In this document: piece after piece, positions 1 to 40,309 of the stretch
How the letters are laid out: the number at the start of each line of letters is the position of its first letter
How positions within the stretch are numbered: position 1 is the stretch's first letter
NCBI GenBank assembly: GCA_030620115.1
Contig: JAUXFG010000012.1
Location: forward strand, 1 to 40,309
Direction: 5' to 3'
DNA from: Candidatus Fermentibacterota bacterium
GTDB lineage: Bacteria; JAFGKV01
DNA length: 40,309 nt
The notes under the pieces: model-generated
The model's database searches: none
Seen by the model: the letters and a program-made list of their open reading frames with translations, nothing else
Told to the model about the DNA's origin: nothing
Position numbers and translations under genes: made by a program

Positions 1-1143
1 CAGATGGAGGAACTCTCCGCCACTTGGGAAAAGCTCAAGGGTTCCGGTGAGTTCGCGTTTCTTCTCGGTGGACCGAGTCTCTCAGACCCAGGAGAACGGA
101 AGTACTTTCTATCGTTGCTCGACGATCAAGTTGAGGCCTTTGTGGTATGCACCCCAATCTACGCGAGGAATGGCATCTACTTCGATCTCATGAGACGAAA
201 AGAGAGGCCTCTCAGCGGGACTAGCCAGCTTCTGATTTCAGAGTCATTTCGACTCCTGAGGGAACAGGGATACGAGATGGCGACATTAGGTACTGCGCCG
301 CTCGCGAATCAGCATGTAGAGGATCCGACCGAAAGTCTCATCATCAGACGGGCACTTGACTTGGCCTACGGTCGTCTGGGGTCTTTCCATCGATTCAAAC
401 CTATCTACGAATTCAAGAAGCAATTCGGCCCGACGTCGTGGGAGAGTCGTTACCTGGCGTATGGCCCCCCAGGATTCAACCCCATCATACTCTATGCCCT
501 GTTGAAGGCCTACGACCCGAGCGGAGTCACAGGCAAGCTGTCCCGCCAGATTCAGCACGCCTGGACGGGCATCCGCAAGAAGCTGACTGCTTCCGCTTCG
601 GCATCTCGCGACAACGTCTCCACTGCTCTCCAAGAGTTGGGGCAAGACATCGAGAAACGCCTGCAAGCGGCAAGGATACGGGGAGCCCACGGTGCCGCGC
701 AAGTGGAGGGGGCGGTGCGCAAGGCGGTGGCCACCGCAGCTCATGAGAGTAAAGGGCGAAACGAGGGGTTGTATGAAATCACGAGTAGGGCTGTTGTTTG
801 TACTGTGCAGCTCCTGGAGAAAGCCGGTGCGGCCGGCCGGGAGAGTGTGGTAGCCGTCGTCAGGGGGGCTATCGGAGGCGCGATGGATGAGGAGGTCCGC
901 GCGATTGAGTCAACATTTGATGCAGCGCCTGAGGTACTGGAGCCCAAGCATGATGACGACCAATTGCTTGTCGAGCGGCTGCGGCGGGTACTTGAGGGGG
1001 CACATGATGCTGCGGAGCAGCTGGGACCCAGCGCGAGAGAGTACATTCAATCTTCCGTCCGGGGAGAAAGCACGACACTTGAGGCGATCTTGAAGAGGGT
1101 GCGAGAGGCGCGGAAGATCGCTTCGCATGGGAACGGACAATGA
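1..1143 (+). CDS. DUF2156 / phosphatidylglycerol lysyltransferase-like protein, 5' truncated, with C-terminal helical extension
   Basis: The frame is open to the first base, so the gene starts outside the window. Residues 1-192 of the visible part are closely similar to residues about 161-352 of the gene at 10593-11705, sharing for example YARNGIYFDLMRR, MATLGTAPLAN, KRQFGPTSWE-like and AYDPSGV segments. By that alignment about 160 N-terminal residues are missing. The family (DUF2156, C-terminal domain of MprF/LPG synthases) has a tandem GNAT-like fold that transfers aminoacyl groups to lipids in characterised members; the substrate here is unknown. Unlike the paralogue, this copy continues for about 185 residues rich in Ala, Glu and Arg that look like long amphipathic helices. 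That tail may bind membrane or mediate oligomerisation (inference). Base composition matches the neighbours. Confidence 0.82.
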   Translation, partial: QMEELSATWEKLKGSGEFAFLLGGPSLSDPGERKYFLSLLDDQVEAFVVCTPIYARNGIYFDLMRRKERPLSGTSQLLISESFRLLREQGYEMATLGTAPLANQHVEDPTESLIIRRALDLAYGRLGSFHRFKPIYEFKKQFGPTSWESRYLAYGPPGFNPIILYALLKAYDPSGVTGKLSRQIQHAWTGIRKKLTASASASRDNVSTALQELGQDIEKRLQAARIRGAHGAAQVEGAVRKAVATAAHESKGRNEGLYEITSRAVVCTVQLLEKAGAAGRESVVAVVRGAIGGAMDEEVRAIESTFDAAPEVLEPKHDDDQLLVERLRRVLEGAHDAAEQLGPSAREYIQSSVRGESTTLEAILKRVREARKIASHGNGQ

Positions 1144-1286
1144 GGCGGGCATGATTTTCAGGGGTCTTGGCCGAGGGAGCGACGGAGAGCCGGCTCATCC
1201 TCATGGAGACGGAAGGGACAGGGCTGTTTTCTTTACGCTCTGCCCGCACTAGAGAACGAATTTAGTCCGATGGTTCGGAGGTACTC

Positions 1287-1412
1287 ATGCAGCGATTCTC
1301 AGACCTCGTAGTTCGGTATCGAGTTCTTGTGATCCTCATCATGACTTATCGCATATCATCACGCCGTTACGAATCTTCGACGATTCCCGCTCACCAATTG
1401 GCCCATCCTTGA
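1287..1412 (+). pseudogene. Possible 5' remnant of an MMPL/RND exporter gene
   Basis: A GGAGGT-like ribosome binding site at about 1277-1282 precedes an ATG at 1287. The first 18 codons read MQRFSDLVVRYRVLVILI, which resembles the start of MMPL/RND exporters: a short amphipathic stretch entering the first membrane helix. Compare the intact gene at 2618, which begins MRWMDYLLRLRLVIM. After about codon 19 the frame loses this character and stops at 1412. The upstream gene (DUF2156) has its paralogue at the far end of the intact RND array, so a second decayed copy of the array is a reasonable reading. The match is short, so this is tentative. Confidence 0.35.
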
Positions 1413-1515
1413 CCCGAAACTCCCTCCCGAACTTAATCGGGAGCCTTGACGGGAGCTTCGTCGAGTCCGAGCCAAGTCTCTTCCATGAATGGCCCCGCTC
1501 GGCGGGTGGCGGCAC

Positions 1516-1696
1516 TAACCCGAACTTCTCACCAGCTCTCGGCTGCAACCGCCGATATGGCACTGTCTACTTCGTTACGCTCCGTCGGCCTCCTCGACGT
1601 ATCGCAGAGGATGCGCCTGCGGTGTCCTCGGTCGCAAGCCTCGCATTCAGAGCCATCTCGGCGGTTTCGCTTCGAAAGCCGGTGAGAAGTGCTGCC
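1516..1696. repeat. MITE-like palindromic element, fullest copy
   Basis: The left arm (1516-1561, starting TAACCCGAACTTCTCACC) is an imperfect inverted repeat of the right arm (1652-1696, containing GGTGAGAAGTGCTGCC). Reversed, the arms share ACTTCTCACC, the GCT.TCG stretch, AACCGCCGA and ATGGC. The 90-bp centre carries no gene. The same terminal motif recurs near 16895, 21282, 21431, 25083, 26058 and 38199. The TA at the outer end suggests a TA-target (IS630/mariner-like) non-autonomous element; no transposase is present in the window. Confidence 0.65.
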
Positions 1697-1825
1697 ACTT
1701 GCTCCCGGGAGACATTGCGAGCCATGGAATTTGGAGGAATGATGTGCCGGGTGCGGGAATTACGAATCGCTGGGATTCCACACGATCACTTGGGAAGGCT
1801 AATTGCGGATGGGAGACAAGGGGGC

Positions 1826-1854
1826 TTGACACGGCAGTGATACTCGTGTAGTTT
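1826..1854 (+). promoter_or_regulatory. Candidate sigma70-type promoter for the tetR-RND array
   Basis: TTGACA at 1826-1831 is followed after exactly 17 bases by TAGTTT at 1849-1854. The -35 is a consensus match and the -10 is moderate (3 of 6). It lies about 100 bases upstream of the TetR start and is the best promoter-like match I found there. Confidence 0.4.
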
Positions 1855-1857
1855 TGC

Positions 1858-1868
1858 ACGAAATTCGT
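1858..1868. promoter_or_regulatory. Possible TetR operator half-site palindrome
   Basis: ACGAAATTCGT is an 11-base perfect palindrome around a central A, placed directly after the candidate -10 box, with a second ATTCGT at 1871-1876. This position would let the adjacent TetR-family protein repress its own transcription. Only position and symmetry support it. Confidence 0.25.
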
Positions 1869-1960
1869 CAATTCGTTCACTCAGGGTTCTTGCTTGAAAG
1901 CGGTCGAAACGATTGACGGATATACAGCATGGCTCCTTGGGAATGGGAAAGGCTCAACAC

Positions 1961-2557
1961 ATGGATTATCCGGAAGGCCCTACGAGAAGGAATAAACGAG
2001 AGCTTATCTTGTCATCCGCCCAACGTCTCTTCGCGCGTTTTGGGCTCCGAAAGACCACGGTGGAAGAGATCATCCGCTCGGCGCACATTGCAAAGGGCAC
2101 CTTCTACAAGCATTTCTCTGACAAAGAGTCGCTGTTCAGGGAGATCGTTGACAAAGAAAGCAGGAGTCTGGTGAGGGCGGTTCGAGATGCGGTCTCAGGA
2201 GCTGAGTCTTCTAAGGCCAAGATGAGAGCCTATCTGCTGACGAAGGCCGAGAAGATCCACGAACTGGCGAATCTTCACCGGGTGACGCAGGAGACAGTGG
2301 ATGAGCACTGGCCCATGATTTCCGGAGTGCGGGAGAAGTATTTCCTCGATGAGCAGAAGATTGTCCACGAAATCCTCACCGATGGCGTGGAGCGAGGTGA
2401 ATTGGAAGTGGATGCGCCCGAGCTGACCGCATACGCCATTGTCATGGCTGTAAAGGGTCTCGAGATGTCCTGGATGGTTGAAACGAGTCCCATGGAGTTG
2501 GAAGAGGGGATCGATGTGCTCCTGAATGTTCTTTTCCGCGGCGTTGAGACACGTTGA
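1961..2557 (+). CDS. TetR/AcrR family transcriptional regulator
   Basis: An N-terminal TetR helix-turn-helix is clear at about residues 12-57: RELILSSAQRLFARFGLRKT leads into TTVEEIIRSAHIAKGTFYKHF and the usual SDKESLF. The C-terminal ligand-binding domain is divergent, as is normal. I chose ATG 1961 (198 aa) because GGAAAGG at 1946-1952 lies 8 bases upstream. A TTG at 1913 and an ATG at 1943 are in frame but poorly supported. The exporter gene follows after 60 bases on the same strand, so this protein most likely senses a lipid or amphiphile and represses the array that ends at 12706 (inference). Confidence 0.88.
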   Translation: MDYPEGPTRRNKRELILSSAQRLFARFGLRKTTVEEIIRSAHIAKGTFYKHFSDKESLFREIVDKESRSLVRAVRDAVSGAESSKAKMRAYLLTKAEKIHELANLHRVTQETVDEHWPMISGVREKYFLDEQKIVHEILTDGVERGELEVDAPELTAYAIVMAVKGLEMSWMVETSPMELEEGIDVLLNVLFRGVETR

Positions 2558-2617
2558 TTTTTTCCTGTCATGAACGAAAGAACTAATATTGTCTATTAAG
2601 ACCAAGGAGAGTTAGTA

Positions 2618-5608
2618 GTGAGGTGGATGGACTATTTGCTCCGGCTTCGGCTAGTGATAATGGCCGGAGTCGTTTTGTTGACAGCCTTTTTTGCGTACCA
2701 GTTGACCACGCTGAAGATCGACAGTGAAATCCTGAACTATCTCCCGCAGGACGATCCCCTGGTCATCAGCTTCCGGGAGGTCGGAGAGAGGTTCGGCGGG
2801 AATTCGCTGGCCATGGTAGCCCTGGAAACGGACAACATTTTCAACTCACGCACACTGGCCAGGATCGACACCCTTACCATGCGGTTCCAGGCTCTTCCGG
2901 AGGTCAGCCAAGTCCTGAGTCTGACCGACATTCTCGATATCCGGAAGATACCCGGAGGGATCGAGGTGGGAAAACTGATCCGAAGGGCCCGCATTCCACA
3001 GAATCCTCAGGAACTCGATGTCTTGCGTGACTACACCCTGTCTAAGGAGATGTACCGTGGCAGTCTGGTCTCTGAGAACGGGAACATTGCCCTGGTGATC
3101 GTCAGGATTCGCGAGGGAGCGAGCAAGACCGACGTGGCGGAGAAGATGAAGGCCATTGTCAAGGCAACCCAGGGAAATGAAAAGGTCTACTATGCCGGGG
3201 TTGCCTTCCAGATGGTTTTCCTGACAGATATCATCACACAGGATCTTGCCCGGCTTGTACCTCTTGTCACTCTGCTGGTAAGTGTGGTCCTCTACGCCAG
3301 TTTTCGCAGAAAACGCGCCGTGCTTCTTCCCTTGGGCACTGTGCTCATCAGCACCATCTGGACGCTTGGATTGATGAGCTGGATAGGTGTCGAATTGACC
3401 ATCGCCTCCGCTGCCATACCGGTATTGTTGATCGCGGTGGGCAGCGCGTACGGCATTCACATTTTCAATAAGTACCTGGAGGAAAGCGAGGCTGGAGAAG
3501 GGATTTCACGCGAAGCGATGATGAGGCAGGCGATGTCAAAAGTAGCTCTTCCCGTCGTCATGGCCGGGGTGACAACGCTGATCGGTTTTCTGGCGTTTCT
3601 TTTTTCCTACCTGACCATAATCCAGTTGTTCGGAGTGTTCGCCTCGCTGGGTGTCTTCCTGGCCACTCTGCTATCGCTGGTTTTCATTCCCATTGTCCTG
3701 TCCTGGCTATCCCCTCCGAGACCAAGACGAGCAAGGAAAGGACCTGTTGCGAGCTCTGGGAACGGAATAATGGACAAGCTGGCCGACCTCGTCCTGGCAC
3801 ATGAGCGTCTGATCTTGGCGGGCGGCGTCGTCTTGCTGATTGCTGCGGCGATCGCCATCCCCCGGTTACGCCGTGAAGTGAACATGGTGGAGTACTTCAA
3901 GCACGACAGCGAGATACGGATGGCGGAAGACATGATGGAAGCCGATTTCGGCGGCTCCGTCCCGATCCAGATTCTGGTGGATGGCGATATCAAGGATCCT
4001 TTGATCCTCAAGCAGATGTACATGCTGGAGAAGTACCTGCGTACCCTGCCGGATGTAAACGACCCCCAGTCCGTCGCCGACCTTATCGCGGAGCTGAACG
4101 AACAGCTGAACGATCGGCGCACGATCCCTGACACTAGAGAGGGTGTGGGCAATCTGTGGTTCTTCATCGAAGGCAACAAGGTGATGGAGCAACTGGTTGC
4201 TGAGAACGATACCCAGGCGCTGATCCAAGCCAAGATGGGAACGGTCAACACCTCCAAGGTGATTGCCGTGGTAGACAGTATCAGTCGATACCTCAGCGAA
4301 GAAATGTCTGCTGATCTAGTACATGTGCGGCTGTCCGCGCTGGATGATTCGATCCGTGCGGACATCCTTGAGCGCCATGCCGCCGAGACGGCCAGGATGA
4401 TCGCCTTTGACGCCAGTCATTATGGGGCGGAATTCCCTCCAGAGTACATTCCGGCGTTGCTGAGAACTACGGGCTCGCCGTCATCGCTGTCGTTCGATCG
4501 AGAGCAGGCCACGATCATGAGTGGAATCCTCGATGCCTACTTCCAGAGCGACGAGGCAGACCTGGTCATCACATCCGAGGCAGTCGTTCAGGATGTGGTC
4601 GCGGCCCTGACAAAACTCTCGATGGAGCAAACGCCCACCGAAAACGAGATCAGGGACTTATTGAGGCGAGTCATCCCCGCCAGTTTCTACGCCTCCGACC
4701 CAGAGGCAGTTGACTTCGCGGCTTCCGCGCTTACCAGCCTCATCCAGGAAGAGCGTTACAAGATGGTGGTCAGCCGGCTGACGGAGGAGATCGTAGAGTC
4801 TGCGGGCGACGTACCAGAGGAGAATCTCCAGGCCTTTCGTCGTGACGTGTACGGGGATATCTGGTGCCTTGTTCAAGATCACGCTGGCGTGCCCGCCGAT
4901 GCCATCCCTCCTCGCGCCACTTTCCAGATTCCCTCTGCCGGCGCCACAAGCTTGTCAGTCACCCAAAGCGGAATGCCGATCATCTTCAAGAAGCTAGACT
5001 TGAGTATCCTGAAGAGCCAGGCGCTCAGCCTCCTCGTGGCTTTCACGCTCGTGTTTCTGCTCCTGGGATTCAGATTCCGTTCGATCACGGGCGGGCTGAT
5101 CGCCCTGGTTCCCATTGCAGTCACGATCATGTTCAACTTCGTGCTGATGGTCGCTATCAACGTCCCGTTGGATGCTGTCAGCGTTATGATTGGGAGCGTG
5201 GCGGTGGGTATCGGGATTGACTATACCATCCATTTCCTTACCCGATTCCAGCGAGAGTTCCAGCAAGGGCAATCCGAGAAGGCGGCACTCCACATCACCT
5301 TGCGGACAACGGGCAGGGCCATTCTCATCAATGCTGCCTCGGTGATGATGGGCTTCCTGGTGTTGATTCTCGGCAACATCGTTCCCATGCAGCGATTTGG
5401 CTACCTGGTGGCCGTTACCATGGTCGTGAGCGCTCTCGCGTCCATCACTCTGCTGCCCGCTCTCGTTCTGACAACGCGGGCTCGATTCATCGGCGAGTTT
5501 GATCGCATGGCTGAAGGAATGCAGCGCATAGTGAATGGGAAAGCGCGGTTGGTGATAAAAACTCTCAATCCGGACAAACGGCAGAAATCAATTGGAGAAT
5601 CGTCATGA
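2618..5608 (+). CDS. MMPL-type RND superfamily exporter
   Basis: This 996-residue protein has the duplicated RND layout. A first membrane helix spans about residues 10-30, with a periplasmic loop to about 205, and a helix cluster at about 210-362 containing VGSAYGIHIFNKY. A second leading helix lies at about 395-417, with another large periplasmic loop and a second cluster at about 800-957 containing VAVGIGIDYTIHF. The Asp in that motif fits proton-driven members. The GTG start at 2618 has AAGGAGA at 2604-2610, 7 bases away. MMPL/HpnN-like members export lipids or hopanoids to the outer membrane. The downstream LolA-like protein, beta-barrel and lipid enzymes point to a lipidic substrate (inference). 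The second periplasmic loop is long, about 380 residues. Confidence 0.92.
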   Translation: MRWMDYLLRLRLVIMAGVVLLTAFFAYQLTTLKIDSEILNYLPQDDPLVISFREVGERFGGNSLAMVALETDNIFNSRTLARIDTLTMRFQALPEVSQVLSLTDILDIRKIPGGIEVGKLIRRARIPQNPQELDVLRDYTLSKEMYRGSLVSENGNIALVIVRIREGASKTDVAEKMKAIVKATQGNEKVYYAGVAFQMVFLTDIITQDLARLVPLVTLLVSVVLYASFRRKRAVLLPLGTVLISTIWTLGLMSWIGVELTIASAAIPVLLIAVGSAYGIHIFNKYLEESEAGEGISREAMMRQAMSKVALPVVMAGVTTLIGFLAFLFSYLTIIQLFGVFASLGVFLATLLSLVFIPIVLSWLSPPRPRRARKGPVASSGNGIMDKLADLVLAHERLILAGGVVLLIAAAIAIPRLRREVNMVEYFKHDSEIRMAEDMMEADFGGSVPIQILVDGDIKDPLILKQMYMLEKYLRTLPDVNDPQSVADLIAELNEQLNDRRTIPDTREGVGNLWFFIEGNKVMEQLVAENDTQALIQAKMGTVNTSKVIAVVDSISRYLSEEMSADLVHVRLSALDDSIRADILERHAAETARMIAFDASHYGAEFPPEYIPALLRTTGSPSSLSFDREQATIMSGILDAYFQSDEADLVITSEAVVQDVVAALTKLSMEQTPTENEIRDLLRRVIPASFYASDPEAVDFAASALTSLIQEERYKMVVSRLTEEIVESAGDVPEENLQAFRRDVYGDIWCLVQDHAGVPADAIPPRATFQIPSAGATSLSVTQSGMPIIFKKLDLSILKSQALSLLVAFTLVFLLLGFRFRSITGGLIALVPIAVTIMFNFVLMVAINVPLDAVSVMIGSVAVGIGIDYTIHFLTRFQREFQQGQSEKAALHITLRTTGRAILINAASVMMGFLVLILGNIVPMQRFGYLVAVTMVVSALASITLLPALVLTTRARFIGEFDRMAEGMQRIVNGKARLVIKTLNPDKRQKSIGESS

Positions 5609-6714
5609 GAATCATACGTGTAAGAACGAAACGAGATTCCGAGGCCTTCGTCGATTTTCCGTTTCCGCTCTATCGCGACGATCCGTATTGGGTTCCCCCG
5701 CTTCGGAAGGAGACGAAAAAGCTCTTTCATCGCGAAAGCAATCCATTCCTAGAGCATGCGGAGATCGAGCGCTTCCTTTGTGTTGATGTTTCAGGAGTCT
5801 ATGGAAGAGTCGCGGGGATCGTTGATCACAATCATAATCAGTACCACCACGAAAAAACCGGCATGTTTGGGTTCTTCGAATCGACCAACGATGTCGAAGT
5901 AGCCACGCTATTGATGGACACAGTCAAGAATTGGGCGAAGAAGCAGGGCATGGAACGACTGCGGGGCCCATTGAATCCCTCCATGAATGCAGGATGCGGA
6001 TTCCTGTTGGAAGGTTTCGATTCGTCGCCCATGATCATGATGCCCTACAATCCGCCCTACTATTTGGATCTCATGGAAACGCTTGGATTTCGGAAAGTCA
6101 AAGACCTGTACGCGTTCTATAAAGACAATACAAAGGGGATCCCCGAGCGTTTTGAGCGAGTCGTCAAGGTGATCCGCAAAAGGACCGGCGTCACGGTTCG
6201 GCCCATGAATATGAAGAAATTGGCCGATGAAGTCAGAATCATCAAGAAGATCTACAACGAAGCGTGGGAAGACAATTGGGGTTCCGTGCCCATGACTGAT
6301 GCGGAAATGGACGAAATGGTCAAACTGTTCAAGCCTCTCGCTGTTCCGGACCTCGTTCTTTTCGCCGAGATCAAAGGGGAACCGGTGGGAGTGAGCATCT
6401 CCATTCCCGACTACAACCAGGTGCTGAAACACCTGAATGGGTCGCTTGGGGTGATTGGGCTCGCCAAATTCATATACTACAGGAGGAGGATTACTGCCCT
6501 GCGCGCTCTGGTCTTCGGGGTCTTGAAGGAATACCGCAATGCCGGTCTCCACGCGGTCCTCTACTACGAGACCGAGAAGGCGGCCATACGCCATGGGTTT
6601 CAAAGCGGCGAGCTTTCTTGGAACCTCGAAGACAACGACGAAATAAACAGCTTCGACGCCTCCCTCGGGGGGGAAATCTACAAGAAATATCGAATCTATG
6701 AGATGGAACTGTGA
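5605..6714 (+). CDS. GNAT-like N-acyltransferase of the YghO family
   Basis: This 369-residue protein matches the YghO / BcerS-like acyltransferase family. It starts IIRVRTKRDSEAFVDFPF, followed by DDPYWVPPLR, the central RGPLNPSMNAGCGFLLEGFD, YNPPYYLDLMETLGF, and the C-terminal ELSWNLEDNDEIN with YRIYE. The fold is a double GNAT acyl-CoA transferase; the substrate is unknown in this family. The start codon overlaps the exporter stop by 4 bases, implying translational coupling. Next to the exporter and the later PlsC and DUF2156 enzymes, acylation of a lipid or lipopeptide head group is a plausible job (inference). It appears full length. Confidence 0.85.
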   Translation: MRIIRVRTKRDSEAFVDFPFPLYRDDPYWVPPLRKETKKLFHRESNPFLEHAEIERFLCVDVSGVYGRVAGIVDHNHNQYHHEKTGMFGFFESTNDVEVATLLMDTVKNWAKKQGMERLRGPLNPSMNAGCGFLLEGFDSSPMIMMPYNPPYYLDLMETLGFRKVKDLYAFYKDNTKGIPERFERVVKVIRKRTGVTVRPMNMKKLADEVRIIKKIYNEAWEDNWGSVPMTDAEMDEMVKLFKPLAVPDLVLFAEIKGEPVGVSISIPDYNQVLKHLNGSLGVIGLAKFIYYRRRITALRALVFGVLKEYRNAGLHAVLYYETEKAAIRHGFQSGELSWNLEDNDEINSFDASLGGEIYKKYRIYEMEL

Positions 6715-6813
6715 GAGCGATTCCCCGAACTCCAGAGGGTTTGTCAACACAAGTGAACAAGTCATCAAAATGTCTCTATGGGATCTCTTACACTCTATGT
6801 GGAAAGGAGAAAC

Positions 6814-7560
6814 ATGTCCATGTACCGGAAATCATGTCTGCTCGTCTTGCTTCTACTCGGCGGTGGTGCAACCTTGGCCTCTGCATCCGATCCCGTTCAA
6901 ATTCTCCAGGCGGTCGAGGATACGTTGAACGCCCCTGTCGACAGGGAAGCCAATCTGGCGATGGAACTGATTGATGCCAAAGGAAACACAAAAACGCGCG
7001 AACTTACCATCCTGCAGAAGGGATCAGACAAGAAGCTGATCCGCTTCCTGTCGCCCGCCGATGTCCGAGGGGTAGGACTGCTCGTGCTGGAAGATGATGT
7101 GATGTATCTGTATATGCCTGCATTCGCAAAGATCCGGCGTATCGCTTCGCATGTGAAAAACGAGAACTTCATGGGTACGGACTTCACGTACGACGACATG
7201 GCTCAGAGTGACTATGTCGAAAAGTACACCCCAACGATCGAAGACGAGACGGACCAGCACTATGTTCTGAAACTGGCTCCAAAGCCGGACTCAGAGATCG
7301 ACTATAGCCACCTGGTCATGTGGGTCAATAGAAAGACCATGCTTCCAGATAAAGTGGAATTCTATGATTCATCGGCAAACCTCCTCAAGATTCTGACCCA
7401 GACCAATGTGCAGCGAATCGAAGGATACCTCACGCCGACCCACCTCGAGATGGAAGATGTCCAAGAGAACCACAAGACCGTCATGGAGTTGGACAACGTT
7501 GTTCACGACCAGGAGCTTCCGGATAAACGGTTCACGCAACGCTATCTAAAGCGTTTCTGA
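6814..7560 (+). CDS. LolA-like outer membrane lipoprotein-sorting protein (PF17131 type)
   Basis: A signal peptide (YRKSCLLVLLLLGGGATLASA) is followed by a LolA/LppX-like domain. Characteristic segments are IRFLSPADVRGVGLLVLEDD, VMYLYMPAFAKIRRIASHV and NFMGTDFTYDDM. The AGGAG at 6805-6809 supports ATG 6814 or the next ATG at 6820; an upstream ATG at 6778 would bury the signal peptide. Proteins of this family are periplasmic and commonly sit beside MMPL exporters and DUF1302-like barrels. They are thought to carry a lipid or lipidated cargo through the periplasm. A 99-base gap separates it from the YghO-like gene; no strong terminator is visible there. Confidence 0.88.
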   Translation: MSMYRKSCLLVLLLLGGGATLASASDPVQILQAVEDTLNAPVDREANLAMELIDAKGNTKTRELTILQKGSDKKLIRFLSPADVRGVGLLVLEDDVMYLYMPAFAKIRRIASHVKNENFMGTDFTYDDMAQSDYVEKYTPTIEDETDQHYVLKLAPKPDSEIDYSHLVMWVNRKTMLPDKVEFYDSSANLLKILTQTNVQRIEGYLTPTHLEMEDVQENHKTVMELDNVVHDQELPDKRFTQRYLKRF

Positions 7561-7574
7561 GGATCCAAGGGAGA

Positions 7575-8927
7575 ATGAACAGAACGATGCCCAGTGCGAG
7601 AAGCCTATCGATTTTCCTTCTCGTAGGCTTCCTGGGGCTGATGCCATGGGCTCCGTCCCAGGGAGTCGAACCAGAGCTCGGAGGGAGTTTTGAGACTGAT
7701 ACCCGCTGGCGTCCCGGCGGGATGGATGGCTATACACGAAATGAAACACGCCTCACTCTGAAGCTGGACGCGAGATCCCCGCAGGTTGTTTTTCATGCCG
7801 AGTCGCGGATCCGCTACTTCTCCCTGTCCGAGGTGCAAACATCTACCGACTTCAATGATAGTGATCTGATTCAGCCCTGGCGCCATGAGCTGTACGAAGC
7901 CTATGCAGATATATACGGCTTGATTCTGGAGAACGTGGATCTGCGAATCGGCAAGCAACGGATCGTATGGGGCACGGCCGACGAGTTGAACGTGATCGAC
8001 AACCTGAACCCCGACGACTTTGGGGATATCCTTGATTTTGCCCAGAAAATCCCGACGCTCGCCCTGCGTCTGGACTACTACCCCGGCGATTTCACGGTTA
8101 CAACCGTGGGTATCCCCGGATTCACGCCGGCTCGGTCATTTCCTTCGAGCTGGGATGTGCCTCCGACCTTCCCGCTCCCACCGGAGTTGACATTAGGCAC
8201 TCTTGGGGACGTTGTCGCGCTTCCTGATAACCGTCCGCAGGATGCCTCGACGTTTGGGATTCGGATCAAAAAAACGCTGTTGGAGTACGACTGGTCGTTC
8301 TCTTACGTATATGGCCACGATGAGTGGCCCATTCCGACACAAGCAGAACTGATCCCGGTCGATACTCTCGGGACGACGGATGTAGAGCTGACGCTCGAGT
8401 ATCCCTGCCAACAGATCATGGGTGTGGATATGGCCGGAGCCGTCGGCGATATCGGCGTATGGGCTGAGGGGGCCGTGTTTTTCCCAGAAGAGAGAGTCTA
8501 CACAGACATTATTTCTCCCGCCGGGGATCAGGACGAGCTTGCCCTGGACGACGAAGCCTATGTGAAGTTCGTCATTGGCGGCGACTACACGTTCAGCAAT
8601 GGTCTCTATGTGAACGCACAGTGCATGCATGGCTTCTTCACCGACAGGGGAACCGACAACCTGGAAGACTACCTCATGCTCGCCATCGAACAGTCCTTTC
8701 TACGAGACGAGCTGAAAGTTCGTCTGGCTGTCGCTGCTGAAGTTGCTGACGTGCATGACATCGAAGGTCGCTCAGCGTATTTCGGAGGGCCACAAGTAAC
8801 CTATGCCCCGGTGGACGGGCTGGAGATGACTCTTGGCAGCATGCTCCTCGCAGGGGATACATCAACCCAGTTCGGTCAGTTCAACGAGAACGATATGGTC
8901 TATTGCCAGGTGAAGTACTCGTTTTGA
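7575..8927 (+). CDS. Outer-membrane beta-barrel protein, DUF1302-like
   Basis: A signal peptide with a hydrophobic core (LSIFLLVGFLGLMPWA) precedes a chain of alternating beta strands ending YCQVKYSF, the C-terminal Phe typical of BAM-inserted barrels. The segment LRIGKQRIVWGTADELNVID followed by NPDDFGDILD resembles the signature of DUF1302-like barrels. The start at 7575 follows AAGGGAG; an in-frame ATG at 7587 is also possible. It lies 14 bases after the LolA-like gene. It is likely the outer-membrane partner that receives or passes on the cargo handled by the exporter and LolA-like carrier (inference from synteny). Confidence 0.8.
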   Translation: MNRTMPSARSLSIFLLVGFLGLMPWAPSQGVEPELGGSFETDTRWRPGGMDGYTRNETRLTLKLDARSPQVVFHAESRIRYFSLSEVQTSTDFNDSDLIQPWRHELYEAYADIYGLILENVDLRIGKQRIVWGTADELNVIDNLNPDDFGDILDFAQKIPTLALRLDYYPGDFTVTTVGIPGFTPARSFPSSWDVPPTFPLPPELTLGTLGDVVALPDNRPQDASTFGIRIKKTLLEYDWSFSYVYGHDEWPIPTQAELIPVDTLGTTDVELTLEYPCQQIMGVDMAGAVGDIGVWAEGAVFFPEERVYTDIISPAGDQDELALDDEAYVKFVIGGDYTFSNGLYVNAQCMHGFFTDRGTDNLEDYLMLAIEQSFLRDELKVRLAVAAEVADVHDIEGRSAYFGGPQVTYAPVDGLEMTLGSMLLAGDTSTQFGQFNENDMVYCQVKYSF

Positions 8928-9682
8928 CCGGAACGAGAAACAAACAGATTTGGGGCGTCGCCTTGCTTCTGTTTGCCGGTGCTTCCCCGGTCCTCGCCAG
9001 AGAGACGCTGACCTACAAGATTTCGTACGGCCCATTTCGCATCGGTACGATCATTCTTCAGACAAGTAGCGAACGCCGGGCCGACGAAGTCTCTTATACC
9101 GTTCGGGCTATTGTACGTTCCAAACCTGCCGTCTTTTTTGCCAGGTTTTTTGGCGTGTATGAAAGCGAATGTGCCGAAGATGGTTATCCGAGACGGTGCA
9201 GCGTGACTGAGCTCTCCCATGGTGACACAGTAAGGTCCGTCTATTCCTTCGACTATCAGGATTCCCTGCTCATTCGAAGGTTGTTCGATGCTGAGCCTTC
9301 AGGGGAAGCGCGACTAGACACCATCACGCTATTGGGAGCAACTTATGACGGGCTCTCAGCGATCCATAATATCCGCAGAGGGAAAATCCAACTCCAACAA
9401 GGCCGATTCTACTCCTTCTACGAGACCACCTACGGGCCCGTTGATCTGAGGCTTTTAGAGCGTTTCGACGATGTTCGCGTAAAAGCCCTGGGTCGTGACG
9501 TTCGTGCGCGTCTATTGGAGGGCGAAATTCTCTTCGAAGGCACGGCAGGTTGGAGTGGAAAATTCAAGGCGTGGCTTAGCAACGATCCTTGCCCTGTCTT
9601 CGTGCAAGCAAAGCTCCGCGTCTTTCTGGGAAGCATAAAGATTACGCTTGAGTCAATGGAGCAAGACGATTCATTCCCGTGA
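8924..9682 (+). CDS. DUF3108-like periplasmic protein
   Basis: The hydrophobic leader (IWGVALLLFAGASPVLA) is followed by RETLTYKISYGPFRIGTIIL, the typical entry of DUF3108 domains, and a repeated beta-strand pattern (ending LGSIKITLESMEQDD). I favour the TTG at 8924, which overlaps the barrel-gene stop as TTGA and has AGGTGAAG 8 bases upstream; another TTG at 8903 is in frame. DUF3108 proteins have no settled biochemical role but are exported and occur with envelope genes. Tight coupling to the barrel gene suggests a periplasmic accessory role in the same system. Confidence 0.75.
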   Translation: MTGTRNKQIWGVALLLFAGASPVLARETLTYKISYGPFRIGTIILQTSSERRADEVSYTVRAIVRSKPAVFFARFFGVYESECAEDGYPRRCSVTELSHGDTVRSVYSFDYQDSLLIRRLFDAEPSGEARLDTITLLGATYDGLSAIHNIRRGKIQLQQGRFYSFYETTYGPVDLRLLERFDDVRVKALGRDVRARLLEGEILFEGTAGWSGKFKAWLSNDPCPVFVQAKLRVFLGSIKITLESMEQDDSFP

Positions 9683-9764
9683 ATAACTCTAAGGTTAACG
9701 GCTCGAGGAGTTGGATGCCAATGATACGCAATTCATTGTGCTGAGGAGGAGGGGCAAGAATCTC

Positions 9765-10571
9765 ATGGCCGACGTCGAAGCATCGAAGACCGCTTTGCCG
9801 GAACAAGCGGTGAAAGGCCACAGGTATTTCGGAATGACGATTGCAGTCGACAAGAATACACCCCTGAGCATTGTCTGGTGGGTCGTGCTGGTGCTGGATG
9901 TGCTCTGCTGTGCCCTTCTTGTCACGATCTTGCCACAACGGTTAAGAAATGGAATAGGTCTGCGCATCCCCACGGCGGTGCTCCTCAAGGTGGCAGGCGT
10001 CAAGGTGAGTGTGCATGGATTGGAGAATGTCGACAAGAATCAAGCCCAGGTTTTTGTTGCTAACCATCAAAGCTGGTTCGATTCATTTATCCTGAGCGCC
10101 TCCCTGCCGGTTCCTTTGACCTTCGCGTCGAAGAAGGAGATGTATCGAGTTCCTGTCTACGGTTACATCATGCGTCGTTTGGGTTTTGTCTGCGTGAATC
10201 GTGCTCACCCCAAAGACGCATTGCGGAGTGTTGATGCCACCACGGCTTCGATTTGTTCCGGGATATCCTTTGTCGCATTTCCCGAAGGAACTCGGAGCAG
10301 AACGGGAGAACTCGGCCCATTTGGAAGAGGCGCCGCGTTACTTGCCTCCAAGGCTTGTGCGCCTATTGTTCCTATTACCCTGATGGGCACGCGGATGATC
10401 ATGCGGCGCGGCAGCTATCGCATCAATTATGGCGCCCGCGTACACGTCGTTATTTCGAAACCTGTGGATGCATGCCCGAACAGTAGGGAAGAACAGCTCG
10501 CCATGACGGGAATAGTCCGTCGACAGATAGCTAAAAACCTGGAAACCATGGATAGATCTCTGGTGTGTTGA
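9765..10571 (+). CDS. plsC: 1-acyl-sn-glycerol-3-phosphate acyltransferase family (PlsC-like)
   Basis: The acyltransferase motifs are all present: NHQSWFDSF (HX4D catalytic pair), a block with KKEMYRVPVYGYIMRRLGF, FPEGTRSR (phosphate binding), and a later APIVPITLMG block. One membrane helix precedes the catalytic domain (IVWWVVLVLDVLCCALLVTI). The reaction expected is transfer of an acyl chain to a lysophosphatidate-like acceptor at the inner membrane. The start is uncertain: ATG 9765 has a GAGGAGGAGG tract about 13 bases upstream, while TTG 9711 and GTG 9738 are also in frame. Given the context it may be a dedicated acyltransferase for the exported lipid instead of the housekeeping enzyme. 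Confidence 0.85.
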   Translation: MADVEASKTALPEQAVKGHRYFGMTIAVDKNTPLSIVWWVVLVLDVLCCALLVTILPQRLRNGIGLRIPTAVLLKVAGVKVSVHGLENVDKNQAQVFVANHQSWFDSFILSASLPVPLTFASKKEMYRVPVYGYIMRRLGFVCVNRAHPKDALRSVDATTASICSGISFVAFPEGTRSRTGELGPFGRGAALLASKACAPIVPITLMGTRMIMRRGSYRINYGARVHVVISKPVDACPNSREEQLAMTGIVRRQIAKNLETMDRSLVC

Positions 10572-10592
10572 TGGATCATGTAAAGGAAGGTC

Positions 10593-11705
10593 ATGGATTT
10601 GCGGCGTGAAGATGACAGACATCGAGTCATAGAAGAGCTGAAGCGCCATGGGTATCAGTCCCAGTCGTACAACATCCTCCGCGATGATAAATCGTATTTC
10701 TTCTCACCATCCGGGATTGGAGGGGTGATCGCCTATGTGGTTCACGCGAATGTCGCGCTTGCTGCGGGTGACCCGGTCTGTCATCTCTCCGATCTTCCGA
10801 AGTTTGTCGATGAGTTCATATCCTTCTGTGATTCCCGCAAATGGCGATGTTGCTTTCAGGCCGTCACGGATCGTTGTTGCGATATGCTGGTGAATCTGGG
10901 CTTCGGCACGATCAAGATCGGTGAGGAGCCGATCTTCGAGCTGAACAAGCTGTCGTGGGCGGGCGGCAGGTTCAAGGATCTACGCAACGACACCAGGAGT
11001 GCAAAGAAGCACGGCTTGACGGTGGTGGAATACTGCCCGCTTGCAGGGCGAAAGCCGGACTGGGAAAAGCAGATGGAGGAGCTTTCCGCCACCTGGAAGA
11101 AGTTCAAGGGCTCTGGTGAGTTCGCTTTTTTGATAGGTGAACCCGGTCTCGAGGACCCGGGAGAGCGGAAGTACTTTCTGGCGCTGCTCGATGACCAGGT
11201 TGAGGCATTCGTAGTATGTACCCCCATTTATGCAAGAAATGGCATCTATTTTGATCTGATGCGCCGGAGGGAGTGGACGATACGTGGCACGAACCAATTG
11301 TTGATTGCCGAATCTTTCCGTCTCCTGAAGGAGCAGGGATACGCCATGGCAACGCTCGGTACAGCCCCTCTGGCCAACGAACATGTGGATGATCCGAGCC
11401 AAAGCCATATCATAGAACTGGCACTAAGGCTCGCGTTTGACCATCTCGGATACTTTCATCGATATAAACCCCTCTACCAGTTCAAAAGGCAATTCGGGCC
11501 TACTTCCTGGGAGGGCCGCTATCTGGCATTCCGGCCGCAGCGGTTCAATCCCGTCATGCTGTATGCTCTCTTGAAGGCCTACGACCCAAGCGGAGTGAAG
11601 GGAAAGCTCTCAAGGCAGATTCAGCATGCGTGGGGGAGTATCCGGAAGCTTGATAAGGTGCCGGCGAGTTTGCTCGAGAAGATGAAGGGCCATCGCCTAT
11701 CATAG
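10593..11705 (+). CDS. DUF2156 / phosphatidylglycerol lysyltransferase-like protein
   Basis: This complete 370-residue protein resembles the soluble C-terminal domain of MprF/LPG synthases (DUF2156), with a tandem GNAT-like fold. Visible segments include SYNILRDDKSYFFS near the N-terminus, VAYVVHANVALAAGDPV-like, and YARNGIYFDLMRR with MATLGTAPLAN in the second half. It lacks the membrane flippase domain of MprF. AAGGAAGG directly upstream supports ATG 10593. It lies 21 bases after plsC and 14 bases before the patatin gene. The family transfers amino acids from aminoacyl-tRNA to lipids in characterised members; here the acceptor could be the lipid made by the neighbouring acyltransferases (inference). 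A longer paralogue occupies 1-1143. Confidence 0.85.
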   Translation: MDLRREDDRHRVIEELKRHGYQSQSYNILRDDKSYFFSPSGIGGVIAYVVHANVALAAGDPVCHLSDLPKFVDEFISFCDSRKWRCCFQAVTDRCCDMLVNLGFGTIKIGEEPIFELNKLSWAGGRFKDLRNDTRSAKKHGLTVVEYCPLAGRKPDWEKQMEELSATWKKFKGSGEFAFLIGEPGLEDPGERKYFLALLDDQVEAFVVCTPIYARNGIYFDLMRRREWTIRGTNQLLIAESFRLLKEQGYAMATLGTAPLANEHVDDPSQSHIIELALRLAFDHLGYFHRYKPLYQFKRQFGPTSWEGRYLAFRPQRFNPVMLYALLKAYDPSGVKGKLSRQIQHAWGSIRKLDKVPASLLEKMKGHRLS

Positions 11706-11719
11706 GGGAGCGGGTGTAG

Positions 11720-12706
11720 ATGCGAAAAACCCATTCTACCCAAAGGGTTCCGGGGAGCGAAATAAGTGAAGAAAGGCAGCATCAGAAAGTGGGACTCGCT
11801 TTGGGAGGAGGGGCTGCGCGAGGCGGGGCACATATTGGTATTATCCGCGCCCTTGAAGAGTTAGGGATTCACATCGATTTCATTGCAGGAACCAGCATCG
11901 GCTCAATGGTTGGAGCGGCTTATTGCGCGGGGAATCTGCCGATTTTAGAAGATGTGGTCCAACGAATGAATTGGCAACGAGCTTTTTCTTTGCTTGATGT
12001 GGTTTTCCCGTCATCTGGTCTTATCAGCGGAACGAAGGTATCCCAGTTCATTTCGGAGACCGTCGGCAACGGAGAAATCACCGACCTTGCTGTCCCTTTT
12101 GCGGCGGTGGCGACGGATTTGGCCTCTGGGGCTGAAATTGTTTTCGGGTCGGGCGACCTGGTGGAAGCCGTTCGAGCCAGCATTTCCATTCCTGGAATCT
12201 TTCGTCCTGTATTCCGGGGTGAAATGATATTAGTGGATGGGGGCCTGGTGAACCCGGTTCCGGTCAGTGCTGTCAAATCCCTCGGGGCGGATTTCATCAT
12301 AGCGGTGGATTTGAATCTTGATGTTATTGGGAAATGCACGAGAGCCAAGAAAGAAGATCCCTTGGAGGTCAAGGCAGCGGAATCGAATCCTCGGAGCCAG
12401 CACCCGTCACTCTCAATCATGGAAAAGGTATCCTCACTGAAATCATCTGGTGCTTTTGGGATTCGGCACTGGGTGAATTCTGGTGAATCCCCCGGATTGG
12501 CTGATATCCTGATGACGTCATTCAATGTTATGGAGGCAATAATCACGACAACCAGGTTCGAGATGGATCGTCCCGACGTGATCATCAAGCCTAGGGTTGG
12601 ACACATCAAATTGCTTGAATTCCACAGAATGAAAGAAGCCGCTGCTATCGGATATCGCGAGGCGGTTTCTGAGCTTGAAGGGCTTGTTCTTCCACATGAT
12701 AAGTGA
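11720..12706 (+). CDS. Patatin-like phospholipase (RssA family)
   Basis: The patatin catalytic set is intact: the oxyanion loop LGGGAARGGAHIG, the nucleophile motif GTSIGS, and the DGG of the Ser-Asp dyad in LVDGGLVNPVPV. Length (328 aa) is usual for the stand-alone RssA-type group. The enzyme is expected to release acyl chains from phospholipids at the inner membrane face. It is the last gene of the same-strand array and starts 14 bases after the DUF2156 gene. Together with PlsC it would allow acyl-chain exchange on the lipid (inference). No signal peptide is visible. About residues 210-240 form a less conserved insertion rich in charged residues. Confidence 0.9.
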   Translation: MRKTHSTQRVPGSEISEERQHQKVGLALGGGAARGGAHIGIIRALEELGIHIDFIAGTSIGSMVGAAYCAGNLPILEDVVQRMNWQRAFSLLDVVFPSSGLISGTKVSQFISETVGNGEITDLAVPFAAVATDLASGAEIVFGSGDLVEAVRASISIPGIFRPVFRGEMILVDGGLVNPVPVSAVKSLGADFIIAVDLNLDVIGKCTRAKKEDPLEVKAAESNPRSQHPSLSIMEKVSSLKSSGAFGIRHWVNSGESPGLADILMTSFNVMEAIITTTRFEMDRPDVIIKPRVGHIKLLEFHRMKEAAAIGYREAVSELEGLVLPHDK

Positions 12707-12738
12707 TTCAAGAAACTCCCAGTAGGGGTTATCGTCTC

Positions 12739-12768
12739 AATTCGATACCGATACCGATTCCGATCGCG
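12739..12768. repeat. Degenerate CGATWC hexamer tract
   Basis: Successive units read CGATAC, CGATAC, CGATTC, CGATCG, CGATG, a short tandem hexamer array with increasing divergence to the right. It is non-coding in both directions. It could be a slippage product or the edge of a dispersed repeat. Confidence 0.5.
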
Positions 12769-12861
12769 ATGTTGATTCCGTTGCAGGATGAGGAAATTGC
12801 CGGTCATAGTGGTTCTTGCCATTCTGTCATAGTTCATGGCCGTTGTTTGTGCTGATACAAA

Positions 12862-12937
12862 GGACGCGACGGAGCGCGTCCCTCCACAGGATAAGACGTA
12901 CACATTGCTTGATGGAGGGCCATGCTCCGTCATGGCC
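12862..12937. repeat. Paired REP-like hairpins with complementary loops
   Basis: The hairpin at 12862-12881 has the perfect stem GGACGCG/CGCGTCC around loop ACGGAG. The hairpin at 12918-12937 has the perfect stem GGCCATG/CATGGCC around loop CTCCGT. The two loops are exact reverse complements, so the folded arms could pair loop to loop. A second, diverged pair in the opposite order occurs at 39924-39981, which shows this is a dispersed family. Confidence 0.6.
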
Positions 12938-13130
12938 AGCGTTGGTGCGCCAAAATCGTCGCCGATTGAATCTCCACTATTCCTATGGATTGAAGATCTT
13001 GCAAAACTATGAGATTCGGGCCCAAGCAGCGAGATTATCCATAGACATGTCACGCACCATGGAGCACACGGAAGTTTTCCTTCGCGTGCTGTTCCGTGGG
13101 ATTTTTGCAGAGAGATCAGACTAGGTTTGG

Positions 13131-13979
13131 TTGATCTCTATCTTAGTTCGCGTAGTCAATTTCATCTGGAAACAGCCTATGCAGCATAATCGTGACAACG
13201 AACCTCTGGTCTTCTTGACCGGCATGGTTGCCGCCATAGATGCATTCCTGGTTGGTATCGGGCTGTGGTTGACTTGCTCACGGCCCGGAGCAATGGCCCG
13301 CTTCGTACAGGAAGATGGTTTCTTGGAATGGGTGACCTTCCTTAGCCTCCTCTCTGCCTGCTTCAGTCTGCTTTTCATTCACTACGTGAAGCGTGCTCAT
13401 GACGGGCTGCCTTGGATCTCGGTGAAAAGCTTGGGCATGGTGCTCATCGCGGGGGCTTTCCTTTTCGGCACATTGGAGGAAATCAGCTGGGGCCAGCGCT
13501 TGTTCCATTGGAGGTCTCCTGGCTTGTTCAGCACGTGGAATCTGCAACAGGAGACAAATCTTCACAATCTTGGAATTCTAGGGATACGCATCAATAAGCT
13601 ACTATTCAGCGATTTCTTATTTCTCCTCATCTTTGTCCACAACGTAGTGCTCCCGATTGCTGCCGCGAAGAAACGGGGTATCCTACATTGGGTGGAGAAG
13701 GTCGGCGGGTTCTTGCCACCTCTACATCTGGTCTGTGTGTATCTCGTTGCGGCGATCGCCATCCAGGCGATCCACTATGGGCGTCAGTCTGAGTACCTAG
13801 AAGCGATCGGAGGCCTACACTACCTGGCTTCGATTCTGGGCACGTATGGGCTTGGTCATGGCATGGAGGCTCCTCTTGCAGTGAATAGTGTCCAGAGAAG
13901 GCTTGCTGCGCGCGGGATGGGGCTACTCCTAGTGTTCCTTTTTATCTTGTCGTGGATTCTTGCGCTAACCTCCGGGTAG
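13131..13979 (+). CDS. Uncharacterised polytopic membrane protein
   Basis: I do not know a function for this protein of up to 282 residues. About six to eight hydrophobic segments are visible, the first at about residues 27-48 and the last near the C-terminus (GLLLVFLFILSWILAL). The most distinctive part is the conserved-looking polar motif LEEISWGQRLFHW followed by NLQQETNLHNL, which lies between membrane segments and may form an active or binding site. The TTG at 13131 has only a weak AGG upstream; ATG 13179 is a good alternative and would remove 16 residues. It stands alone after a repeat-bearing interval, with no clear operon partner. Confidence 0.65.
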   Translation: MISILVRVVNFIWKQPMQHNRDNEPLVFLTGMVAAIDAFLVGIGLWLTCSRPGAMARFVQEDGFLEWVTFLSLLSACFSLLFIHYVKRAHDGLPWISVKSLGMVLIAGAFLFGTLEEISWGQRLFHWRSPGLFSTWNLQQETNLHNLGILGIRINKLLFSDFLFLLIFVHNVVLPIAAAKKRGILHWVEKVGGFLPPLHLVCVYLVAAIAIQAIHYGRQSEYLEAIGGLHYLASILGTYGLGHGMEAPLAVNSVQRRLAARGMGLLLVFLFILSWILALTSG

Positions 13980-14154
13980 AGATTTCTCGGAATGCAAGCG
14001 GAATGTCTTGCCATGTAGAATGCGGATCCGGGATACGATTGTTGTTGCTTCCGGATTGAGAACATGAATCTCCGGAGGTTCTGGACAGGTTGGTAGGTCA
14101 GGATTTCGAACGTTGGCGGCTACCGCCATCTATTCTGGATGGGAGGGGAATGGA

Positions 14155-14988
14155 ATGGTGATCAGAGATCTTGCGGAAGATACGATGCTGGCAGAGGCTT
14201 GTTGTGCCAGCGGCTTGGAGAAGCAATCGGCACTCACTGCAGATGAGATCATCGTAGTTCGTGCGGGTAAGATAAAGGTGGAATGGCTCCAAAACATGAT
14301 GCCCAAAGGGCTCTCAGCAAAGATCGCATATGAGAGTGGAAAGGCGGTCGGCTTCATCGAATACATGCCCATTGAACTGAGCAATTCCTATCGCGGGAAA
14401 GAACTCATGATCGTCAATTGTATCATGGCCCCACATACCACGCCGTGGGGAACGGTTGAGAGGGGAGGAAGGATTCTTGGCTGCGGTAGCGCGCTGGTTG
14501 AAGCAATGATCAAGGATGTGAAGAATAAGTGCAAAGGAATTGTGACGCCTTGTGGATTTGGCTACACAAAGGATATCAGAGGGTTCTTTGGAAGGTTTGG
14601 TTTTGAGGAGTTCAAGAGCAATAGTTTGAAGATGCTTATCAAGATATTCGAACCGGTAGATTTACCCTCACGAGTGACTTATGAGAGACGATACACCTAC
14701 CAGCCGATCCAAGGTAGACTTGCAGTGGATGTCTTTTGGTCTTCGATTTGCCCTGTCATGGGCCCGTGGCAGCTCCTGATCGTGAAAGATATCGCAGAGG
14801 AGTTCGGCGATAGAGTGGTCATCAATGATATCCGTACTGATGATTGCGAGATGCTAGTGAGATTCGGGATTGATCCCTTTACATCCCTCTCCACGATCTT
14901 TTTTGACGGCACGCCGATGTTTGGTCATCCCGGCCCGGCACAAAGAGAAGAAATTCGAGAAGCATTTGCAAAACACCTGGGTGCTTAG
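14155..14988 (+). CDS. GNAT N-acetyltransferase with C-terminal thioredoxin-like domain
   Basis: The N-terminal half (about residues 1-165) is GNAT-like, with LMIVNCIMAP at the central strand, a Gly-rich GCGSALVEAMIKD acetyl-CoA loop and a typical GYTKDIRGFFGRFGFEEF end. The C-terminal part (about 190-277) resembles the YoaP/thioredoxin-like fold: VDVFWSSICPVMGPWQLLIVKDIAEEFGD followed by VINDIRTDD and a terminal strand with FFDGTPMF. The expected CXXC pair is reduced to one Cys (CPVM). GGGAGGGG at 14141-14148, 6 bases upstream, fixes ATG 14155. The TatT gene follows 43 bases later, so co-transcription is possible. The substrate is unknown. Confidence 0.75.
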   Translation: MVIRDLAEDTMLAEACCASGLEKQSALTADEIIVVRAGKIKVEWLQNMMPKGLSAKIAYESGKAVGFIEYMPIELSNSYRGKELMIVNCIMAPHTTPWGTVERGGRILGCGSALVEAMIKDVKNKCKGIVTPCGFGYTKDIRGFFGRFGFEEFKSNSLKMLIKIFEPVDLPSRVTYERRYTYQPIQGRLAVDVFWSSICPVMGPWQLLIVKDIAEEFGDRVVINDIRTDDCEMLVRFGIDPFTSLSTIFFDGTPMFGHPGPAQREEIREAFAKHLGA

Positions 14989-15031
14989 CGCGTCGATTCT
15001 GATGGCGCGTTCTCAAAGGAGGAGGTGAACG

Positions 15032-15901
15032 GTGAAGAGATGGGGGCTCTTTAGTCTTTTACTCGTATTGATGATGTCTTGCGCAGTCCCTACGGGATTC
15101 ACCATGCGCAGCATGATACCTGTGTTGGAGGAGATGGAGATCTCTGTGAACAGCAGCTCCGACCTTGAGACCGTGCGAGACGGTATGCCTTCAGGGATGC
15201 TTCTGATTGAAGGCATCATCCGGAAGTTGCCGCACAATCGTAGGGCAAGGCTGCTTGCGACAAAGCTATACTCTGGATATGCCCTCGCTTTTGTCGAAGA
15301 AGGCAACCCGGAGCGAGCCCATGGACTATACCTGAAGGCCAGAGATCATGGTCTCGCGGCACTGCCAGGGGGTGAAGCCATGCTGAATGCTCAGTTCCGT
15401 GAAGCTGAGAATGCAATAGGACGTCTGAAGAAGGATCAGGTTCCTCTTCTGTTCTGGGCGGCGCAGGCATGGGCAGGGGCTATAGTCCTGGCCATTGATA
15501 ACCCCAGAAACCAGGCGGCTCTGGCGAGGGTTGAAGCAATGATGGCAAGAGCTCTCACGTTGAATGAATCGTTTTACTACGGCGGTCCTCGTCTGTTCAG
15601 AGGGGCATTGCTGGGATCCAAACCCCCACCTGCAGGTGGGGATCCTGAGTTGGCACTCCAAGAGATGAATAGGGCCTTCCACCTATCTGGTGGTCACTCC
15701 TTACTCTGTCAGTACTACCGTGCACGCCTTTTGGCTTCCATGCCGGGGAGAGAAGGGGAGGCAGCGGAGACCATCAGGATGATATTGGACGATAGAAGTC
15801 GCCATCCAGAGGAGTTAACCTTTCTCAACACCGTGACAGTCATCAAAGCCAGAAAGCTTCTGTCAATGATGAAGGAGGAGGAGTCATGGCTTTTCGACTG
15901 A
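15032..15901 (+). CDS. TatT-like TRAP-associated TPR lipoprotein
   Basis: A lipoprotein signal (LLLVLMMSC, acylated Cys at residue 17) precedes an all-helical protein with paired-helix repeats, for example LLATKLYSGYALAFVEEGNPERAHGLYLKARDHGLAAL. This is the layout of TatT (Treponema pallidum TP0956 family), which forms a trimer binding the TRAP solute receptor TatP. AAAGGAGGAGGTG at 15015-15027 is a near-ideal ribosome binding site for GTG 15032. The next gene, a DctP-type receptor, overlaps by 16 bases, exactly the TatT-TatP arrangement. The protein should sit on the periplasmic side of a membrane, capturing a probably hydrophobic or organic-acid ligand (family knowledge). Confidence 0.88.
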   Translation: MKRWGLFSLLLVLMMSCAVPTGFTMRSMIPVLEEMEISVNSSSDLETVRDGMPSGMLLIEGIIRKLPHNRRARLLATKLYSGYALAFVEEGNPERAHGLYLKARDHGLAALPGGEAMLNAQFREAENAIGRLKKDQVPLLFWAAQAWAGAIVLAIDNPRNQAALARVEAMMARALTLNESFYYGGPRLFRGALLGSKPPPAGGDPELALQEMNRAFHLSGGHSLLCQYYRARLLASMPGREGEAAETIRMILDDRSRHPEELTFLNTVTVIKARKLLSMMKEEESWLFD

Positions 15902-16887
15902 GAGGATTTCTTTTCTATGCAGTGGCTATCTGTATGATAGCATCGTCTACGTGGGGATCTGCTTTGAAATTCGCGTCTTTGGCCCCCGAGGGGACGAGCT
16001 GGATGAAGCAGTTGCATGTCCTTGCGGACGAGCTCGCTGACAGCACCGAAGGAAGAGTCACAATCAAGTTCTACCCAGGCGGAGTTTCAGGTGACGAGAG
16101 AGACGTACTCCGGAAGATGAGGATTGGCCAGATCCACGCTGCAGGATTTACAGGGAATGGTCTGGGCGAGATCCTATCTGCGGTACGGCTTCTGGATACG
16201 CCCTTTCTGTTTTCTGATATAGCTGAATACGACTCGGTTCTCGCATCCGTATCAGATACCTTGGAATACATGTTCAGAGAAAAGGGGTATGAGCTGGCTG
16301 GATGGGTCAGTGTTGGAATGGTCCATTTATTCTCCAAGGACCCGATTGCCACCGTCGATGATCTGAGCAAGGCACGACCTTGGGTATGGGAGACTGATCC
16401 TTTGGCTTCGGCCCTCTTTTCAAAACTCGACATAAGCCCGATCCCCCTTCCTCTCCCGCAGGTCCTCACAAGCCTGCAAACAGGGGTGATAGATGCCGCG
16501 TATTCTTCCCCGGCAGGCGCCGTTTCCCTCCAATGGTTCACCCGCGTCAGGTACATGACTGACTTGCCTTTGACCCATTCCACCGGTGGCGTGGTATTGT
16601 CCAGCAGGTTTCTAGATCGTCTTTCCCCGGCGGACAGGGATGTAACGCTCCGCCTCTTCAAACACCACCTGGAGACGCTTGAGCCCATGACTAGGGAGGA
16701 GGAGCTTCAGTCGCTCGAAGTTCTTGCGGACGAGGGCATAGAGCTTGTTCCTGTTTCTCCAGAAGATGTTTCCACATTCTGTGAAATCGGTTCGGAGCTG
16801 CGAAAGGAACTCGCTGGCGAGCTTTACCCAGAATGGCTCCTCCATATGGTCGAAGGAACTCTGACGAGAGTAAGGCATGATCAGTGA
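15886..16887 (+). CDS. TatP/DctP-type TRAP transporter solute receptor
   Basis: A signal peptide (FLFYAVAICMIASSTWGSA) is followed by a DctP fold: LKFASLAPEGTSWMKQLHVLADEL, TEGRVTIKFYPGGVSGDERDVLRKMRIGQIH, the hinge region PLPQVLTSLQTGVIDAAYSSP and HSTGGVVLSSRFLDRLSPADR. Length (333 aa) is normal. The receptor overlaps the TatT gene and is co-translated with it. No DctQ or DctM permease gene follows: the next gene is convergent. The membrane subunits must be elsewhere, or the pair has another role. The Arg that pairs with carboxylate ligands in many DctP proteins is not obvious at its usual place, which would fit a TatP-like ligand. Confidence 0.88.
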   Translation: MAFRLRGFLFYAVAICMIASSTWGSALKFASLAPEGTSWMKQLHVLADELADSTEGRVTIKFYPGGVSGDERDVLRKMRIGQIHAAGFTGNGLGEILSAVRLLDTPFLFSDIAEYDSVLASVSDTLEYMFREKGYELAGWVSVGMVHLFSKDPIATVDDLSKARPWVWETDPLASALFSKLDISPIPLPLPQVLTSLQTGVIDAAYSSPAGAVSLQWFTRVRYMTDLPLTHSTGGVVLSSRFLDRLSPADRDVTLRLFKHHLETLEPMTREEELQSLEVLADEGIELVPVSPEDVSTFCEIGSELRKELAGELYPEWLLHMVEGTLTRVRHDQ

Positions 16888-16892
16888 ACCTA

Positions 16893-16934
16893 TAGCCCGG
16901 ACTTCTCACCAGCTTCCTGGTGAGAAATGCGGGC
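16893..16934. repeat. Compact MITE-like hairpin between convergent genes
   Basis: The element begins TAGCCCGG six bases after the TatP stop. A 17-bp stem (16896-16912 with 16917-16933) has 15 pairs around the loop CTTC. It is a minimal version of the element at 1516-1696. Its position between two convergent stops makes it a candidate bidirectional terminator, although it lacks a T-tract. Confidence 0.7.
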
Positions 16935-16954
16935 ATGGCACAACGCGGCCGTAT

Positions 16955-18451
16955 CTATTCGCGATGGTCGATGCGGTAGATGTAGCTTGTCTGATTGATG
17001 TTGTGTTCTGGATTCAGAACGTACAGGAGCCGGTCCACGAGACTGGGGAGAATCCTGGCCTCGGACGCCAGCTTTGGGAAGAGCCTTTTGGTTCGCTCAA
17101 TGCGGTCGTTCAGGTTCTTGCTTCCCAGGAAGATTACGTAGTTGGGTAGTGGCTGTTCTGACACCTGCAGTTCAGCTCTCAGCGCATCGATGGATTTCGA
17201 TGCAGGGAATTGATAGACGGGGCATCGTTTGCCGAGGTAGAAGAGAGGAAGGGTCGGTGAGGATGAGCGATGGTTCTCAACGAGGATGGCGGCGACGTCG
17301 TTTTTCCCGTAAAGATAGGTCATTGATTCAACACGGGTCTTCTTGGAGTAGGTCGTGACTGATACTCCGAGCAATATGGTGTTGACGATCCAGAACCAGA
17401 TCCAGAATCCCTTGAATGTCATTTTCCACAACCGCGTAAAATGCCGTGTTTTTGCAATGTGATTCCAGCCTATGACGCCCGCCATAAGAAGGAACGGTAT
17501 CGCAGGCAGTATGAATCGCTCTTGTTTGTTGGGATAGATGGAGTGGAATACAAGAAAGGCCAGCGTTGGCCAGAAGAGGATCGGGTACCGTCTGGAAGAA
17601 ACGAAAAAGCCCCACAGTAACAGGAAACTGAGGGGAGGCACCAATCCGGCGACAATTGTGCCGATGTAAGTGTACCAAGGGTTGGTGACGTAGCTGTGCG
17701 CGTGGGAGGCGTTGTGCGCCACATACTTGGCGAGTGTCGCCAATGGTGTCTCGAACACCAGCCACTCGGGTACCCCAAGTATCAAGAAGCAGGTTGTTGC
17801 AAAGCCAAAGACCAGCAGCGAGGCCCTCCTCCACTGCCTCATCACGAGCAGAACGACGCCCATTGCCCCCAGGAACGGAGCGACCTGATACCGGATGACG
17901 AATGCGAACGCGGATGCCATACCCGCCAGAAGAGAGTAGAGTCGTTCGTGTCTGCCATGCCCCTTCACAAGCAGATACAGGGCGATAAGAAGCGGCGGTA
18001 CGCACACAAACTCGACCAGGTTTCGTACCGACATGTAGGAAAACACCCAGAACAGCGCCAGCAATAGGCCCACCTTGCGCGCAAGCTCCTTGCCGCTCAG
18101 CGCTTCAGCCAGCTTGATGCCGAACCACACGGTCAACAGAGAATACAAGGCGTGCAGCAGTCTCACGACGTACATCTTCACCTGTGGATTGAAGACACCG
18201 ATGCCTTCCAGGCCGCTGAAGAGGAGGAAGTGGAGGCCGCTGTAGAAAAGATTCCGTTTGGAGATGTGATCAGCGGAAGGCAGAGCGTACCCTTCGATCC
18301 ACTCCTGGGCAGTCTTGATGACGCAGAAATGGTCATCGAGCATCCCATATCCCTTGGCGAAAACCACGGCCAGGAGTCGGGGCATGAGCGCAAGGATTAT
18401 GATGCATATGGTGGGCCGAGATGCCCACAGTTGCTTGATACCTCTAATCAT
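16955..18451 (-). CDS. GT-C superfamily membrane glycosyltransferase (GT22/Alg9-like or GT39-like)
   Basis: This 498-residue protein has about ten membrane segments. A first-loop acidic pair is seen in GYGMLDDHFCVIKTAQEW, as expected for the metal/donor site of GT-C enzymes using polyprenyl-phosphate sugars. Near residue 308 the motif NKQERFILPAIPFL resembles the HKEXRF signature of Alg9/PIG-B (GT22) mannosyltransferases. The product probably transfers a sugar, perhaps mannose from polyprenyl-phosphate-mannose, on the periplasmic face. A DPM1-like synthase is encoded at 34554. ATG 18451 has GAGGGAG just upstream; a TTG at 18520 would add 23 residues. The next gene upstream ends 78 bases away on the same strand. 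Confidence 0.78.
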   Translation of the reverse strand: MIRGIKQLWASRPTICIIILALMPRLLAVVFAKGYGMLDDHFCVIKTAQEWIEGYALPSADHISKRNLFYSGLHFLLFSGLEGIGVFNPQVKMYVVRLLHALYSLLTVWFGIKLAEALSGKELARKVGLLLALFWVFSYMSVRNLVEFVCVPPLLIALYLLVKGHGRHERLYSLLAGMASAFAFVIRYQVAPFLGAMGVVLLVMRQWRRASLLVFGFATTCFLILGVPEWLVFETPLATLAKYVAHNASHAHSYVTNPWYTYIGTIVAGLVPPLSFLLLWGFFVSSRRYPILFWPTLAFLVFHSIYPNKQERFILPAIPFLLMAGVIGWNHIAKTRHFTRLWKMTFKGFWIWFWIVNTILLGVSVTTYSKKTRVESMTYLYGKNDVAAILVENHRSSSPTLPLFYLGKRCPVYQFPASKSIDALRAELQVSEQPLPNYVIFLGSKNLNDRIERTKRLFPKLASEARILPSLVDRLLYVLNPEHNINQTSYIYRIDHRE

Positions 18452-18529
18452 CGGCTCCCTCTTCCGGCGCAGATGGAAATCCACCAGGTCTAGATGCTTG
18501 CTTGCCAAGAAAGCCTGCAAGAATGGGGA

Positions 18530-19750
18530 CTACAAATCTGGGAAGCGTTTATCGAGGATTCTTGGCCTCGGACCGATGGATTTCCAATCCCGGATTCGCA
18601 CCCCGGCTTGGATCCGCAGCCAGGATGGGAGGTCCTTGGACGGCTGGCGATACCAGGACTCGAGCATCAAGGGCAAGGGGAAGGAAAAATCCCTGAGATC
18701 AGAGAGACCTATATCTGGCAAAACGGAAGGCAGTCTGAATTTGATATCGGGGAAATAGGCACAGGCGCCCAATCGGGGATGCTTTGGGATGACATTTCCC
18801 TCCACGAGAGTTACCCACATGACAAGAGCGCCCAACTTGTGCACTCCCCACTTCCGGACATGCATACCCTGAAGATCATGGAGCGCGATAATATCAAGGG
18901 TGTCTCCACGATCGACAATGCGGTCACGAGAGACCCGACCACAAATCTTTTGTTCGAAAAGCAGTTCAAGCCTCTTGCCGTCCGAGTTGGGGAATTCACG
19001 GCTAAGCACCGGGGTCTTGCCCCGATGAGGCAGCTTCACATCAACACGACGAACGCGCAAACGGAGATCACCCGTCTGGATATGCTCATCATACGTCTCG
19101 GGTATTTCATATTCCAGGCAAAAGCAATTCGCCCCCAGCCGAACCTTGTGAATGAACCTCAGTGGATATACCGCAGCGTTGAGGTACTTCTCGCGAAATG
19201 GTGCGACTGTTCCGTCGCCGTACCCCCAGACCGCATGATCACGCTTTGTCGACAGATCCGTCAGGTAGTGGAATCCGTTGCACGATCCGAGCTGAAAGAA
19301 AGTCCGCGCCTTGCAGCGTGCATCCTTGTTTCCGGGAGGCCCAAATCCTCCGGCCCGCAAGAGGTCCTCTGCTTTTTCTATCACATCAAGATTGTGAATC
19401 GAAAAAGCTTCGCCGATGGAATCGACGGTCGCGGCAGTCAGATGCAGCCCCAGTGGGAGGTCGTTTTTCTCGCACAAACCGCAAGGGCTGGCGTAGGAAG
19501 GGGTCTCAGGGAGTTCTGGAGAGATACCTATTGATGGCGCCAAGAGCGGAGGCAACTGAGCTGCATGCCAGGGGGGATTCCCATCTCCCCTGGACCTTGC
19601 ACCCGCGGCGAGCCCAACAAGGAGGGCAATGGCGCCGCAGAGAGAGAACCCGATCACGATCCATAGCAACATAGTCAGGTTGCTGCCAGTGATTCCCCGC
19701 TTGATGTGCCGGACGGGCCAATTCTCGCATAGTGCGACCTTATCGTTCAT
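18530..19750 (-). CDS. Hypothetical protein with one N-terminal membrane anchor
   Basis: I do not recognise this 406-residue protein. One hydrophobic helix lies at about residues 27-50 (MLLWIVIGFSLCGAIALLVGLAAG), so the rest is probably outside the cytoplasm. The soluble part has a CGLC motif near residue 89 and further single Cys residues. Beta-rich stretches include YLNAAVYPLRFIHKVRLGAN, followed by CFCLEYEIPETYDEH. The C-terminus is rich in Pro, Trp and Arg. No ribosome binding site stands out before ATG 19750, so the start is uncertain. It lies directly upstream of the GT-C gene, suggesting a shared pathway in envelope glycan work. The frame is uninterrupted and antisense frames show no known domains. 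Confidence 0.6.
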   Translation of the reverse strand: MNDKVALCENWPVRHIKRGITGSNLTMLLWIVIGFSLCGAIALLVGLAAGARSRGDGNPPWHAAQLPPLLAPSIGISPELPETPSYASPCGLCEKNDLPLGLHLTAATVDSIGEAFSIHNLDVIEKAEDLLRAGGFGPPGNKDARCKARTFFQLGSCNGFHYLTDLSTKRDHAVWGYGDGTVAPFREKYLNAAVYPLRFIHKVRLGANCFCLEYEIPETYDEHIQTGDLRLRVRRVDVKLPHRGKTPVLSREFPNSDGKRLELLFEQKICGRVSRDRIVDRGDTLDIIALHDLQGMHVRKWGVHKLGALVMWVTLVEGNVIPKHPRLGACAYFPDIKFRLPSVLPDIGLSDLRDFSFPLPLMLESWYRQPSKDLPSWLRIQAGVRIRDWKSIGPRPRILDKRFPDL

Positions 19751-19811
19751 TTTTGTCTGTGTTGTCTATCGCTCGTCATCGAGATGTCCCCCGCGAAGAC
19801 AATTCCCTTGG

Positions 19812-20108
19812 TCAGATAACTTCCTCCACCGGCACGACAAATGCCTTGATCCCCTCTTTGTGAAGGGTCTTTCTTAGCTTTCTTACCTCTTCCAGGATAT
19901 GATCCTTGTGTTCTTCCTCACAGACCACGAGCAGGAGGGAGTTCGACCCAGGCCAGACATGGGATCCCATGTGAGGGCCCGATGCCTTGCCGATACCATA
20001 TGCCAGAGGAATCTTGGTATAGCTCGCTATTTCACATCTCTTGAGGCACTCATCCACTTCATCGCCAATGGCCTGGTTATAGGCAATCCATACCATTTTC
20101 ACGGGCAA
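19812..20108 (-). CDS. PII-like PG0541 family transporter-associated protein
   Basis: This 98-residue protein matches the small PG0541 family, PII-like trimeric ferredoxin-fold proteins encoded beside RND efflux pumps. Segments used: VKMVWIAYNQAIGDEVDECL, GPHMGSHVWPGSNSLLLVVC and EEVRKLRKTLHKEGIKAFVVPVEEV. Its ATG lies 12 bases after the stop of the RND remnant at 20121, as expected for the normal pump operon order. The pump itself has been deleted, so this protein may now be without its partner. Its usual role is not well defined; sensing of a small molecule that adjusts the pump is a reasonable guess. Confidence 0.78.
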   Translation of the reverse strand: MPVKMVWIAYNQAIGDEVDECLKRCEIASYTKIPLAYGIGKASGPHMGSHVWPGSNSLLLVVCEEEHKDHILEEVRKLRKTLHKEGIKAFVVPVEEVI

Positions 20109-20120
20109 CCCCTTTCTCTC

Positions 20121-20254
20121 TCACACAGAGCCATTGCGCTTGACCCTCGTTTCAAAGATCGAATACATGACCGGCACGAAAATCAGCGTCACAAATGTCG
20201 AAACCAGGAGGCCCCCGATGACTGATATTCCCAGCGGGCTCCACACTTCCGCTC
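20121..20254 (-). pseudogene. 3' remnant of an AcrB/CusA-type RND efflux pump gene
   Basis: Read on the minus strand from about 20254, one frame gives AEVWSPLGISVIGGLLVSTF continuing VTLIFVPVMYSIFETRVKR and a stop at 20121. This is the conserved C-terminal end of AcrB/CusA-type RND pumps (usual consensus PLGIAVIGGLL.ST and VPV.Y). About 43 codons remain; the preceding thousand or so are missing, as is any HlyD/AcrA adaptor. The remnant is joined directly to the 3' end of the TetR gene in a different frame, so a single deletion between tetR and the pump 3' end explains it. Confidence 0.8.
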
Positions 20255-20973
20255 ATGGAATCCTTCTGTGATGTCTGTTTGTTGCCTCCAAATGCCTGGA
20301 CGATGATCCGGACTATCATAGGCCCATAGTCAGTCCAGTCCTTGGGCTTCTGCCCATGTGACGTGTTGAGGATATTTTCGCCCACAAAACCGCGCAGGAG
20401 TGCACGCAAGGTCCTCGTGATCTCGTCAGGTTCGACTCTGAGAAGAAGGCCCTCATCAATGCATTCTTGAAAGAATCTATTGAGCCGTTCTACGACATAG
20501 GTTTCGTGCTGGGCAATGAGTCTGGCGAGGTCTGTATTCATACCTGCAAGCACAACCAGCTCTCCCACGTAAGTTGACGAGAACGCGGGATTCCCCTTGA
20601 ACCAGTCGAATACCGCTTGCACGAGGCGTGTGAGACGCTCCTCCTGGCTTCCATCTGACGACAGGGCGGTATCGATGCACAATCGCACATCCTCGAACTT
20701 GCCTTGAATCAAGGAGACATAGATGTCCTCCTTGCTTGAGAAGAGCTTGTAGAGATAGCCGACGCTGAACTCGGCTTCCGTCGCGGTCTCCTGCACGCTG
20801 ATCTCGTGGTACAAGCGTCGCTGCAGAAGCGTGTCAGCAACATGCAAGACCTCGAGACGGTGTCTTTCGTATTCGCGTTCCTTGCGCGGCAGTCGTGGGA
20901 CCTCCCCATCTCCTGAGAGGTCTACGAAGTCCCTATCGCCTGGGGCAAACTGATCTGTCGCCATATCCATCAT
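20152..20973 (-). CDS. TetR family regulator with C-terminus altered by deletion fusion
   Basis: The DNA-binding domain is visible: VLHVADTLLQRRLYHEISVQ leads into ETATEAEFSVGYLYKLFSSKEDIY. A typical all-helical ligand domain follows. The normal protein should end near NKQTSQKDSM. From about 20254 the frame runs into RND-pump DNA in the wrong frame, adding about 30 foreign residues (SVEPAGNISHRGPPGFD and so on) before a stop at 20152. ATG 20973 is preferred because AAGGTGG lies 8 bases upstream; the GTG at 20985 falls inside that site. In intact relatives such a regulator controls an adaptor plus RND pump operon. The DNA-binding part may still work and could titrate other operators. Confidence 0.78.
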   Translation of the reverse strand: MMDMATDQFAPGDRDFVDLSGDGEVPRLPRKEREYERHRLEVLHVADTLLQRRLYHEISVQETATEAEFSVGYLYKLFSSKEDIYVSLIQGKFEDVRLCIDTALSSDGSQEERLTRLVQAVFDWFKGNPAFSSTYVGELVVLAGMNTDLARLIAQHETYVVERLNRFFQECIDEGLLLRVEPDEITRTLRALLRGFVGENILNTSHGQKPKDWTDYGPMIVRIIVQAFGGNKQTSQKDSMSGSVEPAGNISHRGPPGFDICDADFRAGHVFDL

Positions 20974-21035
20974 ATGTCTGTCCACCTTGCTTTGGTTAAA
21001 CTCGGGCTTCCACTATGGTGTCTATTACACCACTC

Positions 21036-21090
21036 GCGAATGTTTGTTCACGAATAGAATCGACATTCGTCTCCTGAGCGAATGTTCGCG
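21036..21090. promoter_or_regulatory. Candidate TetR operator cluster
   Basis: GCGAATGTTTG at about 21036 and GCGAATGTTCG at 21078 are near-identical direct repeats. ACATTCG (21063-21069) and CGAATGT (21079-21085) form a perfect 7-bp inverted repeat with a 9-base spacer. The cluster lies 60-120 bases upstream of the minus-strand TetR start, the expected site for autoregulation. Confidence 0.4.
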
Positions 21091-21281
21091 CAGCTTACTG
21101 TACCCCTCTCCAATGTCAAGAGACTCTATCGGGCTCATGAAGCCGCAGCCGTTCACGGTTTCACCGGACTTCAGGTCTCATATTCCCATCTATCCTCTAA
21201 GGAAAAGCCAGGGCTATGGGTTGACGAGGAAGACATAAACGTCCGTACTTAAGGCATCACCTGTTTTTTTTGCTGATCTTT

Positions 21282-21447
21282 GTCCGGACTTCTCAGAAGC
21301 CAGCGTCACGAAGTGGCAGAGAGGGCCCCGACTGTGTAGGCTCTGACGGCGTTTGCTCCTTTGCGATCTCTGCGATCGGAAGGTTACGAGGTCCACCGCC
21401 ATCCTCACCTCGATGTTCATGTCGGTGTTGTTGAGAAGTTCGGGCTA
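21282..21447. repeat. Decayed MITE-like element upstream of tldD
   Basis: The left end TCCGGACTTCTCAGAAGCC (21282-21300) and right end TTGAGAAGTTCGGGCTA (21431-21447) are inverted copies of the terminal motif seen at 1516 and 16893. The right end keeps the terminal CGGGCTA. The 130-base centre has no gene. The right end is 18 bases before the tldD start codon, so the element may supply part of the leader of that operon. Confidence 0.6.
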
Positions 21448-21464
21448 ACTGAAAGAGGGAAGAG

Positions 21465-22829
21465 ATGATTGAGAAGTTGCGCAAAATCGTTCGAGGGGTT
21501 GAGGCGGACTTCGCGGATATACGCTACGAGATCCGCCGGGATACGAAGATATCGTTGGAGAGCAGGGAGCTCCGCGAGATTGGATCCAATACCACGGATG
21601 GCTATGTGGTGCGTGTCTTGAGGCGAGGAGGATTCGGCATTGCATCAGTGACAAGGTTTGACGATCTGGACGAAGCAATTCATCGAGCGAAAGACGCGGC
21701 TGAGACTATGTCAAGATCCGGAGCAGCGCCGATCAACATGGCCGCATGTCCCACTGTTGAAGAAGAGGTCGCGCTCAAGCTCGACGAGGATCCGCTTCGA
21801 ATTCCTCTTGGAGAGAAGGTTTCTCTTGTGAGACACTACAACGATCTGGCTTTGGGGGAACCGGGAATCGCCTCGACAACCCTTGGCTACTCCGAGGTCT
21901 ACAGAGAGAAATACTATGTCAGTTCAGAGGGTTCGGCGATAGCCGAACGACTACTGACCACGAGCATTGCCGGGTCGATTGTCGCGCAGAAAGGGAGCCT
22001 CACGCAGGATATTCGGGTTGCGGTGGGAGGAAGCGACGGGTTTGCGAGAATCAGAAACCGCGATGATGTGTTTATCCGAAGGGCCCGCATCGCGGGAGAA
22101 CTCCTCGAAGCAGAGCCGGTGGCAAGCGATTCCTATGATGTGATCCTCAATCCTTTGCTCGCCGGGGTGTTCATACACGAGGCGTTTGGGCATTTCAGCG
22201 AAGCTGACATCATCGAGAAGAACCCTACGCTTCGAGATAAGATGAGGCTTGGAGCAAAGCTTGGCTCCGACAAGGTTTCCGTCCATGCCGATTCCACGAT
22301 CCCTCATCAGTTGGGGTTCTACAAGTACGATGATGAAGGGGTTGCGGTAAGACCCGTCACGTTGATGGATCGGGGTATTCTCGCCGCCAGGCTGCATTCA
22401 AGGCGGACTGCGATTGCTTTTGGTGAAGAGACAACGGGCCACAGTGTTGCTGAGGACTTCCGGTATGCACCCATTGTACGTATGGGGACGATATTCATCG
22501 GCGCTGGGGACAATAGCTTGAAAGATTTGCTCAAGGAGGTGGGGGACGGTCTGTATCTCCTGGATGGCAAGGGAGGGCAGACGAGTGGTGAGAACTTCAC
22601 GTTTGGTGCGCAGTATGGGTATGTGATTGAAGGAGGAGAAGTGGGCGCCATGGTGCGTGACATCAACATAATGGGCAATCTTTTCACTACTCTGAAGAAT
22701 ATCACCGCAGTGGGAGATGCCGTAGAACTGTCGGAGAGAGGTGGATGTGGCAAGGGGCAGCTCAATATCAAATCGAGTCTTGGTGGCCCTCATGTGGTGA
22801 TACGGGACATGGTCGTGGGAGGCGTTTGA
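21465..22829 (+). CDS. tldD: TldD-type metalloprotease subunit
   Basis: This 454-residue protein has the TldD layout and the zinc motif HEAFGH at residues 238-242 (H238, E239, H242), preceded by NPLLAGVFI and followed by FSEADII. Other family marks are DSTIPHQLGFYKYDDEG and GGQTSGENFTFGAQYGYVIE. The enzyme forms a heterodimer with TldE/PmbA and cleaves unfolded peptides, RiPP leader peptides or, in some clades, toxin CcdA. GAAAGAGGGAAGAG supports ATG 21465. The partner gene follows 2 bases after the stop. Downstream lie remnants of an ATP-grasp gene and an esterase gene, which suggests that in relatives this pair belongs to a peptide-making cassette (inference). Confidence 0.93.
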   Translation: MIEKLRKIVRGVEADFADIRYEIRRDTKISLESRELREIGSNTTDGYVVRVLRRGGFGIASVTRFDDLDEAIHRAKDAAETMSRSGAAPINMAACPTVEEEVALKLDEDPLRIPLGEKVSLVRHYNDLALGEPGIASTTLGYSEVYREKYYVSSEGSAIAERLLTTSIAGSIVAQKGSLTQDIRVAVGGSDGFARIRNRDDVFIRRARIAGELLEAEPVASDSYDVILNPLLAGVFIHEAFGHFSEADIIEKNPTLRDKMRLGAKLGSDKVSVHADSTIPHQLGFYKYDDEGVAVRPVTLMDRGILAARLHSRRTAIAFGEETTGHSVAEDFRYAPIVRMGTIFIGAGDNSLKDLLKEVGDGLYLLDGKGGQTSGENFTFGAQYGYVIEGGEVGAMVRDINIMGNLFTTLKNITAVGDAVELSERGGCGKGQLNIKSSLGGPHVVIRDMVVGGV

Positions 22830-22831
22830 AG

Positions 22832-24142
22832 ATGGAACGATTACTTGAACTTGCTGCGGCAGTAGGGGATCAGGCGGAGGTCTACCACATTGAGAAGGAC
22901 GGGACCAACGTCTCGATTGAGAATTCAGAGCTCAATGAAATCGAAACAACGATACAGGCCGGCTATAGTCTCAGAATCATCAAGGACGGGAGGCTTGGCA
23001 TATCCTACACCAAGAATCTTCTGAACAGGGATGAACTCGTGCGGAGCGCTCTTTTGTCCATGGAAGGCGGTGTGAGTGGCGAGTTTGGTTTGCCGGCGCG
23101 ATCGGCTCTTCGGCTCTTTGATCCGTACGTTGAAGAGGTGACAAATCTGAAGGGTAGCGATCTGTACGATCGTGCAGCTGAGACGGTCGGCTACCTGAAG
23201 GGGAGGGTTTCGGGGCAGGTGAACGTTCATGGCTCCTTTGGTGTTGAATTCGTCAGGGTGATGAACAGCAAAGGGCTCGATGTCGCACAGAGGAGTTCCT
23301 TCTACTCGATATTCTCAAGCGTTCTTTACCCGAATTCCGAGACGTCCGTGTGGCATAATCATGTCACCCTTGGGCCTTCCAGTGTTCCGGATGAGGAGCT
23401 GGACCGCGTGGCGCGCCTTTTTCAGGCCGGCTTGCCTGAGGTGAACGCTCCAGCGGGTCGAATGAAGGTGGCTTTCCTGCCGGAAACCATGTTCAGTCTG
23501 CTGTGGCGCTTGGAAGCCGCATCTTCGGGCAGAGCCTTCTACGAGCGTATTTCTCCCATCCTCGAGAGACGTGGCGAGAAGATTTTTTCCGACATCCTGA
23601 CCATAGTCAACGACCCGACGGACACCCACCGATTTGACACACGGGTTTTCGACGATGAAGGGGTTCCCACAAAAAGGCTGCCCATCGTCGAGCGTGGCGT
23701 CTTCAAGAACATATACACGAATCTTGACTTCGCCGCCAAACTGGGGTTGGAACCCACGGGGAACGGCTTCAGGACGCAACGATGGGGAGGCGAGGAGATC
23801 GCCCTCCTGCCTACACCTGCTCTGTCGCACCTTACCATTGAGCCGGGACAATCGAGCCTGGATGAGATAATCGGGAATCTCGACCGGGGAGTGCTGGTTT
23901 TGGGGGTTCTGGGCCCACATTCAGGGAATATCTTGAACGGTGATTTCTCCATGGGCATTAACCCGGGCCTTTACGTGGAGAACGGCGCCATCAAGGGACG
24001 CCTGAGAGACGGCATGGTGGCAGGCAATATCTATGAGACAATGGCCAAGGCCGTCATGGTCGAGAATGCTGTTCGATTCAGTTCCGGGGGGTACTTCCCG
24101 GCAGTGGTTTTCGAAGATGTAAGTGTTGCCACTCGGGGATGA
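22832..24142 (+). CDS. pmbA: TldE/PmbA-type partner of TldD
   Basis: This 436-residue TldD/PmbA family protein lacks the HExxxH motif, as expected for the non-catalytic TldE subunit. Family segments include SIENSELNEIETTIQAGYSL, RIIKDGRLGISYTKN, VFDDEGVPTKRLPIVERGVF and SGNILNGDFSMGINPGLYVENG. ATG 22832 has GGGAGGCG 8 bases upstream and lies 2 bases after the tldD stop; an earlier in-frame ATG at 22745 would overlap tldD by 85 bases and is unlikely. The stop overlaps the first codon of the ATP-grasp remnant by 4 bases (24139-24142), so the three genes were one translationally coupled unit. Confidence 0.9.
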   Translation: MERLLELAAAVGDQAEVYHIEKDGTNVSIENSELNEIETTIQAGYSLRIIKDGRLGISYTKNLLNRDELVRSALLSMEGGVSGEFGLPARSALRLFDPYVEEVTNLKGSDLYDRAAETVGYLKGRVSGQVNVHGSFGVEFVRVMNSKGLDVAQRSSFYSIFSSVLYPNSETSVWHNHVTLGPSSVPDEELDRVARLFQAGLPEVNAPAGRMKVAFLPETMFSLLWRLEAASSGRAFYERISPILERRGEKIFSDILTIVNDPTDTHRFDTRVFDDEGVPTKRLPIVERGVFKNIYTNLDFAAKLGLEPTGNGFRTQRWGGEEIALLPTPALSHLTIEPGQSSLDEIIGNLDRGVLVLGVLGPHSGNILNGDFSMGINPGLYVENGAIKGRLRDGMVAGNIYETMAKAVMVENAVRFSSGGYFPAVVFEDVSVATRG

Positions 24143-25085
24143 ACATGAATGTCGTGTTCCTGTCGCCGCATTTCCCGCCTAACTTCTACTCATTCTGTGT
24201 GAATCTGCGTCGGATGGGCGCAAATGTCTTTGGATTGGCTGACGAAGCGTATGAAAGCCTCAGGCCTGAGCTCAAAGATGCGTTGAACGACTACTACCGC
24301 GTGGTTGATATGCATAGTTATGACGAGCTGTTGTCTGCTTGTGGGCATTTCACCCACCGCCACGGCAAGATCGATCGTATCGATTCACAAAATGAGTATT
24401 GGTTGGAGACGGAGGCGCGGCTTCGGACTGATTTCAACATCTTCGGCGTCAAGAACGATGAGATAGGAAATGTGAGGCTAAAAACACGGATGAAGGAGAT
24501 ATTTATACCTTTGACGGTCTAACAAATCGTGATGGTGATATTGTATTCTGCACTTCCCATACATATAGTCAGGGAATTCTGGAGACAGCCAGAGAAAACG
24601 TTGATGTCTACTACTATTCCCTCAGGGAATTACCCATGGATCTGGAGGAGGCCGGGCGCAAGGCCGTAAGGGCATTCAATATCCGCGAGAGATTTTTTCA
24701 TCTCGAGTTCTTTCGCACTGTCTCCAACAGTGAGCTCGTCGGCATTGAAATCAATGTGCGACCACCTGGGGGATTCACCATGGATATGTTCAATTACGCC
24801 AATGATATTGATCTGTATAAGGAGTGGGCGAATGTGGTTCTCAATAATCAGTTCTCATCTGAGTATTGCAGACCATACCACTGCTGCTATGTCGGTAGGA
24901 AGTCATCAATGGACTACGTCCATTCTCATGAAGAGATCATGAATACCTATGGTGAGCAGATCGTGTTTCATGAAGGACTATCACCGCTATTCAGCCTGAT
25001 GGGTGAATACGGATATCTTGTCAGATCACCGGATAATGAGACGATTTTCGAAGCAGCGGGCTTCATTCAGGAGAAACGGCGGTAG
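24139..25085 (+). pseudogene. ATP-grasp ligase gene broken by an internal deletion
   Basis: The first 118 codons (from 24139) are an N-terminal ATP-grasp domain: NVVFLSPHFPPNFYSFCVNL, later FGVKNDEIGNVRLKTRMKEIF, which normally leads to the ATP-binding lid. That frame stops at 24522. From about 24489 the frame shifted by one base reads DEGDIYTFDGLTNRDGDIVF, SHTYSQGILETARENVDVYY, then FFHLEFFRT and GIEINVRPPGG, the C-terminal half of the same enzyme family. The two halves meet inside GATGAAGGAGAT (24489-24500). By family length perhaps 80-100 residues are missing, including much of the ATP site, so the product is probably inactive. The final TAG (25083-25085) is also the first three bases of a repeat element. 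Confidence 0.82.
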
Positions 25086-25136
25086 CCCGGATTTCTCACC
25101 AGCCTCATACTCCAATCCCGCGGCGGACGCGGGATT
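25083..25136. repeat. MITE-like left terminus plus hairpin at the ATP-grasp stop codon
   Basis: TAGCCCGGATTTCTCACCAG (25083-25102) is the dispersed terminal motif and starts with the stop codon of the ATP-grasp frame. A perfect 9-bp hairpin follows, AATCCCGCG (25114-25122) with CGCGGGATT (25128-25136), loop GCGGA. No matching right end lies close by; a right-type end occurs at 26058-26076. Confidence 0.6.
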
Positions 25137-25176
25137 ACGCTTCGTCGGCCGTGGGACAGAGGTTTCAAGGAACGCA

Positions 25177-25515
25177 ATGAATGTGGAATACCACAAGTGG
25201 TGGAGCCCTGCACTACAACAAGATGCCGAGCTGAAGGTGCATGGCCATGCACTCAATTTCCTTTTTCGTCACCCGGATGTGTTTGATGGGGTGATTGCTT
25301 TGAGTGGGGTTTATGGGGCGAGATCCCTTTTGGGTGATTACATGGACGGCGAAGCATACGTCGTTTTCCCTCTTCTGCTGACCTCTGACCTCTGTCTTCT
25401 GACCTCTCCGGCGCGAAGCGGCGGTCCTTCTTCCGAGCGAGGTCTCGGAAGAAGCGTAGACTCTGCTATTGACAGAGACGAAGGATTCATGCAGACTGGC
25501 ATCCCCGTTCATTGA
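25177..25515 (+). pseudogene. COG4947-type esterase gene with internal and 3' deletions
   Basis: AAGGA 5 bases upstream of ATG 25177 suggests the native start. The first residues, MNVEYHKWWSPALQQDAELK, match the opening of COG4947 alpha/beta-hydrolase esterases. After KVHGHA the sequence jumps to LNFLFRHPDVFDGVIALSG, which in the family follows the Ser-nucleophile elbow (consensus G-x-S-x-GAYHA). About 80 residues including the catalytic Ser are absent. Homology continues through LLGDYMDGEAYV and then ends in low-complexity DNA (repeats of CTGACCTCT). The deletion junction falls on GTGCATGGCCATGCAC (25237-25252), a perfect palindrome. The product cannot be a working esterase. Confidence 0.72.
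25378..25454. repeat. CTGACCTCT short repeats and adjacent hairpin
   Basis: Around 25378-25407 the bases run CTGACCTCTGACCTCTGTC, then TTCTGACCTC, a short imperfect tandem repeat. A perfect 11-bp stem follows, CTTCTTCCGAG (25427-25437) with CTCGGAAGAAG (25444-25454), loop CGAGGT. No T-tract follows, so a terminator role is uncertain. Confidence 0.5.
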
Positions 25516-25544
25516 ACAACCCGGCTCTTTTCTTGAGGATGACT

Positions 25545-26021
25545 ATGCTAATCAGCAGCTTGATGGATTCCAGTCTCGTTGACGTCGGCACGCACATGGA
25601 TGGCAAGAAGGAGGTGCTTGAGAAACTCGTCGATCTTGCCGAGCAGCATGGCATGGTTACTGATCGTAAGACCGTACTCCGATCTCTCCTGGAAAGGGAG
25701 GGAATGTGCAGTACGGCCATCGGGAAAGGGGTGGCAATTCCACATCCTAAAGAAGGCTTGCCCGGCGCATTTGACGGTGTGGCCTTCAGTGCCGTGAGGA
25801 TCGATGGAGGCCTCGACTTGGACGCTCCCGACCAAAAACCGGTTCAGCTGTTCTTTCTGGTAGGGGCGGAGGATCGCCGGGAACATCTCCTTATTTTGGG
25901 GAAGTTGGCCAGACTGCTGCGCAACAACGATCTGAGAGAAGATCTCATCGGGGCACAAACGTCGGAGGAGTTCGTCGAGCGGATGCAGGCGGCTGAGCTT
26001 AGCATGAACAACTCACGCTGA
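25545..26021 (+). CDS. PTS EIIA-type (PtsN/FruA-like) regulatory protein
   Basis: The 158-residue protein has the EIIA(Ntr/Fru) fold: KKEVLEKLVDLAEQHGMV, LLEREGMCSTAIGKGVAIPHPKEG with the phosphorylatable His at residue 67, and VQLFFLVGAEDRREHLLILGKLARLLRN. ATG 25545 is favoured, with TGAGG 6 bases upstream; ATG 25539 and TTG 25512 are too close to or ahead of that site. No HPr, EI or EIIBC gene is seen in the window, so it is more likely a regulator of the PtsN kind than part of a sugar transporter. It follows the eroded tldD-ATP-grasp-esterase unit on the same strand. Confidence 0.85.
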   Translation: MLISSLMDSSLVDVGTHMDGKKEVLEKLVDLAEQHGMVTDRKTVLRSLLEREGMCSTAIGKGVAIPHPKEGLPGAFDGVAFSAVRIDGGLDLDAPDQKPVQLFFLVGAEDRREHLLILGKLARLLRNNDLREDLIGAQTSEEFVERMQAAELSMNNSR

Positions 26022-26057
26022 GTTCTTCGCTGCTTCGCGATCCCGCCTCCTGGGCAG

Positions 26058-26076
26058 GAGTGAGAAATGCGGGCTA
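26058..26076. repeat. MITE-like right terminus at the PF13625 gene stop codon
   Basis: GAGTGAGAAATGCGGGCTA is the dispersed terminal motif in right-end orientation. On the minus strand it begins TAGCCCGC, and that TAG (26074-26076) is the stop codon of the minus-strand gene. It overlaps the arm of a small hairpin, CTCC-TGGGCA-GGAG, at 26047-26060. Confidence 0.6.
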
Positions 26077-27930
26077 TTCCTTTATGTCGACTTCTACGAA
26101 GACTTCCTCTGCTATGTGATGCAGGTTCTGCGGCAACGAGTTCTCCAGAAAGGCCTCCACCTCTTCCAGCGTCCAACCCAGCTTCCGGCTCCGCAGGAGC
26201 GATTGCTTCGTCACCCGGAATCTGCATGCCCGATCAACACCAAGGATATCAGCCACTTCGGCAGCCTTTCTCAATCGTTGGAGCGGGGTCTGGATCGGGA
26301 GATAGAACTCACCGCTTGCGGCAACCTTGATGGATTCCTCGGGCGCTTGCCCGGCTTCCTCCTCGGGAGGCGTCTTTTTTGTGACGCCCCTGACATAGAG
26401 GAGGCCGGCATGGTCTCTGGCGATTTCGATTTCGTGGGCCCACCACAGAGTTGTGGCCAGTGATTCCAATAGCGGCGGCGATGAATCGTGTGGGGCATTG
26501 AGGATCTCAGTCACGGGAGCAAGGTCAGGAGCGGTGGCCAATAGCCTTCGAAAGCCCGGCGACCCGATTAATAGACTCGTGACGCCCGAAATCGGGGTCC
26601 ACCTCTTCAGCGCTCCTGAGAGCTCAAGAAGGAAGCTTCGCAATCTGCCAACAAGATGTGTCATAGGACCCGGATTTCCCAGGCGGCACGCCGACGCCCG
26701 TGTCTCATCCCATGAGGAGAGGATACCCAGACAAGAGACAGCCACCTCTTGGAATGCCATGGGACCTTTGGCAATGAGTTGCTCTGCCTCGGCAGATGGT
26801 TCGATTCGGTCCGTTTCCCCCGCCGCACATCTGGCGAGCCAATCGACATCCCACGCCACAGACAGGAGAAACCGCTGATACTGTTGGGCGATCCCCAGCA
26901 AACGGGCCAACCGATCCACGTGGATCATGCTCGGTGTGCCATCTTTTGTGGCAGGGGGCGGCATGATGCCGAGTGCCACGATAAAGCGTTGAAGGTCTAG
27001 GCCAAGATTCCCCGGAGGGGCACTTTGGAGCAGGCTTGATTCCCGTGCCCGACGAACCGATTTGGCGTATCGTTTGAACATGGGTGGCAGGGCCTTTGCG
27101 ATGGGTTTCTCAGCCTCCAGTGAGATCATGAATTCCTTGAGCGCTGAACCGGGATCGAGGGTTTTCGGTCTGACGAGGCCAAGATAGAGCAGCTCCTGCA
27201 ATGCATTGTGACTTCCGGATCCGTGGTATCGCATATATCGGGGCCACGAGAAGACCTCGGGAGAACCGGCCCCGAGAAGAGACGCCAATCTGGAAGCAGG
27301 TTGCGACGATGCGGACAGATGCATGGTCTCGATGGCCAGGAGCTGACGGAGAGAGAGCCCCGGTATCTGCGTTTTCCACGACTGACGCAGGTGGAGATAG
27401 ATGGAAGCCACTCCCTGGAGAGCACGGGATGTGGAACCAGAAGTCCGGATGGCTTGGCGGGGGATCACCCCCTGTGCCAGATACGCCACCAAAGCTTGGG
27501 CCAAGCTCCCGTTGAGGGTCCATGCTGCGTCGGAAAGGAAGGCATACTCGAGAGGAATGAGTGCATGTCGGTGCTCATCGATCATGAAACCCAAACCGAG
27601 TTCCAGTATCCGGTTGGTGAGGCCCGCAGGAAGAGGTGGTGGGGCAAGATCCATGAGCAACCGCTTCAGTGCGTCTCTGTAGTTCCGACGGTCTGTATCA
27701 TTGAGTTGTCGGAGTTGATGTGAAACCCACTCTTTCCGGCCGAGGTAGCGATAGAGTTTATCCTCAAGCTGAAGGCCTCGGAAATGGTCGCCCCGTGTGA
27801 GCCCCAATTCGAGCTGTTCCGCCATATGGGCCACCAGCGCCGGGCTGGCATCAAGAATCTGTGATAGGAGAATAGGTGGTTTGACCCTCCGTGATTTGCC
27901 CGGCGTTCCCGCACGCTTGCTCTGACTCAA
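26074..27930 (-). CDS. Helicase-associated (PF13625, XPB/Ssl2-like) domain protein without helicase core
   Basis: The C-terminal region, about residues 541-612 (GEFYLPIQTPLQRLRKAAEV to GWTLEEVEAFLENSLPQNL), matches the helicase-associated domain found N-terminal to XPB/Ssl2-like helicases. The remaining 540 residues are mainly helical with winged-helix-like stretches. No Walker A or B motif is visible, so there is no helicase core. Stand-alone proteins of this type are widespread in bacteria but not characterised, to my knowledge. TTG 27930 is preceded by AGGAG 8 bases upstream and lies 13 bases after the cphA stop, so the two genes should be co-transcribed. The stop codon TAG coincides with a repeat terminus. 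Confidence 0.7.
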   Translation of the reverse strand: MSQSKRAGTPGKSRRVKPPILLSQILDASPALVAHMAEQLELGLTRGDHFRGLQLEDKLYRYLGRKEWVSHQLRQLNDTDRRNYRDALKRLLMDLAPPPLPAGLTNRILELGLGFMIDEHRHALIPLEYAFLSDAAWTLNGSLAQALVAYLAQGVIPRQAIRTSGSTSRALQGVASIYLHLRQSWKTQIPGLSLRQLLAIETMHLSASSQPASRLASLLGAGSPEVFSWPRYMRYHGSGSHNALQELLYLGLVRPKTLDPGSALKEFMISLEAEKPIAKALPPMFKRYAKSVRRARESSLLQSAPPGNLGLDLQRFIVALGIMPPPATKDGTPSMIHVDRLARLLGIAQQYQRFLLSVAWDVDWLARCAAGETDRIEPSAEAEQLIAKGPMAFQEVAVSCLGILSSWDETRASACRLGNPGPMTHLVGRLRSFLLELSGALKRWTPISGVTSLLIGSPGFRRLLATAPDLAPVTEILNAPHDSSPPLLESLATTLWWAHEIEIARDHAGLLYVRGVTKKTPPEEEAGQAPEESIKVAASGEFYLPIQTPLQRLRKAAEVADILGVDRACRFRVTKQSLLRSRKLGWTLEEVEAFLENSLPQNLHHIAEEVFVEVDIKE

Positions 27931-27942
27931 TTGGTTCCGCTC

Positions 27943-30576
27943 CTATTCTGTGCCAGTCGGCCTATGATCCGCAGCCGCATTTCTCGTGTGTCGGATCGCT
28001 CCCATAGCATGGTCAGCACGGCTCGTAAGAATCAGGATCAGGTCACGAGGTTGTGCCGCATCGAGTGCCGAAGCGATGGCCCGATCCTCCTGATCAAGAT
28101 GGTGGATCACGTCTGGCCCCATGCCCGCTGATTCGAGGGCATGGGCCAACAGCTGCACGCCTCTGTGGGGTTCTCGATCAGACAAGTGAGATGGGTTGAT
28201 GTAAAGGAAGATTTCCGAGGCGATTCCCGCCATGCTTTCCCCCGAGCTGGCGATATCATCGTCGTCCTGATCTACCCCCGGACACATCACGACGAGGATC
28301 CTCTTGTAACTACTCTTTGCCAGAAAGGAAGCAAGGGCACCATGGGCGCTCGCCGTATGTCCACAATCGATCATGACCTGATGATTGCCATGGGGAAAGA
28401 TGTTTGTTCTGCCCGGATTCTGGGCGTAGGACGGCAAGAACGAGAGAAGCCCTTCACGAATCGTCTCAACCTTGACCCCGAGGCTATGGGCAGCCGCAAT
28501 GGCGGCCATGGCATTCTGTATGTTGAATTCTGCCAAGCCTTCGAAGGCCATAGAGATGTCGGTAGTCCTGGCCACGGGAGTGACCGTCTCACCTTTCATG
28601 AGCGCAAGGAACCCATTCTGGTTCACCACGGCCGTACCGCCCCTGTCGACATGTTGCACTATGATTTCGTTTTCGGGATCCATGGTGAAGAAAACAATTC
28701 GCTCATAGCACCGAGCAGTCATTTCCACACAGCGTGGATCATCGGCGTTGAGCACGGAACTCCCCCCTGACCTCACGACCTCTGCCACCAGGGCCTTGAG
28801 GTACGCCAGATCATCGAGGTCTCTGATATTGCCGAACCCGCGCTGGCCTTCTCGCACGTTCAGGACGATACCCACGTCCGCATTCTTGTATCCGAGACCG
28901 TACTTGAGCATGCCCGCCCTGGCCGTCTCAAGAACGGCACAGTCAATGGTCGGATCCCTGAGCACCACTCCGGCTGAATACGGGTCACCCCGATCCCCCT
29001 TGGCCATCTGACGCCCTGCGATGTACATCCCATCAGTACATGACATGCCGACGACAAAACCAGCGGTTTTCATGAGGTGGGCGGCAAGACGGACGGTGGT
29101 GGTCTTCCCGTTGGTTCCGGTCACGGAGATGATAGGGATATCATGTGTTGTGCCTGAAGGAAACAACATGTCCACCAGGGGCGTCGCCACGTTTCGATGC
29201 GTCCCCTCCGAAGGAAAGAGGTGGGCTCGGAAGTCGGGCGAGGCGTTCACCTCTATGACGGCTCCCCCATTCTCCAGGATGGAAGCGCTGATGCAAGGGC
29301 TGATGATGTCGATTCCCGCCACATCAAGGCCGATGATCTTGGCGGCTCGCTCCGCGATGCGGCGGTTGGTGGGATGGACGTCGTCCGTGACATCCTCGGC
29401 TGATCCTCCTGTGCTCAGATTCGACCTGAGCTCGAGGTCGAACCTTTGATCATCCGAAAGCACCGTATCCAAGGTATAGCCGTGCTGTTGCAGGAGTACC
29501 TCTGTGGCAGGCGATACCGCCAACCGAGTCATTGCTTTTTCGTGGCCGAAACCCCGTCTCGGATTTCGATTCTCGATCTCGATCAACTCGGAGATGGTAT
29601 GCTTCCCATCACCAATGAGGTGTGCCGGGATCCTGCGGATGGCGGCGATGAACTTCCCATCTATCACCAGGAGACGATAGTCGGCACCTGGGAGCATTTG
29701 CTCAACAATGCTTACGTGTGCGCAATCCATTGCTCTCTCAAATGCGGCACGGAGATCGAGTTCATTATCCACGCCGACGGTGACGCCTCTTCCATGATGG
29801 CCATCGAGAGGTTTGACCACCACTGGGTACCCGATCGTCTCCGCCAGCTTCTTGGCCGACTCCGGGTCAGCACAGGTATCATTTCTCGGCACCGGTATGC
29901 CGGCGTCCCGCAGCATTCTCGTCGTCAATGCCTTGTTTCCCGCGGTCTCCACGCCGACGAATGAGGTGTCGGATGTAATAGTCCCTTTGATACGTTTCTG
30001 GTACTTGCCTTCTCCAAGCTGGATGAGATCGTATCGGTCCAGTCTGAGCACCGTGATATTGCGGTGCTCCGTTTCATCGATTATCGCGGCGGTCGAAGGG
30101 CCCAGCTTGTGTTCGTCGAGAATATCAAGCAGTTTCTTGATGGTTTTCTCGACATCATAATCCCTGTTGTTGAGAATTGATTCGACAAGATTGAAGGCTT
30201 CGATCCCTGCGAGGATACCTGCCTTATCCACCCAGTAACTATACACCACGTTATAGACGCCCGACTTTCCCGCCGAGCGGGTTTTGCCGAAACCGACCTT
30301 CATGAAGGCGATGCACTGCAACTCAATCGCAATGTGTTCGATGACATGACCCAGCAGTGTGCCCTCTCGCACGCGTGAGATGAATCCCCCCCGCACGCCC
30401 TTGCTGCATTTGTGCTCATAGATGGAGGGGAGAGAGGCAAGAAGCTTCTCGGCAAACCCGGGAAAGGACGACGTGAAGACCTCATTATACTCTTCAAGAT
30501 CCAGTGCCATCACGATGACGGGTCGCAGGCTAAAGTAGTTCGCTCCCTCCAGCGCCTTGATATCCAGTATCTTCAT
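27943..30576 (-). CDS. cphA: Cyanophycin synthetase
   Basis: At 877 residues this has full CphA1 length. The N-domain starts MKILDIKALEGANYFSLRP and contains LGHVIEHIAIELQ. An ATP-grasp domain (about 210-470) contains PVVVKPLDGHHGRGVTVGV and INASPDFRAH-type metal ligands (VIEVNASPDFR). A Mur-ligase-like domain (about 475-877) has the P-loop VTGTNGKTTTVRL. The enzyme adds Asp to the backbone in the ATP-grasp site and Arg to the side chain in the Mur-like site, making the storage polymer multi-L-arginyl-poly-L-aspartate in the cytoplasm. ATG 30576 gives the canonical N-terminus; a GTG lies 3 codons upstream. No cyanophycinase is seen in the window. speD lies 102 bases upstream. Confidence 0.95.
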   Translation of the reverse strand: MKILDIKALEGANYFSLRPVIVMALDLEEYNEVFTSSFPGFAEKLLASLPSIYEHKCSKGVRGGFISRVREGTLLGHVIEHIAIELQCIAFMKVGFGKTRSAGKSGVYNVVYSYWVDKAGILAGIEAFNLVESILNNRDYDVEKTIKKLLDILDEHKLGPSTAAIIDETEHRNITVLRLDRYDLIQLGEGKYQKRIKGTITSDTSFVGVETAGNKALTTRMLRDAGIPVPRNDTCADPESAKKLAETIGYPVVVKPLDGHHGRGVTVGVDNELDLRAAFERAMDCAHVSIVEQMLPGADYRLLVIDGKFIAAIRRIPAHLIGDGKHTISELIEIENRNPRRGFGHEKAMTRLAVSPATEVLLQQHGYTLDTVLSDDQRFDLELRSNLSTGGSAEDVTDDVHPTNRRIAERAAKIIGLDVAGIDIISPCISASILENGGAVIEVNASPDFRAHLFPSEGTHRNVATPLVDMLFPSGTTHDIPIISVTGTNGKTTTVRLAAHLMKTAGFVVGMSCTDGMYIAGRQMAKGDRGDPYSAGVVLRDPTIDCAVLETARAGMLKYGLGYKNADVGIVLNVREGQRGFGNIRDLDDLAYLKALVAEVVRSGGSSVLNADDPRCVEMTARCYERIVFFTMDPENEIIVQHVDRGGTAVVNQNGFLALMKGETVTPVARTTDISMAFEGLAEFNIQNAMAAIAAAHSLGVKVETIREGLLSFLPSYAQNPGRTNIFPHGNHQVMIDCGHTASAHGALASFLAKSSYKRILVVMCPGVDQDDDDIASSGESMAGIASEIFLYINPSHLSDREPHRGVQLLAHALESAGMGPDVIHHLDQEDRAIASALDAAQPRDLILILTSRADHAMGAIRHTRNAAADHRPTGTE

Positions 30577-30678
30577 GGGCGCCACTGCCAGCCCACCCCC
30601 GTCAGGGGATGCTGCGGAGTCGAAGGAAAGGTCATTGCACGGCAGGCTTCAAGCCGGTTGACGAGCCTTTCTATCCGA

Positions 30679-31062
30679 TCACACGAAGTAGGGTGGCTTT
30701 TTCTCATCGAATTTCTCAAGTGCGCCCCGTCCGATCTCAAGGATCTTGTGATTGGATGGGCTCATTGTGGAAATGATGTGGTCTACCGCTCGCTGAGGAA
30801 AGACTCGATTCCCGCAGGTGAATACATCCACGGCTGCATAGCCGTATTCCGGCCATGTATGAATGGAGAGATGCGATTCCGCGATGATCACGACTCCACT
30901 CACACCCTGGGGCTTGAACTTCCTAAAATCGTGGTGCAGTATCGTAGCCCCAGCTTCTTCGGCCGCCCTCACCAGCGATTCCTGTACGAATTCGAGGTTG
31001 TCTAGCTGAACCGAATTCGAGCCATAAAGCTCTAAGAGAAGGTGCGTTCCTAGAGTCTCCAT
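30679..31062 (-). CDS. speD: S-adenosylmethionine decarboxylase proenzyme
   Basis: This 127-residue bacterial (class 1B) AdoMetDC has all the key sites. The self-cleavage Glu62-Ser63 in AESHLSIHTWPE yields the pyruvoyl group on Ser63. His68 and Cys83 (VFTCGN) occupy the expected processing and catalytic positions. AAAGGG upstream supports ATG 31062; 26 further in-frame upstream codons have no support. The enzyme makes decarboxylated AdoMet, the aminopropyl donor for spermidine. A membrane-embedded spermidine-synthase-like gene lies at 35284, but it is unlikely to be the partner. Placement directly upstream of cphA links two sinks of arginine-derived nitrogen (inference). Confidence 0.94.
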   Translation of the reverse strand: METLGTHLLLELYGSNSVQLDNLEFVQESLVRAAEEAGATILHHDFRKFKPQGVSGVVIIAESHLSIHTWPEYGYAAVDVFTCGNRVFPQRAVDHIISTMSPSNHKILEIGRGALEKFDEKKPPYFV

Positions 31063-31248
31063 CCGTGGGCCCTTTCCAATGCATATTGCATGAGCAGGGA
31101 TAGACTGATAAGACGATCCTGGCCTATCGGGGTCGACCATGTCGCCACACCGGACAAGCCAGGATGTGTAACAGGCTCAGTGCTCCAGCCAGAACTTCAA
31201 GTGATATCGCGTGGTCTTATTCGCTGAGAGAGTTGCGTCCAAACTCAG

Positions 31249-31422
31249 CTATCCAGGCATAGAGATCGCGCCTTCAGGGCACTCATCGACACAAACACCG
31301 CACTCGATGCAGTCATCCTCGCTGATCACTGCAACACCGTCCATGGTGATCGCCTCGACTGGGCAGACCGGGACGCACGATTCGCAGCCCGTGCATTTGT
31401 CACCGTCAACTACCGCCGCCAT
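31249..31422 (-). CDS. 2[4Fe-4S] ferredoxin
   Basis: This 57-residue protein has two complete cluster motifs, CTGCESCVPVCPVEAI and CIECGVCVDECPEGAI, so both [4Fe-4S] clusters can form. It is a small soluble electron carrier of the clostridial type. GAGGAG 8 bases before ATG 31422 fixes the start; longer frames to 31557 run through non-coding DNA. The presence of a low-potential ferredoxin fits an organism with anaerobic metabolism. The next gene upstream (31660) is divergent. Confidence 0.93.
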   Translation of the reverse strand: MAAVVDGDKCTGCESCVPVCPVEAITMDGVAVISEDDCIECGVCVDECPEGAISMPG

Positions 31423-31659
31423 TTGTTCAACTCCTCGGAAAAGGCTATAACTCCATTGATGATAATCAGGGCTCTCCACCGGAGCCCGTAAGGCGCATAA
31501 TGAACAGACAACTAGGCGAATGAATGCCCTGGACGTCAAGTATTTCTCCCCCCGCAACGCCGTGGTAGATCCTGCGCTAGGGGAGATGGGTCACTCCTGC
31601 TTGACAGCGCGCGCCGTGCGAACCAGTTTCAGCTTCTCGTTGCCAGGAGGAGGTGTTGG

Positions 31660-33360
31660 ATGGCGAGAGATGCTGAGGGGAGAGATCTGATCCGTGCCGC
31701 GGAACAGCTGATTGTTCTGCGTGCGCCGCGAGATCTGATTCGAACTACATTGGTGTGGATTCGGCGGATGTCGGCGACAAAGGAAGTCGCCTTCCTGTCA
31801 GAGGAAGACAAGGGATATGCGGCCTATACCCTGAGGGGTGACCATGAGCTCCGGCGAGACTGGTACGAGCGGCAAGAAGAATTCGATTTCGGGATACACG
31901 ATGGACTGGGGGTCTCGGGAGAGGATCTCCGGATTCCACTGATCTTTGGGAAAAGGCAATGGGGAGAGCTTCTCCTAAGGGGATCGGCGAATGCTTTGAC
32001 ACCGGAATGTCGGGACCAACTTGCCGCCTTGGGGAGACTGACGGCGAGGGCCTTCAGGAATGCGTTCGTATATGACCGCCTCCGTGCGCGAGTGAAGGGT
32101 GTGACCGCCCTTTGGAAGGTGGGAACCACCATCAGCTCATCCCTCAATCTGCAATATCTTCTTGAGCTTATCCTTTCCTCGCTACGTGAGGTGGTTCCCT
32201 ATGATGCAGCCGGAATTTATCTTCTGGATCGGGATGGTGAGCGGCTGACTGCTGCCACACTCCGCGGCTATCGATCAGAGAAGGAGAAGGTGGCCAGGGC
32301 AAAGGTGGGGCAGGGCCTTATCGGGTGGGCGACCAAGCAGGGCGATGATCTTTTGGTGGATGATGTGGTCGCGAACCCTCATTACATAGTTGCGCGGGAG
32401 GAGACCAGATCGGAGATGGTAGCCCTGATTCGACGGGGCAGCCGCATAGTTGGCGCGTTCAATGTGGAGAGCGATGAACCGCATGCCTATTCGCGGATTG
32501 ATCTTTTCCACCTCAAGGCCCTGGCCAGCCAGGCGGCGATTGCGGTGGATAATGCCATGCTCTATCGAGAGGCATTGGAGAAACGACAGCTTGACTCTGA
32601 GCTGTCTCTGGCTCGAGACATCCAGCAGAAGTTGCTGCCTAGGGAAGCGCCGCGTCTTCGTGGCTGGGAAATGGCAGGTCTCAATGTTCCGGCGAAACGT
32701 GTGGGCGGAGATTACTTTGATTTCATTGAGGTGAGCCGGGGCATCATGGGGATCTCAATCGCAGATGTATCGGGCAAAGGAATCCCCGCCGGCCTTGTTA
32801 TGGCAACATTTCGTGCCAGTCTCCTGGCTGAGATCCTGAACGAATATTCCATAGAAGGCATATTCAGGAAAGTGAACGAGCTTCTGGTACGGAGTACCGA
32901 TCCCGGGGTGTTTGTCACGGCCATCTACGGCACTCTAGAGCTTGGCAGCGGTGTTTTTACGTATTGCAATGCCGGCCATGTCGAACCATTGATCATCCGG
33001 CAAGGTGAAGCACCGCGGTTCGTTTCGGGTGGGGATATCGTGCTTGGATCGTTTCCACAAGCACGATACAGGCAACGTCTCGTGACGCTGGAGCATGGGG
33101 ATGTATTGCTCCTCTACACCGATGGGATAAGCGAGGCCATGGGACGAGGTGGTGAGGAGTTTGGCAGCGTACGATTAGCCTCGCTTGTTGAAGATCACAG
33201 AGAGCTTCCTGCGGTGGGCATCCGGGATCGCATTTACGCGGAGGTTTTGGAGTTCGCGGCAGATCCGACCGTACTCGACGACATGACGGCGGTGGTGGTG
33301 AAAAGGGTGGGTGAAAGACAAGGCGCGGCTTCGCGCCCTAGTGACTCGGGGAATAGTTGA
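31660..33360 (+). CDS. GAF-domain SpoIIE/RsbU-type PP2C serine phosphatase
   Basis: A GAF domain spans about residues 145-305 (KGVTALWKVGTTISSSLNLQ through IAVDNAMLY). It is preceded by a weaker GAF-like N-terminal region. The SpoIIE phosphatase domain follows a short coiled coil (ELSLARDIQQKLLP) and has metal-binding Asp residues in VGGDYFDF (about 347), ADVSGKG (about 368) and DDMTAVVV (about 539). Such proteins dephosphorylate anti-sigma-factor antagonists in partner-switching pathways; no RsbV or RsbW gene is present here. GGAGGAGG before ATG 31660 is a strong ribosome binding site. The next gene begins with a TTG that overlaps its stop (TTGA), implying coupling. Confidence 0.9.
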   Translation: MARDAEGRDLIRAAEQLIVLRAPRDLIRTTLVWIRRMSATKEVAFLSEEDKGYAAYTLRGDHELRRDWYERQEEFDFGIHDGLGVSGEDLRIPLIFGKRQWGELLLRGSANALTPECRDQLAALGRLTARAFRNAFVYDRLRARVKGVTALWKVGTTISSSLNLQYLLELILSSLREVVPYDAAGIYLLDRDGERLTAATLRGYRSEKEKVARAKVGQGLIGWATKQGDDLLVDDVVANPHYIVAREETRSEMVALIRRGSRIVGAFNVESDEPHAYSRIDLFHLKALASQAAIAVDNAMLYREALEKRQLDSELSLARDIQQKLLPREAPRLRGWEMAGLNVPAKRVGGDYFDFIEVSRGIMGISIADVSGKGIPAGLVMATFRASLLAEILNEYSIEGIFRKVNELLVRSTDPGVFVTAIYGTLELGSGVFTYCNAGHVEPLIIRQGEAPRFVSGGDIVLGSFPQARYRQRLVTLEHGDVLLLYTDGISEAMGRGGEEFGSVRLASLVEDHRELPAVGIRDRIYAEVLEFAADPTVLDDMTAVVVKRVGERQGAASRPSDSGNS

Positions 33361-34457
33361 ACGCATCGAAGATTCAACAACTCCCTAGCATGCAGCGTCT
33401 TCACTGGACTCTGGGAGGGATCTCGTGTTCAAGGCTTTACCGTTCCCCGACATCTTTCCCATCAGAGAAGGATCTCACTGACGGGGTGACGGTGGCCGTT
33501 CCCACGTGGAACGGTGCAGATCTTTTGCCTGCGTGTCTCGAAGCGATTTTGGCACAGACTTTGCCTGCGGATCGTGTTATCGTGGTGGACAACGCTTCCG
33601 TAGATCGTACTGAAGCGGTGGTTGCGCAATATTCGGCTGCCGACTATGTGAGGCTGGAGAAGAATGTGGGCTACAGCGGCGCCGTGGTCCACGTGCTTGG
33701 TCTCGTATCCACGCGATTTTTGGCAGTGGTCAACAATGATGCAGTCCCCGATGCTTCTTGGTTGAAACTCCTGGTTGACGCCTTGGCATTGGACGCCTCT
33801 CTGGCAAGCGCCTTTCCGCTCTCCCTCCGTCCGGACGGGCGTGTCGATACTGCCGGCGATGTGGTGACCAAAGCCGGCTTCTTCTATAAACGTGGCTATG
33901 GCCGGGAGCCATGTGATGTCCAGAAAAGCGGTGTCCGAGGCTTCTGTACGCCGGGGGTGGCGCCCTTGTACCGGGTCAAGGCCCTTTTGCAGGTAGGAGG
34001 ATGGGACGCAAGTCTTTGTGCGTTGTATGAGGATGTGGAGTTGTCGCTTCGCTTGTGGACCGGTGGCTGGGATTCTATCTATGTGCCCGAAGCCCGGGTC
34101 ATTCACCACCAAGGATCCACTACCTCCAGATTCATTGGCTCACGCGAATTCCTTGCCGGCAGAAACGAGGAAGTGGTTCTCTTCAAGCTCCTGCCGTGGA
34201 AGACTCTGATGACTCTTGCGCCATCTCATCTTGCCTATAATCTCCTGTCGTTTCTATCTTCCCTCCTCCGTGGTGCCCCATTTCCCTTTCTTGCCGGGAA
34301 GCTGGCCTTTCTGGCGAGTCTTGGACGAGTCCTGAAGGCGCGAGGCATGGTGACGCGCCGGAGGCAGATCAGGATTTCGTTACTGGAAGGGGATTGGTTG
34401 AGAACATGGCTGGGGCTCTCCAGGTTCGGGCGGAGACGGGCACCGTCGGCATCTTGA
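33357..34457 (+). CDS. GT2 family glycosyltransferase (rhamnosyltransferase-like)
   Basis: The GT-A fold has the usual markers: VAVPTWNGADLLPACLEAIL, VIVVDNASVDRTEAVV, a DXD-equivalent in VVNNDAVPDASW, and the catalytic-base region LYEDVELSLRLWTGG followed by VIHHQGSTT. A hydrophobic C-terminal stretch (LAYNLLSFLSSLL and the following segments) may associate with the membrane. The enzyme would add a sugar to a lipid-linked or surface glycan. TTG 33357 overlaps the phosphatase stop; ATG 33390 is a possible later start. The N-terminal 35 residues are not conserved in the family, which leaves the start open. Confidence 0.87.
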   Translation: MNASKIQQLPSMQRLHWTLGGISCSRLYRSPTSFPSEKDLTDGVTVAVPTWNGADLLPACLEAILAQTLPADRVIVVDNASVDRTEAVVAQYSAADYVRLEKNVGYSGAVVHVLGLVSTRFLAVVNNDAVPDASWLKLLVDALALDASLASAFPLSLRPDGRVDTAGDVVTKAGFFYKRGYGREPCDVQKSGVRGFCTPGVAPLYRVKALLQVGGWDASLCALYEDVELSLRLWTGGWDSIYVPEARVIHHQGSTTSRFIGSREFLAGRNEEVVLFKLLPWKTLMTLAPSHLAYNLLSFLSSLLRGAPFPFLAGKLAFLASLGRVLKARGMVTRRRQIRISLLEGDWLRTWLGLSRFGRRRAPSAS

Positions 34458-34553
34458 CCCCCATATAGAGGGTTATACTTTGGGTGCCTATTCACCTCAC
34501 CGGCACAGGACCTGGTGGATTCAACCCTAGACGGTAGTGGACAGACGAGAACG

Positions 34554-35297
34554 ATGAACTCGACGCTTGTGATCATTCCCACGTACAATGAACGGCAGAA
34601 CATAGGGCGCCTGATTCCTTTGATTCTCGAGAAGGATGAGACCATAGAGGTCCTTGTGGTGGACGATTCCTCCCCGGATGGCACTGCGGATGTGGTCAAG
34701 GCGCTTCAGAAGAGGGATGGACGGGTAAGACTGATTGAGAGACCGCGGAAGGATGGGCTCGGCAAGGCGTATGTGCATGCATTCAAGCATGCGCTTTCCT
34801 GCGGTTTTGAGAGAATCATCAGCATGGATGGTGATTTCTCTCACGATCCCATGTATCTGGGCCGCATGATGACACTCCTCGATGCTCACGATGTCATCAT
34901 CGGCTCTCGATATGCCATGGGCGGCGGAACGGAGAACTGGAGCATCTGGCGGAGGATTCTCAGCAGAGCCGGCAACATGTACGCGGGAATGGTGCTCTCC
35001 ATGCCCATATCCGACTATTCGGCGGGTTTTGTGGGGTACCGTGCCGAAGTACTGAAGGCGATTCCTCTGGACCAGATACGCTCGGAAGGATATTCTTTCC
35101 TCATGGAGATGAAGTTTTGGTCAGCATGCTTGGGGTTCAACCTTGTGGAGATGCCAATTGTGTTCACGGAGCGACGGCAGGGGAGATCCAAGATATCTCG
35201 CGCCATCCTCTTTGAGGCGATCTGGGTGGTGTGGCGGCTGCGTCTCAAGGTTCCGGCACAGGCAGCGATGATAAGGCGGGGCCATGGGAAAGGTTAG
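34554..35297 (+). CDS. Polyprenol monophosphomannose synthase-like glycosyltransferase (DPM1-type)
   Basis: The 247-residue enzyme has a short GT2 catalytic domain without membrane helices, as in DPM1. Motifs are VIIPTYNERQNIGRLIPLIL, VLVVDDSSPDGTADVV, GLGKAYVHAFKHAL, the DXD motif in MDGDFSHDP, and MEMPIVFTERRQGRSKI-like at the end (EMPIVFTERRQGRSKIS). The expected reaction makes polyprenyl-phosphate-mannose (or a related hexose) from the nucleotide sugar on the cytoplasmic face. The GT-C enzyme at 16955-18451 is the type that uses such donors. ATG 34554 gives the standard N-terminus; a GTG at 34515 is in frame. It overlaps the next gene by 14 bases. Confidence 0.9.
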   Translation: MNSTLVIIPTYNERQNIGRLIPLILEKDETIEVLVVDDSSPDGTADVVKALQKRDGRVRLIERPRKDGLGKAYVHAFKHALSCGFERIISMDGDFSHDPMYLGRMMTLLDAHDVIIGSRYAMGGGTENWSIWRRILSRAGNMYAGMVLSMPISDYSAGFVGYRAEVLKAIPLDQIRSEGYSFLMEMKFWSACLGFNLVEMPIVFTERRQGRSKISRAILFEAIWVVWRLRLKVPAQAAMIRRGHGKG

Positions 35298-37659
35298 CCC
35301 CCCGGGTAGGCTCGTTCTGGCGGCTATGGCCGCTCTCTCGGGCGGCCTTCTTGTCCTTGAGCTCACATTGACCCGGATCTTCAGTGTCACCATGTGGTAT
35401 CATTTCGCGTTCATGGCCATTTCCATAGCCATGCTAGGTCTTTCGGCGGGCGCCATATTCGTGTACCGGTTTGGGCGGAAGCGCACGGACGAAGAGCTGT
35501 TCAACATGCTGCCAAACTTGTGCGCCGTATTCGGGGTGATGGCGATCGCCAGCATGGCTGTGGTACTCCGTCTTCGATTCGACAATACTTTTGGTGTGCA
35601 AGGGGTAGCGCAACTGCTGCTCATCTATACTCTGACGACCGTGCCTTTTGTGGTGGGAGGCGGTGCAATCGCTATTGCGGTTCGGAAATACGGCCCATCC
35701 ATGAGCAGTATCTATTCTGCGGATCTCCTGGGTGCGGGTCTTGCGTGTATTCTTGTGATTCCCCTTCTGCGGATGTTTGGCGGCCCTGCCACCGTCTATG
35801 TTGCGGCACTTCTCGTCATTGGGGCGGGGCTTCTGTTCTCAAGAGGCCCCGGGAGGAGAGTGACACTGGCGAGTCTGATTCTGGTGCTGATTCTCTTTGG
35901 CACCAACACAGGAACCGGCCTTTTGAGAGTGGTGTGGGCCAAAGAGAAACACGAGGAAGGGCTTCTCTATGAAGCGTGGAACTCATTCTCTAGGATAACG
36001 GTTTTCCCCACGGAAGAGGGATGGAATACCCAGTTCTTCGGATGGGGGATGAGTCCCGTGTATGACGGGCCCCTCCCGCGGCAGCTTGGCATGCATATCG
36101 ATTCCTATGCCGGTACACCCATATCCGAATACTCAGGTTCCGCCCAGGAGCTGGTCCATCTCCGGTATGATGTGACGGCATTAGCTTACCATCTCAGGCC
36201 TTCAGGCACTCACCTGGTGATCGGTCCCGGCGGTGGGCGGGATATCTTGGCCTCCCTTGCCATGGGAGCCGACTCCGTGGTGGCAGTGGAACTTAATCCC
36301 GAGGTGGTGAAGGCCGTCAACGTGGTATTCGGGAATTTTTCCGGCGCTCCTTATTCGTTGCCCGGAGTCGAGGGCGTGGTCGATGAGGCTCGCTCGTTTC
36401 TTCGACGAGACCGGCGGACATATGACGTAATCCAGGCATCACTCGTTGATACATGGGCGGCTACCGCGGCAGGCGCCTTTACCTTGAGCGAGAACACGCT
36501 CTATACCGTTGAAGCGATGAATGATTACCTCCAGCGGCTGAGCGATCATGGGCTCGTGTCGATCTCACGATTCCTCTTCGAACCCCCTCGGGAAACACTG
36601 CGTCTATTCGCCGTGGCGCTCACCGCGCTCCATGCCAGGGGGAGCGAAGACCCGGCTGACCACCTTGCCATTCTCTCATGCAGAGGTGTCGCCACACTTC
36701 TCGTGGGAAAACAGCCGCTTTCCCCAGTGGACCTTGATGCGCTGAGAGCGGTGGCGGACAGCCTGCAATTCTCGGTGGTACATCTCCCCGGCCACTGGAC
36801 TCACCCGGTGTTCTCCGAAATGGCCCGCCGATACGATGATCCTCGTTTCTATGACCACTACCAGTTCGATGTGAGTCCGACCACCGATGACAGGCCATTC
36901 TTTTTCAACATGGTCAGACCCAAGGATTTCTTGAAAGTATTTCAATTGAATGATCTTCAGGGTCAGACCCATAGCTACGATGCAGTCTTTATTCTTATGT
37001 CAGTTTTAGGCATTGCCTTCCTCATGACAGTCATGCTTATTGTGTTGCCTGCTCGTACTCTCATTAAAGGTGCAGGAAGAACAGGGCTGCTTTTTGCATT
37101 ATACTTTGTTGCAATTGGTCTCGGATTCATGCTTGCCGAGGTCACTCTGTTACAGAAACTTGTGCTTTTTCTCGGACATCCGGTTTATGCACTGTCCGTG
37201 GTGTTGCTTGGGCTTCTGTCCTTTGGGGGTCTCGGCAGCTTCTGGACCAAAAGAGTCAGGCCGGGACGGGAGAGAATGGTGGTGGCCGTCGCCGGTCTCT
37301 GGCTTGTTGTTCTATTCATCATCGCCCGTGAATACATGGATTTTCCCCTCATGCTATTCCTTGGTTACTCCAAAACAGCGCGTATTGCGCTGGCGTTGGC
37401 GCTTCTCTTGCCCGCCGGACTTGCCATGGGCATGCTCCTTCCACTCGGCATTCGCGCGGCGGCATCGTGGCGGAAGAGCGCGACGCCGTGGCTCTGGGGC
37501 GTCAATGGAGCGGCCTCGGTCCTTGGATCTGTCTTGGCGTTTGCGCTGGCCATGAACTTGGGATTCAAGATGACGTTTCTCTTGGCCGCGGCATGCTACG
37601 GCATGGCGGTAGGAGTGTTTCTGCTACTCGGCATTGGTGGGGGGAAGCGCCGTGCTTGA
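35284..37659 (+). CDS. Membrane-embedded spermidine synthase-like methyltransferase-fold protein
   Basis: This 791-residue protein has an N-terminal set of membrane helices (about residues 10-210, starting LVLAAMAALSGGLLVLELTL, TRIFSVTMWYHFAFMAISIA). A spermidine-synthase-like domain follows at about 300-450, with VIGPGGGRDILASLAMGAD and VVAVELNPEVVKAVN. Further helices run from about 567 to the end. The nucleotide-binding glycines and acidic ribose ligand are present, so AdoMet or dcAdoMet binding is likely. The usual DxxDP-like catalytic acid region reads DVIQASLVDTWAA, so true aminopropyl transfer is doubtful. Function of these fused proteins is unknown. Its ATG lies inside the DPM1-type gene end, so the two are coupled. 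Confidence 0.85.
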   Translation: MGKVSPPGRLVLAAMAALSGGLLVLELTLTRIFSVTMWYHFAFMAISIAMLGLSAGAIFVYRFGRKRTDEELFNMLPNLCAVFGVMAIASMAVVLRLRFDNTFGVQGVAQLLLIYTLTTVPFVVGGGAIAIAVRKYGPSMSSIYSADLLGAGLACILVIPLLRMFGGPATVYVAALLVIGAGLLFSRGPGRRVTLASLILVLILFGTNTGTGLLRVVWAKEKHEEGLLYEAWNSFSRITVFPTEEGWNTQFFGWGMSPVYDGPLPRQLGMHIDSYAGTPISEYSGSAQELVHLRYDVTALAYHLRPSGTHLVIGPGGGRDILASLAMGADSVVAVELNPEVVKAVNVVFGNFSGAPYSLPGVEGVVDEARSFLRRDRRTYDVIQASLVDTWAATAAGAFTLSENTLYTVEAMNDYLQRLSDHGLVSISRFLFEPPRETLRLFAVALTALHARGSEDPADHLAILSCRGVATLLVGKQPLSPVDLDALRAVADSLQFSVVHLPGHWTHPVFSEMARRYDDPRFYDHYQFDVSPTTDDRPFFFNMVRPKDFLKVFQLNDLQGQTHSYDAVFILMSVLGIAFLMTVMLIVLPARTLIKGAGRTGLLFALYFVAIGLGFMLAEVTLLQKLVLFLGHPVYALSVVLLGLLSFGGLGSFWTKRVRPGRERMVVAVAGLWLVVLFIIAREYMDFPLMLFLGYSKTARIALALALLLPAGLAMGMLLPLGIRAAASWRKSATPWLWGVNGAASVLGSVLAFALAMNLGFKMTFLLAAACYGMAVGVFLLLGIGGGKRRA

Positions 37660-37730
37660 CTTTGAGCGACGACGGCATGAAGACAATCGGATGATTGTTG
37701 ATCGGGCAGTGATCCCGACCGAATCGTGAC

Positions 37731-38201
37731 ATGGTGAGGGGAGGAGGAGTGGAAAAACAAAGGGAACCAGGCCCGCCAGAGGAGCTCTCTCGAGAAGAAG
37801 AAGCGGCAATCCGTGAAGAGATGCGTCAGAAGTTGCTTGAGCAAGAAGAAGAGACGGAACGGGAAGTTGCGCACCAGGAGTCGGAACGGCGCCGCTTGAT
37901 GGAATCTGAACGACTCCGGTGGCGGGTAATCGAAGAAGAGACCGAACGGTTTCACGGGGAGCACGGTCGGGTTCGTTACGTTTCGTCTTCAGGGAAGGTT
38001 CTGTGGCTCACGCCGGAGCAAGTAGCGCAGAGAAGAGCCCGCAAGAGTAAGTCGCGTCGTCGAGACAAGCGTGCGTCGGCTCGCAGGCAGCCAAAGAAGT
38101 GGGCCGCCCTGCAACTGAAAACAATGCTGGGCTCCATAATCATCTCGCTTTGTGTGGTTGTTTTCATCGCGGTGATCATCTTTGCTACGGAATTTCTATA
38201 G
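37731..38201 (+). CDS. Hypothetical charged coiled-coil protein with C-terminal membrane helix
   Basis: I do not recognise this 156-residue protein. Residues about 15-75 are dominated by Glu, Arg and Gln in heptad-like order (EELSREEEAAIREEMRQKLL, then further EEETEREV repeats), a likely coiled coil. A basic cluster follows (QRRARKSKSRRRDKRASARR) and a single C-terminal membrane helix (MLGSIIISLCVVVFIAVIIF), so it is probably tail-anchored in the inner membrane facing the cytoplasm. It lies between the spermidine-synthase-like gene and the WbaP-like gene. Its TAG stop is also the first three bases of a repeat element. Confidence 0.65.
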   Translation: MVRGGGVEKQREPGPPEELSREEEAAIREEMRQKLLEQEEETEREVAHQESERRRLMESERLRWRVIEEETERFHGEHGRVRYVSSSGKVLWLTPEQVAQRRARKSKSRRRDKRASARRQPKKWAALQLKTMLGSIIISLCVVVFIAVIIFATEFL

Positions 38202-38228
38202 CCGGAAGTTGGTGAGAAGTGCAGGCTA
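38199..38228. repeat. Shortest MITE-like copy, bridging a stop codon and the next gene
   Basis: The 30-bp element begins TAGCCGGAAGTT and ends GGTGAGAAGTGCAGGCTA, with TA at both outer ends. It looks like an internal-deletion form of the same palindrome family. Its first three bases are the stop codon of the coiled-coil gene, and its right end is followed by A, giving TAA. Confidence 0.6.
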
Positions 38229-38232
38229 ACCA

Positions 38233-39771
38233 TTGAATCGACGGAGCACACTTGGTGTGGCCAAAGAGCCCCGTCCGTCGGCCAAAGAAGGCCTTTCTTC
38301 GGGGGAGGAGATCCCCGATGCCATGGAATCCAGTGAGCTCGATCGCGCCATAAGATTTCGGCGCTTCGTGGTTCCCTCATTGCTGTTGGCACACGGCTCG
38401 ACAGTGATCATGTCCATGCTCTTGGCCTACTGGCAGCGTTTCTACCTGGCCCCTGATCTTGGGATTATTCCCCCTGTTGATCCACCTGGTTTTGGTCTCT
38501 ACTGGCCCGGCATATTGGGAGCTGCGGCCATCGTGCTTGCGGTTTTTTCTTATCTTGGCGCCTACAAGAACCGCCGTCGTCTCGTCAGAGATGCCGACTA
38601 CACCACCGCGGTGAGGGCGTGCACATTTGGCATGATCCTCGAAGTAGCGCTCTCGTTTTTCACGAAATCCACTTTTTACTCCAGGCTCATCTTTGCGCTC
38701 TCCTGGGCGAATTCCGTGGTGCTCTTTTATGTCACCATAGTCGTGTTGAGCAAGATCCAGAAGGTGCTCGTTCGCAAAGGCCTTGCGGTCACAAGATTCC
38801 TGATAATCGGAGTCGGGGCCAGCGCGCATGCGCTCAAGCGTAGGCTTGAGGTGGATGCCGAGCTTGGGAAGGAATTCGTCGGCTATGTTGCCACAGGAGG
38901 GGAGGCTCATGACGGGATCGATGAACCCGACGTGGTGAGCACCCTGAATGAGCTTGGTAACGCGATATCGAAGTTCACTGTTGAAGTAGTCTACATTGCC
39001 TGCAAGGATTTGAGCCAACCCGCAATCCTTGAGGTGCTGGACCAGTGTAGTGCGAGACAAGCCCAAGTGCACATGCTGTCGGACCTCTACGAACTTCTGC
39101 ATGGGCGAACCACGGTGGAGCAGGTATCCGGCGTGCCCATGGTCAGTCTCCGCGAAGTGGCCTTGAGGCGACGTCAGGAGATGATCAAACGAGGCATGGA
39201 TATCGTGGCTTCGGGATTGATCATGATTGTTGCCATTCCGCTTAGCATTGTCTTGGGCATCGCCATCAAGATCGATTCCGTGGGCCCGATTTTCTACTCA
39301 CAGGTTCGTGTGGGAAAGGACGGGCGGCGCTTCAAGATGTATAAGTTTCGATCCATGTCTATTGGGGCCGAAGACAGGATTGAGGAAGTGAAAGCCTTCA
39401 ACGAAGCCTCTGGCCCGATTTTCAAGATCAGGGAGGATCCACGAGTCACGCGAGTGGGTCGACTCCTGAGAAAAACGAGTCTCGACGAGCTGCCCCAACT
39501 TCTCAATGTCCTCAAAGGAGAGATGAGTCTTGTGGGACCTCGTCCCCCGTTGCCTTCCGAAGTGGCGGCGTACGCCTCATGGCAACATAGGAGATTAATC
39601 GTTCATCAAGGCATGACGGGTCTCTGGCAGGTGAGTGGGCGGAGCCTCCTCGATTTCGAAGAGATGATGAATCTCGATATCTACTACATAGAAAACTGGT
39701 CCATCTGGTTGGATCTTCTTATCCTCTTGAGAACCGCTCCCATCGTTTTTTTCGCTCGGGGAGCGTACTAA
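38233..39771 (+). CDS. Undecaprenyl-phosphate sugar phosphotransferase (WbaP/WcaJ-like)
   Basis: Four or five N-terminal membrane helices are followed by a CoA-binding-like Rossmann part (LIIGVGASAHALKRRLEVDA) and the C-terminal bacterial sugar transferase domain from about residue 315: KRGMDIVASGLIMIVAIPLS, FYSQVRVGKDGRRFKMYKFRSM, LRKTSLDELPQLLNVLKGEM, SLVGPRPPLPSEV and GMTGLWQVSGRS. This enzyme transfers a sugar-1-phosphate onto undecaprenyl phosphate, the first step of exopolysaccharide or O-antigen assembly. The start is uncertain: TTG 38233 lies just after the repeat, while ATG 38323 has GGGGGAGGAG 12 bases upstream and would give 482 residues. No export genes are seen before the window ends. 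Confidence 0.92.
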   Translation: MNRRSTLGVAKEPRPSAKEGLSSGEEIPDAMESSELDRAIRFRRFVVPSLLLAHGSTVIMSMLLAYWQRFYLAPDLGIIPPVDPPGFGLYWPGILGAAAIVLAVFSYLGAYKNRRRLVRDADYTTAVRACTFGMILEVALSFFTKSTFYSRLIFALSWANSVVLFYVTIVVLSKIQKVLVRKGLAVTRFLIIGVGASAHALKRRLEVDAELGKEFVGYVATGGEAHDGIDEPDVVSTLNELGNAISKFTVEVVYIACKDLSQPAILEVLDQCSARQAQVHMLSDLYELLHGRTTVEQVSGVPMVSLREVALRRRQEMIKRGMDIVASGLIMIVAIPLSIVLGIAIKIDSVGPIFYSQVRVGKDGRRFKMYKFRSMSIGAEDRIEEVKAFNEASGPIFKIREDPRVTRVGRLLRKTSLDELPQLLNVLKGEMSLVGPRPPLPSEVAAYASWQHRRLIVHQGMTGLWQVSGRSLLDFEEMMNLDIYYIENWSIWLDLLILLRTAPIVFFARGAY

Positions 39772-39923
39772 GGGCTCACGCAAGAATAAGCTCAAAGATT
39801 AGGTCCCCGGCTATGCCGGGGTGAATTCCAAAAGCTATGATGCAGTATTTGAAAGTAGTTACCGGAAAACATTGTAAGGGTTGTCTTGATATCGCATCAC
39901 AACCGTGAATTCATCCGCTGGAG

Positions 39924-39981
39924 GGCCACGCTCTGTCGTGGCCGCCTATGCCGCACACCGCGGACGCGATGAAACGCGTCC
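39924..39981. repeat. Second copy of the REP-like hairpin pair
   Basis: The hairpin at 39924-39943 has the stem GGCCACG/CGTGGCC around loop CTCTGT. The one at 39962-39981 has the stem GGACGCG/CGCGTCC around loop ATGAAA. Order is reversed relative to 12862-12937. The second stem is identical between loci and the first differs by one compensated base pair (CATG to CACG with CATG to CGTG). The loops have diverged and are no longer exact complements. Confidence 0.6.
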
Positions 39982-40013
39982 CGCCATCATACAAAGCAGA
40001 AGGGGAGAAGGTT

Positions 40014-40045
40014 GGATTCGTGTGCTCTGGCGAGCACACGAATCC
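40014..40045. repeat. Perfect 14-bp hairpin
   Basis: GGATTCGTGTGCTC (40014-40027) pairs fully with GAGCACACGAATCC (40032-40045) around the loop TGGC. It lies 33 bases after the REP-like pair. No T-tract follows, so it is either a repeat element or a protein or RNA structure, not a classic terminator. Confidence 0.65.
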
Positions 40046-40125
40046 CGCCCATGGCTAAGGCCGAGGCATGAGTTGGTTGCCAGGTCATTATGGGGTTGAG
40101 GAGGGCGCATTTTCGGTGCCGATCA

Positions 40126-40161
40126 AACTGATTAAGTTTCTGCGCAGAAACTTAATCAGTT
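40126..40161. repeat. Perfect 36-bp palindrome
   Basis: The 18 bases 40126-40143 (AACTGATTAAGTTTCTGC) are the exact reverse complement of 40144-40161 with no spacer. The symmetry ends at the next base on each side. It is A+T-richer than its surroundings. It could be a protein-binding site, a cruciform-forming element or a fold-back made during assembly. Confidence 0.7.
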
Positions 40162-40309
40162 CTGGTTCAATCTTGGAGAGATTCTTTGTTCCTTTCACTC
40201 ACTCAGAATGCCAGTTGAGTGTCTCCACTGGCTGGGGCGTGTCAAGCGGCCTGGGAACTTCTATCCGAATCGACGCGGCTTCTGATGATGTTTCGGAGCA
40301 TGTCACAGG

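Follow-up and report, generated by a model that had tools for sequence, protein, structure and literature searches.

Stop codons borne by a TA-inserting palindromic repeat match the availability of its target sites in a deep-branching bacterium

BOX repeats in Streptococcus pneumoniae encode the stop codon of 36 CDSs, with no sign that these are truncated relative to orthologues (PMC3049150). ERIC-type repeats insert at TA and may overlap gene 3′ ends (PMC2759123), and in Coxiella burnetii a copy of QMITE2 alters the end of enhC (PMC5896051). The repeat described below shares this placement at the ends of genes. It was followed from the window, i.e., the whole stretch of 40,309 nucleotides analysed here (contig C212), to the 4.10-Mb draft genome of which the window is a part and which is 98% complete.

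The end motif of the element, CCCGNAYTTCTCAC, has about 455 matches in the 4.1-Mb draft genome, and the reversed pattern used as control has none. The genome-wide count was made with CCCGNATTTCTCAC, allowing at most one mismatch, and the motif together with flanking YTAR is found 457 times, compared with 0 in the control. For detailed analysis, 1.9 Mb in 141 stretches (about 46% of the genome) were read. Alignment of 38 two-ended copies gives a consensus of 183 nt, a length that is also the modal one (183 bp), and this consensus folds as a single long imperfect hairpin, or palindrome, of −112 kcal/mol. No protein gene lies within the 183-nt consensus. The inverted ends, TAGCCCGGACTTCTCACCGG..., form a terminal inverted repeat (TIR) of about 25 bp, and the end sequence can also be written TAGCCCGGACTTCTCACC. 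Truncation to a single end is frequent among the copies, and some have shrunk to a hairpin of 44–50 bp in which both ends are joined. The 183-bp size, the absence of a gene, the TIRs of about 25 bp and the high copy number (about 455 ends) are those of a MITE, and the element is a TA-flanked MITE of the ERIC/RUP type. The family relatives compared were two genomes, both of one sister genus, and the element is absent from them (9 and 11 motif matches, compared with 10 and 6 for the reversed-pattern controls). An Rfam covariance-model search of the window, with its one full-length copy, one short copy and several partial ones, returned 0 matches over the gathering score, and the consensus has no match among the phage and plasmid records searched. 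The copies and the affected genes in the window are as follows.

1516–1698, plus strand: full-length element copy of 183 bp, intergenic, right end degraded; recognised from its TIR pair and fold
16893–16936, plus strand: short element copy, the two ends joined in a 44-bp hairpin; fold of −28 kcal/mol
21280–21447, plus strand: diverged two-ended copy upstream of a TldD/PmbA-like gene
24139–25085, plus strand: probable broken ATP-grasp gene, from three-frame translation; its last codon is the element TAG
25083–25166, plus strand: one-ended truncated copy with a TCCCGCGGCGGACGCGGGA hairpin inside; the TAG at its terminus closes the upstream frame; inner boundary approximate
26025–26076, minus strand: one-ended copy with an internal TCCTGCC..GGCGGGA hairpin; inner boundary approximate
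26074–27930, minus strand: 618-aa gene with a weak PF13625 match, ending at the element
37731–38201, plus strand: gene for a 156-aa charged/coiled-coil protein with a membrane helix at its end; stop TAG at the internal break of the half copy
38202–38229, minus strand: half copy with its terminus at 38226–38229 (GCTAA read on the plus strand) and its internal break at about 38200

An earlier note on this DNA had proposed that the first bases of the element, TAG, act as the stop codon of three genes in the window. At 25083–25085 this holds, as TAG followed by CCCGGATTTCTCACCAG is a genuine end of the element and terminates the open frame 24636–25085. Judged from its sequence, that frame is probably the C-terminal piece of a broken ATP-grasp pseudogene, of which an N-terminal piece (about 24139–24510) and a C-terminal piece (about 24516–25085) lie in different frames with the middle missing. 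The ATP-grasp identity is based on a motif reading and a weak match to L-amino acid ligase (E 0.025); a Pfam search of the broken gene gave no match, and the 24636–25085 frame has no homolog in the sister genus. On the minus strand, TAG at 26074–26076, followed by CCCGCATTTCTCAC, is also a true terminus and is the stop of the 618-aa gene. Homologs of this gene in both sister-genus genomes end with PQN..H.IEETF....K and then TAG, two residues earlier, and the stop therefore lies near its ancestral place, with no truncation of the protein. The stop at 26074–26076 is a sound case of an element-borne stop. The gene ending at 38199–38201 does stop with TAG on the plus strand, but this TAG lies at the internal break of a half copy on the minus strand and is not an element terminus. 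What is left of the copy is about 30 bp long (GCCGGAAGTTGGTGAGAAGTGCAGGCTAA), and its TAG side matches internal element sequence (consensus ...GCAGCAGAAAGCTGGTGAGAAGTCCGGGCTA). Because its only terminus, ...GCTAA, is at 38226–38229, the arrangement “TA-element-TAA” that had been offered as an example of a recreated stop is a misparse. The note had also placed a copy just past the stop of a gene, and such a copy is present near 16893, where 5 bases, ACCTA, separate it from the preceding TGA of the DctP/TRAP gene at 15886–16887.

The target site was read from 67 two-ended copies, which have TA on both sides. The base to the left of TA is C in 52% and T in 37%, and the base to the right is G in 52% and A in 37%; flanks beyond these adjoining bases are random. 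These preferences give the logo Y-TA-R, and the target is therefore YTAR. Several insertions sit in other repeats, empty copies of which occur in the same genome and are colinear with the joined flanks, as for the insertion in stretch L047 at 11515 (AATCAGCCACACCG-TA-GCTCTCGCC) and that in L055 at 17243 (GTGCTTTACACTTTCGG). Colinear empty sites are also provided by element copies nested in the element itself. The YTAR-flanked copies and the colinear empty paralogous sites are what insertion of a MITE at TA with duplication leaves behind. For IS630 the preferred and duplicated target is TA, and for IS5 it is YTAR. The duplication observed here covers at least TA, and is either TA (IS630-like) or YTAR (IS5-like): the outer and inner bases agree in 35 and 39 cases, compared with 27 and 31 when shuffled (p ~0.017 on each side), and the left and right 4-mers are identical in 18 of the 67 copies.

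For the position of insertions relative to genes, a home-made codon-model gene caller was used, which gave 1477 genes over 46% of the genome, in stretches that were partly picked for carrying the motif. Within the 1.9 Mb, TAR is the stop codon of a called gene at 35 of 337 element ends, and two of these 35 read TGA. Every other offset within 200 bases holds at most 2 ends, and the positions immediately upstream average 0.77 each, which bears out the expectation of a genome-wide excess at stop codons over chance. Merging the ends leaves 226 insertions: 34 at stops, 168 intergenic and 24 that a called gene runs across. Stop codons make up 220 of the 1339 non-coding YTAR sites (16.4%), and they hold 34 of the 202 non-coding insertions (16.8%; p = 0.85), while a null model in which any TA can be used (7.2%) is rejected (p = 3e-6). 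Restricted to two-ended copies, 13 are found at stops compared with 9.7 expected from tetramer-specific rates. Among coding sites, the 1148 of the CTAA or TTAG type carry 2 copies and the 611 of the CTAG type carry 0 (2 at 1759 sites in all), compared with 41 copies at 911 intergenic sites. The real excess at stops is thus explained by target choice and the loss of coding insertions, and the placement at stop codons is in all likelihood a matter of chance landing at YTAR, not of recruitment for ending genes.

We consider it very likely that the stop-codon placement as a whole follows from the way such an element chooses its target. The element, a non-autonomous MITE that is about 183 bp long and targets TA, inserts at YTAR and duplicates at least TA. 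Each of its ends begins with TAG or TAA, and insertion into the TA of a TAA or TAG stop therefore rebuilds the stop in place and leaves the protein unchanged. Insertions into coding sequence would be lost by selection, and we infer that purifying selection is the cause of the coding deficit. In a genome as poor in TA as this one, stop codons account for about 1/6 of the non-coding YTAR sites, and about 1/6 of the surviving insertions are therefore found in stops by chance. Mobilisation would have taken place in trans, through a DDE transposase that has since disappeared or was not found.

That the element entered the TA of existing TAA or TAG stops, as the earlier note supposed, is supported by the duplicated TA in YTAR and the colinear empty paralogous sites, and also by the reading frames and the ends of homologous proteins. 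If the element instead inserted anywhere in coding DNA and truncated genes, its TAG would act as an early stop in one of three frames. The stop frame outnumbers the frames that read into the element by 35 to 6, a ratio that departs strongly from the one third expected (p = 9e-12). The sister genus was searched with the C-terminal 120 residues of each affected protein, and in 18 of 19 informative genes the match reaches to within 0–17 residues of the element-borne stop, although most of these C-terminus comparisons are based on match coordinates and open-frame lengths; L099 is uninformative here. Several homologs are bounded at the same place by a stop or by the length of the open frame (125 aa versus 126 for L098, 338 versus 338 for L049, and 228 versus 238 for L154), and the window gene at 26074–27930 exceeds its homologs by 2 residues. 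Homologs extending well past the stops, which the note had named as grounds for refutation, are limited among these genes to a single truncation. This is the nucleotidyltransferase-like gene L119, with 103 aa compared with an open frame of 244 aa in the sister genus, where the base after the right TA gives TAC, a tyrosine codon. TAY follows 4 of 13 intact two-ended copies at stops, and in these the codon before insertion may have been other than a stop; they may be a minority of truncations, or decayed. Truncation is already contradicted for most genes, and as a general account it has hardly any probability. Going by the frame counts and the sister-genus proteins, the stops are mostly kept.

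A different reason for the position of the element would be that it is retained at gene 3′ ends since its hairpin terminates transcription or protects the 3′ ends of mRNA, as the note had suggested. The consensus hairpin is indeed very stable (−112 kcal/mol), and there is a slight, non-significant excess of insertions between convergent genes. Convergent gene pairs enclose 33 insertions, where YTAR sites predict 25.8; the observed and predicted figures are 32 and 41.7 for divergent pairs and 105 and 102.4 for co-directional ones (chi-square ~4.3, not significant). The share at stops is predicted by the availability of YTAR (16.8% of insertions compared with 16.4% of available sites), and the gene end that faces an element end is as often a 3′ end (161) as a 5′ end (159), which speaks against selection at 3′ gene ends. 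An intrinsic terminator combines a GC hairpin with a U-tract, and outward U-tracts are found at 9 of 337 ends, not above the 3.7% for randomly chosen intergenic positions. Moreover, two of the window copies, those at 25083 and 38199, are truncated and do not form the palindrome. Single copies may act as terminators, but the placement bears no sign of such a function, and we give very little probability to retention for ending transcripts or protecting mRNA.

As for the mobilising enzyme, an IS630 parent is disfavoured since no DDE_3 gene was found, and an IS5/IS4-type parent since none of the 8 DDE_Tnp_1 (PF01609) loci is surrounded by paired element ends. An IS1380 parent is also disfavoured, the single match being below cutoff and located at one of the 8 DDE_Tnp_1 loci. 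Among 11 long-range end pairs, no autonomous copy is obvious. The genome does have 4 Y1_Tnp genes, three of which have single element ends in the fetched flanks, and together with the short hairpin copies of 44–50 bp this could suggest a REP mobilised by a RAYT rather than a DDE-type MITE. The density of ends near the Y1_Tnp genes is, however, not clearly above background. REPs lack symmetric termini, a duplicated TA and colinear empty sites, and the modal length of 183 bp is at odds with a palindrome of 20–40 bp. The GTAG tag of a REP is not seen either, as the base before TAG is C or T, with G in 3% of ends. We therefore assign little probability to a REP origin, and retain the DDE-type MITE as the preferred assignment.

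Within the element, larger hairpins are seen to replace short segments with fixed borders, which start with C and end with G. The replacement hairpins include TCCCGCGnnnnnCGCGGGA, TCCGCCAGCTGGCGGA and TCCCGCACCCAA..TTGGGTGCGGGA. Cases fall at consensus segments 130–136 (13), 157–163 (8), 56–64 (7) and 120–126 (5), and segment 95–101 is replaced by two different hairpins (10 and 6 cases). On a tree of the copies, built from the short sequences that are left when hairpins are removed, the hairpin states are scattered almost like shuffled labels, with 9 changes for 10 copies, 5 for 6 copies and 5 for 5 copies. As far as a tree from such short sequences goes, this suggests repeated replacement events or heavy recombination between copies. 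That the element serves as substrate for a precise exchange of hairpins, taking place independently in different copies, is rather doubtful; if true, this would be a site-specific replacement process unlike the insertion of any known transposon.

The accounting given here amounts to a simple quantitative rule for why stops in bacteria are often encoded by TA-targeting repeats: when coding sequence is barred to insertion, stop codons are the neutral TA sites that remain. BOX, ERIC, RUP and Correia repeats are open to the same test, and overlaps between repeats and stops should not be taken as recruitment. An abundant, lineage-specific MITE is also added from a deep-branching and poorly sampled bacterial group.

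Compared with the known systems, the element is close in form to ERIC/RU-1 and related enterobacterial MITEs, which are geneless, intergenic palindromes of 100–200 bp with terminal TA and TA duplication (PMC2759123). The sequences are unrelated as far as tested, with no match in Rfam or in phage and plasmid records. In the reported ERIC cases the repeat removes the stop and lengthens the protein (PMC2759123), whereas the present element mostly keeps the stop. BOX resembles it in being intergenic, structured and of high copy number, with repeat-encoded stops at gene 3′ ends, but is built of boxA, boxB and boxC modules with other ends; the part of the BOX account used here reports no test against available target sites (PMC3049150). 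Pneumococcal RUP is likewise small with inverted ends and is believed to owe its movement to an IS630-type transposase acting in trans, but has a proposed parent IS in its genome (PMC3049150), unlike the present element, for which none was found. QMITE2 is also a MITE with a stable stem-loop, and the copy in enhC lies at the 3′ end and alters both C-terminus and stop (PMC5896051); it differs in having unique direct repeats for each copy instead of a fixed YTAR, and in being an isolated example where the pattern here is genome-wide. Given the parallels with BOX, ERIC and QMITE2, the behaviour of the element is therefore of a known kind, and what is new is the sequence family and the accounting by available sites.

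Short internal segments of the element are, in many copies, precisely swapped for larger hairpins (TCCCGCGnnnnnCGCGGGA and two others). The replaced segments lie at positions 56-64, 95-101, 120-126, 130-136 and 157-163 of the element consensus, each starting with C and ending with G, and the replacements are spread over the copies in a scattered pattern, as though of repeated origin. Examples, in the window and in other stretches read from the same draft genome (L-numbers), are:

Window 25083-25166, hairpin-bearing element copy
L099 16584-16785, hairpin-bearing element copy
L106 3440-3650, hairpin-bearing element copy

The genome contains four Y1 (RAYT-type) transposase genes, on contigs C187, C118, C200 and C241; none of the tested short hairpins was found within the fetched flanks of these four genes.

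The window also holds a damaged coding sequence, the N-terminal and C-terminal parts of which are in separate frames, with the middle absent:

Window 24139-25085, broken gene, probably ATP-grasp

Elements are also found inside elements, inserted at one identical place:

L047 2316-2498, nested element copy
L054 3394-3576, nested element copy
L055 9025-9207, nested element copy

Because the same nesting recurs at these three loci, each composite was apparently copied as a whole when it spread. Besides the element, another dispersed repeat family of about 80-120 bp (...CAGGACAGGCCGGGAAGTGCTTTACACTTTCGGAACCCTCCTTGCAATGACTGAGG...GGTCATCGCGAGCGACAG) is present in more than 15 copies in the genome sample read:

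L055, flanks of 17243, second repeat family; paralogs in L062, L126, L134, L165 and others

Where an end of the element is read outward, its sequence ...GTGAGAAATGCGGG(C)TA makes an ATG or GTG available, and our home-made gene caller assigned gene starts at such ends at 13 loci, for example:

L067 near 3303, gene start called at element end
L091 near 2014, gene start called at element end
L104 near 6498, gene start called at element end

These 13 starts may be an artefact of the caller, or they may be genuine start codons supplied by the element.
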